The notes: a model not told the origin generated them from the letters alone. Shown: positions 1 to 64,000, counted from the stretch's first letter. The stretch: 64,000 bases of DNA from Cyanobium sp. Aljojuca 7A6 (GCF_024346455.1 NZ_JAGQCY010000014.1:1-64000), one strand, 5' to 3'. Translations and numbers: made by a program.

Positions 1-317
1 ACGACCTGGCGAAGTCCAAGGCGCTACAAGACGCCCTCGTCTCTGAAAAAGACGCCCTCGCTTCCGAGAAAGACGCCGCCAGCCAGAGCGCCAACGACCT
101 CCAGCAGAAGCTCACCGCCCAGGCTGAGGTCTTGCAGCAAGCCCACAACGCCCGCGATCAGCACGCTGCCCTGATCAAAAGCCTCCAAGACGACCTGGCG
201 AAGTCCAAGGCGCTACAAGACGCCCTCGTCTCTGAAAAAGACGCCCTCGCTTCCGAGAAAGACGCCGCCAGCCAGAGCGCCAACGACCTCCAGCAGAAGC
301 TCACCGCCCAGGCTGAA
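1..317 (+). repeat. 189-bp tandem coding repeat (about 1.7 copies visible)
   Basis: Bases 1-127 recur nearly identically at 190-316, an offset of exactly 189 bp (63 codons, nine heptads). The near-perfect nucleotide identity points to recent duplication or gene conversion, and more copies probably lie left of the window. Confidence 0.85.
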
Positions 318-371
318 GCCCTCCATCGTCTCCGGCATCTGGCCCGGCCCTTGGCCGCAAGCCGCCCGTGA
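3..371 (+). CDS. Coiled-coil repeat protein, 3' part only (5' end outside window)
   Basis: The reading frame is open from the window edge to a TGA at 369-371, so only the C-terminal ~122 residues are visible. They are almost entirely heptad-type coiled coil (short motifs such as SEKDALASEKDAA and QQAHNARDQ) made of a 63-residue unit repeated about 1.7 times. The last ~15 residues (ending LARPLAASRP) leave the repeat and are Arg/Pro-rich. The repeat is closely related to the one in the gene at 1080-2756, so the two are paralogues or recombination products. No catalytic domain is visible. By position it belongs to the polysaccharide island; a structural or scaffolding role is inference only. 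Confidence 0.6.
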   Translation, partial: DLAKSKALQDALVSEKDALASEKDAASQSANDLQQKLTAQAEVLQQAHNARDQHAALIKSLQDDLAKSKALQDALVSEKDALASEKDAASQSANDLQQKLTAQAEALHRLRHLARPLAASRP

Positions 372-384
372 TCCAATCAATCTG

Positions 385-1068
385 TCACGAGATCCTTGAG
401 CTGTCAGAGCCAAGCCTTTCCGCCATGGCGTCGACTTCCAGCCTGATCTGAGCGAGCTGTGTGGCAAGTTGATCCCTTTCCTGCTGCAGCTCCTCCAGCT
501 CCAGAAGTCGGGTCGCCAGTGGATCGCGCAGCCAGGCGTCCTTCCGCCCTTCTTGCCGGCAGAAGCCCCGTGCCACGAGCCAGGCGTCTAACGCCTCACC
601 CCAGATCTCTGCGGCCCTGGGCCCCAGCAGCTCCACCCGCTCCAAACGAACCAGCCAGAGGCCTGCCCCCTGCAGCGCCCCAAGTGGATCACCTTGACGC
701 ACCAACAGCTGCAATGGCGTGGTGCTGCTCTGGGCTTGTGGCCAGCCCTCCAGCAGCGTGTCCAGCCGAGTGCCCACCATCCTCTGCTCCGCCAGCAGCT
801 TCACATTGGGATAGTGGGACTGCCACCCATCCATTCCAAGGGGACCGTCCAGCCGGTGATCACTGAACCAGTGCCACAACACATCAGCTTCGGTCTCGGC
901 AGCCAGAACGGCATGACGCCAGCTCAGCGGTTCCTGGCGGCGTTCCAGGGGCAAAGTCAAAGCCGACAGCCGCTCCCCATCCGCTTCGACCAGCAAGGTG
1001 GGCCCCGCAGGTAGCTGAGTGATCAGGCTTGGTGCCCCGATCACAATATTCAAGGGCGATTCAGGCAC
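385..1068 (-). CDS. Hypothetical island protein, possibly a degenerate FkbM-type fold
   Basis: A leftward gene of about 228 residues if the GTG at 1068 is used (a GTG at 1044 is also possible; neither has a clear Shine-Dalgarno). The middle reads LQLLVRQGDPLGALQGA and later GFCRQEG, which resembles the spacing of the 'D-V-Q-G ... L-x-G-A ... GF' core of FkbM methyltransferases, but the usual acidic SAM-binding residues are not evident. The C-terminus is a short coiled coil rich in LEELQQERDQL. It sits between two rightward coiled-coil genes, convergent with the first (13-bp gap) and divergent from the second. Assignment to FkbM is weak; a non-catalytic relative or unrelated protein is equally possible. 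Confidence 0.5.
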   Translation of the reverse strand: MPESPLNIVIGAPSLITQLPAGPTLLVEADGERLSALTLPLERRQEPLSWRHAVLAAETEADVLWHWFSDHRLDGPLGMDGWQSHYPNVKLLAEQRMVGTRLDTLLEGWPQAQSSTTPLQLLVRQGDPLGALQGAGLWLVRLERVELLGPRAAEIWGEALDAWLVARGFCRQEGRKDAWLRDPLATRLLELEELQQERDQLATQLAQIRLEVDAMAERLGSDSSRIS

Positions 1069-1079
1069 CAGGAGACAGG

Positions 1080-2756
1080 ATGGGCTTGTCCAACTTAAGT
1101 TCCAGTCATTGTGGCCGACCTGCCGTGTTTCATTGGTATTCCCCTTTCCCCCTAGAACCAGCTCTCGAGGAGCACCTGAGCACAGGGGGACTGCGGCGGA
1201 CGGCCGACGACGCTGGGGCTTCGGTGGACCTCCTCCTCTACGACACCCCTGACGCCGTCTTGAAGATCTGGCGCCAGCTGGACCAGCCAACCCCCGACAG
1301 CAAGGAACTGCTGGAGGGATACCGCAGCCTGGCCCGGAAGAGGGATGGCTCCCGGCTGATCAGCTCATGGCGCCTGCGCCAGCTCAAAGCGGATGAGTTA
1401 CTAGCCTGGCTCCGTGGCGAGACCACTTGCCCCACTGTCCCCATGTCATTGCCAGAGGTGGACGCGCTTTTGGCCGTGGTGACGCGTTCGGTACTGGAGG
1501 TGGAACCCGATGCCTTGGAGGCCTATCTCGACCTCGAACTTCTGGCTGAACTTGCCGGTACCACTCCCGACAGCAACTACATCCATCGGCTCGACAACAG
1601 TGCCAGTGCCGAGGCCCTGCAAAGCCGCTGGTGCCAAACAGAACAGCAGACCATCAAGGTGAAGCACCTGGTAGAGGAGTTGGCTCAGCTCAATACAGAG
1701 TATGACGGGTTGGTCAAGAAGAAAGATGCCGCGCTCCAGGACGCCGACAACCTTAAACAACAGCTCCAAAGCCGCCTTCAGGAGCTGGAGGCTGCCAACC
1801 AAGCCATCAAGGAATCCAGGGAAGAAGCCGAGCTCACCCTCCTGCAGCTCCACCAAGTGCAGGAGGAGCACGAGAACTACTTCCTGCGCTCACGCGAACA
1901 AGATGACTTCACCGTCCAGCTCCAAACCAAAGTCGATGCCCTCGCCACCGAGAAAGACGCCGCCATCCACCGCGCCGAAGAACTTCAGCTGCAGGTCACC
2001 ACCCAGGCTCAGGCCTTGCAGCAAGCCCACAACGCCCGTGATCAGCAGGCCGCCCAGCTCAAACGCCTCCAAGACGACCTGGCACAATCCAAGGCACAAC
2101 ACGACGCCGTCACCTCTGAAAAAGACGCTCTCGACACCGAGAAAGATGCCGCCATCCACCGCGCCGAAGAACTTCAGCAGGAGTGCACCGCCCAGGCTCA
2201 GGCCTTGCAGCAAGCCCACAACGCCCGTGATCAGCAGGCCGCCCAGCTCAAACGCCTCCAAGACGACCTGGCACAATCCAAGGCAAAACACCAGGCCCTG
2301 CAGGCTGCTCAAGCGAAGTGCTCCGACATCACCAATCAACTCCAACAGCGCAACCAGGAGCTCCTCACCCTGCAGCAACGTTATGACCAGCTGAGCATGG
2401 CCCAGAACGATCTCAGCGCCCAGGTCCAGTCCAAGGATCAGGCCCTCCAAGCCGCCTCAGCAAGCACTACTGACCTCGGAAATCAACTCCAACAACGCGG
2501 CGAGGAGCTGGAGACTGCCAACAAGAACCTAACGGAAGCCCAGCAAGAAGCCGAGCGTACTCTGCTGCAACTGCATCAGGTGCAGGAGGAACTCGAGCAC
2601 TACTTCCTGCGCTCACGTGCAGGAGACGAGCTGAGCCATGCGCAGGCGCAGGAGAATTCCCGGGCCATGGGGCTGCTGGTCCGCATGATCCGTCTCCAGG
2701 CCAATGGTCTTCTTAACTACCCAGCTCGCTCCTCACCGGCTGACCTGGGCGCGTAG
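1080..2756 (+). CDS. Long coiled-coil protein with nine-heptad repeats and conserved LHQVQEELE motif
   Basis: The protein is about 558 residues. The ATG at 1080 is chosen because AGGAGA lies five bases upstream. The first ~200 residues look globular (hydrophobic stretch VDLLLYDTPDAVLKIW); the rest is a long Gln/Ala/Glu-rich coiled coil. A 63-residue unit repeats from about residue 290 to 400. The motif LLQLHQVQEE followed by YFLRSR occurs twice, once before and once after the repeat block; I recall this motif as common in proteins of polysaccharide loci in cyanobacteria and proteobacteria, function unknown. No enzyme motif is visible. The protein shares its repeat with the partial gene at the left edge. 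Confidence 0.7.
   Translation: MGLSNLSSSHCGRPAVFHWYSPFPLEPALEEHLSTGGLRRTADDAGASVDLLLYDTPDAVLKIWRQLDQPTPDSKELLEGYRSLARKRDGSRLISSWRLRQLKADELLAWLRGETTCPTVPMSLPEVDALLAVVTRSVLEVEPDALEAYLDLELLAELAGTTPDSNYIHRLDNSASAEALQSRWCQTEQQTIKVKHLVEELAQLNTEYDGLVKKKDAALQDADNLKQQLQSRLQELEAANQAIKESREEAELTLLQLHQVQEEHENYFLRSREQDDFTVQLQTKVDALATEKDAAIHRAEELQLQVTTQAQALQQAHNARDQQAAQLKRLQDDLAQSKAQHDAVTSEKDALDTEKDAAIHRAEELQQECTAQAQALQQAHNARDQQAAQLKRLQDDLAQSKAKHQALQAAQAKCSDITNQLQQRNQELLTLQQRYDQLSMAQNDLSAQVQSKDQALQAASASTTDLGNQLQQRGEELETANKNLTEAQQEAERTLLQLHQVQEELEHYFLRSRAGDELSHAQAQENSRAMGLLVRMIRLQANGLLNYPARSSPADLGA
1950..2290 (+). repeat. 189-bp tandem repeat inside the coiled-coil gene
   Basis: The segment starting gagaaagacgccgccatcc at 1950 recurs at 2139, again an offset of exactly 189 bp. 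The unit matches the protein repeat of the partial gene at the left edge (shared QQAHNARDQ and LQDDLA blocks), so the period is conserved between two genes. Confidence 0.85.
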
Positions 2757-2784
2757 AATGCTACATACATACCAGTCTATCCAT

Positions 2785-2920
2785 AGCGCCAAAGAGAATC
2801 CAGTTTCAGAAGGACTTTCAATTCCTGGGTTTCTTCGGCTATACACCAGCGAGGTTCAGTGTGAGGCTGCTCTTGAGAAAGACCGCTAGCCTCAAGACGA
2901 CCATTACGGACCAATCGGCC
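2785..2920 (+). pseudogene. Broken IS1595-family transposase N-terminus (remnant 1)
   Basis: Translating rightward gives EGLSIPGFLRLYTSEVQ then CEAALEKDR, followed by TAG and PQ. This matches the start of IS1595/ISXO2-type transposases (pattern QFQ-x-GLS-x-x-EF-x-x-x-YG-x-E-x-QCEAAL-x-x-x-RWP). The TAG sits where the family has Trp, a single TGG-to-TAG change. A one-base frameshift lies just before GLS, since QFQK is found in the neighbouring frame. Nothing recognisable of the zinc ribbon or catalytic domain follows. This is a dead fragment, and it fills most of the 250-bp gap between flanking genes. Confidence 0.65.
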
Positions 2921-3006
2921 TCTCATTGAGACACAAGCACAAAAACCAGGGCGGTCAAGGGCGCAGCAACGCAGCAACTTGCACACCCCCCCCTGGATAG
3001 GGACCC

Positions 3007-3471
3007 CTAATATTTGTAAATCTCAACAGAATCTAGGTGGAGATGATTTGGTTCTTGAAGCTGCAAGCGAACAAAGCGAGTGTTGTAGCCGGAGCAGAAA
3101 ATCCGCAATGGGTTGCCATCTATGCCACCAAAATCTTTTGCTTGCTGACTCCCTTCGTAAACGCGGTGCCATCCTTCGCCGTCAATAGATATGTCAACAC
3201 AGAGCGTGCGAGCCCTGGGTATACTGATATCTGGATACAGGCGGTTGAAAACAACTATCTCGTCAAAGTCAACAACGTCATTAAAGTCAATTAGCAAGAA
3301 TGGCCTGTCCTCGTAGTCAGTATGGAACGAATAGGAGCCATTGCGCTCCCCGTTCACAGCCCGCTGAGCTTCGTCTGCCCCCACGCTCCACCACCTGCTC
3401 AGCGAGCTTTGGGTGCAGCGAGCAGTAATGGCTATGTTAAGACCCTCGATAACTGGTTCGATTTCTTGCAT
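3007..3471 (-). CDS. Discoidin (F5/8 type C)-like carbohydrate-binding protein
   Basis: A 154-residue protein starting at ATG 3471 (a GTG lies 12 bp upstream). It has the look of a single F5/8 type C jelly-roll: an N-terminal segment with AITARCTQSSLSRWW, then PFLLIDF, DEIVVFNR, a 'DISIDGEGWHRVYE' strand, and a C-terminal TRFVRLQLQEPNHLHLDSVEIY, the typical end of discoidin domains. Such domains bind glycans. There is no signal peptide, so it probably acts in the cytoplasm or is a spare module of a larger surface protein. It lies between two IS1595-family remnants, and is AT-richer than its neighbours, consistent with transfer. Confidence 0.65.
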   Translation of the reverse strand: MQEIEPVIEGLNIAITARCTQSSLSRWWSVGADEAQRAVNGERNGSYSFHTDYEDRPFLLIDFNDVVDFDEIVVFNRLYPDISIPRARTLCVDISIDGEGWHRVYEGSQQAKDFGGIDGNPLRIFCSGYNTRFVRLQLQEPNHLHLDSVEIYKY

Positions 3472-3650
3472 TGAATGTCTCACTATTTATGTACTATCGC
3501 ATGGGAAGACCATTTAGTCAACCCTGCATAGCAGCCTTTATGTCTGTACAACGTGACGTTGGCGGGCCTGTCAGTATGGATGGTTTCGGCCGGCGGGTTG
3601 GCTACCCTCAATTCCCGAAATCCAAGTCGCACCAGCCGAGTAGAGAGCTC

Positions 3651-3762
3651 CGAGCAGCCTAATCAGCTTCCTCAAGGCCAGTCTGAGTACCTCAGACTGG
3701 TGGATGTCAAGCGACATCCAAAACTGGTCCGGGACCAAAAGCGGACTTGATTAGGCTGCTTG
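3651..3762. repeat. Highly structured inverted-repeat element with three internal hairpins
   Basis: A perfect 13-bp inverted repeat (agcagcctaatca at 3653-3665 and its complement at 3748-3760) encloses three perfect hairpins in series: a 10-bp stem with 3-nt loop at 3678-3700, a 7-bp stem with 4-nt loop at 3702-3719, and a 5-bp stem with 3-nt loop near 3725-3737 (tggtc-cgg-gacca). This would fold as a four-arm structure. The right arm lies just upstream of the second IS1595 remnant, so it may include a transposon end, a MITE-like element or a structured RNA. Confidence 0.55.
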
Positions 3763-3814
3763 CTCCGCGAGCGGCAACTGAGTCCCAAACTGGTACGCCA
3801 GCACCAGTCAGATC

Positions 3815-3970
3815 ATGGGACGCAACGGCATTCAGTGCCAGAAGGGGCTTTCCGTTACCAGAGATCCAGCAATGCTACGGAACGGAGGCCCAGTGATGAA
3901 GCCTTGGCACAGATCCGATGGCCCGATCTCTTCCGTTGCCCGCGCTGCGACGGGGCTGCCCATGGTGTGA
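3815..3970 (+). pseudogene. Broken IS1595-family transposase N-terminus (remnant 2)
   Basis: An ATG at 3815 opens MGRNGIQCQKGLS. After a +1 shift the frame gives LPEIQQCYGTEAQ, and after a second shift EALAQIRWPDLFRCPRCDGAAHG, the start of the IS1595-type zinc ribbon (CPRC). The order of blocks is that of an intact IS1595-family N-terminus, so two indels have destroyed it. The rest of the transposase is absent; the sequence then runs into the end of the leftward operon. It is a different copy from the remnant at 2785. The 535-bp gap from 3484 to 4018 therefore holds this fragment plus the inverted-repeat element; nothing else is recognised there. Confidence 0.7.
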
Positions 3971-4018
3971 CAACGCTATCTCCGGCGTCTGGAGGCCATC
4001 TGCACGCAGGCCTGGCTC

Positions 4019-4966
4019 TCAACTCCGCAGACCAAGCAGGCGGAGCAACCGATCCCGCTTGCGCAGTGGGCCGCTTGTCTCTAGGGCCTGGCGCCCACGC
4101 AGCTGCTGAAATTCCTCCGCCCGGCAGACCTGGGCCTCCAGGCCGTCCAGAAACTGACGGAACTGCTCCAAGGCCTGCCAGCTCTGCTGCAACTCGCCGG
4201 GCGCATTCGCCACCTGCGCGGCATACGGCGACCCGGAAGCGGGATGCATCAGTGGAGCTGGAGACGGAATCACACCCAGTCCGGCCCCCGGCAGGCGGAC
4301 CACACCAGCCCCCGGCAGCAGGATTTTCCCGCCCGCGTCAAAGCAGACCTGCACCTCCTGCCCGGCCCAGGCAGGAGGCAGCTGATGCAGCTCGATCTCA
4401 AAGCCACACTGCTCCGGGTAGCCCTGATCAGCCATCCCTGGTCGGTAGCGATCGCAGCGAAGCTTCACCGGTGGCTGACCCGCCGCGTGCAGCCACACCT
4501 CAATCGGCTGGCCAGACCTCTGGCCGCGACGGTAGGCCCAGCCGTGAAGGGCGTCGCCTTCAGGACTGAGCCCATCGAAATGGCCCACAGCGCCGCGCAC
4601 CTCTGGGGCGAGCACCTGCTGCAGACGCTCCACCGTGCTGGCTGGCTGCGGCTGATAGGCCAGTTCCACGCTGGTGCCTCCATCGACAGAGAGCGCCAGC
4701 ACACGCGGGGCCTCCGCAAAGGCCACCGCAGGAAGATCGCCGCAGATCTCCAACTGGAACCCAAAGGCGCCCTGGATCCCAAGCCTCTGGCAGGCATCCT
4801 GGCGTGGCTGATTGATCAGGGCCTGCGCCAGCAGATTGGGCCCCACCAACAAGCGCACCTCAGAAAGAGGTGCTGCTGAACAGTGGACCCAGCCAGCGAT
4901 CAGGCCCGGTGTGATCGTATCGATGCCGCCGGCATGCTTGGGCTTGGAACGTCGACGGCGAAACAA
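4019..4966 (-). CDS. Tandem GW-module protein, last gene of the capsule operon
   Basis: A 315-residue protein of unknown function with two copies of one sequence module: residues about 16-73 (GLIAGWVH ... AFGFQLEI) and 129-193 (ALHGWAYR ... QCGFEIEL). Each has a 'GW[AV]' strand, an aliphatic strand and a terminal 'GF-x-[IL]-E' strand, suggesting a small beta-sandwich. The same module ends the sulfotransferase at 19016-20017. The C-terminal 70 residues are helical. It begins 16 bp after the dioxygenase gene and is the last gene of the leftward operon. A glycan- or protein-binding adaptor role is inference from the shared module. Confidence 0.65.
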   Translation of the reverse strand: MFRRRRSKPKHAGGIDTITPGLIAGWVHCSAAPLSEVRLLVGPNLLAQALINQPRQDACQRLGIQGAFGFQLEICGDLPAVAFAEAPRVLALSVDGGTSVELAYQPQPASTVERLQQVLAPEVRGAVGHFDGLSPEGDALHGWAYRRGQRSGQPIEVWLHAAGQPPVKLRCDRYRPGMADQGYPEQCGFEIELHQLPPAWAGQEVQVCFDAGGKILLPGAGVVRLPGAGLGVIPSPAPLMHPASGSPYAAQVANAPGELQQSWQALEQFRQFLDGLEAQVCRAEEFQQLRGRQALETSGPLRKRDRLLRLLGLRS

Positions 4967-4982
4967 CGGAACTCCTCGTCTA

Positions 4983-5861
4983 TCAGTGTGGAACCATTAT
5001 CCCTTGGACGCGGCCGCCTCTGAGCTTGCCTGTGGCCACATCCTGAGGCTGCCGAAAACAGGCACCTCCAGCAGAGAATTCAAAACTATGCATCGGCGTG
5101 GTGTATAAACAATCCGCAAAGAAGAAATGGTTCACCTGGCTCCAGCGCGTGCGCTCACGGTTGTTCACCGGCAGCCCCCCATGCAGCAGATTGGCGTGCC
5201 AAATGAGCACCTCACCTTGGCGCGGCAGGTAAGTTTCGGGCTGCAAACCATGCTGCTGCAGCTCCTGTCGCCAGATCGGCTCGAACAGGCGCTGGGGGTG
5301 GGGTTCAGCCGCCACGTCCTCCGGACTCAATCCCTCCGTTTCGGCACTGCGGTAGGGCAGACGATGGCTGCCTGGATAATACACCAGTGGACCCGCATCG
5401 GCCTCAATATCTTCCAGAGCCATCCACACGCCACACATGAAACCATGGGGATAACTATGAAAATGCACGGCATCACTGTGGAAGTGCTGCTGGCTGCCCA
5501 CCGGGAAGTTTAACGTTTGAAAGCAGAACGGGTCGCGTCCGTAGAGGTGGCGGAGCAGCTCCAACACCACCGCATGCAGCGCCAGCTCCCGAACAGCTTC
5601 GCACTTTTTCCAACTGTCTTGCAGACGCAGATCAACGGTCGTACCCTTTCTCCAACCATCCAGATCAAACTGGGGCTCCAGGGAAGCCCGAATCGCGCTG
5701 GCACGCTCGTGGAAGCTGTCATCCGCCAGATCCAGCAGGCAAAAGCCCTGCTCCGCCATCTGCAGAGCCTGCTGCCCATAGGGACCAAACGCCCCGGCGG
5801 CCACGCGGCCGGCCACATCAGGCCGATCAATCCAAGGCCTGCTGGCCAGATCCAGCCCCAT
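4983..5861 (-). CDS. PhyH-type Fe(II)/2-oxoglutarate dioxygenase
   Basis: A 292-residue protein with the phytanoyl-CoA dioxygenase pattern: metal-binding H128-x-D130 (QHFHSDAVHFHS) and distal H227 in WHANLLHGG, followed by an Arg-rich segment (NNRERTRW) expected to bind 2-oxoglutarate; YYPGSHRLP is also typical. The enzyme should hydroxylate an aliphatic or sugar substrate in the cytoplasm. Its ATG overlaps the stop of the upstream glycosyltransferase by one base (TGATG), so it is translationally coupled. In a capsule operon carrying an acyl-building module, the substrate could be the lipid or a sugar residue; the sequence does not decide. Confidence 0.8.
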   Translation of the reverse strand: MGLDLASRPWIDRPDVAGRVAAGAFGPYGQQALQMAEQGFCLLDLADDSFHERASAIRASLEPQFDLDGWRKGTTVDLRLQDSWKKCEAVRELALHAVVLELLRHLYGRDPFCFQTLNFPVGSQQHFHSDAVHFHSYPHGFMCGVWMALEDIEADAGPLVYYPGSHRLPYRSAETEGLSPEDVAAEPHPQRLFEPIWRQELQQHGLQPETYLPRQGEVLIWHANLLHGGLPVNNRERTRWSQVNHFFFADCLYTTPMHSFEFSAGGACFRQPQDVATGKLRGGRVQGIMVPH

Positions 5862-7924
5862 CAGATCACCTCCTGCGCTGGCTGGAGCCGCCGCAACTGG
5901 GGGGCCGGACCATCCAAACGCAAACCAAAGTTCTCCTCACGAAGGCTGAGTTGGGGATGGTAATGGGGGTCTGCGTTGAGAATCACGCCCCAACGCTGCT
6001 GCATGACGTCCCTCTCCTTCTGCCACTGATGGAGAGCCTCTGGTGTGATCGGTGCACCCCGACTCTTCGACTCGTGGTGCACCAGGACAGCCTCGGCACA
6101 GTAAAGGTTTCGGTGGCCGGCGGTCATCGCCCGAAGACAGAGATCGAGATCGTTGTACGACACATGCAGCTGTTCGGCATCCAACCCCCCCAGCTGCTGA
6201 AACAACGCTCGACGGATCATCAGAACCGCACCGGTCACCGCACTGAGATTGTGACTGAGCTGGGCACGCAGCTGATGGCCAGGCTCCGAAGCCGATTGGT
6301 ATTTGTGGCTATGGCCGGCAACACCACCAATGCCCAGAATCACGCCGGCATGCTGCAACGTTCCATCGGGATAGAGCAGCTGGGCCCCCACACAGCCGAT
6401 CTCCCCCCGCAGGGCCTGGCCCGCCATCATCTCCAGCCAACCAGACGCCTGGGCCTCGATGTCATTGTTCAGCAGCAGCAACAACTCCCCTCGTGCCACC
6501 TCGGCGGCCGCATTGTTCAGTGCCGAATAGTTGAAGGGCCCAGGGCAGCGCAACACCCTCGCCCGGCCGCTGACCTCCAGCTCCGCCAGGAAGGCCAGTG
6601 TGGCTGGCTGCAGGCTGCCGTTATCCACCACCAGAAGCTCAAGCTCCAGGCGGCTTCCAGCCGTGGCCTGAAGGGAGTGGAGACAGGGCTCCAACAACTC
6701 CAGCCGGTCCCGGGTGGGCACAATCACACTCACGCTCACAGGGCGATCCGGCAGAGCCCACAACAGCCGATGGCCCCCACCCTCGCGAGCCTCCACCTCA
6801 ACCTGGTATCCCAAACGCTGCAGGTGCCGCTGCACCAGCGCCGCCGTGGCCGTGCCCCCACGGCAGACAGGGCGATGGTGGCTCAGCACCTCGGGCCAAT
6901 GCCAGATGTGCTCGGCCTGGCAGACCTGGGACAGCTCCAGCAGCAGGCCATAGGGGGTGGGTTCTTCACCGGCTGCAGCCAGCCGCTGCAGAGCCACCTC
7001 CAACCGGTCGGAACGCACCCAGAAACAGCGGCTGTAATGGGGGTCAGCCAGCAGCAGATCAGGATTCCAGGCTGGTTTCCACTGGGCACTGTGACGCACC
7101 CCCTGGGCTGAGAGGAGATCGCTGTCGGCATAGATCAGTTCAGCTCCAGGCGCCGCACACAGCAGCTGGCCAAGGCGTTCATTCGCATGGGGAGCCAGGC
7201 GATCTCCCTCATCCAGAACCACCCACCAGTCGGCTCGGCCGCTGCACTCCGGAGACCACAGCCGCAGACGAAGCTCAGCACCGGTCAGAGCCGTAGGCGG
7301 AGGCGTCAGTTCCAAGGCTCGCCGCTGGCAAGCCTCCACACGCTCCATCCAGGCGCTGTAGCCATGGGCATGCAAGGAGCGACGGGCGAGCAAGGCGTTG
7401 TAGTCGAACCAGAGACGCGCATGGCTCCGGTGGCGATTACTGCCGATCACCCGCCCATAGAGGTCGTGGCGGGTGCGGAGATGACGGGCCACCCGAAAGC
7501 GGGCCCTCGGCGAAAACAACGGCTGATAGCGCACCTGCACCCGCTCGAGATCCCCCTCAAGGTGCAAGAAACGAAGTTGCAAAGATTGGCTGCCACGACT
7601 GGAAATTCGCACCAAACGACGACGCTCCACACCATTGGTGGCCAAAAGAGGCTGCACAAAAGGCTCCTGCCCACGGCGAAGGTCGATCCGGTACCTGTGT
7701 TGGGGCCCCTGCAACAACAAACCAAGCCGGTACCAACCTGGCGATAAGGCGGTGTCACTGAGCCAGACAGGGGAATGCGACGATTCCGACCAGCGGCCAT
7801 GCAACGGCTTCCAACGACTGAACACCAAGGCAAGTGTCTTGCGGCGCCACTGGCGTCCGGTGCTGAACGGAAGCCGGTGGAAGATCCGCCTACTCACGGT
7901 GGCTGTCTTGAACACCAAGCACAA
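5861..7924 (-). CDS. Two-module GT2-type glycosyltransferase
   Basis: A 687-residue protein. The C-terminal half (from about residue 396) is a complete GT-A family 2 domain: SVIVPTRDR start, LLVVDNGS, LLLLNNDIE (DXD-like) and the acceptor-side SYNDLDLCLR. The preceding ~200 residues resemble a second, degenerate GT2 module (LDEGDRLAPHA, LIYADSDLLS, WKPAWNPDLLL) that lacks its N-terminal nucleotide-binding strand. This double arrangement is common in O-antigen and capsule glycosyltransferases. The start overlaps the upstream kpsE by 35 bp, so translation may begin slightly later. Donor and acceptor sugars cannot be read from the sequence. Confidence 0.85.
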   Translation of the reverse strand: MCLVFKTATVSRRIFHRLPFSTGRQWRRKTLALVFSRWKPLHGRWSESSHSPVWLSDTALSPGWYRLGLLLQGPQHRYRIDLRRGQEPFVQPLLATNGVERRRLVRISSRGSQSLQLRFLHLEGDLERVQVRYQPLFSPRARFRVARHLRTRHDLYGRVIGSNRHRSHARLWFDYNALLARRSLHAHGYSAWMERVEACQRRALELTPPPTALTGAELRLRLWSPECSGRADWWVVLDEGDRLAPHANERLGQLLCAAPGAELIYADSDLLSAQGVRHSAQWKPAWNPDLLLADPHYSRCFWVRSDRLEVALQRLAAAGEEPTPYGLLLELSQVCQAEHIWHWPEVLSHHRPVCRGGTATAALVQRHLQRLGYQVEVEAREGGGHRLLWALPDRPVSVSVIVPTRDRLELLEPCLHSLQATAGSRLELELLVVDNGSLQPATLAFLAELEVSGRARVLRCPGPFNYSALNNAAAEVARGELLLLLNNDIEAQASGWLEMMAGQALRGEIGCVGAQLLYPDGTLQHAGVILGIGGVAGHSHKYQSASEPGHQLRAQLSHNLSAVTGAVLMIRRALFQQLGGLDAEQLHVSYNDLDLCLRAMTAGHRNLYCAEAVLVHHESKSRGAPITPEALHQWQKERDVMQQRWGVILNADPHYHPQLSLREENFGLRLDGPAPQLRRLQPAQEVI

Positions 7925-9089
7925 ACTTACCCAGGCTCAAGCTGACCAGGGCGAGGGCAGCAACCGTAAAGAAACCACGCAGCCGCCAATTGAACGCAGG
8001 AGAATCTGGCAAGAGCGGTGCCGACAAAATGGCCATGAATTTCTGTTGACGCTGGGTGTCCACACGGGCCTTTTCAGCAGAAACAAGTGCAGTTTTATAC
8101 AAGTCCGCGGCAAAGTCGACTGCCGATTGGTACTGGAGCATGTCGGCCGCTTTTCGATTCAGATTTCGACCCGATCCCTGACGTGACACCAAGCCCTTAC
8201 GCTCAGAATCAATCAATCGTTGCAATTCTGCAATCTGATCCTTGACAGCCAATAGATCCGGCTCGTCATCACTCTTGAATTGCTGTTGCAAGGTAAAGCG
8301 ATGCAACTTCAGTTCAGCCAGCTTCATCTCAAGCCCTCCTACAGAGTTCGCCACAATCCCAGCCTCCACTTTGGGATCAATCACTTCCGTAGCGCTCTGA
8401 AAGGTAAGTAGTCGCTGCTTCGCTATGTTCAATTGCGATTGGGAACTGGCCAACTCCTTGCGGGCAAACTGCAGTTGCGCTTCACCGATCCTCTGGTTCA
8501 GGCGATTGACAAACTGCTCACTTTGCTTCAACAAGAACTGGTTGAGTTCGTAAGCCGCTTTGGGAGATAAGCCAACGGTCGTAAGAGTGATCACACCAGA
8601 GATCTCATCAAGCTGCACCTGCACCTGCTTCTGGAAGAACTTGAGCCGCTCTTGCCGATTGGCACCACTGGGCAAGCCCGCCATCAGATCAGGCGGGAGC
8701 TGGGCATAGGCAGCGTCGAAATCATAGGATTTGAGTAGATCCTCCAGAACCTGTGGAGACGTGAGATAGGTACGTAGGTAACGCGCATCCTCCAGGGAAT
8801 TCTGGCTGGAACCCGCCAGCAAACCTGCAAGCCCACTGGTGGCACCGCCGCCCAGCGAAATATCTTCGGCTGAACGGCGTACGACATAGCTCGACTCCAC
8901 TGCATATCGGTCACGCGCAATCGCAAAGAAGTAAATGCCCGCTAAAACCACCGGTACAAGTACCAACTGGAACAACGAACGCCGCTTTAACCAGCGCAGA
9001 GGATTAGGCCGCCGTAGCTGAGACCTCCAATCAGCTTGCGCCTGCTGGAAAACCTGAATCGAACTCTGCTTGGCTTGTTCAAGCTGCAT
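7890..9089 (-). CDS. kpsE: KpsE-like capsule export inner-membrane protein
   Basis: About 399 residues (ATG 9089; an in-frame start at 9122 is also possible). The layout is that of the polysaccharide co-polymerase/KpsE family: a basic N-terminal tail, one membrane helix near residues 40-56 (QLVLVPVVLAGIYFFAIA), a large periplasmic part that is mainly coiled coil (residues ~190-300), and a second helix close to the C-terminus (FFTVAALALVSLSLGKF). It should bridge the KpsMT transporter and the outer-membrane exporter. The gene overlaps kpsT by about 10 bp and lies between kpsT and a glycosyltransferase, the normal company for this family. Confidence 0.85.
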   Translation of the reverse strand: MQLEQAKQSSIQVFQQAQADWRSQLRRPNPLRWLKRRSLFQLVLVPVVLAGIYFFAIARDRYAVESSYVVRRSAEDISLGGGATSGLAGLLAGSSQNSLEDARYLRTYLTSPQVLEDLLKSYDFDAAYAQLPPDLMAGLPSGANRQERLKFFQKQVQVQLDEISGVITLTTVGLSPKAAYELNQFLLKQSEQFVNRLNQRIGEAQLQFARKELASSQSQLNIAKQRLLTFQSATEVIDPKVEAGIVANSVGGLEMKLAELKLHRFTLQQQFKSDDEPDLLAVKDQIAELQRLIDSERKGLVSRQGSGRNLNRKAADMLQYQSAVDFAADLYKTALVSAEKARVDTQRQQKFMAILSAPLLPDSPAFNWRLRGFFTVAALALVSLSLGKFVLGVQDSHRE

Positions 9090-9777
9090 GGGGAACTCCA
9101 GACTCTGGCGCCAATTCAGCAAGCAGGGTTTTGGTGTGGATATCTATGGCCTCTTTGACATTCGCATACTCAGTAATTCCTCCAGACTCCAGCAAGAAGG
9201 CCCGGTTACAATGGATCTGCAGGCCCCACAAATTATGGTCAACCATCAAGAAGTTGGAGGTTTTCTTTCGATCCAGCAAAAGGCGTTTGCTCTTTTCTCT
9301 GAACTTTTGGTCGCCAGCCGCCGTGATCTCATCGATGAGATAATAATCGAAGGGGAAGGCCATCGAAAGCCCAAAACTAAGGCGCGACTTCATGCCGGAG
9401 GAATAGGTTTTGAAGGGTCGATCAAAGTATATACCAAGCTCCGCAAAGTCTTCGACGAATTTGATGCGGTCGTCAATCTCACGCTTCTCTCCATAAATCA
9501 TGCTCACGAACGTCACGTTCTCCCTGCCTGTTAGGCTTCCCTGGAAACCACCCTCGATACCCACGGGCCAAGAAATCGTGCCAGTACAGTCAATGGTTCC
9601 TCGATCAGGGATATCTATTCCTCCAAGCAGCTGAAGCAGGGTCGATTTCCCAGCCCCGTTGGCACCGATGACCGCGATCGACTCGTCGCCAGCAATCTCG
9701 AAGGTCAAATTGTCCAACACACGCTTGCGCTTGCCCTTGTAGAGGTAACTCTTGGTAAGCGAGCTAACACGTATCAT
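9079..9777 (-). CDS. kpsT: Capsular polysaccharide ABC transporter ATPase KpsT
   Basis: A 232-residue ATPase of the KpsT/Wzt subfamily without a C-terminal carbohydrate-binding domain. Walker A is GANGAGKS (residues 38-45), the signature is SSGMK (126-130) and Walker B is YYLIDE (145-150), followed by the H-loop in MVDHN. Its length equals that of classical KpsT. With KpsM, 4 bp upstream, it forms the inner-membrane exporter for a lipid-linked polysaccharide completed in the cytoplasm. It is in the middle of the leftward operon. Confidence 0.93.
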   Translation of the reverse strand: MIRVSSLTKSYLYKGKRKRVLDNLTFEIAGDESIAVIGANGAGKSTLLQLLGGIDIPDRGTIDCTGTISWPVGIEGGFQGSLTGRENVTFVSMIYGEKREIDDRIKFVEDFAELGIYFDRPFKTYSSGMKSRLSFGLSMAFPFDYYLIDEITAAGDQKFREKSKRLLLDRKKTSNFLMVDHNLWGLQIHCNRAFLLESGGITEYANVKEAIDIHTKTLLAELAPESGVPHAA

Positions 9778-9781
9778 TGGC

Positions 9782-10588
9782 CTAGCGGCGGATCAATACC
9801 TTCTCATTGTTAGTGTAGCACCAAAGGGCAAGACTCAGGTAAACCAGCGCGAATCCCGCCGGGTAGCCAAGGGTCACCTGGGAAGGAATCTGATAATCAA
9901 CGCTCAAGGCCCTACGGGCCAGCTCAATGCACTGGAGAAGAGGGTTCCAAACAAGAAAGTCTCTGGCAAATTGAGGAATTTGGATCGGCGCATAGATAAC
10001 ACCTGAAGCAAAGTACAAAGCTCGATTCAGCCAAGAAAGCACCTGCTTCAGGTTAGGAAAATAATGGGAGCCCACCAAAGAAAGGAGGGAACTGGCAATG
10101 GCAAGTAACGTCATCAGCACAAAGGCCATGACCAAAAGGGGCAAATCTCGGAGCACCAAGCTGTAGAGATAAGCCCAGACAAGTCCAAAAACAACAATCG
10201 CTGCAGAGGCATAAAGCCCCAACTCTTCAATCGCCTTGGCTAGAATTGTGTCTATAGGCTTGACGCGACGGTAAAAAAACAGGGCCTTGTTGGCCTCCAT
10301 CGTCGTCAGCCCATGCGAAGCCACCCTGGAATATAGGTTGAAAAGGATAACCCCGCAGGCAAGGAATAGAATGATATTGAGATTATTCACCATCGTTGCT
10401 GGGCTCGCAATCATGCGTAGCACTGTCCAAACAGCAATCTGACCGATCGGCTCCATCAGCACGGCAAGAAATCCACCCTGCACATCGCTGACGCGGCGCC
10501 TAAGCTCGCGATAAACGAGAGCATTCACCACACGCCACTGGATCTCAAACCCACTCAGTCGACGCAGCCGAGAATCTGAACCCTCCAT
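9782..10588 (-). CDS. kpsM: Capsular polysaccharide ABC-2 permease KpsM
   Basis: A 268-residue ABC-2 type membrane protein with about six helices, the usual size of KpsM. The N-terminus (VYRELRRRVSD, followed by GFLAVLMEPIGQIAVW) is the typical amphipathic start of polysaccharide exporters, and the C-terminus ends with a YTNNEKVLIRR tail. It pairs with the KpsT ATPase encoded immediately downstream (4-bp gap) and begins 8 bp after the outer-membrane exporter gene. Its presence means export is ABC-dependent, not Wzx/Wzy-dependent. Confidence 0.92.
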   Translation of the reverse strand: MEGSDSRLRRLSGFEIQWRVVNALVYRELRRRVSDVQGGFLAVLMEPIGQIAVWTVLRMIASPATMVNNLNIILFLACGVILFNLYSRVASHGLTTMEANKALFFYRRVKPIDTILAKAIEELGLYASAAIVVFGLVWAYLYSLVLRDLPLLVMAFVLMTLLAIASSLLSLVGSHYFPNLKQVLSWLNRALYFASGVIYAPIQIPQFARDFLVWNPLLQCIELARRALSVDYQIPSQVTLGYPAGFALVYLSLALWCYTNNEKVLIRR

Positions 10589-10596
10589 GAAATCCC

Positions 10597-11712
10597 CTAG
10601 TTCACACCCAGCAACCGCAACAAAGAAGCGGCATTGATCACAGGACCCACGGGCTCGAGCGTGGCTCGCACCGCGTCATTTACAGCGGCCCTTCGGTTGC
10701 GGTTCACAACCACCACATCGCCCTCGCGCAGGGCAGGATTGTTGTCACTACCCAAGGGGTCCGAAGGACTGAAACGCACCTGCTTCTGGGTAACAGTCCC
10801 ATTCGATTCGAGGCGAAAGAGTTGGAGGTTACCCACACTGGCCCGCTCTTTGACAAAACCACCAGCCGCCAGCACAGCGTTGCTGAGGTGACTGTTGGCC
10901 CGCACGCGAATGCTGCCAGGACGAACGACTTCACCCACGACGTTCACACCAATCGTATCGGGAGCAAAGGTCGATGAACCAATCTTGATCAGATCTTCGT
11001 AACTGAACTCATCGGCCGCCGTCACCATGACGACATCACCATCAAACAAGATTGGATTCTCAATCTGTTGACCATCTCGCAGCGCCTCCCAGAAGTTGAC
11101 CCGCAGTTCTCGTTGCGGGCCAGGCCCCAGTTGGCGCTTGAGCACAACAGCTCGGAGATCTCCCCGTGCTGTGATGCCACCAGCCTTCTGAATCGCTTCG
11201 ACCAGCGTGGGCCAACCACTGGACTGAATGGTGGTGGGCTGGGAAGAACCAGCGGTAGCGCCCGCACTTTCCAGCTGAAAACTGCCAGAACGATCCAGAC
11301 TGTACAAACCTGGCCGCTGAACTTCACCGGTGACGGTGATGCGCATGGGTCGGGCATACACCAAATCCAGGGACACGCTGGGGCGGCGAAGGTAGCGCCC
11401 GTAGGCCTCACCGATGCGCTGTCGGGCCTGATCCAAGGTGAGTCCGGCCACAGGGACGCTGCCGATGCGAGGGAAACTCGCCGTGCCATCAGCGATCACC
11501 TCGGCAATCCCCTCATAGCCCGGAACCTTGAACACTGACATGCGGATGCGATCGCCAGGGCCAAGGCGATAGCGCAAATCGCGACTGAAACCGCTTGGAG
11601 CCTTTCCCGAAGGACCCATCGGTTGGGACGCTGCTCCCTGACCTAGGCCGAGCCCAGCACAAACACCAAGGATCATCAAAGTATGTGTTGCAAACGGGAG
11701 TTTATGTTTCAT
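10597..11712 (-). CDS. Outer-membrane polysaccharide export protein (Wza/KpsD family)
   Basis: A 371-residue exported protein with an N-terminal signal peptide (MKHKLPFATHTLMILGVCAG, cleavage near residue 29). A Poly_export domain follows (YRLGPGDRIRMSVFKVPGYEG, residues ~48-130), then two SLBB-type repeats (VTGEVQRPGLY near 145 and VVGEVVRPGSI near 255). This is the periplasmic/outer-membrane channel component of capsule and exopolysaccharide export. There is no lipobox Cys, as in KpsD rather than Wza. Its start overlaps the upstream glycosyltransferase by about 11 bp and kpsM follows after 8 bp. Confidence 0.9.
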   Translation of the reverse strand: MKHKLPFATHTLMILGVCAGLGLGQGAASQPMGPSGKAPSGFSRDLRYRLGPGDRIRMSVFKVPGYEGIAEVIADGTASFPRIGSVPVAGLTLDQARQRIGEAYGRYLRRPSVSLDLVYARPMRITVTGEVQRPGLYSLDRSGSFQLESAGATAGSSQPTTIQSSGWPTLVEAIQKAGGITARGDLRAVVLKRQLGPGPQRELRVNFWEALRDGQQIENPILFDGDVVMVTAADEFSYEDLIKIGSSTFAPDTIGVNVVGEVVRPGSIRVRANSHLSNAVLAAGGFVKERASVGNLQLFRLESNGTVTQKQVRFSPSDPLGSDNNPALREGDVVVVNRNRRAAVNDAVRATLEPVGPVINAASLLRLLGVN

Positions 11713-12685
11713 CGCTTAGGCCTAAATGAAGATAGTGTGAAGCGTGACAGCGGGCAGAATCAGCGAGTTGTTCACGCCATTGGGGCTGGCTCGACAGGCG
11801 ATGAATAGCATCAAGCCACTCGTCGTATTGATCACCCAGCAAGAGCCCATCATCACCATGGTGTACCATGTTAGCATAGGGAGCCCGATTGCTGTATAGC
11901 CCAACGGCACCTAAGCGGACGGCATCAAAGAACTTCACCGCTGCGCGCGCACCATTGAACGTGTTGTCAAGGAGTGGGCATAGGAGCAGATCAAGATGCT
12001 GGCCGGCAGTGACTTCGCGATAGCGCTCCCAGGGAACGGGATGCTGCACCTGAACCCTCGGTAAGGGGCTGTATAACTTGCGAACCTTGTCATCGCCGTA
12101 CAGCTCCACAAGCGTATGCGAATAGCGAGCCTGCACGTCCGCGATGAGCGGATACAACCAAAGCAATTCCTGCCGATGGGACGCCGTGCCGTGGTACCCG
12201 ATAGTGAAGCTGCGGATCTGTTCCACCACCCTGGCCTGAGGGCGCAACGGGATCAGTTCAGGATTCAGGCTGGCATAGCGCTGGGCCAGGGATGGGGTGC
12301 TCACCCAAAGCTCCTGGCACCAATCAAGAATGGCGTGACGGCGATCCCAGGCCAGGCGACGCAATTTGGCCGCATACTTGCGCGGCAACACTTCAAATCC
12401 CGATCGGTCCATGAGGTCGTCATCCATCCAGTAGATGCAACGCAGGCCCTGCCGCCTGGCCTGCCTGAGCACCGCCCGCCAGCACCATCCGCTGGGCCAA
12501 TACCGCACCAGCACGACAACCCGTGCCTTCATCAGCTGAGATCCCATGTCCGAAGGCGGACGACGGCGGGTATCCACCAAGAGTGCACGCCAATGCCGCT
12601 CCCGAAAAGCCGCATGCAAAAAATAGTCAAGGCTGGATTCCGCACCCTGATGGAGCACCAGTGCCGTCGTCACGCGCTCGCCCAC
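11702..12685 (-). CDS. Glycosyltransferase, GT-B fold (GT4-like)
   Basis: A 327-residue protein whose C-terminal half looks like a GT-B Rossmann domain: SFTIGYHGTASHRQ (nucleotide-loop region), LVELYGDDKVR, then LDLLLCPLLDNTFNGARAAVKFFDAVRLGA, the usual 'pattern of sites needing the same sugar donor' region with KFFD and a GLYSN strand. The N-terminal half is short and contains IYWMDDDLMD. The spacing suits a GT1/GT4-like enzyme that adds a sugar to the growing capsule or its lipid acceptor. It overlaps the ketoacyl synthase gene by 16 bp, so carbohydrate and acyl genes are translationally linked. Confidence 0.75.
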   Translation of the reverse strand: MGERVTTALVLHQGAESSLDYFLHAAFRERHWRALLVDTRRRPPSDMGSQLMKARVVVLVRYWPSGWCWRAVLRQARRQGLRCIYWMDDDLMDRSGFEVLPRKYAAKLRRLAWDRRHAILDWCQELWVSTPSLAQRYASLNPELIPLRPQARVVEQIRSFTIGYHGTASHRQELLWLYPLIADVQARYSHTLVELYGDDKVRKLYSPLPRVQVQHPVPWERYREVTAGQHLDLLLCPLLDNTFNGARAAVKFFDAVRLGAVGLYSNRAPYANMVHHGDDGLLLGDQYDEWLDAIHRLSSQPQWREQLADSARCHASHYLHLGLSDET

Positions 12686-13914
12686 ACCAGGCTCACGTTG
12701 TGACCGCCAAAACCGAAGGCGTTCTTGAGAACCAGATGACGACGCTGCGGATCGAGCGGCTCGTTGCGATGCCTGGGGATCCGGAGCGCCAACTCAGGGT
12801 CGGGGGGATCGGCGTTCAGACTGCGTGGCACCACAGCCTTCTGCAGTGCCTTGAGCGTCAGGATGGACTCCACGGCTCCAGCGGCTCCCAGGAGATGGCC
12901 AAGGCCTGCTTTGGGAGCGGTGACCCAGACCTGATCCGTTGCCGTACCAAACACCCTATGAAGGGCGCGAGCCTCCGCCAGATCGCCCAGTGAGGTGCCG
13001 GTGGCATGGGCACTGATCATCGAAATCTCCTGCGGCTCCACCTCTGCAGTTCGCAGGGCCTTCTGCATGGCCCCAGCCGACTGCAGTCCATCGGGCTGAG
13101 GCATGGCCAGATGATGGGCATCACTGGTCATCCCAGAGCCAAGGAGCACCCCTTCAATCGTCGCCCGCCGCGCCAGGGCATCGCTGAGGCGCTCGAGGAC
13201 GAGGACCCCGGCCCCTTCCCCAACAACAAAGCCGTCCCGATCGGCCGCAAAGGGCCGGCAGGCGCCCGACGGATCGTCGTGACGACAGGAGAGCGCACGC
13301 ATTTCTGCAAATCCGCGCAAGGTGACGAGATGGATCGCCGCCTCCGTGCCGCCTACAACAACCACATCCGCCTGATCAGTTGCCAGCAGCATCTGTCCCC
13401 AGACAATCGCCTCAGCACCACTGGCACAGGCCGATACCGGGGCATGGGCACCGCCATGGGCACCCAACTCAATGGACACCTGAGCCGCGGCGGCATTGGG
13501 CATGGCCATGGCCACAGCCAGAGGATGAATGCGCCTGGCGCCGGCGGCATTGCGCTCATATTGTTGAATCAACGTGGATTGCCCACCAATGCCTGTGCCG
13601 ATCACGACGGCCAGGCGTTCGCCAGGGACCCCAAGATTCCCCAGACCGCTCGCAGCCCAGGCCTGGCGGGCCGCCAGCAACGCCAGCTGACTGCAACGAT
13701 CCAGGCGATTAACAAGGAAATCCCCAAGCTGTTCCCCCATATCACAAGAAACAGGTGCAACGATTCGGGCGGACAGCCCTGAGGCCCAAGGTTCAACAAG
13801 TTCGCTGCTAGCACTCAAACCCTGGAGATAAGACTCAGAAGCTGTATCAGGATTGTTTCCCAGCGGCGTAATACATCCCACACCGCTGACGGCTACGGCC
13901 GTAAAAGAGCTCAT
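12670..13914 (-). CDS. Beta-ketoacyl synthase (FabF/RkpA-type condensing enzyme)
   Basis: A 414-residue thiolase-fold enzyme of KAS II size with the complete Cys-His-His set: C163 in VSACASGAEAI, H303 in SAHATGTSLGD and H340 in AGLGHLLGAAGAVES. It should extend an acyl chain on the acyl carrier protein encoded directly upstream; the ATG overlaps the carrier gene's stop by 4 bp. A second-copy fabF in a capsule operon, paired with its own carrier, points to a dedicated acyl product. The closest functional precedent I know is the RkpA fatty-acid-synthase-like protein of the Sinorhizobium rkp-1 K-antigen region. Confidence 0.88.
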   Translation of the reverse strand: MSSFTAVAVSGVGCITPLGNNPDTASESYLQGLSASSELVEPWASGLSARIVAPVSCDMGEQLGDFLVNRLDRCSQLALLAARQAWAASGLGNLGVPGERLAVVIGTGIGGQSTLIQQYERNAAGARRIHPLAVAMAMPNAAAAQVSIELGAHGGAHAPVSACASGAEAIVWGQMLLATDQADVVVVGGTEAAIHLVTLRGFAEMRALSCRHDDPSGACRPFAADRDGFVVGEGAGVLVLERLSDALARRATIEGVLLGSGMTSDAHHLAMPQPDGLQSAGAMQKALRTAEVEPQEISMISAHATGTSLGDLAEARALHRVFGTATDQVWVTAPKAGLGHLLGAAGAVESILTLKALQKAVVPRSLNADPPDPELALRIPRHRNEPLDPQRRHLVLKNAFGFGGHNVSLVWASA

Positions 13915-14198
13915 TCCACCTGTTCCTTTACAAAATCAACAATATCTCTAACGGTTGAAAGCTCCAGCAACTGATCGTCCTTAATCTCAATACCGAAACG
14001 ATCTTCGGCATCCATGACGAGCTCATATGTCCCGAGAGAATCAATCCCAATGTCACCCACAAGTGAAGAATCAAGTTGAATGTCATCAATGTCGTGAGGC
14101 ACAACTCTTCGCAGGATGATGACAATCTCTTCGACGATTTCTTCGTCACTCATCTCGCGAAGAAGGGCCTGATCAATTTTTTTGACGGTGGAGGACAT
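13911..14198 (-). CDS. Dedicated acyl carrier protein
   Basis: A 95-residue protein with the four-helix carrier pattern and the phosphopantetheine-attachment Ser at position 54 (IGIDSLGTYEL). It is acidic and longer at the N-terminus than housekeeping AcpP (DSLD motif; here DSLG), so it is probably pathway-specific. It is the first gene of the leftward capsule operon and overlaps the ketoacyl synthase gene. It likely presents the acyl thioester to that enzyme and to the alpha-oxoamine synthase encoded on the other side of the shared promoter region. Confidence 0.88.
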   Translation of the reverse strand: MSSTVKKIDQALLREMSDEEIVEEIVIILRRVVPHDIDDIQLDSSLVGDIGIDSLGTYELVMDAEDRFGIEIKDDQLLELSTVRDIVDFVKEQVE

Positions 14199-14225
14199 TC
14201 AGTGCTACTTTAGCCTAGTCACCGT

Positions 14226-14234
14226 ATCATACCA
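14226..14234 (-). promoter_or_regulatory. Candidate extended -10 promoter for the leftward operon
   Basis: On the minus strand the sequence reads TGGTATGAT (an extended -10, TGnTATnAT), 27 bases before the carrier-protein ATG. A weak -35-like TAGCAA lies 17 bases further upstream. Together with the rightward candidate it occupies the only non-coding stretch (14199-14286) between two ten- and five-gene blocks. Confidence 0.35.
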
Positions 14235-14237
14235 CAC

Positions 14238-14264
14238 TTGACAAACTTTGCTATAGGATATAGT
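14238..14264 (+). promoter_or_regulatory. Candidate sigma-70 promoter for the oxoamine synthase gene
   Basis: TTGACA at 14238-14243 and TATAGT at 14259-14264, with a 15-bp spacer that is shorter than ideal. A strong Shine-Dalgarno (AGAGGAG, 14278-14284) precedes the ATG at 14287. The stretch is AT-rich compared with its surroundings. Confidence 0.4.
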
Positions 14265-14286
14265 ACTGCAGCATCAAAGAGGAGCC

Positions 14287-15486
14287 ATGCTCTCGCCAGG
14301 GGTTCCCCAACTCGCCAGCCAGAGGCTTGTTGATCGTCTGTTGCGGCGCAATGGCCTAAAAGCATCGGATCTGCCGTTCTTTTCGAGAGCAGATCAAGTC
14401 AACGCGCCGGGCCAGAGGCAGTTCTCATCTTATGACTATCTGGATCTCAAGACACATCCCCTGATCCTTGATGCCGCGTCAGAAGCCCTAAAGCAGTACG
14501 GATTGTCTACCTCGGCAAGTCGCCTCATGGCCGGTGAGCTGCCCCATCACGCAGGCCTCGAAACCCAGTTGGCGCAGGTTTACGGGCAAGAGTCGGCCTT
14601 GGTGTTCGTCAGTGGCCATGCAACGAACGTCAGCACAATCGCAGCCTTAGTAGAGCCTGGCGATTTAGTGATCGTAGACCAACTTTCTCACAACAGCATC
14701 CAGATGGGCGTCAGGCTCTCCGGTGCCCGTCGCCTCGTCTTTCCGCACAACGACCCGGTAGGTCTTGAACGCCTGCTCGTCAAGCACCGCCATCAGTATC
14801 GCCGCTGCCTGATCGTCACGGAAGGTCATTTCAGTATGGATGGCGACAGTCCCGACCTCAACAGCCTGCTCACGCTGCGAGATGAGCATCGAGCCTGGCT
14901 GATGGTGGACGAAGCGCATGGGCTCGGGGTGCTGGGTGCTGGTGGTCTTGGCAGTCATCAGCAGCAGGGAATTGACCCCAGCAAGGTGGACATCTGGATG
15001 GGAACGCTCAGCAAAAGCCTCGCCTCTACTGGCGGCTTCATCGCTGCCAAGCAGGACGTGATCCAACACCTCAGACTCCACGCCAGCGGCTTCAGTTTCA
15101 GTGTGGGACTGAATGCACCCTGCTGTGCCGCGGCGACTGCCGCTTTGACTGTCATGCGCAACGAGCCAGAACGGGTAGCCTCTCTTCAGGCCAACGGGAG
15201 GTACCTGATCCATACCGCGCAGGAGGCAGGCCTCGATGTGGGCCAGAGTCTCGGTATGGGCATTGTTCCCATCATGTTGAACGATCTTCGTCACACGTTC
15301 CTTGCCGCCAACCATCTGCTGGCCCAGGGCTGGGGGGTTTACCCGATCGCTCCTCCCACCGTTCCCAGCAATCGCTGCCGACTACGTCTGTTCGTACGCT
15401 CCGATCACACCAAAGAAAGCATCACCAACCTGGTGAATGACCTCAGCAGTGCCATTCACCATACAAAAACCAATGCGGGTCGTTAA
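14287..15486 (+). CDS. Alpha-oxoamine synthase (BioF/RkpG/serine palmitoyltransferase fold)
   Basis: A 399-residue fold-type I PLP enzyme. The internal-aldimine Lys is K243 (MGTLSKSLAS), the PLP pair is D208/H211 (VDEAHG) and the ring-stacking His is H135 (DQLSHNS). These enzymes condense an acyl thioester with an amino acid (Ala, Ser, Gly) and release CO2, giving an aminoketone. No biotin genes are nearby, so 7-keto-8-aminopelargonate synthase is unlikely. The setting (acyl carrier, KAS, SDR, KpsC) matches RkpG of rhizobial K-antigen loci, and also overlaps the bacterial sphingolipid gene set (Spt). Strong ribosome site; the GNAT-like gene overlaps its 3' end by 14 bp. Confidence 0.87.
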   Translation: MLSPGVPQLASQRLVDRLLRRNGLKASDLPFFSRADQVNAPGQRQFSSYDYLDLKTHPLILDAASEALKQYGLSTSASRLMAGELPHHAGLETQLAQVYGQESALVFVSGHATNVSTIAALVEPGDLVIVDQLSHNSIQMGVRLSGARRLVFPHNDPVGLERLLVKHRHQYRRCLIVTEGHFSMDGDSPDLNSLLTLRDEHRAWLMVDEAHGLGVLGAGGLGSHQQQGIDPSKVDIWMGTLSKSLASTGGFIAAKQDVIQHLRLHASGFSFSVGLNAPCCAAATAALTVMRNEPERVASLQANGRYLIHTAQEAGLDVGQSLGMGIVPIMLNDLRHTFLAANHLLAQGWGVYPIAPPTVPSNRCRLRLFVRSDHTKESITNLVNDLSSAIHHTKTNAGR

Positions 15487-16594
15487 GGTCCGTACTACTC
15501 TGGATCATCACCGGTTCAGGGCAGGGCTTGGCATCGGGCTTGAACCCGAACATTATCCCGATTGGTTTGACCGTTTCGATGAAGTCTTGCGAAGCTCAAG
15601 CTGGTTTCATCCCTATCTGAAGCGCACACCCCACCGGCGCTGGATTCTCAGGAGCCAAGGCAAAACCATTGGCAGGATCATGGCCATGCATCCTAAAGAT
15701 GGTCCGTCCCGTTTCGGCTTCTATAATTGCATTGACAGCCCAGAGGCCGCTCACGCGCTCACCCATGCCGCCGAAACATGGACACGCTGCGGAGGCTCTG
15801 AACTTCTGATCGGTCCCTTTAATCCATCCATCCATGACGAATGTGGTCTACTAGAATACAGGAGTTGCTCGAATCTGTACGGCTATCCGCAGACTCCTCA
15901 ACACTACATCCGCAACCTTGAGGCCTGCGGTTTTAACTGTGCCAAGCGATTGCTGACGTTCCTTCAAGCCGATGAACGCAATGCCTTGCGACTCCAACTG
16001 CGGATGGGCCCGCTACTCAAAGTCATGCCTCAGCAAGGGCTTCAACTAGAAGTAGCCAAGTGGTCAACTCTTGATCGCAATTGTGAATGGGTTGAAACCC
16101 TCATCAACCAATGCTGGAGCAACAATTGGGGTTTCGAACCGATCAGCAGAGCTGAGGCCAGAAACTTGGTCCTCAAGGTTCTTACGATGCTGCCCAAGGG
16201 AGTACTTTCCTTCATCTCTCTTCACGGTCGTCCCGTTGCCATTTGCCTAGGCATCCCCAACGCCAAGGAAATCGCCTCCAACCTCAACCCCAAGCTTGGG
16301 ATCCTCAACTTGCCCATGTTGTTACTGAGATTACGGCGTTGTCAGTGCGAACATGGGCGGATCGCTCTTTTAGGCGTCATCCCTGAGCTTCAGGGATCCC
16401 AAGTTTCCTTGATAGCGTCCATCGCCATGCTCAGTCACTTGATCAATACGGGATTGGCCTTCGGCAGCTCTTCGGCCAGCATGGGCTGGATTCTCGAAGA
16501 CAACCAAGCGATGATTCGCTTCCTGAAGCTCTACGGAGGTGAGCAGGTGATGTCTCATTTGATCATGGCCAAAAGCCTCGATAGGCCCGGCTAG
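15473..16594 (+). CDS. GNAT-fold acyltransferase-like protein
   Basis: About 373 residues from ATG 15473, which overlaps the oxoamine synthase gene by 14 bp. The sequence has the layout of large GNAT-like proteins found beside oxoamine synthases: an N-terminal half with GKTIGRIMA, IGPFNPSIHDECGLL and GYPQTPQHYIRNLEACGF, and a C-terminal half (residues ~260-370) with a substrate-free loop and GSSSASMGWILEDNQAMIRFLKLYGG, typical of the GNAT C-terminus. A likely role is N-acylation of the aminoketone or amino alcohol, as for the GNAT-type bacterial ceramide synthase described in Caulobacter. Function is inferred from context; no acetyl-CoA loop is unambiguous. Confidence 0.7.
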   Translation: MRVVKVRTTLDHHRFRAGLGIGLEPEHYPDWFDRFDEVLRSSSWFHPYLKRTPHRRWILRSQGKTIGRIMAMHPKDGPSRFGFYNCIDSPEAAHALTHAAETWTRCGGSELLIGPFNPSIHDECGLLEYRSCSNLYGYPQTPQHYIRNLEACGFNCAKRLLTFLQADERNALRLQLRMGPLLKVMPQQGLQLEVAKWSTLDRNCEWVETLINQCWSNNWGFEPISRAEARNLVLKVLTMLPKGVLSFISLHGRPVAICLGIPNAKEIASNLNPKLGILNLPMLLLRLRRCQCEHGRIALLGVIPELQGSQVSLIASIAMLSHLINTGLAFGSSSASMGWILEDNQAMIRFLKLYGGEQVMSHLIMAKSLDRPG

Positions 16595-17357
16595 AAGCAA
16601 GGATCCAGCGCAAGGCAGGCTTGGGTAAACGTTGCCCGATCCAAAGCAGCAGAGCCATCCGACGGGGAAACACAATGCGTTTGCGCCCAGCCCGCAAACC
16701 CCGCAGGATTCGTTGTGCAGCTTGTTCAGCCGTGCATTCCAATGGCCGAGGGCCTGGATAGTCCGTGGCCATGGCCGTGGCCACGAAACCTGGAAACACC
16801 TGGCTGAAAATGACCTCCGCACCTGGTTCAGAGCGGCAGGCATAGAAGTCGTCAAGGGCTTCCACCAGGGTGTGCTGAGCCGCCTTGGCCACGCAGTAAC
16901 CTGGTGCCTCTCCGAGCGGCAGAAAGGCATTCAGAGAACTCACGACCACGCAATGAAGATGCGGTCGCTGTTTCACGGGCAGGCTCAGTCCAGCCTGGAG
17001 CAATGAGAGCGTACACGTGAGGTTGTGATCAATCTGTTCCCGAAGTTGCTCCCAATCGGGGCCCAGGTCGGTTGGCGTGTCCTCCAAGGCCACCACACCG
17101 GCATTGGCGATCAGAAGATGCACGCCTCCGCTGCTCGCAAAAGCCTCGACGGTATCCGCCACAGTCTCACGATGCCGCAAGTCAAGGGCCCTCCAGTAGA
17201 CCTCCGCTCCTTTCCCAACGCAACGCTCGGCGACCTGGCGCAAATCGTCCCCATGCCGAGCCAACAGCATCAGAGCAACGCCAGGCTCCGCCAAGGCCTC
17301 AGCCAACGCAGCACCGATGCCTCGGCTTGCTCCCGAAATCACCACCCTCTGGGCCAT
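16563..17357 (-). CDS. Short-chain dehydrogenase (RkpH / 3-ketosphinganine-reductase-like)
   Basis: About 264 residues from ATG 17357 (MAQRVVISGASRGIGAAL). The classical SDR elements are present: cofactor loop SGASRGIG (residues 8-15), ARHGDD after beta-2 suggesting NADP(H), NAG in LLIANAGV, catalytic Ser in VVSSLNA and YxxxK as YCVAKAA. The C-terminal extension (RRMALLLWIGQRLPKPALRWILA) is long and hydrophobic, as in membrane-associated ketosphinganine reductases. It is convergent with the GNAT-like gene (32-bp overlap) and divergent from the KpsC-type gene (39-bp gap). Reduction of the oxoamine synthase product is the natural prediction. Confidence 0.8.
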   Translation of the reverse strand: MAQRVVISGASRGIGAALAEALAEPGVALMLLARHGDDLRQVAERCVGKGAEVYWRALDLRHRETVADTVEAFASSGGVHLLIANAGVVALEDTPTDLGPDWEQLREQIDHNLTCTLSLLQAGLSLPVKQRPHLHCVVVSSLNAFLPLGEAPGYCVAKAAQHTLVEALDDFYACRSEPGAEVIFSQVFPGFVATAMATDYPGPRPLECTAEQAAQRILRGLRAGRKRIVFPRRMALLLWIGQRLPKPALRWILASSRAYRGFWP

Positions 17358-17396
17358 CAACCTGAAGCCCCCTTCCGCACCAACGCCTAACTTTGC

Positions 17397-19019
17397 ATGA
17401 CCTGGACCACCCTGATGGGTAATTCCCTGGCTCCCCTGTTCGGACTTGAGCAGCCTACGTGGTTCCACAGGCTGGGGGGTTGGCAGCCTTTGAGCCGTTG
17501 CAACTGGTGCCAGCCACCGCAGGGTCTCTCTCCACTCCTTCCAAGCCAGGAGAAACGTTTGGAGGGGCTACTCAGTTACTGGCGGCACTGGGGAATCAGT
17601 GGCTGGAATCCGCGCCACTTAGCCACTCCACCGGAGCAGCCCTTCGTACTGCTCGCCAACCGGTGCCGAGGGCAGAATCTGCACATGCTCGCCCATAAAC
17701 TGTATCCCTACGAGCGCGTTCTTGATCTCAGACGCCAACGGCAGCACCCGGCACCACTTCTGGCGACAGCGTCCGCGATGGTCACCAAGGACTGGCGTTG
17801 GGGCCTGGAAGCGCTGATCTGGAACCTTCCGGTGCATGGGCTTCCGCACCTGCCATCCAGCCGCCGATGGCAACTCGCACTGCTGCACCGATGGCTGCTG
17901 GAGGAGAGCACGTACTGGGATCCAACCCGGCGCCAAGCCTGTGATCCGGAACAGATCCTCGCGTTGGTCGGCTTGCAACTGCAGCAACGACGTCGCTTTC
18001 CAGAACGCATTGAAGCGTTCGGGATCCATCCGTTCCACCACCGAACCTTGCGCTACTACCTGGCAGGAAGCCAGCTGCGCTTTCGCCATCGGCACGCCAA
18101 GCCCAGTCGGAAAGCTCAGGCCTCAGCCGTGCTTGGCAGGGCGCTCAACAAGCAGGCGCTACAGCCTGAGAAAAGGCCACTGATTCAACTGGAGGATGGC
18201 TTTTTGCGTTCCAGTGGACGGGGAGCCCACCTCCAGCTGCCACTCTCACTGGCGGTTGATGCGGTTGGGATTTACTTCGATGCCACCTGTCCCAGTGCCC
18301 TAGAAAGATTGCTTCAAGAGCACTGCTTCAACGTCGAGGAATGCTTGAGGGCCAAACAACTACGGGCAGAGATCTTATCCGCTTCCCTCAGTAAATATAA
18401 CCTGAAAGGACAGAGCTGGAACCGTCCGTACCACGACAAGTCTGTGGTGCTGGTAGTGGGGCAAGTGGAACAAGATGCCTCCATCCGCTACGGGGCTCCT
18501 GATATTCGCACCAACCTGGCCCTTGCCATAGCTGCCCGCAGATTAGAGCCCGAAGCTCACTTGATTTATAAACCTCATCCATTCGTCGCCAATGGACGAA
18601 GGCCCGCTGGTGACGGTGAAGACACCATCCCCAATTACGTCGATGTCATACTGCCACATGTTGCGATTAATACGCTGCTGAACCAAGTGGATCGCGTCCA
18701 TGTTCTTACCTCCGGAACAGGCTTTGAGGCCCTGCTCAGACAGGTCCCCGTAGTCTGCCATGGCCTGCCATTTTATGCTGGCTGGGGACTCACAACGGAT
18801 CGGCTTCACTGCAAGCGTCGACAACGCAAGCTTACACTGGATGAACTGGTCTTTGGGGCCCTAATGGCTTATCCCACCTATGTGAACCAGCACTGCGGCT
18901 GGTTCATCACTCCTGAACAAGCTGTTGAGCAATTGATAGCGTTGCAGGCCAATCCACCCTCACGCCTCGCTCTCAACCTGCAGCACTTGGCCGCATTCTT
19001 GCCGATCATCCATTCATGA
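17397..19019 (+). CDS. KpsC-family capsule transferase with shortened first module
   Basis: About 540 residues. The C-terminal ~300 carry the KpsC/LipA hallmarks: LEDGFLRSSGRG (about residue 265), VVGQVEQDASIRYG, LIYKPHP, and LTSGTGFEALLRQVPVVCHGLPFYAGWG. Full KpsC has two such modules that build an alternating beta-Kdo linker on a lipid. Here the N-terminal ~230 residues retain only the tail of a first module (ESTYWDPTRRQACDPEQIL matches the end-of-module 'Y-x-DP ... CEPE' pattern), so one active site is expected. It initiates the lipid linker for ABC-exported capsule. RkpJ of rhizobia is the parallel. The sulfotransferase gene overlaps by 4 bp (ATGA). Confidence 0.83.
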   Translation: MTWTTLMGNSLAPLFGLEQPTWFHRLGGWQPLSRCNWCQPPQGLSPLLPSQEKRLEGLLSYWRHWGISGWNPRHLATPPEQPFVLLANRCRGQNLHMLAHKLYPYERVLDLRRQRQHPAPLLATASAMVTKDWRWGLEALIWNLPVHGLPHLPSSRRWQLALLHRWLLEESTYWDPTRRQACDPEQILALVGLQLQQRRRFPERIEAFGIHPFHHRTLRYYLAGSQLRFRHRHAKPSRKAQASAVLGRALNKQALQPEKRPLIQLEDGFLRSSGRGAHLQLPLSLAVDAVGIYFDATCPSALERLLQEHCFNVEECLRAKQLRAEILSASLSKYNLKGQSWNRPYHDKSVVLVVGQVEQDASIRYGAPDIRTNLALAIAARRLEPEAHLIYKPHPFVANGRRPAGDGEDTIPNYVDVILPHVAINTLLNQVDRVHVLTSGTGFEALLRQVPVVCHGLPFYAGWGLTTDRLHCKRRQRKLTLDELVFGALMAYPTYVNQHCGWFITPEQAVEQLIALQANPPSRLALNLQHLAAFLPIIHS

Positions 19020-20017
19020 TATTCAAGCAACTTCGCCGAAGAACTACGGCGGCCCGAATGCTGGGCGGCGACACGGAGAGTCATCAGAACTCTGGATTCT
19101 GGCTTCTCAATGCAACTGCCAAAGATCATTACTCAGCAGGCACCGTTGTCGTGGCTGGACTGGGGCGCTCGGGCACCTCCATGCTGGCTGCTGTGCTCAA
19201 AACGGCAGGTATTTGCATGGGCGAGCAAACAGCCATTGGCACGCATGAAGATCAGCAGCTCGCAACACTCCTGCAGCCACGAAAACGCAGGGAATTGCGA
19301 CGGCTGATTGAGCAACGCAATCAGAATTACACTCTGTGGGGCTTCAAGCTTCCATCCCGTCAGATTCTTGAGCCATCGCTGTTTAGCCTACTCAGACGAC
19401 CCTACCTTGTGGTGATCTTCCGGGACATTCTTGCCATCGCAGGCCGGCGCCAAATCTCCAAGGGTGAAAGCTTGCAGTGCCAACTCACGCAGAGCCTTAG
19501 CGAATACCGTCGCTTGGTGAGGTTCCTTGATCGAATCGATCACCCCTGCCTACTAATCTCCTACGAGAAAGCCCTTCTAGATCCCGATTTGCTTGTTGAT
19601 CAATTGGATCACTTCCTGAGGCTCAATCTCGATAACATCAGCAAGGTGGCCTGCAGTGCCAGTGTCCAAGTATCGCCCGATATCTATCGCCGCGAAGTTC
19701 GACAGCTACAGGGCTGGCAGGGCCGGCTTGAAGAAATTCAAAAAGATAAAATCAAGGGTTGGGCTTATGTTGGGCAAGCCGACGCTCCAGCAAAGGTTGA
19801 AATCTGGATCAATGGTCTTCGTCAGTACTTTTGCATTGCCAATCGGCCGCGGCCAGACGTCCAGAGCGAGCATCAGCTCAAGACATCAGCGTGTGGATTC
19901 TGCATCGCACTAAACGGTGACTCCCAACTGTTAAAACAGGGCGATTATGTGTCAGCCCGCTTGGCCGAGACAGAACAACAACTCCGTAATTCACCGCTGA
20001 CCTACACAGATCCTTAA
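19016..20017 (+). CDS. Sulfotransferase with C-terminal GW module
   Basis: A 333-residue protein. The N-terminal ~210 residues are a PAPS-dependent sulfotransferase: 5'-phosphosulfate loop GLGRSGTS (residues 48-55), LWGFKLP, LVVIFRDILAIA with the conserved R-D (3'-phosphate side) and ISYEKALLDP. Residues ~237-299 are a separate module (IKGWAYVG ... VEIWINGL ... ACGFCIAL) also found twice in the protein at 4019-4966. It would place sulfate on a capsule sugar or the lipid. Its ATG overlaps the KpsC-type stop (ATGA), and it is the last gene before the GC rise that marks the island boundary. Confidence 0.83.
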   Translation: MIFKQLRRRTTAARMLGGDTESHQNSGFWLLNATAKDHYSAGTVVVAGLGRSGTSMLAAVLKTAGICMGEQTAIGTHEDQQLATLLQPRKRRELRRLIEQRNQNYTLWGFKLPSRQILEPSLFSLLRRPYLVVIFRDILAIAGRRQISKGESLQCQLTQSLSEYRRLVRFLDRIDHPCLLISYEKALLDPDLLVDQLDHFLRLNLDNISKVACSASVQVSPDIYRREVRQLQGWQGRLEEIQKDKIKGWAYVGQADAPAKVEIWINGLRQYFCIANRPRPDVQSEHQLKTSACGFCIALNGDSQLLKQGDYVSARLAETEQQLRNSPLTYTDP

Positions 20018-20084
20018 TCCGTCCGAAGACAAGCTTGTTCACCTTGCCACCTTCGGGCCGCCGGCCGGCAAGCAGCATGGGGGG

Positions 20085-21260
20085 ATGGCCACCCCCTCCC
20101 CGTTCGACGTCATTGCCGTGGTTCCCCCGGGGCTGGAGGAACCGGCGGCGGCGGAACTCACGGCCCTCGGCGCCCTTGAGGTGCGCCCCCTGCGGCGCGC
20201 CGTGGGCCTGCGGGCCGATGCGGCCACCTTCTACCGGCTGCATCTGCAGGCCCGGCTGCCGTTCCGCTTCCTGCGCCAACTGGCCCGCTTCCCCTGCCGC
20301 GGCCGTGAAGAGCTCTACGACGGCGTGCAGCGGGCCGCCGACTGGGAGCGCTGGTTGCCGCCGCAGTTGAGCTTCCGGGTGGAAGCCAGCGGCAGCGTGC
20401 CGGGCCTCAACCACAGCCACTACAGCGCCCTGCAGGTGAAGAACGCCCTGGTCGAGCAGCAGCGCCAGGTGTGGGGGTCCCGCTCCTCGGTGGACCTGGA
20501 TGAGGCCGACCTGGTGCTGCACCTGCACCTCAGCCCCGGCCGCCCCGGCGGCAGCGGCCCCGAGGCGGTGCTGAGCCTCGATGGCGGCGGCGCCAGCCTG
20601 CACCGGCGCGGCTACCGGGCCGCCATGGGCCTGGCACCCCTCAAGGAGAACCTGGCCGCCGGGCTGATCGCCCACACCGGCTGGGACGGGAGCGTGCCGC
20701 TGGCCGATCCCTTCTGCGGCTCGGGCACCCTGCTGATCGAGGCCGCCTGCCGGGCCCTCGGCCGCGCCCCGGGCCTGGAGCGCCCGTTCAGTCTGGAGCG
20801 CTGGCCCGATTTCGATGCCGCCCTCTGGCAGCGGGAGCGGGCCGCGGCCATCGCCATGGCCCGCAACACCCTCCCGGGTGGTGAACCCCTGGCCGCGGTC
20901 GTGGGCCTGGAGCGGGATCCGGCCGTGCTGGCCATGGCCCGCAGCAACGCGGCGGCGGCCGGGGTGGCCGACTGGGTCGACCTGCAGGAGGGGGACTTTC
21001 GCGATTTCCATCCCCCCGAGACACCCGGGGTGCTGGTGTGCAACCCGCCCTACGGCGAGCGGCTCGGAGCGGAAGACGACCTGGAGGCGCTCTACGGCGA
21101 TCTGGGGCGGATGGTGAAGGAGCGCTGCAGCGGCTGGACCCTGTGGCTGCTGAGCGGCAACCCGGCGCTCACGGGGGCCCTGCGCATGAAGGCCAGCCGC
21201 CGGGTGCCGGTGAGCAATGGCGGCATCGACTGCCGCTGGCTCCGCTACGACATCCGCTGA
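20085..21260 (+). CDS. THUMP-domain class I SAM RNA methyltransferase (RlmL/UPF0020 family)
   Basis: A 391-residue protein. The N-terminal ~160 residues form the ferredoxin-like/THUMP RNA-binding region; the C-terminal ~220 are a Rossmann methyltransferase with DPFCGSGTLLIEAA (SAM loop), GLERDP and the catalytic NPPY of N-methyltransferases (VCNPPYGERLG). The architecture matches the N-terminal half of RlmKL, so guanine-N2 methylation of 23S rRNA is the expected reaction. It is the first clearly high-GC, core-type gene to the right of the capsule island. The start at 20085 fits the conserved N-terminus (FDVIAVVPPGLEEPAAAEL). Confidence 0.85.
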   Translation: MATPSPFDVIAVVPPGLEEPAAAELTALGALEVRPLRRAVGLRADAATFYRLHLQARLPFRFLRQLARFPCRGREELYDGVQRAADWERWLPPQLSFRVEASGSVPGLNHSHYSALQVKNALVEQQRQVWGSRSSVDLDEADLVLHLHLSPGRPGGSGPEAVLSLDGGGASLHRRGYRAAMGLAPLKENLAAGLIAHTGWDGSVPLADPFCGSGTLLIEAACRALGRAPGLERPFSLERWPDFDAALWQRERAAAIAMARNTLPGGEPLAAVVGLERDPAVLAMARSNAAAAGVADWVDLQEGDFRDFHPPETPGVLVCNPPYGERLGAEDDLEALYGDLGRMVKERCSGWTLWLLSGNPALTGALRMKASRRVPVSNGGIDCRWLRYDIR

Positions 21261-21328
21261 GGTCTGTTACAGCAGCTCCCCTCCAGCGCTGCTAGCGGTG
21301 GGTTCTGCCTCCGCCGCCGCCAGCCCCC

Positions 21329-22975
21329 ATGGCCTCACTCTTCGAAACGCTCAGGCAGGAGGTACTCGCCGTCGAGAGGGATCCGGCCCTCGACACCAGC
21401 GCGGCGGCGGTGGCGCTGCTGCAGGAGTGGCTGGCCAGCCACGAAGCCGAGATCAGCGCCCGCAAGCTGGCCGCGCCGACGGAGTTCAACGGCACGCTGA
21501 TGCAGTGGTTCCACTGGTACAGCGACGGCGACGGCGGCCACTGGCGGCGGCTGCGCCAGGAGGCCCCGGCACTGGCCAGGGCCGGCATCACGGCCCTGTG
21601 GCTACCGCCGGCCGGCAAGGGGGGCAGCGTATGGGATGTGGGCTACGGCACCTACGACCTGTTCGATCTGGGCGAATTCGACCAGAAGGGCACGGTGCGC
21701 ACCAAGTACGGCACCAAGCAGGAGTATCTGGAGGCCGTGCAGGCCTGCCGCGAGGTCGGGATCCAGGTGTACGCCGATGTGGTGTTCAACCACAAGCTGA
21801 ACGCCGACGAGCAGGAGCAGTACCGGGCCACCCCCTACGACCCCGCCGACCGCAACCGGCCCCTGGGGGAGGAACGCACGATCAGCGCCTGGACCCGCTT
21901 CCGCTTCGATGGCCGCGGCGACCATTACTCGTCGATGCAGTGGCACTGGTACCACTTCGACGCCGTCGACCACAACAGCCTCGATCCCGATTTCAAGGCC
22001 ATCTGGCGCACCCAGGGGGCCGGCTTCGAGAGCAACGTCGACCTGGAGAAGGGCAACTACGACTACCTGATGGGCAGTGATCTCAACATCAACCACCCCG
22101 AGGTGCGCGGCGAGCTCAAGCACTGGGGCCGCTGGACCCTCGACCACGTGGGGGCCGACGGCTTCCGCCTCGATGCGATCAAGCACATCGCCAGTGACTT
22201 CTTCCTCGACTGGATCAGCGACCTGGAGGCGCATGCCCAGCGCGATCTGTTCGTGGTGGGTGAGTACTGGACCTACAACATCGCAAGCCTGCACTGGTAC
22301 GCGGCCAACACCGGCGGCCACATGAGCCTGTTCGACGCGCCGCTGCACCTGAACTTCCACCAGGCCAGCCGCAGCGGCGGCCATTACGACATGCGCCGGC
22401 TGCTCGACGGCACCCTGATGCAGCAGCTGCCGCTGCTGGCGGTGACCCTGGTGGAGAACCACGACACCCAGCCGCTGCAATCACTGGAATCGGTGGTGGA
22501 GGCCTGGTTCAAACCCCTGGCCTACGCCGTGATCCTGTTGCGCGACCAGGGCTATCCCTGCATCTTCGGTGCCGATTACTACGGCGCCGAGTACACCGAC
22601 AAAAAAGACGGCCAGGAGTACCGGATCGTGCTGCCCAGCCACCGCTTCCTGATCGACCGTTTCCTGCTCGCCCGCAGCCACTGCGCCTATGGCCCCCAGT
22701 ACGACTACCTCGACCACGTCAACACCATCGGCTGGACGCGTCTGGGCACCCCGGGCCACCCCGGGGCCATGGCGGTGCTGATGAGCGACGGTCCCGCCGG
22801 CCACAAGTGGATGGAGGTGGGCAAGCGCCACACCAGCTTCCGCGACCTGACCGGGCACATCCAGACACCGATCACCACCAACGGCGACGGCTGGGCGGAC
22901 TGGCACTGCCCGGGGGGCTCGCTGTCGGTGTGGGTGGAGGAGGCGTCCCTGGCGGCGATGGGGGTGACGCTCTGA
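21329..22975 (+). CDS. Alpha-amylase, GH13 subfamily 5-like
   Basis: A 548-residue GH13 enzyme. Catalytic nucleophile D282 (GFRLDAIKH), acid/base E312 (VVGEYW) and transition-state stabiliser D379 (VENHDTQ) are all present, with region I DVVFNHK. The opening FNGTLMQWFHWY and the long B domain fit the liquefying, cytoplasmic-type amylases of GH13_5. There is no signal peptide, so it should act on internal glycogen-like glucan or maltodextrins. A ~50-residue helical N-terminal extension precedes the catalytic barrel, which is somewhat unusual for the subfamily. Confidence 0.88.
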   Translation: MASLFETLRQEVLAVERDPALDTSAAAVALLQEWLASHEAEISARKLAAPTEFNGTLMQWFHWYSDGDGGHWRRLRQEAPALARAGITALWLPPAGKGGSVWDVGYGTYDLFDLGEFDQKGTVRTKYGTKQEYLEAVQACREVGIQVYADVVFNHKLNADEQEQYRATPYDPADRNRPLGEERTISAWTRFRFDGRGDHYSSMQWHWYHFDAVDHNSLDPDFKAIWRTQGAGFESNVDLEKGNYDYLMGSDLNINHPEVRGELKHWGRWTLDHVGADGFRLDAIKHIASDFFLDWISDLEAHAQRDLFVVGEYWTYNIASLHWYAANTGGHMSLFDAPLHLNFHQASRSGGHYDMRRLLDGTLMQQLPLLAVTLVENHDTQPLQSLESVVEAWFKPLAYAVILLRDQGYPCIFGADYYGAEYTDKKDGQEYRIVLPSHRFLIDRFLLARSHCAYGPQYDYLDHVNTIGWTRLGTPGHPGAMAVLMSDGPAGHKWMEVGKRHTSFRDLTGHIQTPITTNGDGWADWHCPGGSLSVWVEEASLAAMGVTL

Positions 22976-22995
22976 ACGGGCCGCTGGCCCTGGGT

Positions 22996-23361
22996 TCAGA
23001 ACTTGCCCGTGAGGGCCCGGGTGGTGCGGATCAAGCCAGCGGTGGTTTCCGGCAGGTAGGGGCCCTTGAGCATCTGGCCGCCGATGCGCAGGCTGAGGCC
23101 GGCCAGCACCAGGTCGATGGCGGCCACGGCCGCCGCAGCCTGCAGCCAGGTCAAGGCGAAAGCCCCCTGGATCCAGAGCAACAGCACCAGCTCCGCCGCC
23201 ACCAGCGCCAGGGTCATCAGGGTGAGGCCCATGCCGAGCATCACCCCGCCGCCCACAAGGCGCCGTTTCTCCTTGTCGGCCTCCTGCAGGGCGATGCGCA
23301 CGTGCAGGTCCATCACCGAGCTGATCAGCGCCGTGACACGGGCGAAGTTCTGGCCCTTCAT
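22996..23361 (-). CDS. Phage-holin-family (DUF1469-type) membrane protein
   Basis: A 121-residue protein with a helical N-terminus (LQEADKEKRRL), two membrane helices (residues ~35-60 and ~72-95) and a short cytosolic tail. This is the layout of the 'phage holin family' DUF1469 proteins, which in most bacteria are chromosomal and not viral. Its start overlaps the stop of the neighbouring DUF883-like gene by 4 bp, and such pairs are typically co-transcribed envelope-associated genes. No phage genes are nearby. Confidence 0.75.
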   Translation of the reverse strand: MKGQNFARVTALISSVMDLHVRIALQEADKEKRRLVGGGVMLGMGLTLMTLALVAAELVLLLWIQGAFALTWLQAAAAVAAIDLVLAGLSLRIGGQMLKGPYLPETTAGLIRTTRALTGKF

Positions 23362-23834
23362 GCCGAACGCCGACCCGACGACAGCAGCAGCCCCACCACC
23401 AGCCCCACGCCGGCGGCGATGCCGAGGGCCATCAGGGGGCGCTCCCGCACTGGCTTCTCGATCCGGGGGCGCAGGGTGCTGTTGAGGTCATCGAGCAGGT
23501 GCTCCAGCTGCTCCTCGAGCGGCCGCAGTGAATCCACCACGTGGCCCGCCTGCTCACCCGTCACGTTGACCAGATCAAGCAGTTGCTGCTTGACACCGGC
23601 GGTGGTGACGCCGCTCTGGCGGCTGATCACCTCCACCACATGGTCGAAGCTGCCCCGGGTCGCCTCCAGGGTGTGGCGGGCCACCTCGGGCCATTCCTTC
23701 TGGATGCTGGGCAACAGGCTTTCAAAGCGTTCCCGGAACTGGTTCTGCGCCTGCTGGGCGTCAGCGGAACCGACGGGTTCCGGCGCCGGCGCCGGGGCCG
23801 CTTCCGGTGCGGGATGGGTGGTGTCCGTGTCCAT
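23358..23834 (-). CDS. DUF883/ElaB-like membrane-anchored helical protein
   Basis: About 158 residues from the ATG at 23834 (MDTDTTHPAPEAAP). A disordered Pro/Ala-rich start is followed by amphipathic helices (residues ~30-120) and a C-terminal PLMALGIAAGVGLVVGLLLSSGRRSA, the single membrane helix with 'RP-x-x-A-x-G-(I/V)-A-A-G-x-G' seen in DUF883/ElaB ribosome- or envelope-associated proteins. It is co-oriented and overlapping with the holin-family gene. Function unknown. Confidence 0.65.
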   Translation of the reverse strand: MDTDTTHPAPEAAPAPAPEPVGSADAQQAQNQFRERFESLLPSIQKEWPEVARHTLEATRGSFDHVVEVISRQSGVTTAGVKQQLLDLVNVTGEQAGHVVDSLRPLEEQLEHLLDDLNSTLRPRIEKPVRERPLMALGIAAGVGLVVGLLLSSGRRSA

Positions 23835-23913
23835 GGGGCGCTCCGTGCGACAGCTGCACGGCATCACCGTAGGAAGAAGGGCTTGTGATCGTCAGCACCT
23901 CGGCTAAATTCCG

Positions 23914-26900
23914 ATGGCGCGGCGCGCGGGCCTGTTGGTTCACATCAATCAGGTCGAGCTCACCCACTTCAAGTCCTTCGGCGGGTCGATGACCATCCCG
24001 CTGCAGGAAGGTTTCACCGTCGTCACGGGCCCGAACGGCTCCGGCAAGAGCAACATCCTCGATGCGGTGCTGTTCTGCCTGGGCCTGGCCACCAGCCGGG
24101 GCATGCGGGCGGAGCGGCTCCCCGATCTGATCAACAGCGCCATGCTGCGGGAGGGGAAGGCCGCCGAAACCAGCGTCACCGTCCGCTTCGACCTCGGTGA
24201 CTGGCAACCGGACAACGCCGAGGAGGGGCTGGACGTCCCCGAACAGGGCCCCTGGCTGCAGCGGGGCCAACAGCAGTGGAGCGTCACCCGGCGGCTGCGG
24301 GTGGCCCCCGGCGGCACCTACAGCAGCAGTTTCAGCGCCGATGGGGTGCCCTGCAATCTGCAGCAACTGCAGACCCAGCTGCGGCGGCTGCGGGTCGACC
24401 CTGAGGGCAGCAACGTCGTCATGCAGGGCGACGTGACCCGCATCGTGTCGATGAGCGCCCGCGACCGGCGCGGCATCATCGACGAGCTGGCCGGGGTGGC
24501 CCTGTTCGACTCCCGCATCGAGCAGAGCCGGGGCAAGCTCGATGAAGTGGTCGAACGGCAGGAGCGCTGCCGCATCGTTGAGCAGGAACTGCTGGCGACA
24601 CGCCAGAAGCTCGAACGCGACTGCGCCAAGGCCCGCACCTACCAGGAGCTGCGCGAACGGCTGCACCAGGGGCGCCTGCAGGAGCAGGTGCTGGCCTGGG
24701 AGGAGGCCCGTGCCCACGGCCTGGCCCTGACCGGCCGGCTTGACAACCTCGACCGCCAGCAGGAGCAGGAGCGCGAAGCGATCGTCGGCGCCGAAGCCGC
24801 GGTGGTGGCCGCCGCCGCCGCCCTCGAGCGGCTGCAGGCGGAGGTGAAGACCCTGGGCGAAGACCAGCTGCTGGCGGTGCAGGCCGAACTGGCCGGCCTG
24901 GAGACCAGCGGCCGCGAACTGGCCCGCCAGGCGGAACGGCATGGGCACCAGGCCGAGGAACTGCAGCGCCGTCGCCAGGAGCTGCAGCAGAACCAGGGCG
25001 AGTTACGCCAGCAGCGCCAGGCCCTCGACAGCCAGGTTGACGACGGCGCCATCGCCCGTGCCGAAACCCTCTGCCGCGAGGCCGAGGCGGCGGTGGAGCT
25101 GTCTCGCCGGCGGCTCGGAGAAGTGGCCGGGCGCTCCGGCAGCTGGCTGGAGGAGCAGCAGGGCCGCAGCCGCCGGCGCCAGGAACTGCAGGACCAGCTC
25201 GCGCCCCTGCTGGCCGAGCGGCAACAGCTGGAGGAGCGGCTGCGGCAGTCCGGCGAGCGGCTCCAGGAACTCGGCGGCGAGGAGCAGCAGGAGGACGCGG
25301 CCCAGGCGGAGGGCGCCGCCTCAGTCGCGGCCCTGGTGGAGCAGGAGCGCGCCTTGCTGGCCGGCCTGGAGGATCGCCAGCGGCAGGCCCAGGAGCTGGC
25401 CGAAGCCCTGGCGCTGCAACAGCGCACCAGGGCGCGGCTGGAGCAGGAGCAGACCAGCCTGGAGCGGGAGATCGCCCGCCTCGACAGCCGCCGCGAAACC
25501 CTGCAGGAGAGCCGCGGCACCGGCGCCCTGCGCCTGCTGCTGGAGGCGGGGCTGGAGGGGATCCACGGCTCGGTGGCCCAGTTGGGCGAGGTGGAGGAGC
25601 GGCTGCGGGTGGCCCTGGAGGTGGCCGCCGGGGGACGGCTGGCCCAGGTGGTGGTGGAGGACGACCGCATCGCCGCCCGGGCGATCGAGCTGCTCAAGAG
25701 CCGCCGCGCCGGACGCCTCACCTTCCTGCCCCTCAACCGCATCCGGGGCGGCAGTGGGGGCGGCAGTGGGGCCTCGGGGGGGGCCGCCCTGCAACGGGGC
25801 AACCCTGGGGCCGCTGCAGGGGCCGACGGGCTGGTGGGGCGGGCGGTGGATCTGATCCGCCACGAGCCCGTCTACGCCGATGTCTTCCGCTACGTCTTCG
25901 GCGACACCCTGGTGTTTGCCAGCCTCAGCGACGCCCGCCGGGAACTGGGCCGCTGCCGCGCCGTGACGCTGGAGGGCGAACTGCTCGAGAAGAGCGGCGC
26001 CATGACCGGCGGCAGTCTGCAGCAGCGCTCCGGCCAGCTGGGCTTCGGCCGCAGCAGCGAGGGCGATGAGGCTGAGCCGCTGCGGCAGCGGCTGCTGGAG
26101 CTGGGGGAGAGCCTGCTGGCCTGCCGCCGCCGCGAAGCGGAGCTGGGCCGGAGCCTGGAAGAGTCCCGGCCGGTCCTGCTGGAGCTGCAGCAGCGCCAGG
26201 CCGCCCTCCAGGCCGAACGCAGCGCCGCCGAGCGCACCCTGGCCCCACGGCAGCAGCGCCGCGACCAGGTGAGCAGCCGGCTGCAGCAACTGCAGGGGGC
26301 CCATCAGGCCGATGGCCGCCGGATGCAGACCCTCGAGCAGACCCTGCCTCCCCTGCGCCAGGCCCTGGCGGAACTGGAGGAGGCCGAACGTGCCGCCAGC
26401 GGCAACCACGACAGCGCCCGCTGGCAGGGCCTGCAGAGCGAGCTGGAACGGGCCGACCAGGCCCTGGTGGAGGCCCGCCGCCAGCGGGATGTCCTGGAGG
26501 CGGAGCGGCGGGAGCGGAGTCTGGGCGCCGAGCGGCTGGGCAGCCAGCTGGAGGCCCTCGCCGGGGAGGAACGGCGGCTGGTGGAGGCCGTGCAGGCCCT
26601 GGTGGCGGAGCGCCAGCTCTGGAAGGAGCGGCAGCAGACCGAGCAGGAGCGCCGCGCCGTGCTGGAGCGGCAGCAGAGCGAGCTGCAGACCCGCTTCGGC
26701 GAACGGCGCCGCGCCCGCGATGGGGCCGAAGCCCACCTGGCCGGCCAACGCCAGGCCCTGCAGCAGCGGCAGTGGGAGCTGCAGCGGCGCCAGGAGGAGC
26801 GGCTGGCCCTGGCCGAGGAGCAGCGCAGCCACGGTCTGCGGCTGGCCCAGATGGAACGGGAGCTGCCCGAGCCCCGGCCCGAGCTGCCCGAAGAGGTGCG

Positions 26901-27555
26901 CGAGGCTGGCCTGGAGGCGCTGCAGCAGAGCCTGCGCAGCCTGCAGCAGCGCATGGAGGCGCTCGAGCCGGTCAACATGCTGGCCCTTGAGGAGCTCGAG
27001 CAGCTGGAGCAGCGGCTGGCCGACCTGGACGACCGGCTGGAGGTGCTCAGCAAAGAGCGGGAGGAACTGCTGCTGCGGATCGAAACGGTGGCCACCCTGC
27101 GCCAGGAGGCCTTCATGGAGGCCTTCAACGCCGTCGACGGCCATTTCCAGACCATCTTCGCCGGCCTCTCCGAAGGCGAGGGACACCTGCAGCTGGAGAA
27201 CCCCGACCAACCCCTCGACGGCGGCCTGACGCTGGTGGCCCACCCCAAGGGCAAGGCGGTGCGACGGCTGGCCTCGATGTCGGGAGGTGAGAAATCCCTG
27301 ACCGCCCTGAGCTTCCTGTTCGCCCTGCAGCGCTTCCGCCCCTCGCCCTTCTATGCCCTCGACGAGGTGGACAGCTTTCTTGACGGGGTGAACGTGGAGC
27401 GCCTGGCCGCCCTGATCGCCGCCCAGGCCGACCAGGCCCAGTTCATGGTGGTCAGTCACCGCCGGCCGATGATCGCCGCGGCCACCCGCACCATCGGCGT
27501 CACGCAGGCCCGAGGCTCCCACACCCAGGTGGTCGGTTTGCCGCCGGCGGCCTGA
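23914..27555 (+). CDS. smc: Chromosome-partition ATPase SMC
   Basis: A 1213-residue SMC protein. The N-terminal ATPase lobe carries GPNGSGKS (residues 39-46), there are two long coiled coils, and a hinge lies near residues 530-690. The C-terminal lobe carries the ABC signature (SMSGGEKSLTAL) and Walker B (FYALDEVDSFLDG). Length and order are normal for bacterial SMC. It loads at the origin and extrudes loops with ScpA/ScpB. A Gly/Ser-rich insertion (about residues 610-635) lies in the hinge region. No scpA/scpB gene is in the window. Confidence 0.95.
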   Translation: MARRAGLLVHINQVELTHFKSFGGSMTIPLQEGFTVVTGPNGSGKSNILDAVLFCLGLATSRGMRAERLPDLINSAMLREGKAAETSVTVRFDLGDWQPDNAEEGLDVPEQGPWLQRGQQQWSVTRRLRVAPGGTYSSSFSADGVPCNLQQLQTQLRRLRVDPEGSNVVMQGDVTRIVSMSARDRRGIIDELAGVALFDSRIEQSRGKLDEVVERQERCRIVEQELLATRQKLERDCAKARTYQELRERLHQGRLQEQVLAWEEARAHGLALTGRLDNLDRQQEQEREAIVGAEAAVVAAAAALERLQAEVKTLGEDQLLAVQAELAGLETSGRELARQAERHGHQAEELQRRRQELQQNQGELRQQRQALDSQVDDGAIARAETLCREAEAAVELSRRRLGEVAGRSGSWLEEQQGRSRRRQELQDQLAPLLAERQQLEERLRQSGERLQELGGEEQQEDAAQAEGAASVAALVEQERALLAGLEDRQRQAQELAEALALQQRTRARLEQEQTSLEREIARLDSRRETLQESRGTGALRLLLEAGLEGIHGSVAQLGEVEERLRVALEVAAGGRLAQVVVEDDRIAARAIELLKSRRAGRLTFLPLNRIRGGSGGGSGASGGAALQRGNPGAAAGADGLVGRAVDLIRHEPVYADVFRYVFGDTLVFASLSDARRELGRCRAVTLEGELLEKSGAMTGGSLQQRSGQLGFGRSSEGDEAEPLRQRLLELGESLLACRRREAELGRSLEESRPVLLELQQRQAALQAERSAAERTLAPRQQRRDQVSSRLQQLQGAHQADGRRMQTLEQTLPPLRQALAELEEAERAASGNHDSARWQGLQSELERADQALVEARRQRDVLEAERRERSLGAERLGSQLEALAGEERRLVEAVQALVAERQLWKERQQTEQERRAVLERQQSELQTRFGERRRARDGAEAHLAGQRQALQQRQWELQRRQEERLALAEEQRSHGLRLAQMERELPEPRPELPEEVREAGLEALQQSLRSLQQRMEALEPVNMLALEELEQLEQRLADLDDRLEVLSKEREELLLRIETVATLRQEAFMEAFNAVDGHFQTIFAGLSEGEGHLQLENPDQPLDGGLTLVAHPKGKAVRRLASMSGGEKSLTALSFLFALQRFRPSPFYALDEVDSFLDGVNVERLAALIAAQADQAQFMVVSHRRPMIAAATRTIGVTQARGSHTQVVGLPPAA

Positions 27556-27647
27556 GCCGACCGCGTGGGCCACAATGGGCCGACCAGGCTGTTCCAGGCC
27601 GTGAAGTCGCTCCCGCCCCCCCTGCCGTCCAGCCCCGATCTCCGGAT

Positions 27648-28787
27648 TTGACCTCCCCGATTCCCCCCTCCACCGAACCCGCCGCCAGCAGCGACCGCCT
27701 CTGGTTGCGCTCAGAACTGATGGGCACCCAGGTGATCACCCGGGACACCGGCCGGCGGCTGGGCGTCGTCGGTGAGGTGGTGGTCGACATCGACCGGCGC
27801 GAGGTGGTGGCCCTGGGCCTGCGCGACAACCCCCTCACCCGTTTCCTGCCGGGCCTGCCCCGCTGGATGCCGCTGGACCGCATCCGCCAGGTGGGCGACG
27901 TGATCCTGGTGGATTCGGTCGATTCCCTGGCCGAAGGTTTCAATCCCGAGCGATTCAGCAAGGTCATCAACTGCCAGGTGATCACCGAATCGGGCGAACA
28001 GCTCGGCCGCGTGCTCGGCTTCAGCTTCGACATCGAAACCGGTGAGCTCACCACCCTGGTGATCGGGGCCCTCGGCGTTCCCCTGCTGGGGGAAGGGGTG
28101 CTCAGCACCTGGGAAATGCCGGTGGGGGAGGTGGTCAGCAGCGGCCCGGACCGGATCATCGTTTACGAGGGAGCCGAAGAGAAGCTCAAACAACTCGGCA
28201 CCGGCCTGCTGGAGAAGCTCGGCATCGGTGGCGCCAGCTGGGAGCAGGAGGAGCGGGATCGCTTCCGCTCCGGCGCCGTGCCCGCCGAGAACCAGCTGCC
28301 CGCCGGCCAACCCACCGCCCAGGAGCAACGCCGCATCCAGCCGGCCACCAGCCGCAGCTTCCAACCCGCCGAGGAGATGGAGTACGTGGAACTGGAGGAG
28401 CGGCGCGAACGGGAACCACTCCGCCAGCGGCGCTACCTCGACGACGACCTCCCAGAGCCGCGCCAGCGCCCCGAGCCCCGCTCGGCACCCTCCGACCCCT
28501 ACGCCCGAGAGTCGTACGCCTCCGACACCTACGGCCGGGAGCCTGAGCGCAATCCTGCCCGGTACGACAACCGTTACGAAGAGGAGCGCTACGACCAGGA
28601 GCGCGATCGGGAGGAACGCGGTTTCGAGCCGGACCGTTATGCCGCCCCCACCCCTATCCCCACGCGGGACTTCGAAGAGCCACCGCGCGTCCGCGAGCCG
28701 CAGCGGGCGGAGCGTCCCCAGGCACCGGCCCCCCGGCCGAAGGAGCCAGTGGATGTGGAGCCGGAAATCCTCGACGATCCCTGGTGA
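27648..28787 (+). CDS. Tandem PRC-barrel protein with charged disordered tail
   Basis: About 379 residues if the TTG at 27648 starts translation; the next in-frame ATG is at 27720. Two PRC-barrel domains are visible: residues ~20-95 (GTQVITRDTGRRLGVVGEVV) and ~105-175 (NCQVITESGEQLGRVLGFSFD). They are followed by a ~200-residue tail rich in Arg, Glu, Tyr, Asp and Pro. PRC barrels act in RNA processing (RimM) and photosynthetic reaction-centre assembly, and cyanobacterial tandem forms are uncharacterised. It follows smc by 92 bp in the same direction, and the charge-patterned tail resembles that of the ycf66 product. Confidence 0.8.
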   Translation: MTSPIPPSTEPAASSDRLWLRSELMGTQVITRDTGRRLGVVGEVVVDIDRREVVALGLRDNPLTRFLPGLPRWMPLDRIRQVGDVILVDSVDSLAEGFNPERFSKVINCQVITESGEQLGRVLGFSFDIETGELTTLVIGALGVPLLGEGVLSTWEMPVGEVVSSGPDRIIVYEGAEEKLKQLGTGLLEKLGIGGASWEQEERDRFRSGAVPAENQLPAGQPTAQEQRRIQPATSRSFQPAEEMEYVELEERREREPLRQRRYLDDDLPEPRQRPEPRSAPSDPYARESYASDTYGREPERNPARYDNRYEEERYDQERDREERGFEPDRYAAPTPIPTRDFEEPPRVREPQRAERPQAPAPRPKEPVDVEPEILDDPW

Positions 28788-28805
28788 AGCCGCCGGAGGG
28801 CGGCC

Positions 28806-29216
28806 TCAGCCCTCTGCAAATCTCAGCGAAGCCGAATTGACGCAGTAGCGCTGGCCGCTGGGGGCAGGGCCGTCGTTGAAGACATGGCCGAGGTGAGCGT
28901 CACAGTTAGCGCAACGGATCTCGGTGCGCTCCATGCCATGGGTGCGGTCGGTGTGGGTGGTGATCGCCCCGGCGCCGACGCCCGCCCAGAAGCTGGGCCA
29001 GCCAGTGCCGGAATCGAACTTGGTGGCGGAACTGAACAGCTCGCTGCCACAGCAGACGCAGTGGTACATCCCCGTGGCCTTGTTGTTCCAGTAGGCACCG
29101 GTGAAGGCCCGTTCGGTGCCACCCTCGCGGGCCACCCGGTACTGCTCGGGGGTCAGCTTTGCCCTCCAGTCGGCCGTGTCAACGCTCTGGAGGGGGCTGG
29201 AATCACTCGACGGCAT
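28806..29216 (-). CDS. msrB: Peptide-methionine (R)-S-oxide reductase MsrB
   Basis: A 136-residue enzyme from ATG 29216. Structural zinc Cys pairs are C53/C56 (CVCC) and C102/C105 (CANC); the catalytic Cys is C125 in [20 protein letters not shown] and [10 protein letters not shown] are standard MsrB blocks. It reduces methionine-R-sulfoxide in the cytoplasm as part of oxidative-damage repair. It is convergent with the PRC-barrel gene (18-bp gap) and follows the LpxB-related gene. Confidence 0.95.
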
Positions 29217-29254
29217 GGCCTGGAACCCGGCGTGGGGCAATGGTTGAAGAAATC

Positions 29255-30553
29255 CTATCCAGATCGCAGCGGGCGCCCGGAGGGTTCCTGCGCCGGCAGC
29301 AGGCCCCGCACCATGGCGGCCACGGCCGCCACGGCCCCCGGCGCTCCCCGCAGGCTGCGCAGGTCGCTGGCCATGGCCGCCAGCCGTTCGGGATGCTCCA
29401 GCCAGTCGGCCGCCTCAGCCGCGATCTGGGCCGGTTCGATCGGCCCCACCCGTTCCGGCACCACGGCACGGCCGGCGGAGATGTTGGGCCAGGCGAGGAA
29501 GCCCCGGTGACGCATGCGCCAGGCGGTGAGGGCCACCCCCACCAGACGCCGCAGCAGCGGCAACCGGGCCACCAGCCCCAGCCAGCCATCCCAGGCCTGC
29601 ATCACCGCGAGGTGCTGGGTGGGCACCAACACGATCATCGGCACCGCCAGGGCCCCCAGCTCGGCGGTGTTGGCCCCCACCGTGGTGAGCGCCAGGGCGC
29701 ACTGGCTCAGGGCGGCGTGGGCGGGATGCTGCACCAGCAGCAGGATGCGGGTGCCGGCCGCCGTAACCAGCTCATCGCCCTGGAGATGGGGCTCGCCGGC
29801 CCCCTGGCGTCGGTTCAGCGGATTGGACGGCCCGCCGTAGGCCAGCAGTTCCCGCACCGACGTGGTGGGAGCCACCGGCAGCAGGAAGCGGCAGCCGGGC
29901 CGCAAGGCCGCCAGCCGGTCGGCGGTCTCGAGCAGGAAGGGCACCCCGACCAGCAACTTGGCCCGCTTCGAGCCGGGCAGCAGAGCCACCCAGTCACCGG
30001 CGGGCAGGGGATCGTCCTGGCGCGCCAGGGCCGAAAGGTCCGCCATCAGGTCCCCCACCACCGTGGCCCGGGCCCGCCAGCGGGGCGCCAGGCGGCCGGC
30101 CGCGGCGGGTCCCATCACGGCGAGGCGGTCGTTCCAGCGGGGCCAGCGGACCACCCACTCGGCATAGGTGAGGTGGCGGTAGCCCAGCCGGGCCGAGAGC
30201 AGCACGGTCCAGAACTGGTCACCACCGAGGAAGACCACCACCCCCCGCTCGGGCCAGGGGCCGTGGCGGCGGGGCCGCAGCAGCAGCCACCAGAAGCGGG
30301 TGGCCGGCAGCACCCGATCGAACAGGCCCCAGCCCTCGGCCACCCGATGCTCCGCTCCAGTGGCGTTGGGGCAGGGGACCAGCACCAGCCGCAGGCTGCA
30401 GCTGGCGGCGGGGTCGCGGGGCCGCAGGGGCTCCAGACCATGGAGCTGCTCCGCCAGTGGACGCACCCAGGTGCTGAGTTCGCCAGGGCCGTTGCTGACC
30501 AGCACGATCGCGCTGCCTGCGGCTGGAGCGGAGACCGGCGACGGCTGGATCAA
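29255..30553 (-). CDS. LpxB-related glycosyltransferase-like protein (TIGR03492 type)
   Basis: A protein of about 430 residues, GT-B fold. The hallmark N-terminus is [15 protein letters not shown], with [18 protein letters not shown] and [20 protein letters not shown] as in lipid-A-disaccharide synthase. This matches the cyanobacterial 'LpxB-related' family, whose reaction is not established; true LpxB uses SNG-free motifs. Upstream in-frame codons run into the tRNA-Leu gene, so the start must be downstream: TTG 30553 or GTG 30505. It is followed 38 bp later by msrB. Confidence 0.75.
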
Positions 30554-30595
30554 AAGAGCCGCAGGTTCCGGGGGACGGGAGCGGGAAAAGAAAAA

Positions 30596-30677
30596 TGCGG
30601 ATGGCGAGACTTGAACTCGCAAGGCCGAAGCCACACGCCCCTCAAACGTGCGTGTCTACCAATTCCACCACATCCGC
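30596..30677 (-). tRNA. tRNA-Leu(GAG)
   Basis: An 82-nt class II tRNA on the minus strand. Acceptor GCGGATG pairs with CATCCGC, with discriminator A. The D arm is GTG...CAC with AATTGGTAGA in the loop, and the anticodon stem CACGT/GCGTG encloses the loop TTGAGGG, so the anticodon is GAG. The long variable arm is GGCTTCGGCC, and the T arm is GCGAG-TTCAAGT-CTCGC. CCA is not encoded. A T-rich run (TTTTTCTTTT) follows the 3' end. Confidence 0.95.
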
Positions 30678-30838
30678 GTGGCTGGCGCGGGCCGAAGCCC
30701 CTCACCGATTGAGCAATATACCCATGGGCTTCCCCGCCCCCGAAGGCCCTCACCGCCAAGCCGCGCCGGTGAGCACTGATACAGTCCGCCCCGGCATGGC
30801 CGCACCCTCGCCAGCCCACACCGCCTGGACCTGCACGG

Positions 30839-32188
<1,350 letters not shown>

Positions 32189-32207
32189 AGCCCGCAGGGC
32201 TGCCGGT

Positions 32208-32522
32208 TCAGCCGATGGCCTGGCTGCGCAGCAAGGCCAGGGTGAGCAGTCCCTGCTGACCCACCAGCAGTTCCCGCAGCAGGCTGATCAACCCCACCCA
32301 CACCACCGGCGTCACATCCACCCCACCAATGGGCTGGATCAGACGACGGGTGAGGCTCAGCAGGGGTTCGGTGGGCGCCCCCACCAGGCGCATCACTCCT
32401 TGGCTGAGGTCGACCCTCGGGTACCAGGTGAGGACGATCCGGAACAGGAACAACAGGGTCCAGCCCGCCAGGGCCAGCCCCAGGGCCAGGTGCAGCAGGG
32501 GTAGGGGCGCCAGGGCCGTCAC
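32208..32522 (-). CDS. YggT-family (Ycf19-like) membrane protein
   Basis: A 104-residue protein with two membrane segments and the YggT core (LFLFRIVLTWYPRVDL, EPLLSLTRRLIQPIGGVD, P-x-x-W-x-G-L). In cyanobacteria and plastids these proteins (Ycf19/CCB3/YlmG) are implicated in cofactor assembly and nucleoid or division distribution; the exact role here is unknown. It is convergent with accC (19-bp gap) and divergent from psbX. Confidence 0.85.
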   Translation of the reverse strand: MTALAPLPLLHLALGLALAGWTLLFLFRIVLTWYPRVDLSQGVMRLVGAPTEPLLSLTRRLIQPIGGVDVTPVVWVGLISLLRELLVGQQGLLTLALLRSQAIG

Positions 32523-32607
32523 AAAGCTCTAAGCATGGAAGGACTGATCGTAGGAACTCACCGCCACTGCCTAGGATCCGCCGAGCTGTCCAGAGCGAAC
32601 GCCTGCC

Positions 32608-32730
32608 ATGACTCCTTCCCTCGCCAACTTCCTCAGCAGCCTTGGCTGGGGCGCGGTCATCGTGGTGATCCCCATCGCCATCGCCCTGGTGCTGATCAGC
32701 CAGAACGACCAGCTCGACCGGCGTCTCTGA
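32608..32730 (+). CDS. psbX: Photosystem II protein PsbX
   Basis: A 40-residue single-helix membrane protein: [20 protein letters not shown] then [20 protein letters not shown]. The '[19 protein letters not shown]' start and 'LISQ-x-D-x-(L/V)-x-R' end are those of PsbX, a peripheral photosystem II subunit near cytochrome b559. A spaced -10-like TAGGAT lies ~30 bp upstream. It is followed by the ycf66 gene, its usual neighbour in picocyanobacteria. Confidence 0.93.
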
Positions 32731-32791
32731 GGGTCTGCTGACAGCGCGGGTACGGTCCTTAGAGTGTTGGCCATCGCCCGGGTCAACAGCC

Positions 32792-33763
32792 GTGGTCAAC
32801 GCCAGCCTCAACTGGGCCAGCATCGTCGGCATCGTCCTGGCGGTCGGCGGAGCCTTCCTCTACTTCATGAGGAGCTTCAAACCGGCCCTGGCCCGGGACT
32901 ACGACGTCTTTTTTGCCGCCATCGGTCTGCTTTGCGGCGGCATCCTCTTCTTTCAAGGCTGGCGCCTTGACCCGATCCTGCAGTTCGGCCAGTTTCTGCT
33001 GGCGGGCACCACCGTTTTCTTCGCCTATGAGAGCGTTCGCCTGCGTGGGGTGACCACCGAACAGGCCCGGCGGTCCTCCTACTTCGACGACGAGGAACCC
33101 GCCGCCCCGTTCCGGCCGCGTGGTGGCCTGGGCGGCGGCCGCAGCTATGACGACGAGCCGGACCGCTTCGATGAGCCGGAGCCCCTGCGCCGTCGCATTC
33201 CCTCCCGCGACGAACCCGAGGACGACTTCTACCGGCCTCGCCGGCCCAGCAGGGCCGCGATCCCCGAGCGGGCCGCCAGCCGCAGGGAGGCGCCCGACGC
33301 CTGGGACAACCCCCGCTCGGAGCGCCCCTCCAGCCGGCCGGAACGGGATCCCATCGACGAGCGCCCCGATCGGAACGCCGGCCGTTACAGCGCCGGTGGC
33401 CCTGCCCGCAGCCAACCCAGCGATTTCGGCGCCCGCCGCCGGGATCGGGACAGTGCCCCCGAACCCCGCCGCGGCTCCCGCCCGGTGGCCGCCGCCGACA
33501 GCGCTCCCCGAAGCGGCCGTCGTGGTTCCACACCGCCGGGCCCTGCCGGCCCCCCGTCCCGTGACCCTGGCCTGGGAGCACCGCAGGGAACGCCCATGGG
33601 CACGCCGATCCGCTCCAGCACGGCCCGCGGCGCTGCTGCCGACGACGTCAGTGATGCCGACTTCTCGCCGATGGCCAGTGGCCGGCCCCGGCCAGCGTCG
33701 ACCGAGCCCCCCGCCGCCCCGCCCGCGTCCAGCCGGGACAACAGCTCCCGCTTCGACGACTGA
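32792..33763 (+). CDS. ycf66: Ycf66-family protein with long disordered tail
   Basis: About 323 residues from GTG 32792. The first ~95 residues are the Ycf66 domain: three membrane helices (SIVGIVLAVGGAFLYFM, VFFAAIGLLCGGILFF, FGQFLLAGTTVFFAYES). The remaining ~225 residues are predicted disordered, rich in Arg, Asp, Pro and Ser (RRSSYFDDEEP, DEPDRFDEPEP). Ycf66 is conserved in cyanobacteria and some plastids; a role linked to photosystem assembly has been proposed but is not established. It follows psbX by 61 bp, so they are likely co-transcribed. Confidence 0.9.
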   Translation: MVNASLNWASIVGIVLAVGGAFLYFMRSFKPALARDYDVFFAAIGLLCGGILFFQGWRLDPILQFGQFLLAGTTVFFAYESVRLRGVTTEQARRSSYFDDEEPAAPFRPRGGLGGGRSYDDEPDRFDEPEPLRRRIPSRDEPEDDFYRPRRPSRAAIPERAASRREAPDAWDNPRSERPSSRPERDPIDERPDRNAGRYSAGGPARSQPSDFGARRRDRDSAPEPRRGSRPVAAADSAPRSGRRGSTPPGPAGPPSRDPGLGAPQGTPMGTPIRSSTARGAAADDVSDADFSPMASGRPRPASTEPPAAPPASSRDNSSRFDD

Positions 33764-33767
33764 TCCG

Positions 33768-34340
33768 CTGATCACCCAGCACCGGCGACGATCAAGCCCA
33801 GGCCTCTCTTGGCTGGTGTTCGGGATACTGGCCCTGCTGGTTTCGGGTTGCGGCAGCTGGAGCTGGGGACGCCGCAGCGCCGGTCCGGTGGGCTGGGGCG
33901 GCGCCGACCGCCAGGATCCTGCCCTCAGCGGCAACGGCCGGGTGCTGGCCAGCGTGGTGCGCCGCGACGGCCGCGATACGGTGCTGCTGCAGGAGCAGCC
34001 CTCCGGCACGGTGCTGCCGCTGCGGCATCTTGGCCGGCTGCAGCCGCACCGCTCCCCCTCCTTGAGCTGGAACGGCCGCTATCTGGCCCTGCTGGTGCAG
34101 CAGGGACCGGAACGCCGGGTGCTGATCGAGGACCGGGCCACGGGGCGCCTGCACCGCCTGCCCCTGCCCGGCGGCCTGGTGCCCGAAAGCCTCAGCCTGG
34201 CCGCCGATGGCCGGCGCCTCGCCATCGCCACCGAGGGCGACGGCCGCTCCCGGGTGCAGCTGTACGACCTCACCGCCCTGCTGGAGCCCGACCTGCCCGC
34301 CGGCCTGCCGGTGCGGGGGGCGCCGGCCGCCACCCCATGA
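33768..34340 (+). CDS. TolB/PD40-like lipoprotein, first of a pair
   Basis: About 190 residues from a CTG at 33768, with an alternative GTG at 33816. The start is uncertain because upstream sequence overlaps ycf66. An RRR-basic segment, a hydrophobic stretch and a lipobox (LLVSGCG) predict a lipoprotein. The mature part carries three PD40/TolB-type strands (DPALSGNGRVLASVV, SPSLSWNGRYLALLV, SLSLAADGRRLAIAT), i.e. part of a beta-propeller. It overlaps the next gene, a similar lipoprotein, by 4 bp (ATGA), so the two may assemble one propeller at the membrane. Confidence 0.65.
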   Translation: MITQHRRRSSPGLSWLVFGILALLVSGCGSWSWGRRSAGPVGWGGADRQDPALSGNGRVLASVVRRDGRDTVLLQEQPSGTVLPLRHLGRLQPHRSPSLSWNGRYLALLVQQGPERRVLIEDRATGRLHRLPLPGGLVPESLSLAADGRRLAIATEGDGRSRVQLYDLTALLEPDLPAGLPVRGAPAATP

Positions 34341-34849
34341 CGCGGGGATCCGACAGCCTGGTTCGGATGGCGACAGTGGCCGTCGCGGTGGCGGGCAGCC
34401 TGCCGCTGCTGCTGGCGGGCTGCCTGGCGCCCCTGCCCCAGCCCCTGGTGGGCCTGAATCAACGCCTCGAGGCCGCCGGCCCCGCCCGGGCCCCCTCGCT
34501 CTCCGGCGACTGGCTGGCCCTGATCGTCAGCCGTGACGGCCGCGACCGGGTGCAGCTGGTGGATCTGAAGCGCCAGCAACCGGTACCCCTGCCGGGGCTG
34601 GAGCGGCCCGACGCCCAGCCCCTGAGCGTGGCAGTGGATGGCCGCGGCGAGCGGCTGGCCCTGGTGCGCCAGCTGGAGGGCCGCACCGAGCTGGTGCTCT
34701 ACCGCCGCAACCTGATGGCCCTGCAGCCAGTGCCGCTGCAGCCCCCTGGTGTGCCACGCCGGGTGTCCCTGCGGGCCGACGGCCGCGAGCTGGCGGTGGA
34801 GGTGAGCCGCCAGGGCCAGTGGCAGGTGGATCTGATCGCGCTGCCCTGA
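34337..34849 (+). CDS. TolB/PD40-like lipoprotein, second of a pair
   Basis: A 170-residue protein starting at ATG 34337 (ATGA overlap with the preceding lipoprotein). The signal peptide ends in a lipobox, LLLAGCL. Three PD40 strands follow (APSLSGDWLALIVSRDGRD, PLSVAVDGRGERLALV, RVSLRADGRELAVEV). Blade spacing and the shared 'RDGRD' motif show that it is a tandem duplicate of its partner. There is no enzymatic motif; a periplasmic binding or scaffolding role is likely. It is convergent with the hli gene (0-bp gap). Confidence 0.75.
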   Translation: MTRGSDSLVRMATVAVAVAGSLPLLLAGCLAPLPQPLVGLNQRLEAAGPARAPSLSGDWLALIVSRDGRDRVQLVDLKRQQPVPLPGLERPDAQPLSVAVDGRGERLALVRQLEGRTELVLYRRNLMALQPVPLQPPGVPRRVSLRADGRELAVEVSRQGQWQVDLIALP

Positions 34850-35068
34850 TCAGGGCACCAGTCCCGCCCAGTGCAGGAAGGTGTCGTGGCTGAGGGCCTC
34901 GACCAGCAGCACGGCGACGAAACCGAGCATGGCGAAGCGGCCATTGACCCGCTCGGCGTAGCCGCTCCAGCCGAAGGCCGGCACCTCCGAGGTGGTGGCG
35001 CTGGTGGCGGGCGGGGTGGCGGCGGCCGGGGATGCGTCGGCTGATGGGTTGACGGAAGGGTCGCTCAT
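34850..35068 (-). CDS. hli: High-light-inducible protein (one-helix LHC-type)
   Basis: A 72-residue protein with a Ser/Ala/Thr-rich N-terminus and one membrane helix. The chlorophyll-binding signature is AERVNGRFAMLGF (the E-x-x-N-x-R-x-A-M-x-G-F motif of LHC proteins), followed by VAVLLVEALS. Hli/Scp proteins bind chlorophyll and zeaxanthin near photosystem II assembly complexes under high light. An in-frame start 66 bp upstream is rejected because it would overlap the ABC transporter gene. Confidence 0.93.
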   Translation of the reverse strand: MSDPSVNPSADASPAAATPPATSATTSEVPAFGWSGYAERVNGRFAMLGFVAVLLVEALSHDTFLHWAGLVP

Positions 35069-35072
35069 CGGA

Positions 35073-37094
35073 TCAGTCCTCGCGGCCAAAGGTATAGCCG
35101 GCCGCCGGAAGCAGGCGCCAGCCGGCGTTGCCATCGAGCTCCAGAACGGTGTCGTGATAGGCGGTGAGGGTGGGGCGATGGCCCACGCTCACGAAGGCCA
35201 TCTCCCGCTCCACCAGCAGTTCGTAGAGGGCCTTCTCGGTGGTGATGTCAAGGGCGCTGGTGGCTTCGTCGAGCACCACGAACCGGGGCGAGTTGAGCAG
35301 CAGCCGGGCGAAGGCCAGGCGCTGCTGCTCGCCGAGCGAGAGCAGGCGGGGCCAGTCCTGCTTAATGTCCAGATCGGGGTAGCGGTGCACCAGTTCGGGC
35401 AGGCGCACCTCCTCGAGCACATGGCGCAGCTGCTCGTCGCTGAAGCGATCGGGGGGCTGGGGATAGCAGAGCTGCTCCCGCAGGCTGCCCAGCAGCATGT
35501 AGGGCTTCTGGGGGATGAACATCAACTCGCCCACCGGCGGCCGCTGCACGCTGCCGGCAGCGGGCGGCCAGAGGCCACTCACCAAGCGCAGGAAGGAGGT
35601 CTTGCCGCAGCCCGAGGGCCCCACCACCAGCAGCCTCTGGCTGGGGGTCACCTCGAGGCTGAGGTCGCTCACCAGCAAGCGGTTGGTGCGGGGGGGCACC
35701 AGGTTCACGTGGCTCACCAGGATCGATTCCGGGCGCACGGCGCCGGCCCCAGCACCCATGGCGCCACCGGCGGAGGCCTGCTCGGCGGCGACGAACTCGG
35801 CCATCTCAGCGCTGATCGACTCCACCTTGCCCTGGAAGCCCTCCAAGCGGCTGATGGAGGCGGAGAAGGCGGCCAGCCGGTCGATGTTGTTGACGATGTA
35901 GCTGACCGAGGACAGCACCTGGTAGAAGGCGATGCTGGCCTGACTGAAGACGCCGAAGTCGACGTCCTTGGCGAAGTAGATCGGAGCTATCGCAAAATAG
36001 GGCAGAAAGCGAGAGAAGTAGTCGTAGGAGCGCTGGATGACGCTGATCAGCGCCTCCCAGATGATCAGGCGGTTGTAGTTGACGATCGCCCCTTCCAGGC
36101 GTCGTTCGCCCTCCTTCTGCTCCTGGCGCTCGCCCCGATAGAACGCAATCGATTCGGCGTTGTCGCGGATGTGGACCAGGCCGTAGCGGAAATCGGCCTC
36201 CAGCTTCAGCTGCTGGTAGTTGAGGTTCACCAGCTTGCGGCTGGCGAACACGATCAGGGCGGTGCCGCCCACCGAATAGGCCAGCAGCCACAGGGCCAGG
36301 GTCTGGCTGATGCTCAAGAGAACGAAGATGAAGCTGAAGAAGGTGAGCAGGACGGAGATGATCTCCACCGTCACGCTCAGGCTGGTGGCGGTGAAACTGG
36401 CCGCGTCCTGGGAGATCCGCTGGTCCGGGTTGTCGATCCCTTCAACGCTTTCTTCGTTGGGATTGAGAACGTAGTAGGCCCGGTTGGTGAGGTAGCGGCC
36501 CAGCATGCGGCCACTGAGCCACTCCCGCCACAGCAGACCCAGCTTGGGAATCAGGTAGCTCTGGATGGCGCGGATCGGCAGGGCCAGCACCAGGCAGAAG
36601 GCGTAGATCGCGAGGATCTTCCAGAACGACTCCGCCTTGTACGCCACCAGGGCGTTCTCGAGGTTCCGGACGATGAAGCTGATCCCAACGTTGATGCCGT
36701 TGATCACCAGGATCAGCAGGACGATGATGCCCAGCAGCAGCCAGGGCAGCCAGCGCCCCTGGCGCAGCTTGGCCCGCAGGCTGATGAAGGCGCCCAGGCC
36801 AGCGGCGAACAGCACCATGATCACCAGGCCGATCGGGCCTTTCCAGACCGCCGCCACCTGCTCGGGAACCCCGGGCAGGAAGCGGCTGCGCAGTTCGGGG
36901 ATCCAGGCCCCGGCCGCCGCCACCGCGCCGGTGAGCAGCAGCAGGGTGAAGCCCACCACCACCGCCAGCAGGGCCACCACCAGCAGCAGGAACTGGCCGC
37001 CGCCGCCGCCGTCTTCGTCGAGGGGCAGGAAGTAGGGCTGGGCCAGGCGCTGCAGCTTGCCGAGCTGCTCGCGAAGGGCCTTCAGGGGGGTCAT
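35073..37094 (-). CDS. ABC transporter ATPase/permease, SbmA/BacA-YddA type
   Basis: A 673-residue half-transporter fusion. About eight hydrophobic segments occupy the first ~380 residues, including an ABC_membrane_2 domain with a large cytoplasmic loop (VKLNYQQLKLEADFRYGLVHIRDN-type region). The C-terminal ATPase has Walker A GPSGCGKTS, signature LSLGEQQRL, and Walker B FVVLDEATSAL. This is the fused form of the SbmA/peroxisomal ABCD-like family found in cyanobacteria, for which substrates (peptide, vitamin or lipid) are unproven. It lies upstream of hli, whose ATG is 4 bp downstream. Confidence 0.85.
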   Translation of the reverse strand: MTPLKALREQLGKLQRLAQPYFLPLDEDGGGGGQFLLLVVALLAVVVGFTLLLLTGAVAAAGAWIPELRSRFLPGVPEQVAAVWKGPIGLVIMVLFAAGLGAFISLRAKLRQGRWLPWLLLGIIVLLILVINGINVGISFIVRNLENALVAYKAESFWKILAIYAFCLVLALPIRAIQSYLIPKLGLLWREWLSGRMLGRYLTNRAYYVLNPNEESVEGIDNPDQRISQDAASFTATSLSVTVEIISVLLTFFSFIFVLLSISQTLALWLLAYSVGGTALIVFASRKLVNLNYQQLKLEADFRYGLVHIRDNAESIAFYRGERQEQKEGERRLEGAIVNYNRLIIWEALISVIQRSYDYFSRFLPYFAIAPIYFAKDVDFGVFSQASIAFYQVLSSVSYIVNNIDRLAAFSASISRLEGFQGKVESISAEMAEFVAAEQASAGGAMGAGAGAVRPESILVSHVNLVPPRTNRLLVSDLSLEVTPSQRLLVVGPSGCGKTSFLRLVSGLWPPAAGSVQRPPVGELMFIPQKPYMLLGSLREQLCYPQPPDRFSDEQLRHVLEEVRLPELVHRYPDLDIKQDWPRLLSLGEQQRLAFARLLLNSPRFVVLDEATSALDITTEKALYELLVEREMAFVSVGHRPTLTAYHDTVLELDGNAGWRLLPAAGYTFGRED

Positions 37095-37164
37095 GGGCGT
37101 GGGCGGATCGCGCCATTCTCTCCGCCAGCCCCTCCCGGTGGTGGCGGCGGTGTGAAGGCGGCCA

Positions 37165-37509
37165 TCAGCCGGGCGGCCAGGCCAGCGGGCGGCCGCCGAT
37201 CACATGCACGTGCAGGTGGAACACGGTCTGGCCGGCGTCGGCGCCACTGTTGATCACCGTGCGCCAGCTCTCGAGCCCTTCGAGCCGGGCCACCTTGGCG
37301 GCCACCAGCAGCAGATGGCCCAGCAGAGCCTGGTGCTCGGCCGTGGCCTCACCCAACTGGGCGATCGGCTCGCGGGGAATCACCAGCACGTGCACCGGCG
37401 CCTGGGGGTTCACATCCCGGAAGGCGAGGCAGAGGTCGTCGGCATAGACCTCCTGGCAGGGGATCTCGCCGCTGAGGATGCGGCCGAAGATGGTGTCGCT
37501 GCTGGCCAT
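37165..37509 (-). CDS. HIT-family (HinT-type) nucleotide-binding hydrolase
   Basis: A 114-residue protein from ATG 37509: DTIFGRILSGEIPCQEVYAD is the HinT start, and the histidine triad is HLHVHVIGG near the C-terminus (last residues GRPLAWPPG). HinT-type enzymes hydrolyse purine nucleoside phosphoramidates. It is divergently placed against comM (57-bp gap), which is a common position for small housekeeping genes. Confidence 0.9.
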   Translation of the reverse strand: MASSDTIFGRILSGEIPCQEVYADDLCLAFRDVNPQAPVHVLVIPREPIAQLGEATAEHQALLGHLLLVAAKVARLEGLESWRTVINSGADAGQTVFHLHVHVIGGRPLAWPPG

Positions 37510-37566
37510 GGGACGCCGGGGAGTGGTCGGGAGGTGGCACTGAACGGGCAGTGGGCTCCGAAGGGG

Positions 37567-39108
37567 ATGTTGGCACGGTGCAGCAGTGGGGCCCTGCGGG
37601 GCCTGGAGGCCCTGCCGGTGACGGTGGAGGTGGACATTGCGCCGGGGCTGCCGGGGTTGCGGGTGGTGGGTCTGGCGGATGCGGCGGCCCAGGAATCGCG
37701 GGAGCGGGTGCGGGGGGCCCTGCGCAACGGCGGCCTGCGGGTGCCCCTCACCCGGGTGGTGGTCAACCTGGCCCCCGCCGACCTGCCCAAGGCGGGCCCC
37801 GGCTTCGATCTGCCCATCGCCCTTGGGCTGCTGGTGGCCAGCCAGCAGCTGGCCGCCGCCGAGGTGGAAGGGGTCTGGAGCGCGGGGGAGCTGGGCCTCG
37901 ACGGGCAGTTGCGGCCGATCCGGGGGGTGCTGGCCCTGGCCCTGGCCGCCCGCCGGCACGGCGCCCGGGCCCTGGTGGTGCCGGCGGCCAACGCCGCCGA
38001 GGCCGCCCTGGTGGAGGGGCTCGCCGTCTGGGGAGCCGACCATCTGGGGGAGGTGGTGGCCCTGCTGCGGGATCCGGGGCGGGCCCGAGCGGCGCCAGCC
38101 AGTCCGGCCCTGCCCCCGCCGGTGGCCGCCGGACCCGACCTGGCCGAGGTGCGCGGCCAGGCCCATGGCCGGCGGGCCCTGGAGATCGCCGCGGCCGGCG
38201 GCCATCACCTGCTGCTGGTGGGGGCACCCGGCAGCGGCAAGACGATGCTGGCCCGGCGGCTGCCGCCACTGCTGCCGCCCCTGGGGCACCAGGAGGCCCT
38301 GGAGGTCACCCAGCTCCACTCCCTGGCGGGTCTGCTGGGGGAGGGGGCCGGCCTGCGGCGGCAGCGCCCGTTCCGCAGCCCCCACCACGGCTGCTCCGCC
38401 GCCGCCCTGGTCGGTGGCGGCTCCCTGCCCCGGCCTGGGGAGCTGAGCCTGGCCCACCACGGCGTGCTGTTCCTCGATGAACTGGCGGAGTTCCGCCGCG
38501 AGGTGCTCGACCAGCTGCGCCAGCCCCTGGAGGAGGGGGAGCTGTGGATCAGCCGGGCCCAGCAGCGGTGCCGCTTCCCTTGCCGGGTGCTCCTGGTGGC
38601 CGCCACCAACCCCTGCCCCTGCGGCTGGTACGGCGATCCCAGCCAGAGCTGCCGCTGCGGCGAAGCCCAGCGGCAGCGGCACTGGGGGCGCCTCTCCGGG
38701 CCCCTGCTCGACCGGATCGACCTGCAGGTGGTGATGCGACGCCCCGAGGCCCACGACCTGGGTGGGGCCTACCGGGAGGGAGCGCAGCAACGGGGCCCTG
38801 GCGGCGAAGCCAGCGCGGTGGTGGCCCAACGGGTGGCCGCGGCCCGGCGGCGGATGGGCCAGCGCAATCCGGCAGGAGCGGCCAACGGCCAGCTGGATGG
38901 CCCCGCCCTAGCCGCGATCGTGAACCCGGAGCCCGACGCCCTGGTCCTCTGGGAGCGGGCCATCAGCCAGAGGCGCCTGTCCGCCAGGGGGGCGGAGCGG
39001 GTGCTGCGGGTGGCCCGCACGATCGCCGATCTGGCCAGTGCCGAGCGGGTGTCGGGCTCGGCGATCGCCGAAGCCCTCAGCTACAGATCCTTCGACCAGG
39101 TGGCCTGA
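37567..39108 (+). CDS. comM: YifB/ComM Mg-chelatase-like AAA+ ATPase
   Basis: A 513-residue protein from ATG 37567. The N-terminal YifB lobe (residues ~1-170: VEVDIAPGLPGLRVVGLAD) is followed by the AAA+ core with Walker A GAPGSGKT, Walker B GVLFLDELAEF, ATNPCPCG-WYG (zinc-like Cys pairs) and sensor region LDRIDLQV. ComM is a hexameric branch-migration helicase that aids integration of DNA during natural transformation. Its presence fits a competent cyanobacterium; no pil genes are in the window. Confidence 0.9.
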   Translation: MLARCSSGALRGLEALPVTVEVDIAPGLPGLRVVGLADAAAQESRERVRGALRNGGLRVPLTRVVVNLAPADLPKAGPGFDLPIALGLLVASQQLAAAEVEGVWSAGELGLDGQLRPIRGVLALALAARRHGARALVVPAANAAEAALVEGLAVWGADHLGEVVALLRDPGRARAAPASPALPPPVAAGPDLAEVRGQAHGRRALEIAAAGGHHLLLVGAPGSGKTMLARRLPPLLPPLGHQEALEVTQLHSLAGLLGEGAGLRRQRPFRSPHHGCSAAALVGGGSLPRPGELSLAHHGVLFLDELAEFRREVLDQLRQPLEEGELWISRAQQRCRFPCRVLLVAATNPCPCGWYGDPSQSCRCGEAQRQRHWGRLSGPLLDRIDLQVVMRRPEAHDLGGAYREGAQQRGPGGEASAVVAQRVAAARRRMGQRNPAGAANGQLDGPALAAIVNPEPDALVLWERAISQRRLSARGAERVLRVARTIADLASAERVSGSAIAEALSYRSFDQVA

Positions 39109-39118
39109 AACCCCGGGA

Positions 39119-39307
39119 TCAGCGGCGGCGCCGGCGGGTGGTGTCGCCGCTGAAGGGCTGCACACCGATCGCCGGCGGGCGGTGCTGGGCTTCTTCCGCC
39201 GGGTTGCCCCAGGCGTGGTTGATGGTCTCGGCCAACCAGTGGCTGAGCCGTTGAAGAAGGGAGGCAGACCTTGGCTGGCCCGCCGTCGAAGCAATCGGAT
39301 GGCCCAT
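39119..39307 (-). CDS. Small hypothetical protein with Arg-rich C-terminus
   Basis: A 62-residue protein (ATG 39307), containing LLQRLSHWLAETINHAWGNPAE followed by IGVQPFSGD and an RRRRR end. The coding quality of the central part and the position between comM and rpsU suggest a real gene, but I do not recognise a family. It is convergent with comM (10-bp gap). A nucleic-acid or ribosome-associated role is possible from the basic tail. Confidence 0.5.
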   Translation of the reverse strand: MGHPIASTAGQPRSASLLQRLSHWLAETINHAWGNPAEEAQHRPPAIGVQPFSGDTTRRRRR

Positions 39308-39399
39308 GGACCCTGCAGCGATGGCCCCTCCAGCCTGCTCACGGGCGGAGGGCAAGGCAACAGGTACAAGCACCTGAAGCGAAGACGCCGGAGCGAAGC

Positions 39400-39570
39400 T
39401 CAGCGGCGACGGCGGCGCTGCTGGGCCTTGCGCTTGTACTTCTCGGTGGGGGTTTCGTGGTGGCGCAGCCGCTTCAGATCGGCAAAGATGCCCGCCTTGG
39501 ACACCTGGCGCTTGAAGCGGCGCAGGGCCGATTCAATGCCTTCGTTTTCGCCGACGGTGACCTGGGTCAT
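39400..39570 (-). CDS. rpsU: 30S ribosomal protein S21
   Basis: A 56-residue protein from ATG 39570: [20 protein letters not shown] then [19 protein letters not shown], ending QQRRRRR. This is the bacterial S21 pattern, with the usual basic C-terminus. It helps mRNA base-pairing at the small-subunit platform. It was recognised despite its small size by sequence and by the Arg run. Confidence 0.95.
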
Positions 39571-39630
39571 GAAGTACTGCTGAGACGTGCGCAGCGTTGC
39601 ACCCTAGCAAGCGGCGCTTCACCCACCCGC

Positions 39631-40353
39631 TCAGAGCTTGGTGGCGGGGACGGCCGGCGGCGCCACGGGCTGCTGGACCGCGGACGGAGCCGCCTCCTTG
39701 ACGGGGACCGCGGCGGTGGGGGGCTGGGCGGGCTCAACCGCGGTGGGCTGTGGCTGGGCGGCGGTCGCCGCCGTTCCCGGCCAGCTGTCGGCATAGACGT
39801 AAAGGTGGCCAAGGTTGCGGCCGCCGAACTGGCGCCGCATCAGCCGCCAGCTCGGCTCCAGGTGGAGCTTGAGGAAGCCGGGCGCACTGCCCCGGGTGCG
39901 GGCCACCACCATCTCAGGGCCGGCCCCGGCCTTGGTGGGGAAGGCCAGCAGCAGCATGTCGCCGCCGCTGCGGGTGACCATCAACCGGTAGGACGTGGCC
40001 AGGTCCTGGCCGCCCACCCGCACCGAGTAGCCGTTGGCGTCGATGTAACGGTTGCAGATGCCGGTGAAATCGAAGGTGGCCAGCAGGGGGTTCACCGGGG
40101 ACGGCAGGCCCTCGCTCACCTCGAAACAGGGGCGCACCGGCTTGAGCTGCTCGTAGATGTTGAGCTGGGCCTTTTCGCCCTTGCTGCCGATGGGGGCGGC
40201 CACCAGCAGGAAGTTCTGCTGGTCCACCTCGGCGGCGGCGAACAGGGCGGAGGCTCGGACCGGGGCGGGGGCTGCAGTGGCCAGGGTTGTCGCCAGCACC
40301 GCCAGGGCCGCCAGGCCTGCGCGGTGGAGCACGGGAAGGGTCACGGCGTTCAT
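39631..40353 (-). CDS. DUF3747 secreted protein
   Basis: A 240-residue exported protein: signal peptide (residues ~1-34, AGLAALAVLATTLATA then APVRA), and a DUF3747 domain from about residue 36 (ALFAAAEVDQQNFLLVAAP, FDFTGICNRYIDANGYSVRVGGQDLA, RLM). The C-terminal 55 residues are a Pro/Ala-rich linker. DUF3747 proteins are cyanobacterial, periplasmic or outer-membrane-associated, function unknown. Preceded by rpsU in the same direction with 60 bp between. Confidence 0.85.
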   Translation of the reverse strand: MNAVTLPVLHRAGLAALAVLATTLATAAPAPVRASALFAAAEVDQQNFLLVAAPIGSKGEKAQLNIYEQLKPVRPCFEVSEGLPSPVNPLLATFDFTGICNRYIDANGYSVRVGGQDLATSYRLMVTRSGGDMLLLAFPTKAGAGPEMVVARTRGSAPGFLKLHLEPSWRLMRRQFGGRNLGHLYVYADSWPGTAATAAQPQPTAVEPAQPPTAAVPVKEAAPSAVQQPVAPPAVPATKL

Positions 40354-40462
40354 CGAAGCGGCCTAAATCGTATGAACGGCAACCGCCGGAAACCAGCCCA
40401 TGGGCCCAATCAGCCGGCCGGTTGTCGGGCCGGCCGAGGGGGCGCGGTGAGCTGGGGCGGGC

Positions 40463-40660
40463 TCAGGCGGGCTTGTTGATGCGGATCGCCACCAGCAGGG
40501 CCAGGACGGTGCCTGGCAGGCTGCCGGCCAGGATCCAGCGGGTGGCCTGAACGCCGAGGTCGGGGTCACCGTAGGAGAGCTCGAAGATCGATCCGGTGGC
40601 GGCGATGCCAAGCAGACAGGCCAGGCCCAGGAAGAGGCCGGCCAGGGGTTTCATCGGCAT
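40463..40660 (-). CDS. Small two-helix membrane protein
   Basis: A 65-residue protein (second ATG at 40654), with two membrane helices: LAGLFLGLACLLGIAATGSI and ILAGSLPGTVLALLVAIRI. The loop between them contains FELSYGDPDLG. It looks like a conserved picocyanobacterial hypothetical. Five bp separate it from the upstream def gene, so it is probably co-transcribed. Confidence 0.65.
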   Translation of the reverse strand: MPMKPLAGLFLGLACLLGIAATGSIFELSYGDPDLGVQATRWILAGSLPGTVLALLVAIRINKPA

Positions 40661-40665
40661 GGGGA

Positions 40666-41271
40666 TCAGCGGATCGACTGGACGTCGGAGCGGTGGAAGC
40701 CCTGCTGCTGCAGGCCGTCGTTGAGGCTGAGCTCGTCGGTGACCCGATCGACGAACAGCACGCCGTTGAGATGGTCCATCTCGTGCTGGATGCAGCGGGC
40801 CAGCAGGCCATCGGCCTTGAGGCGGCGGGGGCGGCCCGTCTCATCGCGGTAGGTCACCTCCACCACCGACGGGCGCACCACATCCAGATAGACGCCGGGG
40901 ATGCTGAGACAACCCTCCTCGTAGGTGTTGAAGGAGGCGCCGGCGGCGGTGATCTCGGGGTTGATCAGCACCAGCGGCGGGGTGGCCGCCTCCTCCAGAT
41001 CCAGATCGATCACCAGCAACTGGCGATGCACCCCCACCTGCGGGGCCGCCAGGCCGATCCCCTTGGCGGTGTACATGCTGCGCAACATGTCGCGGGCCAG
41101 GTCGCGGACGGAGGCATCCACCTTGCTGATGCGCCGTGCTGCGGCCCGCAGCTCCTTCGACCCCAGCTTGTGGATCTCGAGGGGGGGCCGTTCCACCGGC
41201 TCCTTCGGCACCAATACGGAATGACCACCCTGCTCGGCGGAGCGTGCCATCTGGGCGAAGCTGCGGGCCAA
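40666..41271 (-). CDS. def: Peptide deformylase
   Basis: A 201-residue enzyme with the three PDF motifs: GIGLAAPQVG (residues 71-80), EEGCLSIPG with metal ligand C121, and QHEMDHLNG with H163, E164 and H167. It removes the formyl group from nascent proteins. The N-terminal ~20 residues before the conserved core are longer than the E. coli enzyme, as in plant and cyanobacterial type 1B forms. Confidence 0.95.
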   Translation of the reverse strand: MARSFAQMARSAEQGGHSVLVPKEPVERPPLEIHKLGSKELRAAARRISKVDASVRDLARDMLRSMYTAKGIGLAAPQVGVHRQLLVIDLDLEEAATPPLVLINPEITAAGASFNTYEEGCLSIPGVYLDVVRPSVVEVTYRDETGRPRRLKADGLLARCIQHEMDHLNGVLFVDRVTDELSLNDGLQQQGFHRSDVQSIR

Positions 41272-41324
41272 GACGTCACCTGAAACGATGGATCGATTCT
41301 AGAAGCAGCCTGCGGAGGGCTCGG

Positions 41325-43235
41325 GTGGGGGCGGAGTCCTGGCAGGAAGATGGGCCCCTGCCCGCCGAGGTGGCGGTGGGCCTGGCCACCAGCGTCGCCG
41401 AACCGCGGCTGGACGGGGGGCGCCTGTTCTGGCTGGAGCAGCGCCCCAGCGAGCGGGGCCGCACCACCCTGATGGCGCGGCGCGGCGCCGCGGCCGTGGA
41501 GCTCACAGCGGGGCCCTGGAACCTGCGCACCCGCGTGCACGACTACGGCGGCGGCGCCTATGCGGTGGCGGGCGACCAGCTGGTGTTCGTCGACGACGGC
41601 GACCGCTGCCTGTGGCAGCTGAGCCTGGCCAGCGATGGTGACCCCCTACCCGCCGCGGCACCCCGGCGGCTCACCGCCCCCCCCGACCCGCAGCGGCCGC
41701 GGGCCTTCGCCGATGGCCTGATCGACCGGCCGCGTCAGCGCTGGATCGGTGTCATGGAGCAGGACGGCCTCGACCGGCTGGTGGCGGTGCCGCTGGCGGG
41801 GGGCGAACCGGAGCTGCTGCACCAGCCGGCCGACTTCTGCGGCTACGCCGTGCTGGCCCCAGGCGGCGGCCACCTGGCCTGGGTGGCCTGGCAGCAGCCC
41901 TTCATGCCCTGGGAGCGCAGCCAGCTCTGGCTCGCCGCCATCCATGCATCTGGGCAACTGCAGCAGGCCCGGCCCATCGCCGGTTCGGGGCCTGGGGATC
42001 CCCAGGGGATCTCGGTGTTCCAGCCCCTCTGGCTCGACGACGGCTCCCTGGTGGTGGCCAACGACCGCAGCGGCTGGTGGAATCTGGAGCGGCTGGCGGA
42101 CGTGGCTGCCCTGGGGACGAACACCCCGCCCCGGTGGCAGCCGCTCTGCCCCCTGGAGGCGGAGTTCGGCGGGCCCCAGTGGGTCTACGGCCTGCGCACC
42201 CTGGCCTGGGACGGCACCCGGCTGCTGGCAGCGGTCTGCCGCCAGGGGCGCTGGGAGCTGGGCCGGCTGGGGGTCGACGGCGGCCCCTTCGAGCCGATCC
42301 CCCTGCCCTTCACCGAGCTGGCGGCCCTGAGCGCCGAAGCGGGCCGGCTGGTGGCGGTGGCGGGCGCCCCCGACATCGGCCAGGGGCTGCTGGAGCTGGA
42401 CACGGCCAGCGGCAGCTGGCAGCACACCCCAGCCGCGCCGTTGCCCCTGGCGGCAGAAGCGATCAGCCGGCCGGAGCCGCTCTGGTTCGACGGCCACGGT
42501 GGGGCGGCGACCCACGCCTGGTACTACCCCCCCCGGGGGGGCAGCCGCGCCGAGGCCCCCCTGCTGGTGAAGGGCCACAGCGGCCCCACCGCCATGGCCG
42601 GCACGGGGCTGAACCTGGCCATCCAGTTCTGGACCAGCCGTGGCTGGGGCGTGGTGGATGTGAACTACGGCGGCTCCACCGGCTTCGGGCGGGCCTACCG
42701 GCGGCGGCTCGACGGCCAGTGGGGCGTGGTGGATGTGGCCGACTGCGCCGCCGCCGCCCGGGCCCTGGTGGCGGCGGGCAAGGCCGACCCGGCCCGGGTG
42801 GCCTTCGAGGGCGGCAGCGCTGGCGGTTTCACCGTGCTGGCGGCCCTGTGCTTCACCGACGTGTTCCAAGCCGGCGCCTGCCGCTACCCGGTGGCCGATC
42901 CCGAGGCCCTGCTCGGAGTGGATCACCGCTTCGAGGCCAGTTACACCGAAACCCTGATCGGCCCCTGGCCCGTGGCGCGGGCCCTCTACGAAGCCCGTTC
43001 ACCCTTGCGGCACGCGGGGCGAATCACGGTGCCGGTGATCTTCTTCCATGGGCTGGACGACCGGGTGGTGCCGGCGCGTCAAAGTGAGCAGATGGTGGAA
43101 GCCCTACGGCGAGGCGGACTGGAAACGGAACTGCACTTGTTTGAAGCAGAGGGCCACGGCTTCCGCGACAGCGGCGTGCGCACCGCGGTGCTCGAAGCCA
43201 CCGAAGCCTTCTTCCGCCGCCAGTTCCGCCTGTGA
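41325..43235 (+). CDS. S9-family serine peptidase (prolyl-oligopeptidase type)
   Basis: About 636 residues from GTG 41325. The N-terminal beta-propeller (TolB-like strands, residues ~30-370) is followed by an alpha/beta-hydrolase domain. The Ser is in GGSAGGFTVL (about residue 497), the Asp is in FFHGLDDRVVP and the His is in FEAEGHGFRDS (about residue 609). It cleaves short peptides in the cytoplasm, as dipeptidyl or acylaminoacyl peptidase. The GltS-type carrier gene overlaps the stop (GTGA), suggesting co-translation. Confidence 0.85.
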   Translation: MGAESWQEDGPLPAEVAVGLATSVAEPRLDGGRLFWLEQRPSERGRTTLMARRGAAAVELTAGPWNLRTRVHDYGGGAYAVAGDQLVFVDDGDRCLWQLSLASDGDPLPAAAPRRLTAPPDPQRPRAFADGLIDRPRQRWIGVMEQDGLDRLVAVPLAGGEPELLHQPADFCGYAVLAPGGGHLAWVAWQQPFMPWERSQLWLAAIHASGQLQQARPIAGSGPGDPQGISVFQPLWLDDGSLVVANDRSGWWNLERLADVAALGTNTPPRWQPLCPLEAEFGGPQWVYGLRTLAWDGTRLLAAVCRQGRWELGRLGVDGGPFEPIPLPFTELAALSAEAGRLVAVAGAPDIGQGLLELDTASGSWQHTPAAPLPLAAEAISRPEPLWFDGHGGAATHAWYYPPRGGSRAEAPLLVKGHSGPTAMAGTGLNLAIQFWTSRGWGVVDVNYGGSTGFGRAYRRRLDGQWGVVDVADCAAAARALVAAGKADPARVAFEGGSAGGFTVLAALCFTDVFQAGACRYPVADPEALLGVDHRFEASYTETLIGPWPVARALYEARSPLRHAGRITVPVIFFHGLDDRVVPARQSEQMVEALRRGGLETELHLFEAEGHGFRDSGVRTAVLEATEAFFRRQFRL

Positions 43236-44656
43236 TCGCCGCACGGGTGCCGGAGGTGGTGGAAGGCGTCGAATGGCTGGCCCTGGCCCTGGCCGCCCTG
43301 ACCGTGCTGTTGCTGATCGGCAGCGGCATCGGCGGCCTGCTGGGCATGAAGCGCTGGGGACTGCCGGAGGCCCTGCTGGCGGGCGGGCTGGGGCTGGTGG
43401 TGGCCCCGGCCGGGCTGGTGCCCCTGCTGCCCCAGCGGGTGATCAACCTCTGGGACCAGCTGCCCCTGCCGCTGCTGACCCTGGTGTTCGCCACCCTGCT
43501 TCTTGGCAAGCCGCTGCCGAGGCTGGGGGGCCTGTGGCGTCCCCTCTCGGCCCAGGTGCTGCTCGCGCTCACCCTGGCCTTCGGCCAGTTCCTGGTGGGG
43601 GGATTGGCGGTGCTGTTGGTGCTCCAGCCCTGGCTGGGGGTGAGTCCGGTGATGGCCTGCCTGATCGAAGTGGCCTTCGAGGGCGGCCACGGCTCAGCCG
43701 CGGCCATGGGGCCCACCTACGAGCGGCTGGGGCTGGAGGGAGCCCAGGCCCTGGGGCTGGCGATGGCCACCGTGGGGCTGCTGGTGTCGACGGTGGTGGG
43801 CGGACTGCTGGTGGTAGTGGGGCGGGCTCGGGGCTGGCTGAAGTTTCCCGAGGCCCTGCTGATCGAGGAGGCGGTGGCGATCCTGGAGGAGCAGACCCAG
43901 CCCCTGCAGGAGGTGCCGCTGGACCTGCCCCTGGAGGCAGGCACCGTGGAGGTTCCGGCCCTGTGGCGGCAGATTGCCGACTGGGCCGTGAACCTCGCCC
44001 TGGCCGGGGTGGCGGTGCTGTTCGGCTGCGGGGCGCTGGCGGCGCTGCGCTTCATCGCTGACGCCAGCGGTGGGGTGTTCGCCCTGGTGATCGACGCCCT
44101 GCCCGTGTTCCCCCTGGCCCTGGTGGGCTCCCTGCTGGTGCGCCTGATCCTGGAGAAGAGCGGCCAGACCCAGTGGGTCTCGACCGCCATCCAGGGCCAG
44201 ACCGGCACCGTCTCGGCCGATCTGCTGATCACCGCCGCCACCGCCTGCCTGGACCTGAGCCTGCTGGCCCATGACTGGATCCCCCTGACGGTGCTGGCTC
44301 TGGCGGGTCTGCTGTGGAACCTGGGGGTGATCCTGCTGCTGGCCCCGCGGATCCTGCCGTCCGACTGGTTCGAGCGGGCGATCATCGAGTTCGGCCAGGC
44401 CACGGGGGTGGCGGCGAGCGGCCTGCTGCTGCTGCGCATGGCCGACCCGGGCGACCGCAGCCAGGCGGTGACGGCGTTCTCGATCAAGCAGCTGCTGCTC
44501 CAGCCCCTGCTGGCCGGGGGGGTGATCACCGTGGTGGCCCCCCTGGTGGTGGACGGCTGGGGCCTGCCGGCCTGGACCGGCCTCTGCCTGGGCCTTGTGG
44601 TGCTGTGGAGCGGGCTGGGGCTGTGGCTGGCGGCGCGCGCCAGAGCGGCCAGCTAG
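43232..44656 (+). CDS. GltS-family sodium/glutamate symporter-like carrier
   Basis: A 474-residue, roughly 12-helix membrane protein starting at GTG 43232, overlapping the peptidase stop. It has the paired GltS re-entrant hairpins: FEGGHGSAAAMGPTYERLG (pattern FVGGHGTAA of GltS) and FGQATGVAASGLLLLRMADP (GATGLLLLR pattern). Sodium-coupled uptake of glutamate is expected, but picocyanobacterial members are more distant than the E. coli protein. A soluble cytosolic linker sits near residues 190-240. Confidence 0.8.
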   Translation: MIAARVPEVVEGVEWLALALAALTVLLLIGSGIGGLLGMKRWGLPEALLAGGLGLVVAPAGLVPLLPQRVINLWDQLPLPLLTLVFATLLLGKPLPRLGGLWRPLSAQVLLALTLAFGQFLVGGLAVLLVLQPWLGVSPVMACLIEVAFEGGHGSAAAMGPTYERLGLEGAQALGLAMATVGLLVSTVVGGLLVVVGRARGWLKFPEALLIEEAVAILEEQTQPLQEVPLDLPLEAGTVEVPALWRQIADWAVNLALAGVAVLFGCGALAALRFIADASGGVFALVIDALPVFPLALVGSLLVRLILEKSGQTQWVSTAIQGQTGTVSADLLITAATACLDLSLLAHDWIPLTVLALAGLLWNLGVILLLAPRILPSDWFERAIIEFGQATGVAASGLLLLRMADPGDRSQAVTAFSIKQLLLQPLLAGGVITVVAPLVVDGWGLPAWTGLCLGLVVLWSGLGLWLAARARAAS

Positions 44657-46737
44657 CGCACCATCGCCGCCACATTGCCGCCATCGACGGTGAGCACGGC
44701 GCCGGTGGTGCGCTGCATCAGGGCCAGGGCCACGAAGGCGTCGGCCACATCGCTGGCGCGCACCTCGGCCCCCAGCAGGTTGCCGGCCATGTAGAGCTCC
44801 TCGCTGAGGCCGCGGGCGGCGGAGCGCTCCTTGATCATGGTGTCGTCGAGCAGGCCGGAGCGGATGCGGTCGGCGTTGATGGCATTGACCCGCACGCCCG
44901 CTTCGCCTTCCTCCAGGGCGTACTGGCGCACCAGGGCCAGCAGGGCGGCCTTGCTGATGCCGTAGGCGCCGAAGTTGGGGCCGGGGTTGAGGGCCTGCTT
45001 GCTGACGTTGAACAGCAGCTGGCCGCCCAGGCCCTGGGCGCGGAACACCGCCAGGGCCGCCTGGGCGACGCTCTGGTGGGCGAAGAAGTTGAGCTCGAAG
45101 CTGGCCCGCAGGTCGGCGTCGGCCAGGGTGGCCATCGGGCCGGTCCAGGCGGCACCGGCATTGCTGACCACGATGTCGAGGCCGCCGAAATGGGCCGCCA
45201 CCGCCGCGATCGCGGCCTGCACCGCCGCCGGGTCGGTGACGTCGCAGGCGGTGGCCAGGGCCCGCTTACCGCAGGAGGCCGCCACCGCTGCGGCGGCGTC
45301 CTGGTCGAGATCGAGCACGGCCACGTCAGCCCCGGCGGCGGCGAAGGCGCGGGCGGTCGCCGCCCCGATGGCCCCGGCCGCTCCGGTGACCAGCACCACC
45401 TGGCGGGCCAGGGGCTTCTCGGCCGCCTTGCCGAGCTTGGCCTGCTCCAGGCTCCAGTACTCCATGGCGAACGTGTCGGCCTCTCCCACGGGCGCAAAGC
45501 GGCCGATGGCCTCAGCTGCCAGCAGGGTCTGGGCCCAGGCCTCGGCGATGTCGGCCACGGTGGCCGCCTCGGCGGCCGACTTGCCGATCCCCACCAGCCC
45601 CAGGCCAGGGATCGCCGCCACCCGCGGCAAGGGATCGAGCGCCTTTTTGACGCCGCCGGCGGCGGCGTTCTGGCGCTGGAAATAGGCGCGGTAGTCGGCC
45701 CCGTAGGCGTCGAGGGCCTGCTCCAGGGCCTTGCCCCAGGCGGCCAGGGCCGGGCCGTCGCCGCCGGGCGGCAGGGGCGGCAGCACCAGGGGCCGGGCCT
45801 TGGTGCGGATGACGTGGTCGGGGGTGGCGACGCCGCGGCCGGCCCAATCCGGCAGCCTGGCGTCGTCGCTGATGGCACGGGCCAGGGGCGTGTCGCGCAG
45901 CGCCAGGATCCAGTGGGGGCGGACGCCGGCGGTGACGGCGGCCCGGCCAAGGGCGCCCCGCAACAGCGGCAGCACCGCCGCCGCGGGGGCCGGGCGCTCC
46001 GGCACGGCCACGGCGTGGAGCGAGCGCTCACCCCGGGCCAGGCGCTCCTCGGCCCGCCGCACCAGGTCGATCATCCGGTCGTAGCTCTGCTCGGCGCTCG
46101 CCCCGAAGGAGAACAGGCCGTGCTGCAGCAGCACCATGCCCTCCGGTTCGTGGCCGCTGGCCGCCGCGGCCTCATAGGCCAGGGCGGCCGCCTTGGCCAG
46201 GGCGAAACCGGGCATCACGTAGGGCACCAGGGCCACCCGATCGCCGTAGACCTCGCGGCAGACCTTGGACGCATCGGGCTGGTCGGCCAGGGCCAGCAGG
46301 GCAATGGAATGGGTGTGGTCGACGAAGGTGTGGGGCAGGAAGGCATGCAGCAGCGCCTCCACCGAGGGGTTGGGGGCGGCCGGGTCGATCAGGTTCTGGC
46401 GCTGGGCGGCCACCATCGCCTCATCGCTGAGGGACTCCAGGACCCGCAGGGCCTGAAGGGGCTCCAGGCGCACCGCCGGATGGCCCGGCGGCTCGATCGT
46501 GCCCAGGTCCCAGCCCGATCCCTTGACGCACAGCACCCGGATCGGCTCCCCCAGCAGCCCGGTCACGGTGGTCTTCACCGAGGTGTTGCCGCCGCCGTGC
46601 AGCACCAGCTCCGGGTCGGCCCCCAGCAGCCGGGCCGAGTAGGTGCGCAGGGCCAGGTCTTCGCCCACGCCCTGCGCGCCGTAGCGGGCGATCGCTTCGC
46701 GGGCGGCGGCATCCGACCAGCGATGTTGCACGGCCAT
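44653..46737 (-). CDS. Bifunctional class II aldolase / short-chain dehydrogenase
   Basis: A 694-residue fusion. Residues ~30-330 are an aldolase/adducin domain with HGGGNTSVK, a zinc-ligand segment PHTFVDHTHSIALLAL and LLQHGLFSFG. Residues ~420-690 are an SDR domain with VTGAAGAIG, VSNAGAAW and YGISKAALL (YxxxK). The family includes rhamnulose-1-phosphate aldolase/lactaldehyde dehydrogenase-type fusions (RhaDA-like), here as one polypeptide in a cyanobacterium. It could use a deoxy-sugar phosphate; the substrate is unresolved. It is convergent with the carrier gene (4-bp overlap). Confidence 0.85.
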   Translation of the reverse strand: MAVQHRWSDAAAREAIARYGAQGVGEDLALRTYSARLLGADPELVLHGGGNTSVKTTVTGLLGEPIRVLCVKGSGWDLGTIEPPGHPAVRLEPLQALRVLESLSDEAMVAAQRQNLIDPAAPNPSVEALLHAFLPHTFVDHTHSIALLALADQPDASKVCREVYGDRVALVPYVMPGFALAKAAALAYEAAAASGHEPEGMVLLQHGLFSFGASAEQSYDRMIDLVRRAEERLARGERSLHAVAVPERPAPAAAVLPLLRGALGRAAVTAGVRPHWILALRDTPLARAISDDARLPDWAGRGVATPDHVIRTKARPLVLPPLPPGGDGPALAAWGKALEQALDAYGADYRAYFQRQNAAAGGVKKALDPLPRVAAIPGLGLVGIGKSAAEAATVADIAEAWAQTLLAAEAIGRFAPVGEADTFAMEYWSLEQAKLGKAAEKPLARQVVLVTGAAGAIGAATARAFAAAGADVAVLDLDQDAAAAVAASCGKRALATACDVTDPAAVQAAIAAVAAHFGGLDIVVSNAGAAWTGPMATLADADLRASFELNFFAHQSVAQAALAVFRAQGLGGQLLFNVSKQALNPGPNFGAYGISKAALLALVRQYALEEGEAGVRVNAINADRIRSGLLDDTMIKERSAARGLSEELYMAGNLLGAEVRASDVADAFVALALMQRTTGAVLTVDGGNVAAMVR

Positions 46738-46794
46738 GGGGCGAAACGGGACTCTGGGGGGAGACTACGGGGAGCGATCCTCCAGGGGCTGCCC

Positions 46795-47232
46795 GTGTCC
46801 ATCCGTTGCCGCCGCGAGGACTTGAAGTCGTGGGCCGGCGGGGCGTGGCTCGCTCTGCTGCTGGCGGTGATGGCGGGGGTGGCCCCCGCCCTGGCCCAGA
46901 AGGTCCCTCCCCAGATCCCCCGCGACGGCTGGAAGGACTGCGAGTACAACGACAAGCCCCTGGCCTGCGTCGATGCGCAGATCCCCGGCGGCCTGACGAT
47001 CCGCTGGAAGGACGGCCAGTCGATGACCTACCGGCAGGTGTCCGGCAAGGGCAAGGACCCCAGCGGCAGCGACCTGCTGCGCGACCGGCTGGGGGGGATC
47101 TGGCGCCGGGAGCTCTACGTGCAGGGCAACATGTCGCTCACCAATGACGCCAACGGCAACCGGATCTTCGTGCCGCTGCGTTTCCCCTGCAAACCGCCCC
47201 TGCAGGGAGAAGTGGGCTATTGCCGCTACTGA
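46795..47232 (+). CDS. Secreted hypothetical protein
   Basis: About 145 residues starting at GTG 46795. A basic N-region (RCRREDLK) is followed by WLALLLAVMAGVAPALAQ, an Ala-x-Ala cleavage site, so the mature protein (~108 residues) is periplasmic. It has DGWKDCEYNDKPLACVDAQI and a C-terminal PCKPPLQGEVGYCRY, i.e. two likely disulfides. Family not recognised, but the exported, Cys-paired layout is convincing. Upstream of the oxidoreductase gene in the same direction, 11 bp apart. Confidence 0.65.
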   Translation: MSIRCRREDLKSWAGGAWLALLLAVMAGVAPALAQKVPPQIPRDGWKDCEYNDKPLACVDAQIPGGLTIRWKDGQSMTYRQVSGKGKDPSGSDLLRDRLGGIWRRELYVQGNMSLTNDANGNRIFVPLRFPCKPPLQGEVGYCRY

Positions 47233-47243
47233 ACCCGCCCGCC

Positions 47244-48236
47244 ATGAGAGCCATTCTCGCCACCCCTGCCCTGGTGGAAACGGAGCTGCCGGAGCCCATC
47301 CCCGGCCCCCACGACCTGCTGGTGCGCATCGAGGCGGTGGCGGTGAACCCGATTGACACCAAGCTGAGGGCCGCCGTGGGCGCCGGCGCGGCGGCCAAGC
47401 AGCTGGGCTGGGACGCCGCCGGGGTGGTGGCGGCGGCCGGGGAACGGGTGAGCCGCTTGCGGGTGGGGGATCCGGTGATGTTCGCCGGCGATGCGAGCAG
47501 GGCCGGCTGCAACGCCGAAGCCGTGCTGGTGGACGAGCGCCTGGCGGGCCGCAAACCGGCACGACTCTCCTGGGCCGAGGCGGCCAGCGTGCCGCTCACG
47601 GGCCTGACGGCCTGGGAGGCCCTGTTCGAGCGCCTCGACCTAGATCCAGACGGAAAAGCGGGACCAGGCCGCAGCCTGCTGATCCTCGGCGGCGCCGGCG
47701 GGGTGGGCTCGATCGCCATTCAGCTGGCCCGCCGGGCCGGCGCCGTGGTGATCGCCAGCGCCTCCCGCCCCGAGAGCGCCGCCTGGGTGCGAGAGCTGGG
47801 GGCCGACCACGTCGTCGACCACCACCAACCCCTGGCCCCCCAGCTGGCCGCCCTGGGTTTTGAGGCGGTGGATCGGATCGCCAACTTCAGCGACACCGAC
47901 GCCTACTGGGAGGCGATGGCCGCGCTCATCGCGCCGCTGGGGTCGATCGTGGCGATCGTGGGCAACCGCCGCCCCCTCGACCTCAATCGGCTCAAGGCCA
48001 AGAGCGTGCGCTTCGCCTGGGAGTTCATGTTCACCCGCTCCCAGTTCCAGACCACCGACATGGGGCGGCAGGGGGAGATCCTCGACCGTCTCGCCGAGCT
48101 CTTCGAAGCCGGTGAGCTGCGCCCCACCCTGGGCCGCACGCTGTCCCCCATCAACGCCGCCAACCTGGAGATCGCCCACGCCCAGCTGGCCTCCGGCAGC
48201 ACGATCGGCAAGCTGGCCCTGGTGGGCTGGCGCTGA
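47244..48236 (+). CDS. MDR-family zinc-free alcohol dehydrogenase / quinone oxidoreductase
   Basis: A 330-residue protein from ATG 47244. It has the GroES-like N-domain (LVRIEAVAVNPIDTKLR), VVGAAG-like core (WDAAGVVAAAGERVSRLRVGD) and the nucleotide fold ILGGAGGVGSIAIQLARRAGA. It lacks the catalytic zinc Cys, so it belongs to the NADPH:quinone oxidoreductase-like ZADH branch. Substrate unknown. Convergent with the downstream methyltransferase (9-bp gap). Confidence 0.85.
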   Translation: MRAILATPALVETELPEPIPGPHDLLVRIEAVAVNPIDTKLRAAVGAGAAAKQLGWDAAGVVAAAGERVSRLRVGDPVMFAGDASRAGCNAEAVLVDERLAGRKPARLSWAEAASVPLTGLTAWEALFERLDLDPDGKAGPGRSLLILGGAGGVGSIAIQLARRAGAVVIASASRPESAAWVRELGADHVVDHHQPLAPQLAALGFEAVDRIANFSDTDAYWEAMAALIAPLGSIVAIVGNRRPLDLNRLKAKSVRFAWEFMFTRSQFQTTDMGRQGEILDRLAELFEAGELRPTLGRTLSPINAANLEIAHAQLASGSTIGKLALVGWR

Positions 48237-48245
48237 CGCCGGGCC

Positions 48246-49220
48246 TCAGCGCACGGCCACCAGCACCCGGTGGCGGGGATCGCAGGCCTCCCGGCGCACC
48301 TTCCGGAAGCCGGCCTGCTCCAAAGCGAAGGGCAGATCAAGGCCGAAGTAGTCCTCCAGGTAGGGCTCGGTGCTCTTGAGCAGGGTGGCGATCGGCGCCG
48401 GCAGCCGGCGGATCACGGCCGAATCGGGGTCCTGATCCACCAGGGCCACCACCCCGCCAGGGGTCAGCAGCCGGGCCGCCTCCCGCAGCACCGCCCGGGT
48501 GGCTTCGGCGGGCAGCTCGTGGCAGACGAACTGCAGCGTGATCAGATCGACGCTGGCCGGCGGCAGGCCGGTGGCTTCGGCGGCGGCGTGGTGCCAGCGG
48601 CGGATCCGCCCCCCGGGATCCCGGACCCTGGCCACCGCCAGCATCTGGGGGGAGAGGTCGAGGCCATCAACGGCGACGCCTGGGCCCTCACGCCGCTCCA
48701 GCCATTCCTTGAGGGCCAGGGTGCCGACCCCCACCGAGCAGCCGATGTCGAGGGCGCTGTGCACCGGGCCGCTGAGACTGGGCTCGATCGCCGCGAAGAT
48801 CGCGTCCCGCAGCCGGCGCTGGGCGTCCTGGGGCTGGAGGGTTTCCCCCGGCCACACCCGCAGCGCCATGGCATCGGTGGCCTGCTCCGCCTCACCCGCC
48901 GCCTGCCAGCAGAGGTTGCCCTCCTGGTAGGCGTGGAACCGGGCCTGGTAATAGGGAGGCGTTCGGGTGGCCGCGTCGGTGCTGCTGGCGAGCAGTGGCT
49001 CGGCCTGCCGCAGCAGCTCCTCACGCCGGTCCCGCCAGGCGATGCCGCGGCGCTCGGCGGTGCGGATGATCAGCTGCCGGGCCTGCAGGAACAGCAGCTG
49101 CCGCAGCGGCTCGACGCCCAGCAGCCGGTCGATCAGCCAGCCAAGGGGATGGCGCGAGGCCACCCAGTTGGGCGGCGGCGCGGCTGGCTGGGCCTGGACG
49201 GCTGGCTGGGCCTGGACCAT
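48246..49220 (-). CDS. Class I SAM-dependent methyltransferase with helical N-domain
   Basis: A 324-residue protein. Residues ~160-280 form a Rossmann methyltransferase (ALDIGCSVGVGTLALKEWL, VDGLDLSPQMLAVAR, FVCHELP, LLTPGGVVALVDQD). The first ~130 residues are helical (RQLLFLQARQLIIRTAERRG) and are shared by a set of cyanobacterial methyltransferases of unknown substrate. A Gln/Pro-rich tail precedes the helix, possibly non-native, so the true start may be near 49160. The neighbour on the left is the YeeE gene. Confidence 0.75.
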   Translation of the reverse strand: MVQAQPAVQAQPAAPPPNWVASRHPLGWLIDRLLGVEPLRQLLFLQARQLIIRTAERRGIAWRDRREELLRQAEPLLASSTDAATRTPPYYQARFHAYQEGNLCWQAAGEAEQATDAMALRVWPGETLQPQDAQRRLRDAIFAAIEPSLSGPVHSALDIGCSVGVGTLALKEWLERREGPGVAVDGLDLSPQMLAVARVRDPGGRIRRWHHAAAEATGLPPASVDLITLQFVCHELPAEATRAVLREAARLLTPGGVVALVDQDPDSAVIRRLPAPIATLLKSTEPYLEDYFGLDLPFALEQAGFRKVRREACDPRHRVLVAVR

Positions 49221-49259
49221 GGCGGCGGAGCGGCGGCGGCGACGCAGGGCATTCTCGCC

Positions 49260-50372
49260 TCAGGCGGCGGGGCTCAGCCGCAACGAGGCGGCGAAGCCCA
49301 GCAGGGCCACCGCCAGCCAGATCCAGCCGTGCAGGCTGAAGCTCATCACCCCGCCCAGGAAGGCGTTGACGTTGCAACCCGACGCCAGCAACCCTCCGTA
49401 ACCCATCAGCAGGCCGCCGAAGCCTCGCCGGGCCAGTTCCGGCATGGCCTGGGACCTCTCGCCCCGCCAGCGGAAGCGGCCCTGGCCGATGGCCGTGGCC
49501 ACGGCGCCGTAGAGCAGGCCCAGGTCCACGAGCACGGCGTCGTTGAACAGCCAGGCGTCCCAGCCCGCCAGCTGCACCTGGCCCCGTGGACTCGACCAGA
49601 ACAGGCTGGTCTGGGGATCCCAGCCGAGGGCCTGGGCGGTGTGGGCGCCACTGAGGGCCAGGCCCCAGAGCACCTTCCAGGGCTCCGCGGTGACCAGCAA
49701 CAGGCCGGTGGCCAGCACAGCCAGAGCAACCGCGCCGCCGTAGGGGCCGCGACCCTCGCCACGCCACGGCAGCTGGCCAGTCCAGCGCCAGAGCAGCACG
49801 GCGATCAGGGCAATCAAAGCCAGCTGCAGCACGACAGATCCCGCCAGCCCGAACAGTTCGAGACCGGAGGGGGAGGGGAGTCGGGGCAAGCCAAGGGCGG
49901 CCAGCTGGGGGGCGTGCAGGGTGCCCAGAAAGGCACCGACCACCAGACCGATCAGGGCCGCCACCACGCCGCCCCCGCCCTGGGAGGCCGCGGCCAGGGT
50001 GCCGCAGCCGCAGCCCCGGGCCCGCTCCATGCCGATGCCGAACAGGAAGGCCCCAGCCAGGAACGGCAGGCTGAGGGGGGTGGCCAGCAGCTTCGGCCGC
50101 AGGCCGGTGAGGGGCTCAAAGGCGAGCACCAGGGCCATGGCGATCACCAGCAGCGCCACCAGCAGCAACTGGGCGAAGGAAGGGCCGGGATCGCGCCGCT
50201 CCAGCAGCCGGCGGTAGCCGGAGGCGAAACCGAAATCGGAGCGGACCAGCCCATGGCCGAGGCCGCAGCCCAGGCCCCAGACGAGGGCCGAAGCCGGTTG
50301 CCGGGCCGCCAGGGCCACCCCAATCGCTATGGCCGGGGCCACAGCCAGGGCTGTGCGGAGCGGCTGCTTCAA
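49260..50372 (-). CDS. YeeE/YedE (TsuA-like) thiosulfate uptake membrane protein
   Basis: A 370-residue, roughly 9-helix protein. The conserved Cys of TsuA-type carriers appear as C36 (GCGLGHG), C121/C123 (RGCGCGTL) and C333 (ASGCNVNAF); in TsuA, three such Cys pass thiosulfate across the membrane. Both halves carry the internal repeat. It starts at a TTG (50372) that overlaps the stop of a small secreted peptide gene, and a periplasmic rhodanese is two genes upstream. Together they suggest sulfur-compound uptake or detoxification. Confidence 0.85.
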   Translation of the reverse strand: MKQPLRTALAVAPAIAIGVALAARQPASALVWGLGCGLGHGLVRSDFGFASGYRRLLERRDPGPSFAQLLLVALLVIAMALVLAFEPLTGLRPKLLATPLSLPFLAGAFLFGIGMERARGCGCGTLAAASQGGGGVVAALIGLVVGAFLGTLHAPQLAALGLPRLPSPSGLELFGLAGSVVLQLALIALIAVLLWRWTGQLPWRGEGRGPYGGAVALAVLATGLLLVTAEPWKVLWGLALSGAHTAQALGWDPQTSLFWSSPRGQVQLAGWDAWLFNDAVLVDLGLLYGAVATAIGQGRFRWRGERSQAMPELARRGFGGLLMGYGGLLASGCNVNAFLGGVMSFSLHGWIWLAVALLGFAASLRLSPAA

Positions 50373-50500
50373 CGCTTCTTCGACTTGGCGGCAGGGGACG
50401 AGCTGTCGCTACCGGTGTCACAGGCCAGGGTGGCGGCCGGTGCGTACAGGAGCAGGAGCAGGGCAGCGAGCGCCCAGACGCGGGGATGGAACAAAGACAT
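50369..50500 (-). CDS. Small secreted peptide with one Cys, between rhodanese and YeeE
   Basis: A 43-residue product: MSLFHPRVWALAALLLLLYA, then PAATLACDTGSDSSS and a basic KSKKR end. The first ~26 residues are a signal peptide; the mature Cys follows directly, so it may be a tiny lipoprotein (LAC). Its TGA overlaps the YeeE start codon. The position between two sulfur-handling genes suggests it holds or delivers a sulfur group, but this is inference. Confidence 0.55.
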   Translation of the reverse strand: MSLFHPRVWALAALLLLLYAPAATLACDTGSDSSSPAAKSKKR

Positions 50501-50523
50501 GGCGATGGATGGGGGAGGGGAAA

Positions 50524-51567
50524 TCAGCGGCTGCTCACCTGGGCCGGGCTGCCTTCAGGACCCACGGCGATCGGCAGCTTGGAGGCGCTGTACTCGGTCC
50601 AGGAGCCTTCATAGATCCGCACATTGGGGTACTTGAGCAGATGCTTCAGGGTAAGGAACTGGAGGCTGGCTTCCCGGCCGGTGCTGCAGGAGACGATCAC
50701 CTCCTTGTCGGGGGTGATGCCACGGCTGACCAGCAGGGCCCGGATCTCCTCAAGCGACCGGAGCGTGTGGGCGTTCTTCTGGGCCTCATCGGCGTTGCTG
50801 GCTTCGGTGAACATCTGCCAGGGGATGTTCTTGGCGCCAGGGATGTGGCCGTTGCGGATGAAGGTCTGGTCGGTGCCCTCGAACTGGGCCTTGGGCCGTG
50901 GGTCGATGATCACCACGTTGCTTTTGCCGATCAGGGGCGCCAGTTCGTTCAGGGGAATGGCCAGACCCTTGACCGTGGTGGGACGGAAGGACCCGGACTG
51001 GAACGTCGGGAAGGCCTTGGTGGTGGGCTGGGAGGCCGCCTTGTAGCCGCTCAGGCCGCCGTTGACGATCGCCACCTGGCGCACGCCACTCTTTTCAAGG
51101 ATGTAGGCGACCAGGGAGGTGCCCAGCACGTCATTGCCGTCGGAGTAAACGAGCACCGAATCCTTGTTGGAGATTCCCGCCTGGCTCAGCAGACTGGCCA
51201 GCTTGGTGGGGCCCCAGATCTGGAAGGGCAGGCGACCGTCGGGCCCGCGGAAGGCCTGTTCCGAGAGATGAACGGCACCGGGCACGTGGCCACCGATGTA
51301 GGAGAGGGGGGGCACCGGACGCACGTCCAGCACTTTCCAGCGGCCCGAGCTGGCGGCGGCAGCGGCCTGCTCAGGGGAGAACACCTGGAAGCTGGTGCCC
51401 CCCGGGGCCAGGGTGGTGACACCCGCAGCGGCCTGGGCGGGAGCGGCGGCCTGGGCCTGGGTGCTGGGGGCGCTCCCGAGGGCGAAGGTGGTGGCCGTGG
51501 CGATGGCGGTTCCGGCCGCTACCGAGAGCAGCAGGCGGCGCGTGAGACGAGACGGCAGGACGGCCAT
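50524..51567 (-). CDS. Exported two-domain rhodanese (thiosulfate sulfurtransferase)
   Basis: About 347 residues from ATG 51567. An N-terminal RRLLLSVAAGTA signal (Tat/Sec-like, cleavage ~residue 45) is followed by two rhodanese domains (~60-185, inactive; ~205-330, active). The catalytic Cys is C294 in the CSTGREA loop of domain 2. It transfers sulfane sulfur, typically thiosulfate to cyanide or another thiol, outside the cytoplasm. It heads the small leftward sulfur cluster with the secreted peptide and YeeE carrier. Confidence 0.88.
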   Translation of the reverse strand: MAVLPSRLTRRLLLSVAAGTAIATATTFALGSAPSTQAQAAAPAQAAAGVTTLAPGGTSFQVFSPEQAAAAASSGRWKVLDVRPVPPLSYIGGHVPGAVHLSEQAFRGPDGRLPFQIWGPTKLASLLSQAGISNKDSVLVYSDGNDVLGTSLVAYILEKSGVRQVAIVNGGLSGYKAASQPTTKAFPTFQSGSFRPTTVKGLAIPLNELAPLIGKSNVVIIDPRPKAQFEGTDQTFIRNGHIPGAKNIPWQMFTEASNADEAQKNAHTLRSLEEIRALLVSRGITPDKEVIVSCSTGREASLQFLTLKHLLKYPNVRIYEGSWTEYSASKLPIAVGPEGSPAQVSSR

Positions 51568-51693
51568 TGAACACAAAGGTGATCGGTGTATAGATATTTA
51601 ATCGATGGCAGGAACCCACCCCTGCCATCGCGATGACATTGAAATATTGGAAGCTGAATGGGGGTACCGTTCCAGCGACCCCGCGAACCAGCC

Positions 51694-52122
51694 ATGGCTT
51701 GGCGTTCCCGTCTGCTGGCCCTCTCCACCTCGTTGCTGGTGGGCGCTGGCGCCCTGGTCGGCGGCGCCGCCCTGGCCACACCGGCCGGATCGCTGCTCAA
51801 GGGCCTGTCGCTGCCGCTGCCCAAGCCCGCTGCCAGCCTGTTCGCCGCCAATGCGATCGGCCAGACCAGCCTCAACACCCAGCTGCCCGGCAAGCCCGAG
51901 GAGCTGCTCGCCAAGGTGAAAGCGTCGCTGGCCAAGCAGGGCTACAGCGAGCGCAAGATCAACACCGTGGTGGGCCCCTGGGGCTTCAACCTGGTGCTGG
52001 ATCCCCCGTCCGGCACCAAGGTGGATGGCACCGCCGAGGGCAAGGCCGCCGCCCTGGTGCTGCAGGCCACCGCCATCGGCCCCAACCAGCTCAACCTCAA
52101 CGTCCGCTTTGAAGGGCTCTGA
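51694..52122 (+). CDS. Secreted hypothetical protein
   Basis: About 142 residues from ATG 51694 (an in-frame ATG lies 36 bp upstream). The signal peptide is LLALSTSLLVGAGALVGGAALATPA. The mature region has no known motif; a compact C-terminal segment (KINTVVGPWGFNLVLDPPSG and LQATAIGPNQLNLNVRFEGL) suggests a small beta-sandwich. It is followed 24 bp later by the Coa1-like gene and diverges from the rhodanese gene. Function unknown. Confidence 0.65.
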   Translation: MAWRSRLLALSTSLLVGAGALVGGAALATPAGSLLKGLSLPLPKPAASLFAANAIGQTSLNTQLPGKPEELLAKVKASLAKQGYSERKINTVVGPWGFNLVLDPPSGTKVDGTAEGKAAALVLQATAIGPNQLNLNVRFEGL

Positions 52123-52146
52123 GGGGTTACGGACCAGAGTCACCCC

Positions 52147-52566
52147 ATGGACAGCAAGCCAGCCCCCAACTGGTGGGCCCGCAACTGGAAATGGCTGGTG
52201 CCGGCCGGCTGCCTCACGGGGGTGGCTGGAGTGGCGGGCTTCATCGCCCTGATTGTCGGCCTGGTGTTCGGGCTGATCAAGTCGACCACGCCGTACCAAC
52301 AGGCCCTGGCCAGGGCCCAGAAGGATCCCGTGGTGATCAGCCGCCTGGGCACGCCGATCAGCGGCGGTCTGCTGGTGTCCGGCAGCGTCAATCTCTCCGG
52401 TGGCACCGGCCAGGCCAACCTGGCCATACCCCTGCAGGGATCCAGGGGCAGCGGCACGCTTTATGTCCAGGCCCGCCAGAGCGCCGGCACCTGGACCTAC
52501 TCCACCCTGACGCTCCAGCCCAACGGCGCCGGTGGACCGATCAGCCTGCTGAGGCCCTCGCTCTGA
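52147..52566 (+). CDS. Coa1-like small membrane protein
   Basis: A 139-residue protein: one N-terminal membrane helix (residues ~19-43, GVAGVAGFIALIVGLVFGLI) and a soluble domain with GLLVSGSVNLSGGTGQANLAIPLQG and GSGTLYVQARQS, the pattern of cytochrome-oxidase assembly factor 1 (Coa1) domains. In bacteria such proteins are mostly uncharacterised; a role in membrane complex assembly is possible. Convergent with mtnA (7-bp gap). Confidence 0.75.
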   Translation: MDSKPAPNWWARNWKWLVPAGCLTGVAGVAGFIALIVGLVFGLIKSTTPYQQALARAQKDPVVISRLGTPISGGLLVSGSVNLSGGTGQANLAIPLQGSRGSGTLYVQARQSAGTWTYSTLTLQPNGAGGPISLLRPSL

Positions 52567-52573
52567 ACTGGGT

Positions 52574-53686
52574 TCAGCCCGCAGCCACCGGGGCGGCGTA
52601 GAGGGCTTGCAGCCCCGCCTCGCTGGCTGGCGCCACGCCCCGCTCGGTGATCAGGGCCGTCACCAGCCGGGCGGGGGTGACATCGAAAGCGGGGTTGAAG
52701 CCCTCGCTGCCGTCGGGCACCAGCTGCACGCTGGTGGGCTCCCCGGCCGCGGGCTTGCCGGCGATGCGGGTCACCTCCAGGGGGGAGCGGGCCTCGATCG
52801 GGATCTCCGCCACCCCGTCGGCGATCGACCAGTCGATGGTGGAGGCGGGCAGGGCCACATAGAAGGGCACGCCGTTGTCGTGGGCGGCGAGGGCCTTGAG
52901 GTAGGTGCCGATCTTGTTGCAGACATCGCCCGTGCGGGTGGTGCGGTCGGTGCCGACGATCACCGCATCCACCTGGCCGTGCTGCATCAGATGCCCGCCG
53001 GCGTTGTCGACGATGACGGTGTGGGGCACCCCTTCTCGGCCCAGCTCGAAGGCCGTCAGGCTGGCCCCCTGGTTGCGGGGCCGGGTCTCGTCGACCCACA
53101 CGTGGATCGGCAGGCCAGAGCGGTGCGCCTTGTAGATCGGCGCCAGGGCCGTGCCCCAGTCGACGGTGGCCAGCCAGCCGGCATTGCAGTGGGTGAGCAC
53201 GTTCAGGGGCTGGCCGCGGCGCTGCTCGGGGCGCCGGGCGGCGATCGCCTGGAACAGGCGCAGGCCGTGGTCGCCGATGGCCTCACACATCGCCACGTCC
53301 TCCTCGGCGATGGCGGCCGCCTCGGCTTTCGCCGCCTCGGCGCGCTGCTCCGCCGCCAGGGGCAGCACCCTGGCCCGCACCCGCTCCAGGGCCCAGCGCA
53401 GGTTGATGGCGGTGGGGCGGGTGGCATCGAGGCGCTCGAAGGCCGCAGCCAGGGAGGCGTCGGAGGGATCGGCTTGCAGGGCCAGCATCAGCCCGTAGGC
53501 CCCGGTGACGCCGATCAGGGGAGCCCCCCGCACCACCATGGTGACGATCGCCTCGGCCGCCTCCTCGACGCTGGTGAGCGAGCGGGTGAGAAAGCGGTGC
53601 GGCAACAGGGTCTGGTCGATCACACCGACCGAGCGGCCGCCCTCCTCCAGCCAGATGGTGCGCCAGGGCCTGCCGTCGATGTTCAT
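52574..53686 (-). CDS. mtnA: Methylthioribose-1-phosphate isomerase
   Basis: A 370-residue protein of the eIF2B-like isomerase family. The catalytic Cys is C167 (LTHCNAG) and the catalytic Asp is D247 (VGTDR), with [15 protein letters not shown] near residue 52-65 as the usual N-terminal signature. It converts 5-methylthioribose-1-P to 5-methylthioribulose-1-P in methionine salvage. The upstream amidase gene's stop overlaps the start by 4 bp. Confidence 0.95.
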
Positions 53687-55329
53687 GGGGAAGCAGGGGT
53701 GGTGAGGTCCAGTATCGATTTTCCGCCATCACCGGGCCGGTTCAGCAGGTCGTCGGTGAGGCGCCGGAAGCGGGCCGGATCGAGATCCCCCAGGGCCTCA
53801 CCGCGGCGGCTCTTCCAGGCCTGCCAGCCCAGCAGCGGCACCAGCCGGTTGTGGCCCGCCAGATCCAGAGGGGGCCCGGCCGGCACCACGGCCCGGGGCG
53901 GCGGCAGCGGCCCGCGCTGCGCCTCCAGCACCGCGGCGATGGCGACCAGATCCTCGTCGCCGCCGCTGGCGCCGAGGATCTCCAGTCCCACGGGCATGCC
54001 GCGGCGATCGAGGGCCAGCGGCAGGGCCACCGCCGGCAGGCCGCTGGTGCTGCTCACCATGCAGGTGATGGCAGGCGAAGGATCCCGCCGGGCGCCGCCG
54101 CGCCGATCGGGCAGCAGCAGCAGGCCGTCGAGGCGCTGGGCCCGCAGGGCCTGCTCCAGCAGCCGGCGGTTGGATGCCATCTGACGACGCGCCCGCTGCT
54201 CCGCCGCCGGATCGCTCGCCATCAGCGTGCGGCATTCCGCCGGGGTCCACTCCGGCGGCAGGCGGCCGGAGCCGCAGATGTCGTCCCAGCTGCGCCGGCT
54301 GCCCGGGTAGCGAACCAGCTGGGCGTCGATGCGACGCCCGGACCCCTTGACGAACGCCGGGCCCAGCCGGGTGTCGAGACCCGGCAGCACCAGCGCCTCG
54401 ACCACCTCCGCTCCGGCGGCCCGCAGCAGGTCCACGGCCTGGCTTAGCGCCGCCGCGGCCGCCTCACTGGTGGGAGCCAGGTCCTGATCGCCGGCCCGGG
54501 CCAGCACCGCCAGCCGCCGGCCACGCAGATCGGGCGGAGCCACCGCGCGCTCGGCCTGCCAGGTGGGGTCGAGCACGGCCAGCCCCCGGGCCAGCAGGCC
54601 CGTGTCGCGGGCGATCAACCCCGGGGTGCCATTGACGAAGCCGATCGGCAGCAGGCCGGCGCTGGAGAAGCGCCCCTGGGTGGAGCGGAGCGTCACGGCG
54701 CCGTTGTAGACCGCCGGCAGGCGCAGGGAGCCGCAGTTGTCGCTGCCGAGGGCCAGCGGCACGAAGCCGGCCCCGACGGCCACCGCGGAACCGGAGGAGG
54801 AGCCCCCCGGGCCCAGCCAGGGGTCGTAGGCGTTGCCGACACGGCCCGCCGCCCCCGACAGCCCGCGGATGCCGAAGGCGAACTCATCCATCGTTGTCTT
54901 GCCGATCACGATCGCTCCGGCCGCCCGCAGGCGGGCCACCGCCTCGGCGTCCTCGGCGGGCTGGTTGCCCAGCAGCGCCAGCGAACCGGCGGCCATCGGC
55001 TGGTCGGCGCTGGCAAAGTTGTCCTTCACCGCCACAGGCAGACAGTCGAGGGGGCCGGCGGGGGCGCCCGCCGCCCGGGCCCGATCGAGGGCGGCGGCCT
55101 GCTCAAGGGCATAGGGATTGAGCTGCTGGAACGCGTTGAGCGGCGGTCCGGAGCCGGTGGCCAGGTTGCGATGCAGGATCTCCCTCTGCACCGCCGTGAT
55201 CCTGGCCACGCAGCTGGGCGCCGGAGTCGCCGCCGCAGCAGGCGCAGGCAGCATGGCCATCAGCAGTGGCACGGCAAGCCCAAGCCCCCTGGGCCCCCTG
55301 CCGATCGCTGCCAGCGTCGCCCTTTGCAT
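53683..55329 (-). CDS. Exported amidase-signature hydrolase
   Basis: A 548-residue protein. An N-terminal signal peptide ([15 protein letters not shown]) is followed by the amidase-signature fold. The triad is K102 (VAVKDN), S177 (cis-Ser, [10 protein letters not shown]) and S201 ([12 protein letters not shown]). Near the nucleophile the usual G-T/S-D-T-G-G-S is G-S-D-N-C-G-S, so the oxyanion region is altered. A bulk or acyl-amide substrate in the periplasm is expected. Overlaps mtnA by 4 bp and follows the large iron-sulfur gene by 6 bp. Confidence 0.8.
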
Positions 55330-55335
55330 GCTCCG

Positions 55336-58167
55336 CTAGGGGACCGGTGATACCGCCGACGCCCGCATCAGCCGCTGCAGCTGGCCGCTCTCCAGCTCCA
55401 GCACCCGGCGGGCGAAATCGGGATCCCGCTCCAGCACCGCATCGAAGGAATCCACCGGCACGGCCAGCAGGCGGGTGCCGTCGGCCTCGGCCACGATCGT
55501 GCTCTCCGAGGCGCTGTGGGTGAGCACCTGCAGCTCATCAAGCACCCGGCCGGGCTGGAGATCCTCCTCCCAGGTGCGCTCGCCGTCCCGGTGCAGGACC
55601 CGGGCCCGGCCCTCGATCAGCAGCAGCAGTTCGCGGCAGGTGTCGCCCGTCTCGGTGATCAGTTCGCCCTTGGCGAACGTGCGCACGTCGGCCTGGGTGG
55701 CGAGGGCATCGAGGGTGTCGGCATCGCTGCGGCGGAAGAAGTCACTGGTGGCCAGGAACACCCGCTTCTCCAGCTCCGGGAACCCCCGCAACTCCGGGGG
55801 GCCTTGGAGGGCCTCGACGGCCCGGGCGGTCTGGCGCAGCAGGGGTGGGGCCCCCGTCACACCCAGCTCGGCCGCCAGGGACCGGGCCCGGCCGCCATCG
55901 AGGCAGGCCGTCAGGAACAGGGCAGCGGCCGCCAGTTTCGGACTGGGATCGGCGGCCAGGCTGGCCAGGAAGCTGAGGGTTTCGTCGACGGGCACCTCCA
56001 GGGAACAGGAGGGAGCCTCACCACCAGGGTGGGAAAGGGTGCCTGCGACGGCCGCCGGCAGGCGGCGCTCCCAGCCCTCCTGACGCAGCAACTCCGGCAG
56101 CTCCAGTGGCGCGATGGCCTGCAGCCGCTGCACCAGGCCCGGCACCGCCGGATCCTCCTGGAGGGTGGCCAGGCCATCGAGGATCGCCCGCAGCGTCAGC
56201 TCCTTGCGCAGCTGCAGCCGGTCGTCGAGGAGGGCCAGCACGGCGGACTGATGGCGCAGGGCGCTCTGGTGCAGGGCGCGGTAGCCGTCGGTGAGGGCCG
56301 GCAGCCGCTCCAGCAACAGCTCCACCTTGTGGATCGCCGCCGCGGCGGGGGAGAGGTCGTCCAGCACCTGCTCCTCCTCGCGCGAGGAGATGCCGTATTC
56401 ACGCCGCAACGCCTGCAGGGCAGCGCCATCTTGAGGGCCAGGGCCTTCCCCGAGGCGCTGGACCAGCATCAGCCGCTCCAGGGACTTGCGGTAGCCGCTG
56501 AGGCGGATCTGGTCCTCCAGGCTGCGGCGGCTGTCGGGATCGAGCAGGCCGGGATCCTCGACGCCGAGCTCTTCGAGCAGCTTGCGGTGCTCGCCATCGG
56601 TGATGCCGAGAGAGAGGCGCATCTGCTTGAGCACCTCCAGGCTGCTGGCGGCATTGACGAAACCCTCCTCGAGGGCCTCCCGCACCACACCCTTGTAGGC
56701 CTCATGCCGCTTCTGGCCGGTGAAACCTGGCAGCACCTTGGCCAGCACGTACACCTCCTCGGTGCCCAGGTCGGCCAGGGAGCGGCCATCGAGGTAGAGA
56801 CCCACGTCCAGATCCAGGCGGGTGAGCTGCTTGCGGAAGCGCTCGGCCAGGTTCTCGCGGCCATAGAGATCGGGGGAGCGGTTCCAGGCCCGGTAAAGCC
56901 ACAGGGTGCTGACGGCCACCAGGGTGACGTCGAACAGGTACTGAACCCAGTCCGGCGCCAGCAGCAGCAGCGGCCGGCCGGCGAACAGAAAGAAGAAGTT
57001 GAACACCAGGAAGGTGGCCACCACGAACACTTGGTGCCGGATCCGGTTGCGATCGGGCTCGCCGCCGCGGCGGCGCACCCGGGTCCGCAGCGCCGACTCG
57101 ATCGCCCGGCCCGCCAGCAGACCCAGCCAGGTGCACAGGCCCAGGAACAGGGGCACGGCCGCCAGCCTGGGAATATTGATTGCCTGTCCGAACAGATAGA
57201 ACCCCGGCCGCAGCAGCTGGGCCAGCTGGTCGCTCTGACGCAGCCAGATGCCGGAGAAGTAGTACTCCCAGTTGCCGGCGTAGAGGTAGTAGTAGAGGAA
57301 ATAACCCACCACCAGGCCCACGTAGCCATAGCGCTCGAAAGCGAAGGCCGGGGTGGGCAGCCGGGCCCAGTAGGTGCGCTCGGCGTCGATGTCGATGCAA
57401 GGCTGCTGGCAGGCCACGCAGGCGCTCTGTTCGCTGCCGTCGGGCTGCACGCTGCGGCACATCGACTGGGTGATCGGCGAGCTGGCCATGTGGGCCTTGC
57501 TGCCCAGCAGACCGGTGGGGGTGGAGAAGATGCTCTGCACCGGCGCCATCGGGCAGAAGTACTGGCACCAGCTCTTGCCGCCGTAGAGCCAGCCCACGGC
57601 GATGGCACAGAGGATCGTGAAGGTCAGCCAGCCGAACAGCACCAGACGGTCGGCGTTGAAGAACAGGATGCGGCCACAGAGGCCGACGAACAGCCAGCCG
57701 AACTGGAGCCGGGAGTAGTGCTGGCCCAGCCAGGAATCGGCCGGCACCTTGGCCAGCTGCAGGCGCTTCTCACCGGTTTTGGGGTTCACCTTGGCGATCT
57801 GGCGCTGCAGCCCCAGGGCGCGGGGAATCTGGGAGAGGAACGCAAGCGGGCAGATCCGCCGCCAAAGCTCATGGCCGAACACCAGCAGGACGAAAATCGC
57901 CGACGGCACCACCACCCCCCAGAACTCCGTGGTCCCCAGGGGATAGGGGGCCTCCGTCAGGCAGGCTCCCTGCACCGGCACGCACCCCTGTGGCAGGCGC
58001 AGGGGGCTCCAGGGGTGGTCGGGCTCGGTGAACTGGGGCGTGAACGGGTCGTAAAGCAGGGAAAGGATGATCAGCAGCCAGCCGGTGGTGAGCCCCCAAC
58101 GCACCAGATGCATCCGCCGTTCCGTCACTGATAGCCCTCGCTGCAATCCACCGGTGGCGCTGACCAT
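55336..58167 (-). CDS. Membrane iron-sulfur polyferredoxin fused to a cyclic-nucleotide-binding domain
   Basis: About 943 residues from ATG 58167. The first ~450 residues hold roughly eight membrane helices and NapH/NosR-like Cys clusters: C106 (RICPLAF), C201/C205 (SWCQYFCPMAP), and C237/C250/C253/C257 (spacing C-x12-C-x2-C-x3-C), enough for one or two [4Fe-4S] clusters. A helical, soluble middle (~455-815) of unknown type follows, with a repeated ~60-residue pattern (LLEELGVEDPGLLDPDSRRSLEDQIRL region). The C-terminal ~125 residues are a cNMP-binding beta-roll (LIEGRARVLHRDGE, DELQVLTHS). Electron transfer across the membrane, gated by a nucleotide, is the natural hypothesis. Confidence 0.85.
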   Translation of the reverse strand: MVSATGGLQRGLSVTERRMHLVRWGLTTGWLLIILSLLYDPFTPQFTEPDHPWSPLRLPQGCVPVQGACLTEAPYPLGTTEFWGVVVPSAIFVLLVFGHELWRRICPLAFLSQIPRALGLQRQIAKVNPKTGEKRLQLAKVPADSWLGQHYSRLQFGWLFVGLCGRILFFNADRLVLFGWLTFTILCAIAVGWLYGGKSWCQYFCPMAPVQSIFSTPTGLLGSKAHMASSPITQSMCRSVQPDGSEQSACVACQQPCIDIDAERTYWARLPTPAFAFERYGYVGLVVGYFLYYYLYAGNWEYYFSGIWLRQSDQLAQLLRPGFYLFGQAINIPRLAAVPLFLGLCTWLGLLAGRAIESALRTRVRRRGGEPDRNRIRHQVFVVATFLVFNFFFLFAGRPLLLLAPDWVQYLFDVTLVAVSTLWLYRAWNRSPDLYGRENLAERFRKQLTRLDLDVGLYLDGRSLADLGTEEVYVLAKVLPGFTGQKRHEAYKGVVREALEEGFVNAASSLEVLKQMRLSLGITDGEHRKLLEELGVEDPGLLDPDSRRSLEDQIRLSGYRKSLERLMLVQRLGEGPGPQDGAALQALRREYGISSREEEQVLDDLSPAAAAIHKVELLLERLPALTDGYRALHQSALRHQSAVLALLDDRLQLRKELTLRAILDGLATLQEDPAVPGLVQRLQAIAPLELPELLRQEGWERRLPAAVAGTLSHPGGEAPSCSLEVPVDETLSFLASLAADPSPKLAAAALFLTACLDGGRARSLAAELGVTGAPPLLRQTARAVEALQGPPELRGFPELEKRVFLATSDFFRRSDADTLDALATQADVRTFAKGELITETGDTCRELLLLIEGRARVLHRDGERTWEEDLQPGRVLDELQVLTHSASESTIVAEADGTRLLAVPVDSFDAVLERDPDFARRVLELESGQLQRLMRASAVSPVP

Positions 58168-58256
58168 AGCGATGGCCTCAGAAAGCTGACTGGCCGGGGG
58201 TGTTGGGGGCCAAGGGCTGCCATCCTCAGGGTTGAGGCTGACGCCCGCGCCACCGG

Positions 58257-58964
58257 ATGGACTTCTTCGATCGCCAGTGGTCCACCTACCGCGCCGTGGT
58301 GGACCACGACCTGATGCAGCACCGGGCCCTGACGGCGGCCCTGGGCCAGGCGCTGGGGGCCTGGCTGGCGGCACGGCCGGCCGGCTCGGCGCCGCCCCGG
58401 ATGGTGGATCTCGGCTGCGGCGACCTGGCCGTGATGGCCCCGCTGCTGCAAGGCCTGCCGCTGGGCTCCTACCTGGGCGTGGATCTCTCCGCCGCGGTGC
58501 TGCCCCGGGCCGCAGCCGCCCTGGGCGCGGTGCCCTACTCCTGCCAGTGGCGGGAGCAGGATCTGCTGGCCTGGGCCGAAGCCGAACCGGGACCCGAACC
58601 GGTGGATCTGCTCCATTCCGCCTTCGCCATTCACCATCTCAGCGACGACGACAAGGCCCGCTTCCTGCAGCTCTGCCGCCGCCATCTGGCTCCAAACGGC
58701 CTGTTCCTCTGGGCCGACGTGTTCCGCCCGCCCGGGGAAGACCGCCCGGCCTATGTGGCGCGCTACGTGGACCGGATCCGCAATGACTGGGGCGTGCTGG
58801 CGCCCGGGCAGCAGCAGCCGGTGATCGACCACCTCAACCAGTTCGACTTCCCCGCCGAACGCGACGCCATCCGCCGCAGCGCCGAAGCCTGCGGATGGAC
58901 GTGGCAGTGGCTCTGGCAGGGCGACCACCGGGCCGAAGCCCTGGCGGCGCTCACTCGGGCCTAG
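58257..58964 (+). CDS. Class I SAM-dependent methyltransferase
   Basis: A 235-residue Rossmann methyltransferase with MVDLGCGDLAVMAPLLQG (SAM loop), GVDLSAAVLPRA (acidic loop), HSAFAIHHLSDDDK and FLWADVFRPPGEDRPAYV. The small-molecule-type core, with no extra domain, does not show the substrate. It diverges from the iron-sulfur fusion gene; the 89-bp gap is the shared upstream region. It is the last gene of the uniformly GC-rich core block. Confidence 0.8.
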   Translation: MDFFDRQWSTYRAVVDHDLMQHRALTAALGQALGAWLAARPAGSAPPRMVDLGCGDLAVMAPLLQGLPLGSYLGVDLSAAVLPRAAAALGAVPYSCQWREQDLLAWAEAEPGPEPVDLLHSAFAIHHLSDDDKARFLQLCRRHLAPNGLFLWADVFRPPGEDRPAYVARYVDRIRNDWGVLAPGQQQPVIDHLNQFDFPAERDAIRRSAEACGWTWQWLWQGDHRAEALAALTRA

Positions 58965-58987
58965 CAAGCAGCATTGATGCCCCCATC

Positions 58988-59248
58988 TCAGTTCTGGCTC
59001 GGGCGTCGATTCGACACGACTTTGCGCACGAGAAGAAGCAAAGCAACAAGCAGACTTGCCCATCCTGCAGCCGAGCCAAAAACGAAAACCAGAAAATTTC
59101 CATAGCGTCCAAAGCCGCTACCGAACAGCAGAGATCCGTTCAGGACGACGTAGAGGCCTGCGCCAGGGGTGAGTACAGGTGATAGGGCGCTACCCGGCTG
59201 CCGTGCATACGTGACCGCAGCAAGTAGGGAAAAGGCCGCGAAGCCCAA
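58988..59248 (-). CDS. Small membrane protein, 5' end possibly lost
   Basis: 86 residues from a TTG (59248). Two hydrophobic segments: GAGLYVVLNGSLLFGSGFG-type (residues ~28-45) and GWASLLVALLLLVRKVV (~63-80). The frame stays open upstream to a TAA about 60 bp away without an ATG, and that upstream segment still reads protein-like (NPSHDLAIQSAFNSWA), suggesting the true N-terminus was removed. The region overlaps the extended C-terminus of the ParE toxin gene by 109 bp. Function unknown. Confidence 0.45.
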   Translation of the reverse strand: MGFAAFSLLAAVTYARQPGSALSPVLTPGAGLYVVLNGSLLFGSGFGRYGNFLVFVFGSAAGWASLLVALLLLVRKVVSNRRPSQN

Positions 59249-59631
59249 TGCCCAAGAGTTAAAAGCGCTTTGAATCGCAAGATCATGGCTTGGGTTGACG
59301 AACGATTACCATCACCAAGCCGCAGAGGGCCTGAAGCATCAATCAGGCTCCGCCAGTACTCTGGGCAACGTGCGTGATGCGCAAGAGCAAAGACAACAAT
59401 GCCATCGTCATGCGGTCGATAAACAAGCGAGAAGGGGAAGTCCCTGAGGAACACTCGACGAGTATTTTCTGATGCTGGCGTCCCTGTGAGAGGGTAGACT
59501 AAGGCGGGAGCATGTGCATCTTCAATGGCAACAAGGAAGCGAGCGCCAAGTCCAAGCTCTTTGGAGTTGCAATAGGCAACTTCTGAAAGAAGCTCGCGTC
59601 TAGCAGGAGCGACAAAGCGTACGCGCTTCAC
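59140..59631 (-). CDS. RelE/ParE-type toxin with abnormal C-terminal extension
   Basis: 163 residues. Residues ~1-97 match ParE: VRFVAPARRELLSEVAYCNS, RFLVAIEDA, RRVFLRDFPFSLVYRP and HHARCPEYWRSL, a normal ParE end. The following ~65 residues (from about DASGPLRLGDG) are unrelated to ParE and overlap the next gene in another frame, so the native stop has been lost, most simply by a small deletion fusing it to flanking sequence. Antitoxin gene overlaps its start by 4 bp. Toxins of this type inhibit gyrase or cleave mRNA; whether this one is active is doubtful. Confidence 0.75.
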   Translation of the reverse strand: MKRVRFVAPARRELLSEVAYCNSKELGLGARFLVAIEDAHAPALVYPLTGTPASENTRRVFLRDFPFSLVYRPHDDGIVVFALAHHARCPEYWRSLIDASGPLRLGDGNRSSTQAMILRFKALLTLGHWASRPFPYLLRSRMHGSRVAPYHLYSPLAQASTSS

Positions 59632-59855
59632 CTCAGAATTCGACGTGCCTCAGCAAAAACTTCTTCGGCCGCGTGAGCAGACATCTCTCCACGATCAAAT
59701 GCACTAACACGGTCTTCGATTTCTTCTGCCCAAGCAGCTTCGATTTCAGTGATTGGCGTATGCAATGACTCCAGCATGGTCTCAGCAAGCCTTGCGCGGT
59801 CTTCCGCGCCAAGAGCCCGTGCCTGCTCCTCAATGTTCTTCAGCAAGGCTGACAT
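59628..59855 (-). CDS. Antitoxin of the ParE-type module (addiction-module protein family)
   Basis: About 75 residues from ATG 59855 (SALLKNIEEQARALGAED then RARLAETMLESLH). The second half, ITEIEAAWAEEIEDRVSAFD plus RGEMSAHAAEEVFAEARRIL, is the 'addiction module protein' (TIGR02574-type) C-terminus that wraps RelE/ParE toxins. The stop overlaps the toxin start (4 bp), the usual antitoxin-then-toxin order. Longer in-frame starts upstream run into unrelated sequence. Confidence 0.8.
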   Translation of the reverse strand: MSALLKNIEEQARALGAEDRARLAETMLESLHTPITEIEAAWAEEIEDRVSAFDRGEMSAHAAEEVFAEARRILR

Positions 59856-60084
59856 GGCACTCAACCCATCTTTATGAGTTGGGATTCTACTCCGTTTTTC
59901 TACGATTTCGAGCACACCTAACGCGGTTGGGATGGTTCCCGCAAACCAAGCACGACTGCCCGTACCTTGCTTGAATGACCCTGGGTCATCAGGCTGGCTT
60001 GCAGAAGAACCATTGCGGGAACGTACGGTTCCCTTTCGGGAGCTCCAGCAATAGCCGTGGATGCACGCTGCCATGGGCTCCCGC

Positions 60085-60930
60085 TCAGCTTCCCAGCCGC
60101 GCCCGGATATCCCGAAGCCGGGCGACGTTGTTCACCAGCGCCGGAGCGCTGTCGAGGCCCTCGAGATAATCGAACACATAGGCGAGCACCGCATAGATCG
60201 CGCCAGCGCTGAACACCGGCGATCGGGTGAAATCGATCAGGAGCACCACCAGCGCCACGATCGTGGCGAGCTCCGTCACGGTCCAGGTCCACGATTCGCT
60301 GTCGGAGAGCTGCACATGCCAGCGCCGCACCCGGCCGAAGTGGCGCCGCAGGCGCAGCGGGCGCGCCGCCTCGATGTCCGCGATCTCGCGCTCGATCTGG
60401 TCGTTGAGGCCGCGGTGCAGGCGCAGGGCGCGCCGCCAGTACCAGGCGTTGACGAGTCCCATCGGCAGCAGCACCGCCATCGCGATGAATCCTGCCTCAA
60501 GGTCGTAGGTGAACAGCATCACCAGCGAGCCGACCACGGTCACCACCTGGGAGAACATGGCCGGCACGTCGGCCTCGAAGAAGCCGACCATGTCGCGCAT
60601 CATCTCGACCCGCGCCGACACAATGCTCGTGCCGTGGCCCAGGCGCTTCTGCTCGGCCACGGTGCGCACGGCGAGGCGGGCATAAAGGCCCATGAAGACC
60701 CGGGTGTCGACGCGCTGGCGTACGAAGGCCGTGACCAGGTGCACCAGCCACACGGCGATCAGCGCCGAAAGGCCCCGGTAGCTGTTCTTCAGCAGCCCAT
60801 CGACCGCCCAGCCGGTGAGCGCCGGATAGGCGAGCATGCAGAGGTTCTCCAGCAGGGTCAGGGAATAGGTGCCGGCGATCGACAGCCGCTCAGCCCTGGA
60901 GAGGGTGGAAAGGAGCGTCTGCGGCATCAC
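60085..60930 (-). CDS. ABC transporter six-helix domain protein lacking an ATPase domain
   Basis: 281 residues, about six membrane helices, matching the ABC transporter type-1 transmembrane domain (LLENLCMLAYPALTGWAVDG, VRQRVDTRVFMGLYARLAV, MRDMVGFFEADVPAMFSQVVTVVGS). The nucleotide-binding domain is absent; the gene stops cleanly at residue 281 (RLRDIRARLGS). Stand-alone proteins of this type are known, so it need not be a pseudogene, but its partner ATPase is not in the window. Function unknown. Confidence 0.7.
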   Translation of the reverse strand: MMPQTLLSTLSRAERLSIAGTYSLTLLENLCMLAYPALTGWAVDGLLKNSYRGLSALIAVWLVHLVTAFVRQRVDTRVFMGLYARLAVRTVAEQKRLGHGTSIVSARVEMMRDMVGFFEADVPAMFSQVVTVVGSLVMLFTYDLEAGFIAMAVLLPMGLVNAWYWRRALRLHRGLNDQIEREIADIEAARPLRLRRHFGRVRRWHVQLSDSESWTWTVTELATIVALVVLLIDFTRSPVFSAGAIYAVLAYVFDYLEGLDSAPALVNNVARLRDIRARLGS

Positions 60931-60960
60931 CGGGCCCTGAAGTCCCCAGCCTGGCAGCGC

Positions 60961-62553
60961 TCACTCCACAACGAACGCCGGCTGGACCTGGGCCAGGCAA
61001 CGGCGGTCGGGTGCCTGGCTGGGGTTGGCCAGAAAGTCGGCGGCGATTTGTGACACGCAGGCGGCGGCGGCCATCCCCTGCGGCGCAAACAGCGCCCCAT
61101 GGCCGACACCGGGGAAGGTGACCACGTAGGCGGTGGTCTGGTTGCTGGCCACGGCTTCTCCGTAGGGGGCTGGCGTGACCGGGTCGTAGCTGCCGTTCAG
61201 CACCAGGGTGGGGATCTGCGGATTGGCAGTGTCAAAGGGAGGTTTCTGCTCCACCTGGAGCACGTCACAGGCGTTGTTGACCGCCTCGGCTTCGCGCAGG
61301 CCCAGGGGGAGCAGCTGCGGATAGGGCGCCGGCAGCACCTGGGCGGGCTGGACCCGCACCGATCGCCCCCGGGCACAGAGGACCGTGTGATACATCTCCC
61401 TGGCCCCCCTCGGTTCGAGATCCGACAGGGATTCGGCGATCCAGCCGACGTTGCCCTGGCTGGCGGCGTGAATGAACCGGGGCAGGGAACTGCCGCGCGC
61501 GGATTCACCGGAATAGGGCCGGGCGAGATAGGGCACGACGCCCATGACGAAGGCCTTGGCGTCGAGCTGGGTGGTGAAGGTCGCCTTCGTCGAGGGAATG
61601 GTGAGGGTCAGGGGGATGGGCTTCTGGTTGAGCCGATCGACGATGGCCAGAAACGTCGGCTCAAGATTCGGGTAGGCCGCATTGCACGCTTGATCCTGCG
61701 CGCAGGCGCGGAACACGTTCCTCAGGGCGTAGCTGATCGTATGGCTCGAGGCCAGATTGAAATCAAGATCCGGCCGCACGACGCCGTCGAGGATCACGCT
61801 CCGGAGTTTCGGCCTGTGCTTGTCAGCCTGGGCGATGACGTATTGCCCCAACAACGTGCCATAGGAAACGCCGTAATAATTGAAGGCCGGATAGCCCAGC
61901 GTCTCAGCGACGGCGTAGATATCGGCCGCATTCTCGCCGGTGTTGAAGGCGCTGGGATTGATCCCCTGCGCCTTCAGACGAGCGTTGCAGGCCCTGATCC
62001 AGCCTGGATCGGTGTAGTTCTGCTTCCCCTGCGCCACAGCGATGTTGTGGGCATTCAGCTCAGGGCAATAGAGGAAGGGTTTGGCATACCGAGTCCCCCG
62101 CTCCTCCACGAAGATCAGATCACGGCCCTGCAGCAACGCCTGGAGTTCGGGGAACTTCGGCAGGGCTCCATTGGCAATGTCGCCGATGGTGGAATCCCCA
62201 GGGCCACCCTGTTCGATGAACAGGGGATCAGCCGCAGGGGTTTTGCCCGTGCTGCGGGTGCGGATCACACCGAGCTGGATGGTGCGTCCCCGGGGCTTCG
62301 CATGCTGCTCAGGGACGGTGACGTAGCCGCAATCTGACTGGGCGGCGATGGCGGCGGGCACGTCGAAGGTCTTGCAGTCGACGGATTGCCATGCCGGGCC
62401 AAACGTGGCCGCACCTTGCACGGCTTGGCCAGGCGCGGATCCGCCTGCAGCGACGACAGCAAAGGTAAGAAGCGACAATCGGAACAACGGAGTTGACGCT
62501 GACTTCCCAAGAAGGGCTTGGCGTGATCGCGAATCAAAACAGTCGTTCTTCAT
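60961..62553 (-). CDS. Exported TAP-type alpha/beta hydrolase (proline-iminopeptidase-like)
   Basis: 530 residues. N-terminal signal (LLTFAVVAAGGSAPGQA, cleavage ~44). An alpha/beta-hydrolase core with LFIEQGGPGDSTIG (oxyanion HGGPG variant), nucleophile S230 in YYGVSYGT, Asp in LNGSYDPVTPA and His in PGVGHGALFA. The 'TAP-like' C-terminal domain (VVTFPGVGHGALF) is that of tripeptidyl/prolyl aminopeptidases exported by many bacteria. The usual D-x-R-G-T-G-x-S strand end is here EERGTRYAKP. It lies 30 bp upstream of the ABC six-helix gene, same direction. Confidence 0.8.
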   Translation of the reverse strand: MKNDCFDSRSRQALLGKSASTPLFRLSLLTFAVVAAGGSAPGQAVQGAATFGPAWQSVDCKTFDVPAAIAAQSDCGYVTVPEQHAKPRGRTIQLGVIRTRSTGKTPAADPLFIEQGGPGDSTIGDIANGALPKFPELQALLQGRDLIFVEERGTRYAKPFLYCPELNAHNIAVAQGKQNYTDPGWIRACNARLKAQGINPSAFNTGENAADIYAVAETLGYPAFNYYGVSYGTLLGQYVIAQADKHRPKLRSVILDGVVRPDLDFNLASSHTISYALRNVFRACAQDQACNAAYPNLEPTFLAIVDRLNQKPIPLTLTIPSTKATFTTQLDAKAFVMGVVPYLARPYSGESARGSSLPRFIHAASQGNVGWIAESLSDLEPRGAREMYHTVLCARGRSVRVQPAQVLPAPYPQLLPLGLREAEAVNNACDVLQVEQKPPFDTANPQIPTLVLNGSYDPVTPAPYGEAVASNQTTAYVVTFPGVGHGALFAPQGMAAAACVSQIAADFLANPSQAPDRRCLAQVQPAFVVE

Positions 62554-62577
62554 TCGGCGCTAAAGACTCACTGGATG

Positions 62578-63429
62578 TTAGCAAGATGCTGCACGGATCT
62601 TCAGCGCACGTGCATCTCCATGTTTGGCTGGATAGCGAACCGCATGGCGGATCAGCCATAGCAGATCTGTCGAGGCTCCCGACCGCATCCAACGCTCACA
62701 GGTGGCATAGACGAGTTCCGGATGGTCTTTGGCGATATCCCCCAGGTGGTTGGCAACGCTGCGGCGCACATAAAGGGACGGATCGTTCTTCAGAGATTCA
62801 AGGATGGGCAACGTTGGCCTCGGATCGGCAACAAACGAAGGTAGGCGTTTCCCCCAGGGGAGCCTGGGCCGCGTCCCCTCACTGCAGAGGCGCCTCACAT
62901 GCGGGTTGGGGTCGGTGATCCACTGATCAACCATCTCCAAGGTGCGCGCTTGCTGCTGGATCAGAAACGTGCGGATGGCAAATTCCGAGGTGAACCGCTT
63001 GGTGAGGGCATGCAAAGCAAGCATCGACGTCTCAAAGGGGTCGCTGCCGCTGTTGTGTTGTTCATCCTGCCCATACTCAGAAATAAAGAAGCTGTGTGGA
63101 AGATAGAAAAAGCCAGCCAGCCCCAAGTCTTCTGCATCTGGCTTCTCCGGCGTCAACGACGCCATGAGGATCTGAACGGCCTCTTCGTAGTTCCCAGGCA
63201 GGAAGGCATGAAGTGCCTTGGCGACATACAGGCCTCGCTGCATGATGGATAGGGGCTCAATCCCTGTGTATGCCGATTCACTAAATCGGCTGGCCGGAAA
63301 CTCTGGATCGACGTACTGGATGTTGTTCGCCAGACACTCAAGGGCCTCCTGGCCGAGCAGGAGCTTCAGAGGCGTGCCCTTCTGAATGGAGCGCGGTGCC
63401 GAAGGGAGTGTGGGTACTCGAGGTGTCAT
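62578..63429 (-). CDS. AlkD-like HEAT-repeat protein (DNA-alkylation-repair family)
   Basis: About 283 residues from ATG 63429. HEAT-type helices with VRRLCSEGTRPRLPWGKRL and YVRRSVANHLGDIAKDHPELV are the hallmark of the AlkD/'DNA alkylation repair' family. AlkD glycosylases excise cationic alkylpurines; key Trp/Asp/Arg residues cannot be judged by eye, so a non-catalytic HEAT protein is possible. It is preceded by an alpha/beta-hydrolase gene in the same direction, 10 bp away. Confidence 0.75.
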   Translation of the reverse strand: MTPRVPTLPSAPRSIQKGTPLKLLLGQEALECLANNIQYVDPEFPASRFSESAYTGIEPLSIMQRGLYVAKALHAFLPGNYEEAVQILMASLTPEKPDAEDLGLAGFFYLPHSFFISEYGQDEQHNSGSDPFETSMLALHALTKRFTSEFAIRTFLIQQQARTLEMVDQWITDPNPHVRRLCSEGTRPRLPWGKRLPSFVADPRPTLPILESLKNDPSLYVRRSVANHLGDIAKDHPELVYATCERWMRSGASTDLLWLIRHAVRYPAKHGDARALKIRAASC

Positions 63430-63439
63430 GGTGGCCGGA

Positions 63440-64000
63440 TCAATGCTGATGGCCATCGAGGTCGCTGGCCACCTGAGCAAGAATTTCGTCTGCATGGCTG
63501 AGGGCGATGAAATGGCCGCCGCCGCTGATGGAATGCCAGATGGCGCCAGGCGTCTTGTCCGCCACCGTCCTGTTGATGGGTTCAGGCACCAGTTTGTCAT
63601 CCGTTCCCTGCCAGAAGTGGACCGGACGCGTGACTACGGTCATATCGAAGGGCCAGGCTTCGTAGAGCATCGTGGCGTCAGCGACAAGTCCTTCAGCGCC
63701 ATGATGAAAACACTCTCGCGATGCATCCAGAAAGGATTGACAGACCTCCTCATCTGACAGGACTGCTTGATCAGAGAGGCCAATCGACTTCTTCAGAGCC
63801 TGTAAGTAGCTCGCCTCAAAGCGGGTAGCACTCAGGCCAAGCAGTTCATACATGAGTCTGAAGCCAGGATGGAAATGCAACGCCAGGCGCCCACCAAGCG
63901 CATCAACGCTGCTTTGGTACTTCACGGCCCAGTTGGCTCCCAACGTTCCGTAGCTGGCGCCAGCGATGCAGGTGACATTGGCAAGACGACCAGGGTCCAG
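63440..64000 (-). CDS. Alpha/beta hydrolase (5' end beyond the window)
   Basis: A leftward gene whose start is outside the right edge; about 186 C-terminal residues are visible. Near the edge the nucleophile elbow GASYGT is present, followed by MGANWAVKYQ, and later PVHFWQGTDDKLVPE (Asp) and SGGGHFIALSHADEIL (His). It is a general esterase/peptidase-type hydrolase; substrate cannot be told from the visible part. It probably forms a transcription unit with the AlkD-like gene. Confidence 0.75.
   Translation of the reverse strand: MDPGRLANVTCIAGASYGTLGANWAVKYQSSVDALGGRLALHFHPGFRLMYELLGLSATRFEASYLQALKKSIGLSDQAVLSDEEVCQSFLDASRECFHHGAEGLVADATMLYEAWPFDMTVVTRPVHFWQGTDDKLVPEPINRTVADKTPGAIWHSISGGGHFIALSHADEILAQVASDLDGHQH

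Follow-up and report, generated by a model that had tools for sequence, protein, structure and literature searches.

A Cyanobium capsule island carrying a putative rkp-1/wcb-like lipid-building module

A conserved capsule island with its own acyl-chain genes

The window analysed here, 64 kb of DNA from Cyanobium sp. Aljojuca 7A6, forms the start of a contig of 78,575 bases (C6) in a genome of 3.13 Mb, and carries a capsule island of 15 genes between positions 4019 and 20017, pointed out in an earlier note on this DNA and defined here from open frames and family matches (Table 1). Ten of the 15 genes form a minus-strand series running from the acyl carrier protein (ACP) through to a protein that lacks any Pfam or NCBIfam family match. 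On the opposite strand, 88 bases separate the ACP from the start of the alpha-oxoamine synthase (AOS) gene, which is followed by the gene for a GNAT-like protein, with the SDR gene convergent to it and with the start codons of these last two uncertain; a KpsC gene and a sulfotransferase-like gene end the block. The genes named in the earlier note are thus present, with family matches, except that the sulfotransferase assignment is weak and the GNAT-like protein has no Pfam or NCBIfam match of its own.

Table 1 Genes of the Cyanobium capsule island, in window coordinates. Identities "in G148" are to the counterpart in a second genome of the genus.
Coordinates	Strand	Gene product	Evidence
4019..4966	-	protein of unknown function, last gene in minus-strand capsule operon	open frame; 80% identical in G148
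4983..5861	-	PhyH-type iron/2-oxoglutarate dioxygenase	PF05721 E=4e-21; 85% in G148
5861..7924	-	GT2 glycosyltransferase	PF00535 E=1.5e-16
7890..9122	-	KpsE/BexC-type export protein	TIGR01010 E=5e-62
9079..9777	-	KpsT-type ATPase	models: teichoic acid, galactan, Vi exporter ATPase
9782..10588	-	KpsM-type permease	NF050053 E=1.8e-35; PF01061
10597..11712	-	Wza/KpsD-type polysaccharide export protein	PF02563, PF10531 (Poly_export/SLBB)
11702..12685	-	putative glycosyltransferase	PF13524 weak, E=8e-4; homologue at Shinella rkp-like locus (L081), E=5e-18
12670..13914	-	second, dedicated beta-ketoacyl-ACP synthase (KAS)	FabF model 399 bits, under cut-off 494
13911..14198	-	acyl carrier protein (ACP)	PF00550 E=4e-14; attachment serine S54
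14287..15486	+	RkpG-type alpha-oxoamine synthase (AOS)	48% identical to S. meliloti RkpG; tree
15437..16594 (likelier start 15473)	+	YghO/aca family protein (GNAT-like, 385 aa)	hhalign against YghO family
16563..17468 (likelier start 17357)	-	classical SDR reductase, hydrophobic C-terminus	PF00106 E=4e-26
17397..19019	+	KpsC-type beta-Kdo transferase	PF05159 E=6e-36; KpsC structure 6mgd E=3e-62
19016..20017	+	sulfotransferase-like protein (weak)	PF13469 (Sulfotransfer_3) E=1.3e-4, under cut-off; 80% in G148

A residue check bore out the active sites previously read as intact: the KAS retains its catalytic residues C163/H303/H340, the ACP its attachment serine S54, and the AOS H135/E179/D208/H211/K243, of which K243 is the PLP lysine. 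This KAS is additional to a housekeeping FabF encoded elsewhere in the genome (632 bits against the FabF model, compared with 399 for the island protein). Since the ACP and KAS genes overlap by 4 bp, and the KAS gene in turn overlaps the next gene of the capsule export operon, the acyl-chain genes belong to that operon.

The island has gene-for-gene counterparts in the second genome of the genus (G148; 80-94% identity) and in Cyanobium sp. Cruz CV13-4-11 (73-92% identity; L090), both with identical gene order and with the same flanking RlmL and amylase genes, so that the arrangement is not a chance reading. A sample of 201 genomes from the family yielded the GNAT-like protein in two, the window's own and G148; together with the conservation of the block, this indicates an island that is rare and kept as a unit. 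By gene, its GC content ranges from 44% (ACP) to 66%, as compared with 70% in the right flank (20085-64000), which fits acquisition.

The oxoamine synthase and the reductase group with those of RkpG-type loci

The earlier note had asked where the AOS would fall in a tree. In a tree of 63 sequences, which outside the RkpG clade included 11 BioF-type enzymes, E. coli Kbl, two serine palmitoyltransferases (SPTs) and eight cyanobacterial SPT-like enzymes, it lies within the RkpG clade (support 100/100) and not with any of BioF, Kbl or SPT; the three Cyanobium-type AOS form a long early branch. The 48% identical RkpG was found in a search of plasmid records on S. meliloti pSymB, where the gene order is RkpA-RkpG-RkpH-RkpI-RkpJ.

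It could be argued that the AOS instead serves ordinary metabolism, as either an additional BioF or a 2-amino-3-ketobutyrate ligase, since among NCBIfam models BioF scores it highest (350 bits). This score, however, is under the model's cut-off of 426, S. meliloti RkpG itself scores alike (360 bits), the genome has a separate BioF-like AOS elsewhere, and the tree excludes both BioF and Kbl. We therefore rejected these identities on tree and model scores, and consider the explanation most improbable.

An SPT-type pathway was likewise rejected, since the AOS falls outside the SPT branch; SPT models score it far under their cut-offs. The reductase is a classical SDR by both its PF00106 match and an SDR tree, and is not CerR-type. 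Because neither enzyme is of the sphingolipid kind, the proposal that the locus encodes a sphingoid pathway proper is unsupported. In a quick tree the SDR groups with the SDRs of RkpG-type loci (SH-aLRT 98), although these were chosen by similarity, which favours such a grouping; it lies outside the rhizobial RkpH subgroup, and eight further SDRs encoded in the same genome fall elsewhere in the tree.

RkpG-type loci are commonly accompanied by capsule genes

In a scan of named genomes the closest AOS was that of CV13-4-11 (78%), followed mostly by proteobacterial enzymes (43-54%). At least 548 matches were obtained and the loci of the best 80 examined, 79 of them other than Cyanobium; the counts below therefore apply to the closest relatives and not to the family as a whole. 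An RkpA-type multidomain synthase is encoded at 76 of these 79 loci and is absent from beside the AOS in all three Cyanobium-type islands. Conversely, a free-standing KAS or ACP was seen at none of the 79, and a YghO-type protein at a single one, in Hansschlegelia (L109), where RkpA, RkpG and the YghO-type protein stand in a row. Among the 56 loci with at least 18 kb of sequence, 39 have a KpsE-, KpsM-, KpsC- or RkpJ-type gene within 10 kb and 17 have none, while a capsule-type gene of any sort is present at 47. The rkp-1-like reading of the island is supported by this association, as it is by the grouping of its AOS with RkpG.

A profile search of 386 cyanobacteria gave 19 genomes with an RkpG-type AOS at 506 bits or more, every other match scoring 371 bits or less. 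The 18 other cyanobacteria have mostly FAAL or PKS genes near the AOS and no capsule gene set, and their AOS form a separate branch of the tree. Among cyanobacteria, the capsule link is therefore a property of the Cyanobium type and not of the phylum as a whole. Co-occurrence with capsule genes is seen at 39 of the 56 long-flank loci and in the three Cyanobium-type islands. Neither of the outcomes that the earlier note would have taken as refuting its reading, an AOS clustering firmly with BioF or Kbl and a gene set that fails to co-occur with capsule export genes, was observed.

The GNAT-like protein belongs to the YghO/aca family

A profile of the Cyanobium GNAT-like proteins aligned with one of the YghO family (hhalign) over 357 columns with a probability of 99.95% and E=1e-37, and eight of ten YghO-family members match the GNAT model Acetyltransf_1. 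By sequence, membership of the YghO/aca family is therefore firm. E. coli has a remote relative, YghO, whose gene lies with those for SPT, ACP, a fatty acyl-AMP ligase and an epimerase-type reductase; in Caulobacter it corresponds to CC_1154, the dihydroceramide pathway's N-acyltransferase (PMC9386255). The suggestion that the lipid might be N-acylated thus has a basis in the kinship of this protein with ceramide N-acyltransferases. Its predicted activity may nevertheless differ from that of the YghO family, because the Cyanobium protein is very divergent (a branch of 3.45, uncertain in position) and its predicted structure is unreliable (pLDDT 44, from three usable sequences). A scan of viral contigs with the protein gave one short partial match.

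Remote relatives are encoded in 37 other cyanobacteria of the 386 searched, and in 18 of these the gene directly adjoins an AOS of the SPT-like branch. Such pairs of a different AOS with a YghO-type protein, which mostly lack a capsule gene set, would suit an explanation in which the island's lipid enzymes supply the outer membrane with a free-standing lipid, either ceramide-like or amino, and share the island without feeding the capsule, much as sphingolipids, and not capsule anchors, are the products of the SPT-type clusters in E. coli and Caulobacter (PMC9386255). The E. coli/Caulobacter cluster (Spt, AcpR, AasR, epi/CerR, aca/YghO) shares with the island an AOS-fold enzyme, an ACP and a YghO-family protein. 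The island differs, however, in having a capsule exporter and in lacking an SPT-type AOS, a CerR-type reductase and an acyl-ACP synthetase. With an RkpG-type AOS, and with the KAS and ACP embedded in the capsule export operon, we regard a free-standing lipid as an unlikely product.

Capsule assembly and Kdo supply

As in the E. coli group 2 capsule system (KpsMTED, KpsC, KpsS), the island encodes KpsM, KpsT, KpsE, KpsD/Wza and KpsC types, and the genome has a Kdo pathway: kdsA, kdsB, kdsC and a gene for a KpsF/KdsD-type isomerase lie together on contig C15, near the gene for a second, KpsC-like Capsule_synth protein, making it likely, as judged from these genes, that Kdo is available. Unlike the E. 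coli system, the Cyanobium island contains lipid-building genes, and its KpsC-type protein has one recognisable Kdo-transferase module (about residues 250-522) preceded by a different N-terminal part. Two modules of this kind are present in E. coli KpsC, and KpsS begins the Kdo linker on the lipid there (PMC10148158). Both Capsule_synth proteins of the Cyanobium genome match KpsC structures, and in this comparison with KpsC neither stands out as a KpsS.

The lipid known for ABC-exported capsules is (lyso)phosphatidylglycerol-Kdo (PMC10148158), and that of the Vi antigen is an acylated N-acetylhexosamine (PMC12220298). Given the KpsC-type protein and the Kdo pathway, the island might use an ordinary phosphatidylglycerol-Kdo anchor while its lipid genes serve to produce a metabolite that is secreted or stays inside the cell, which would recall the FAAL/PKS surroundings, as in metabolite pathways, of the RkpG-type AOS in other cyanobacteria. 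Yet those AOS belong to a separate branch of the tree and the island holds no FAAL or PKS gene, and to us this combination appears quite improbable.

A proposed pathway for a capsule lipid

Since the island has its own lipid-building genes, akin to the rhizobial K-antigen set, it probably makes a special capsule lipid. We favour, as a reasonably probable reading, that the locus is a reduced rkp-1/wcb-type capsule lipid module within an ABC-exported capsule island of a few Cyanobium-type cyanobacteria, and that it works as follows. The dedicated KAS would extend an acyl chain on the dedicated ACP, partly covering for the missing RkpA synthase; the RkpG-type AOS would condense this chain with an amino acid, with loss of CO2, to give an aminoketone that the SDR would reduce to an amino alcohol; and the YghO/aca-type protein would place a second acyl chain on the amine, yielding a ceramide-like lipid. 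KpsC would then add Kdo, the glycosyltransferases would build the polymer, and KpsMTE and Wza would export it on this lipid. Judged from the gene content, the product is probably an N-acylated amino-alcohol lipid dedicated to the capsule, although we infer the substrates, the order of steps, the N-acylation, the attachment to the capsule and its sulfation.

More tentatively, we suggest a cyanobacterial capsule whose carrier is a ceramide-like lipid, an N-acylated amino alcohol, produced by a KAS/ACP pair of type II together with an RkpG-type AOS and a ceramide-family N-acyltransferase. We know of no capsule with a ceramide-like lipid anchor. If true, this would provide some cyanobacteria with a capsule lipid that was not expected there, and would connect research on capsules with that on sphingolipids.

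Comparison with rkp-1, wcb and Acetobacteraceae loci

The S. meliloti rkp-1 and Burkholderia wcb systems share with the island an RkpG-type AOS, an SDR, a Capsule_synth protein and an ABC capsule exporter. The Cyanobium island, in contrast, has neither RkpA nor RkpI, has a free-standing KAS and ACP instead and adds the YghO-type protein, and its SDR resembles rhizobial RkpH less closely than it does the SDRs found at other RkpG-type loci. We infer that it works like rkp-1, though without RkpA, one of the defining parts. To our knowledge no lipid product of the rkp/wcb enzymes has been identified, one reason being the very large size and iterative action of the RkpA synthase. The island seems to do the RkpA-type job with small separate proteins, each of which could be expressed and assayed singly, and suggests an N-acylated product.

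A comparable arrangement occurs on a plasmid of Acidisoma sp. PAMC 29798, where a YghO-type protein, an SDR and an RkpG-type AOS stand in a row, followed by KpsC/RkpJ-type, RkpI-type, KpsE, KpsM and KpsT genes. The same trio is found in three more Acetobacteraceae genomes (L279-L281), one of which (L281) also has KpsC, RkpJ and RkpI types; in all four the trio stands with no RkpA seen nearby, and in two of the four it adjoins KpsC/RkpJ/RkpI-type genes. No KAS or ACP was found beside the AOS at these four loci, so that the role proposed for these two proteins is drawn from the Cyanobium islands. The Acidisoma locus also differs from them by encoding an RkpI-type protein and an FA_hydroxylase, and by an AOS that is only 42% identical to the Cyanobium enzyme; a single clade of the Cyanobium and Acidisoma AOS is compatible with the data (AU p 0.54, not rejected).

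Alpha-oxoamine synthases and YghO/aca-family proteins in other cyanobacteria

Proteins of the YghO/aca family, the bacterial ceramide N-acyltransferase family, were present in about one tenth of the sampled cyanobacteria (loci L042-L079). In 18 of these loci the gene is directly adjoined by one for an alpha-oxoamine synthase (AOS) of a separate deep branch, and the best solved relative of the one such AOS tested, that of L043, is serine palmitoyltransferase; no dedicated ACP was seen beside the pair in L042-L079. We regard the pair as a candidate ceramide-like pathway in cyanobacteria.

The RkpG-type AOS was found in 18 sampled cyanobacteria (L216-L233), either as a free-standing protein or as part of a fusion with a larger synthase. 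Its neighbours there are mostly fatty acyl-AMP ligase or PKS genes, without a capsule set, and the products are possibly aminoketone or amino-alcohol metabolites.

Genes at the island margins and elsewhere

The coiled-coil protein that flanks the island has a relative (39% identity) in G148, a genome of the same genus, and there too it lies on this side. At the island ends, the sulfotransferase-like protein is weakly similar in its C-terminal part to the unknown protein (22% over 118 residues, E=0.004), and the two perhaps have a small domain in common. Two PhyH-type dioxygenases, one within the island and one on a Pseudomonas plasmid, where it adjoins an RkpG-type AOS, could possibly hydroxylate lipid or polymer. 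Glycosyltransferase genes and a second KpsC-type gene lie close to the kds cluster.

Coordinates of the features discussed
Feature	Location	Coordinates	E
Long coiled-coil protein	window	1029-2756	
F5/8 type C (galactose-binding-like) domain protein	window	3007-3483	3e-8
Unknown protein	window	4019-4966	
PhyH-type dioxygenase	window	4983-5861	
Sulfotransferase-like protein	window	19016-20017	
PhyH-type dioxygenase	Pseudomonas plasmid (L086)	9168-10211	
Clustered kdsB, kdsC, kdsA and KpsF/KdsD-type isomerase	contig C15 of the window's genome, G000 (L286)	12188-19916
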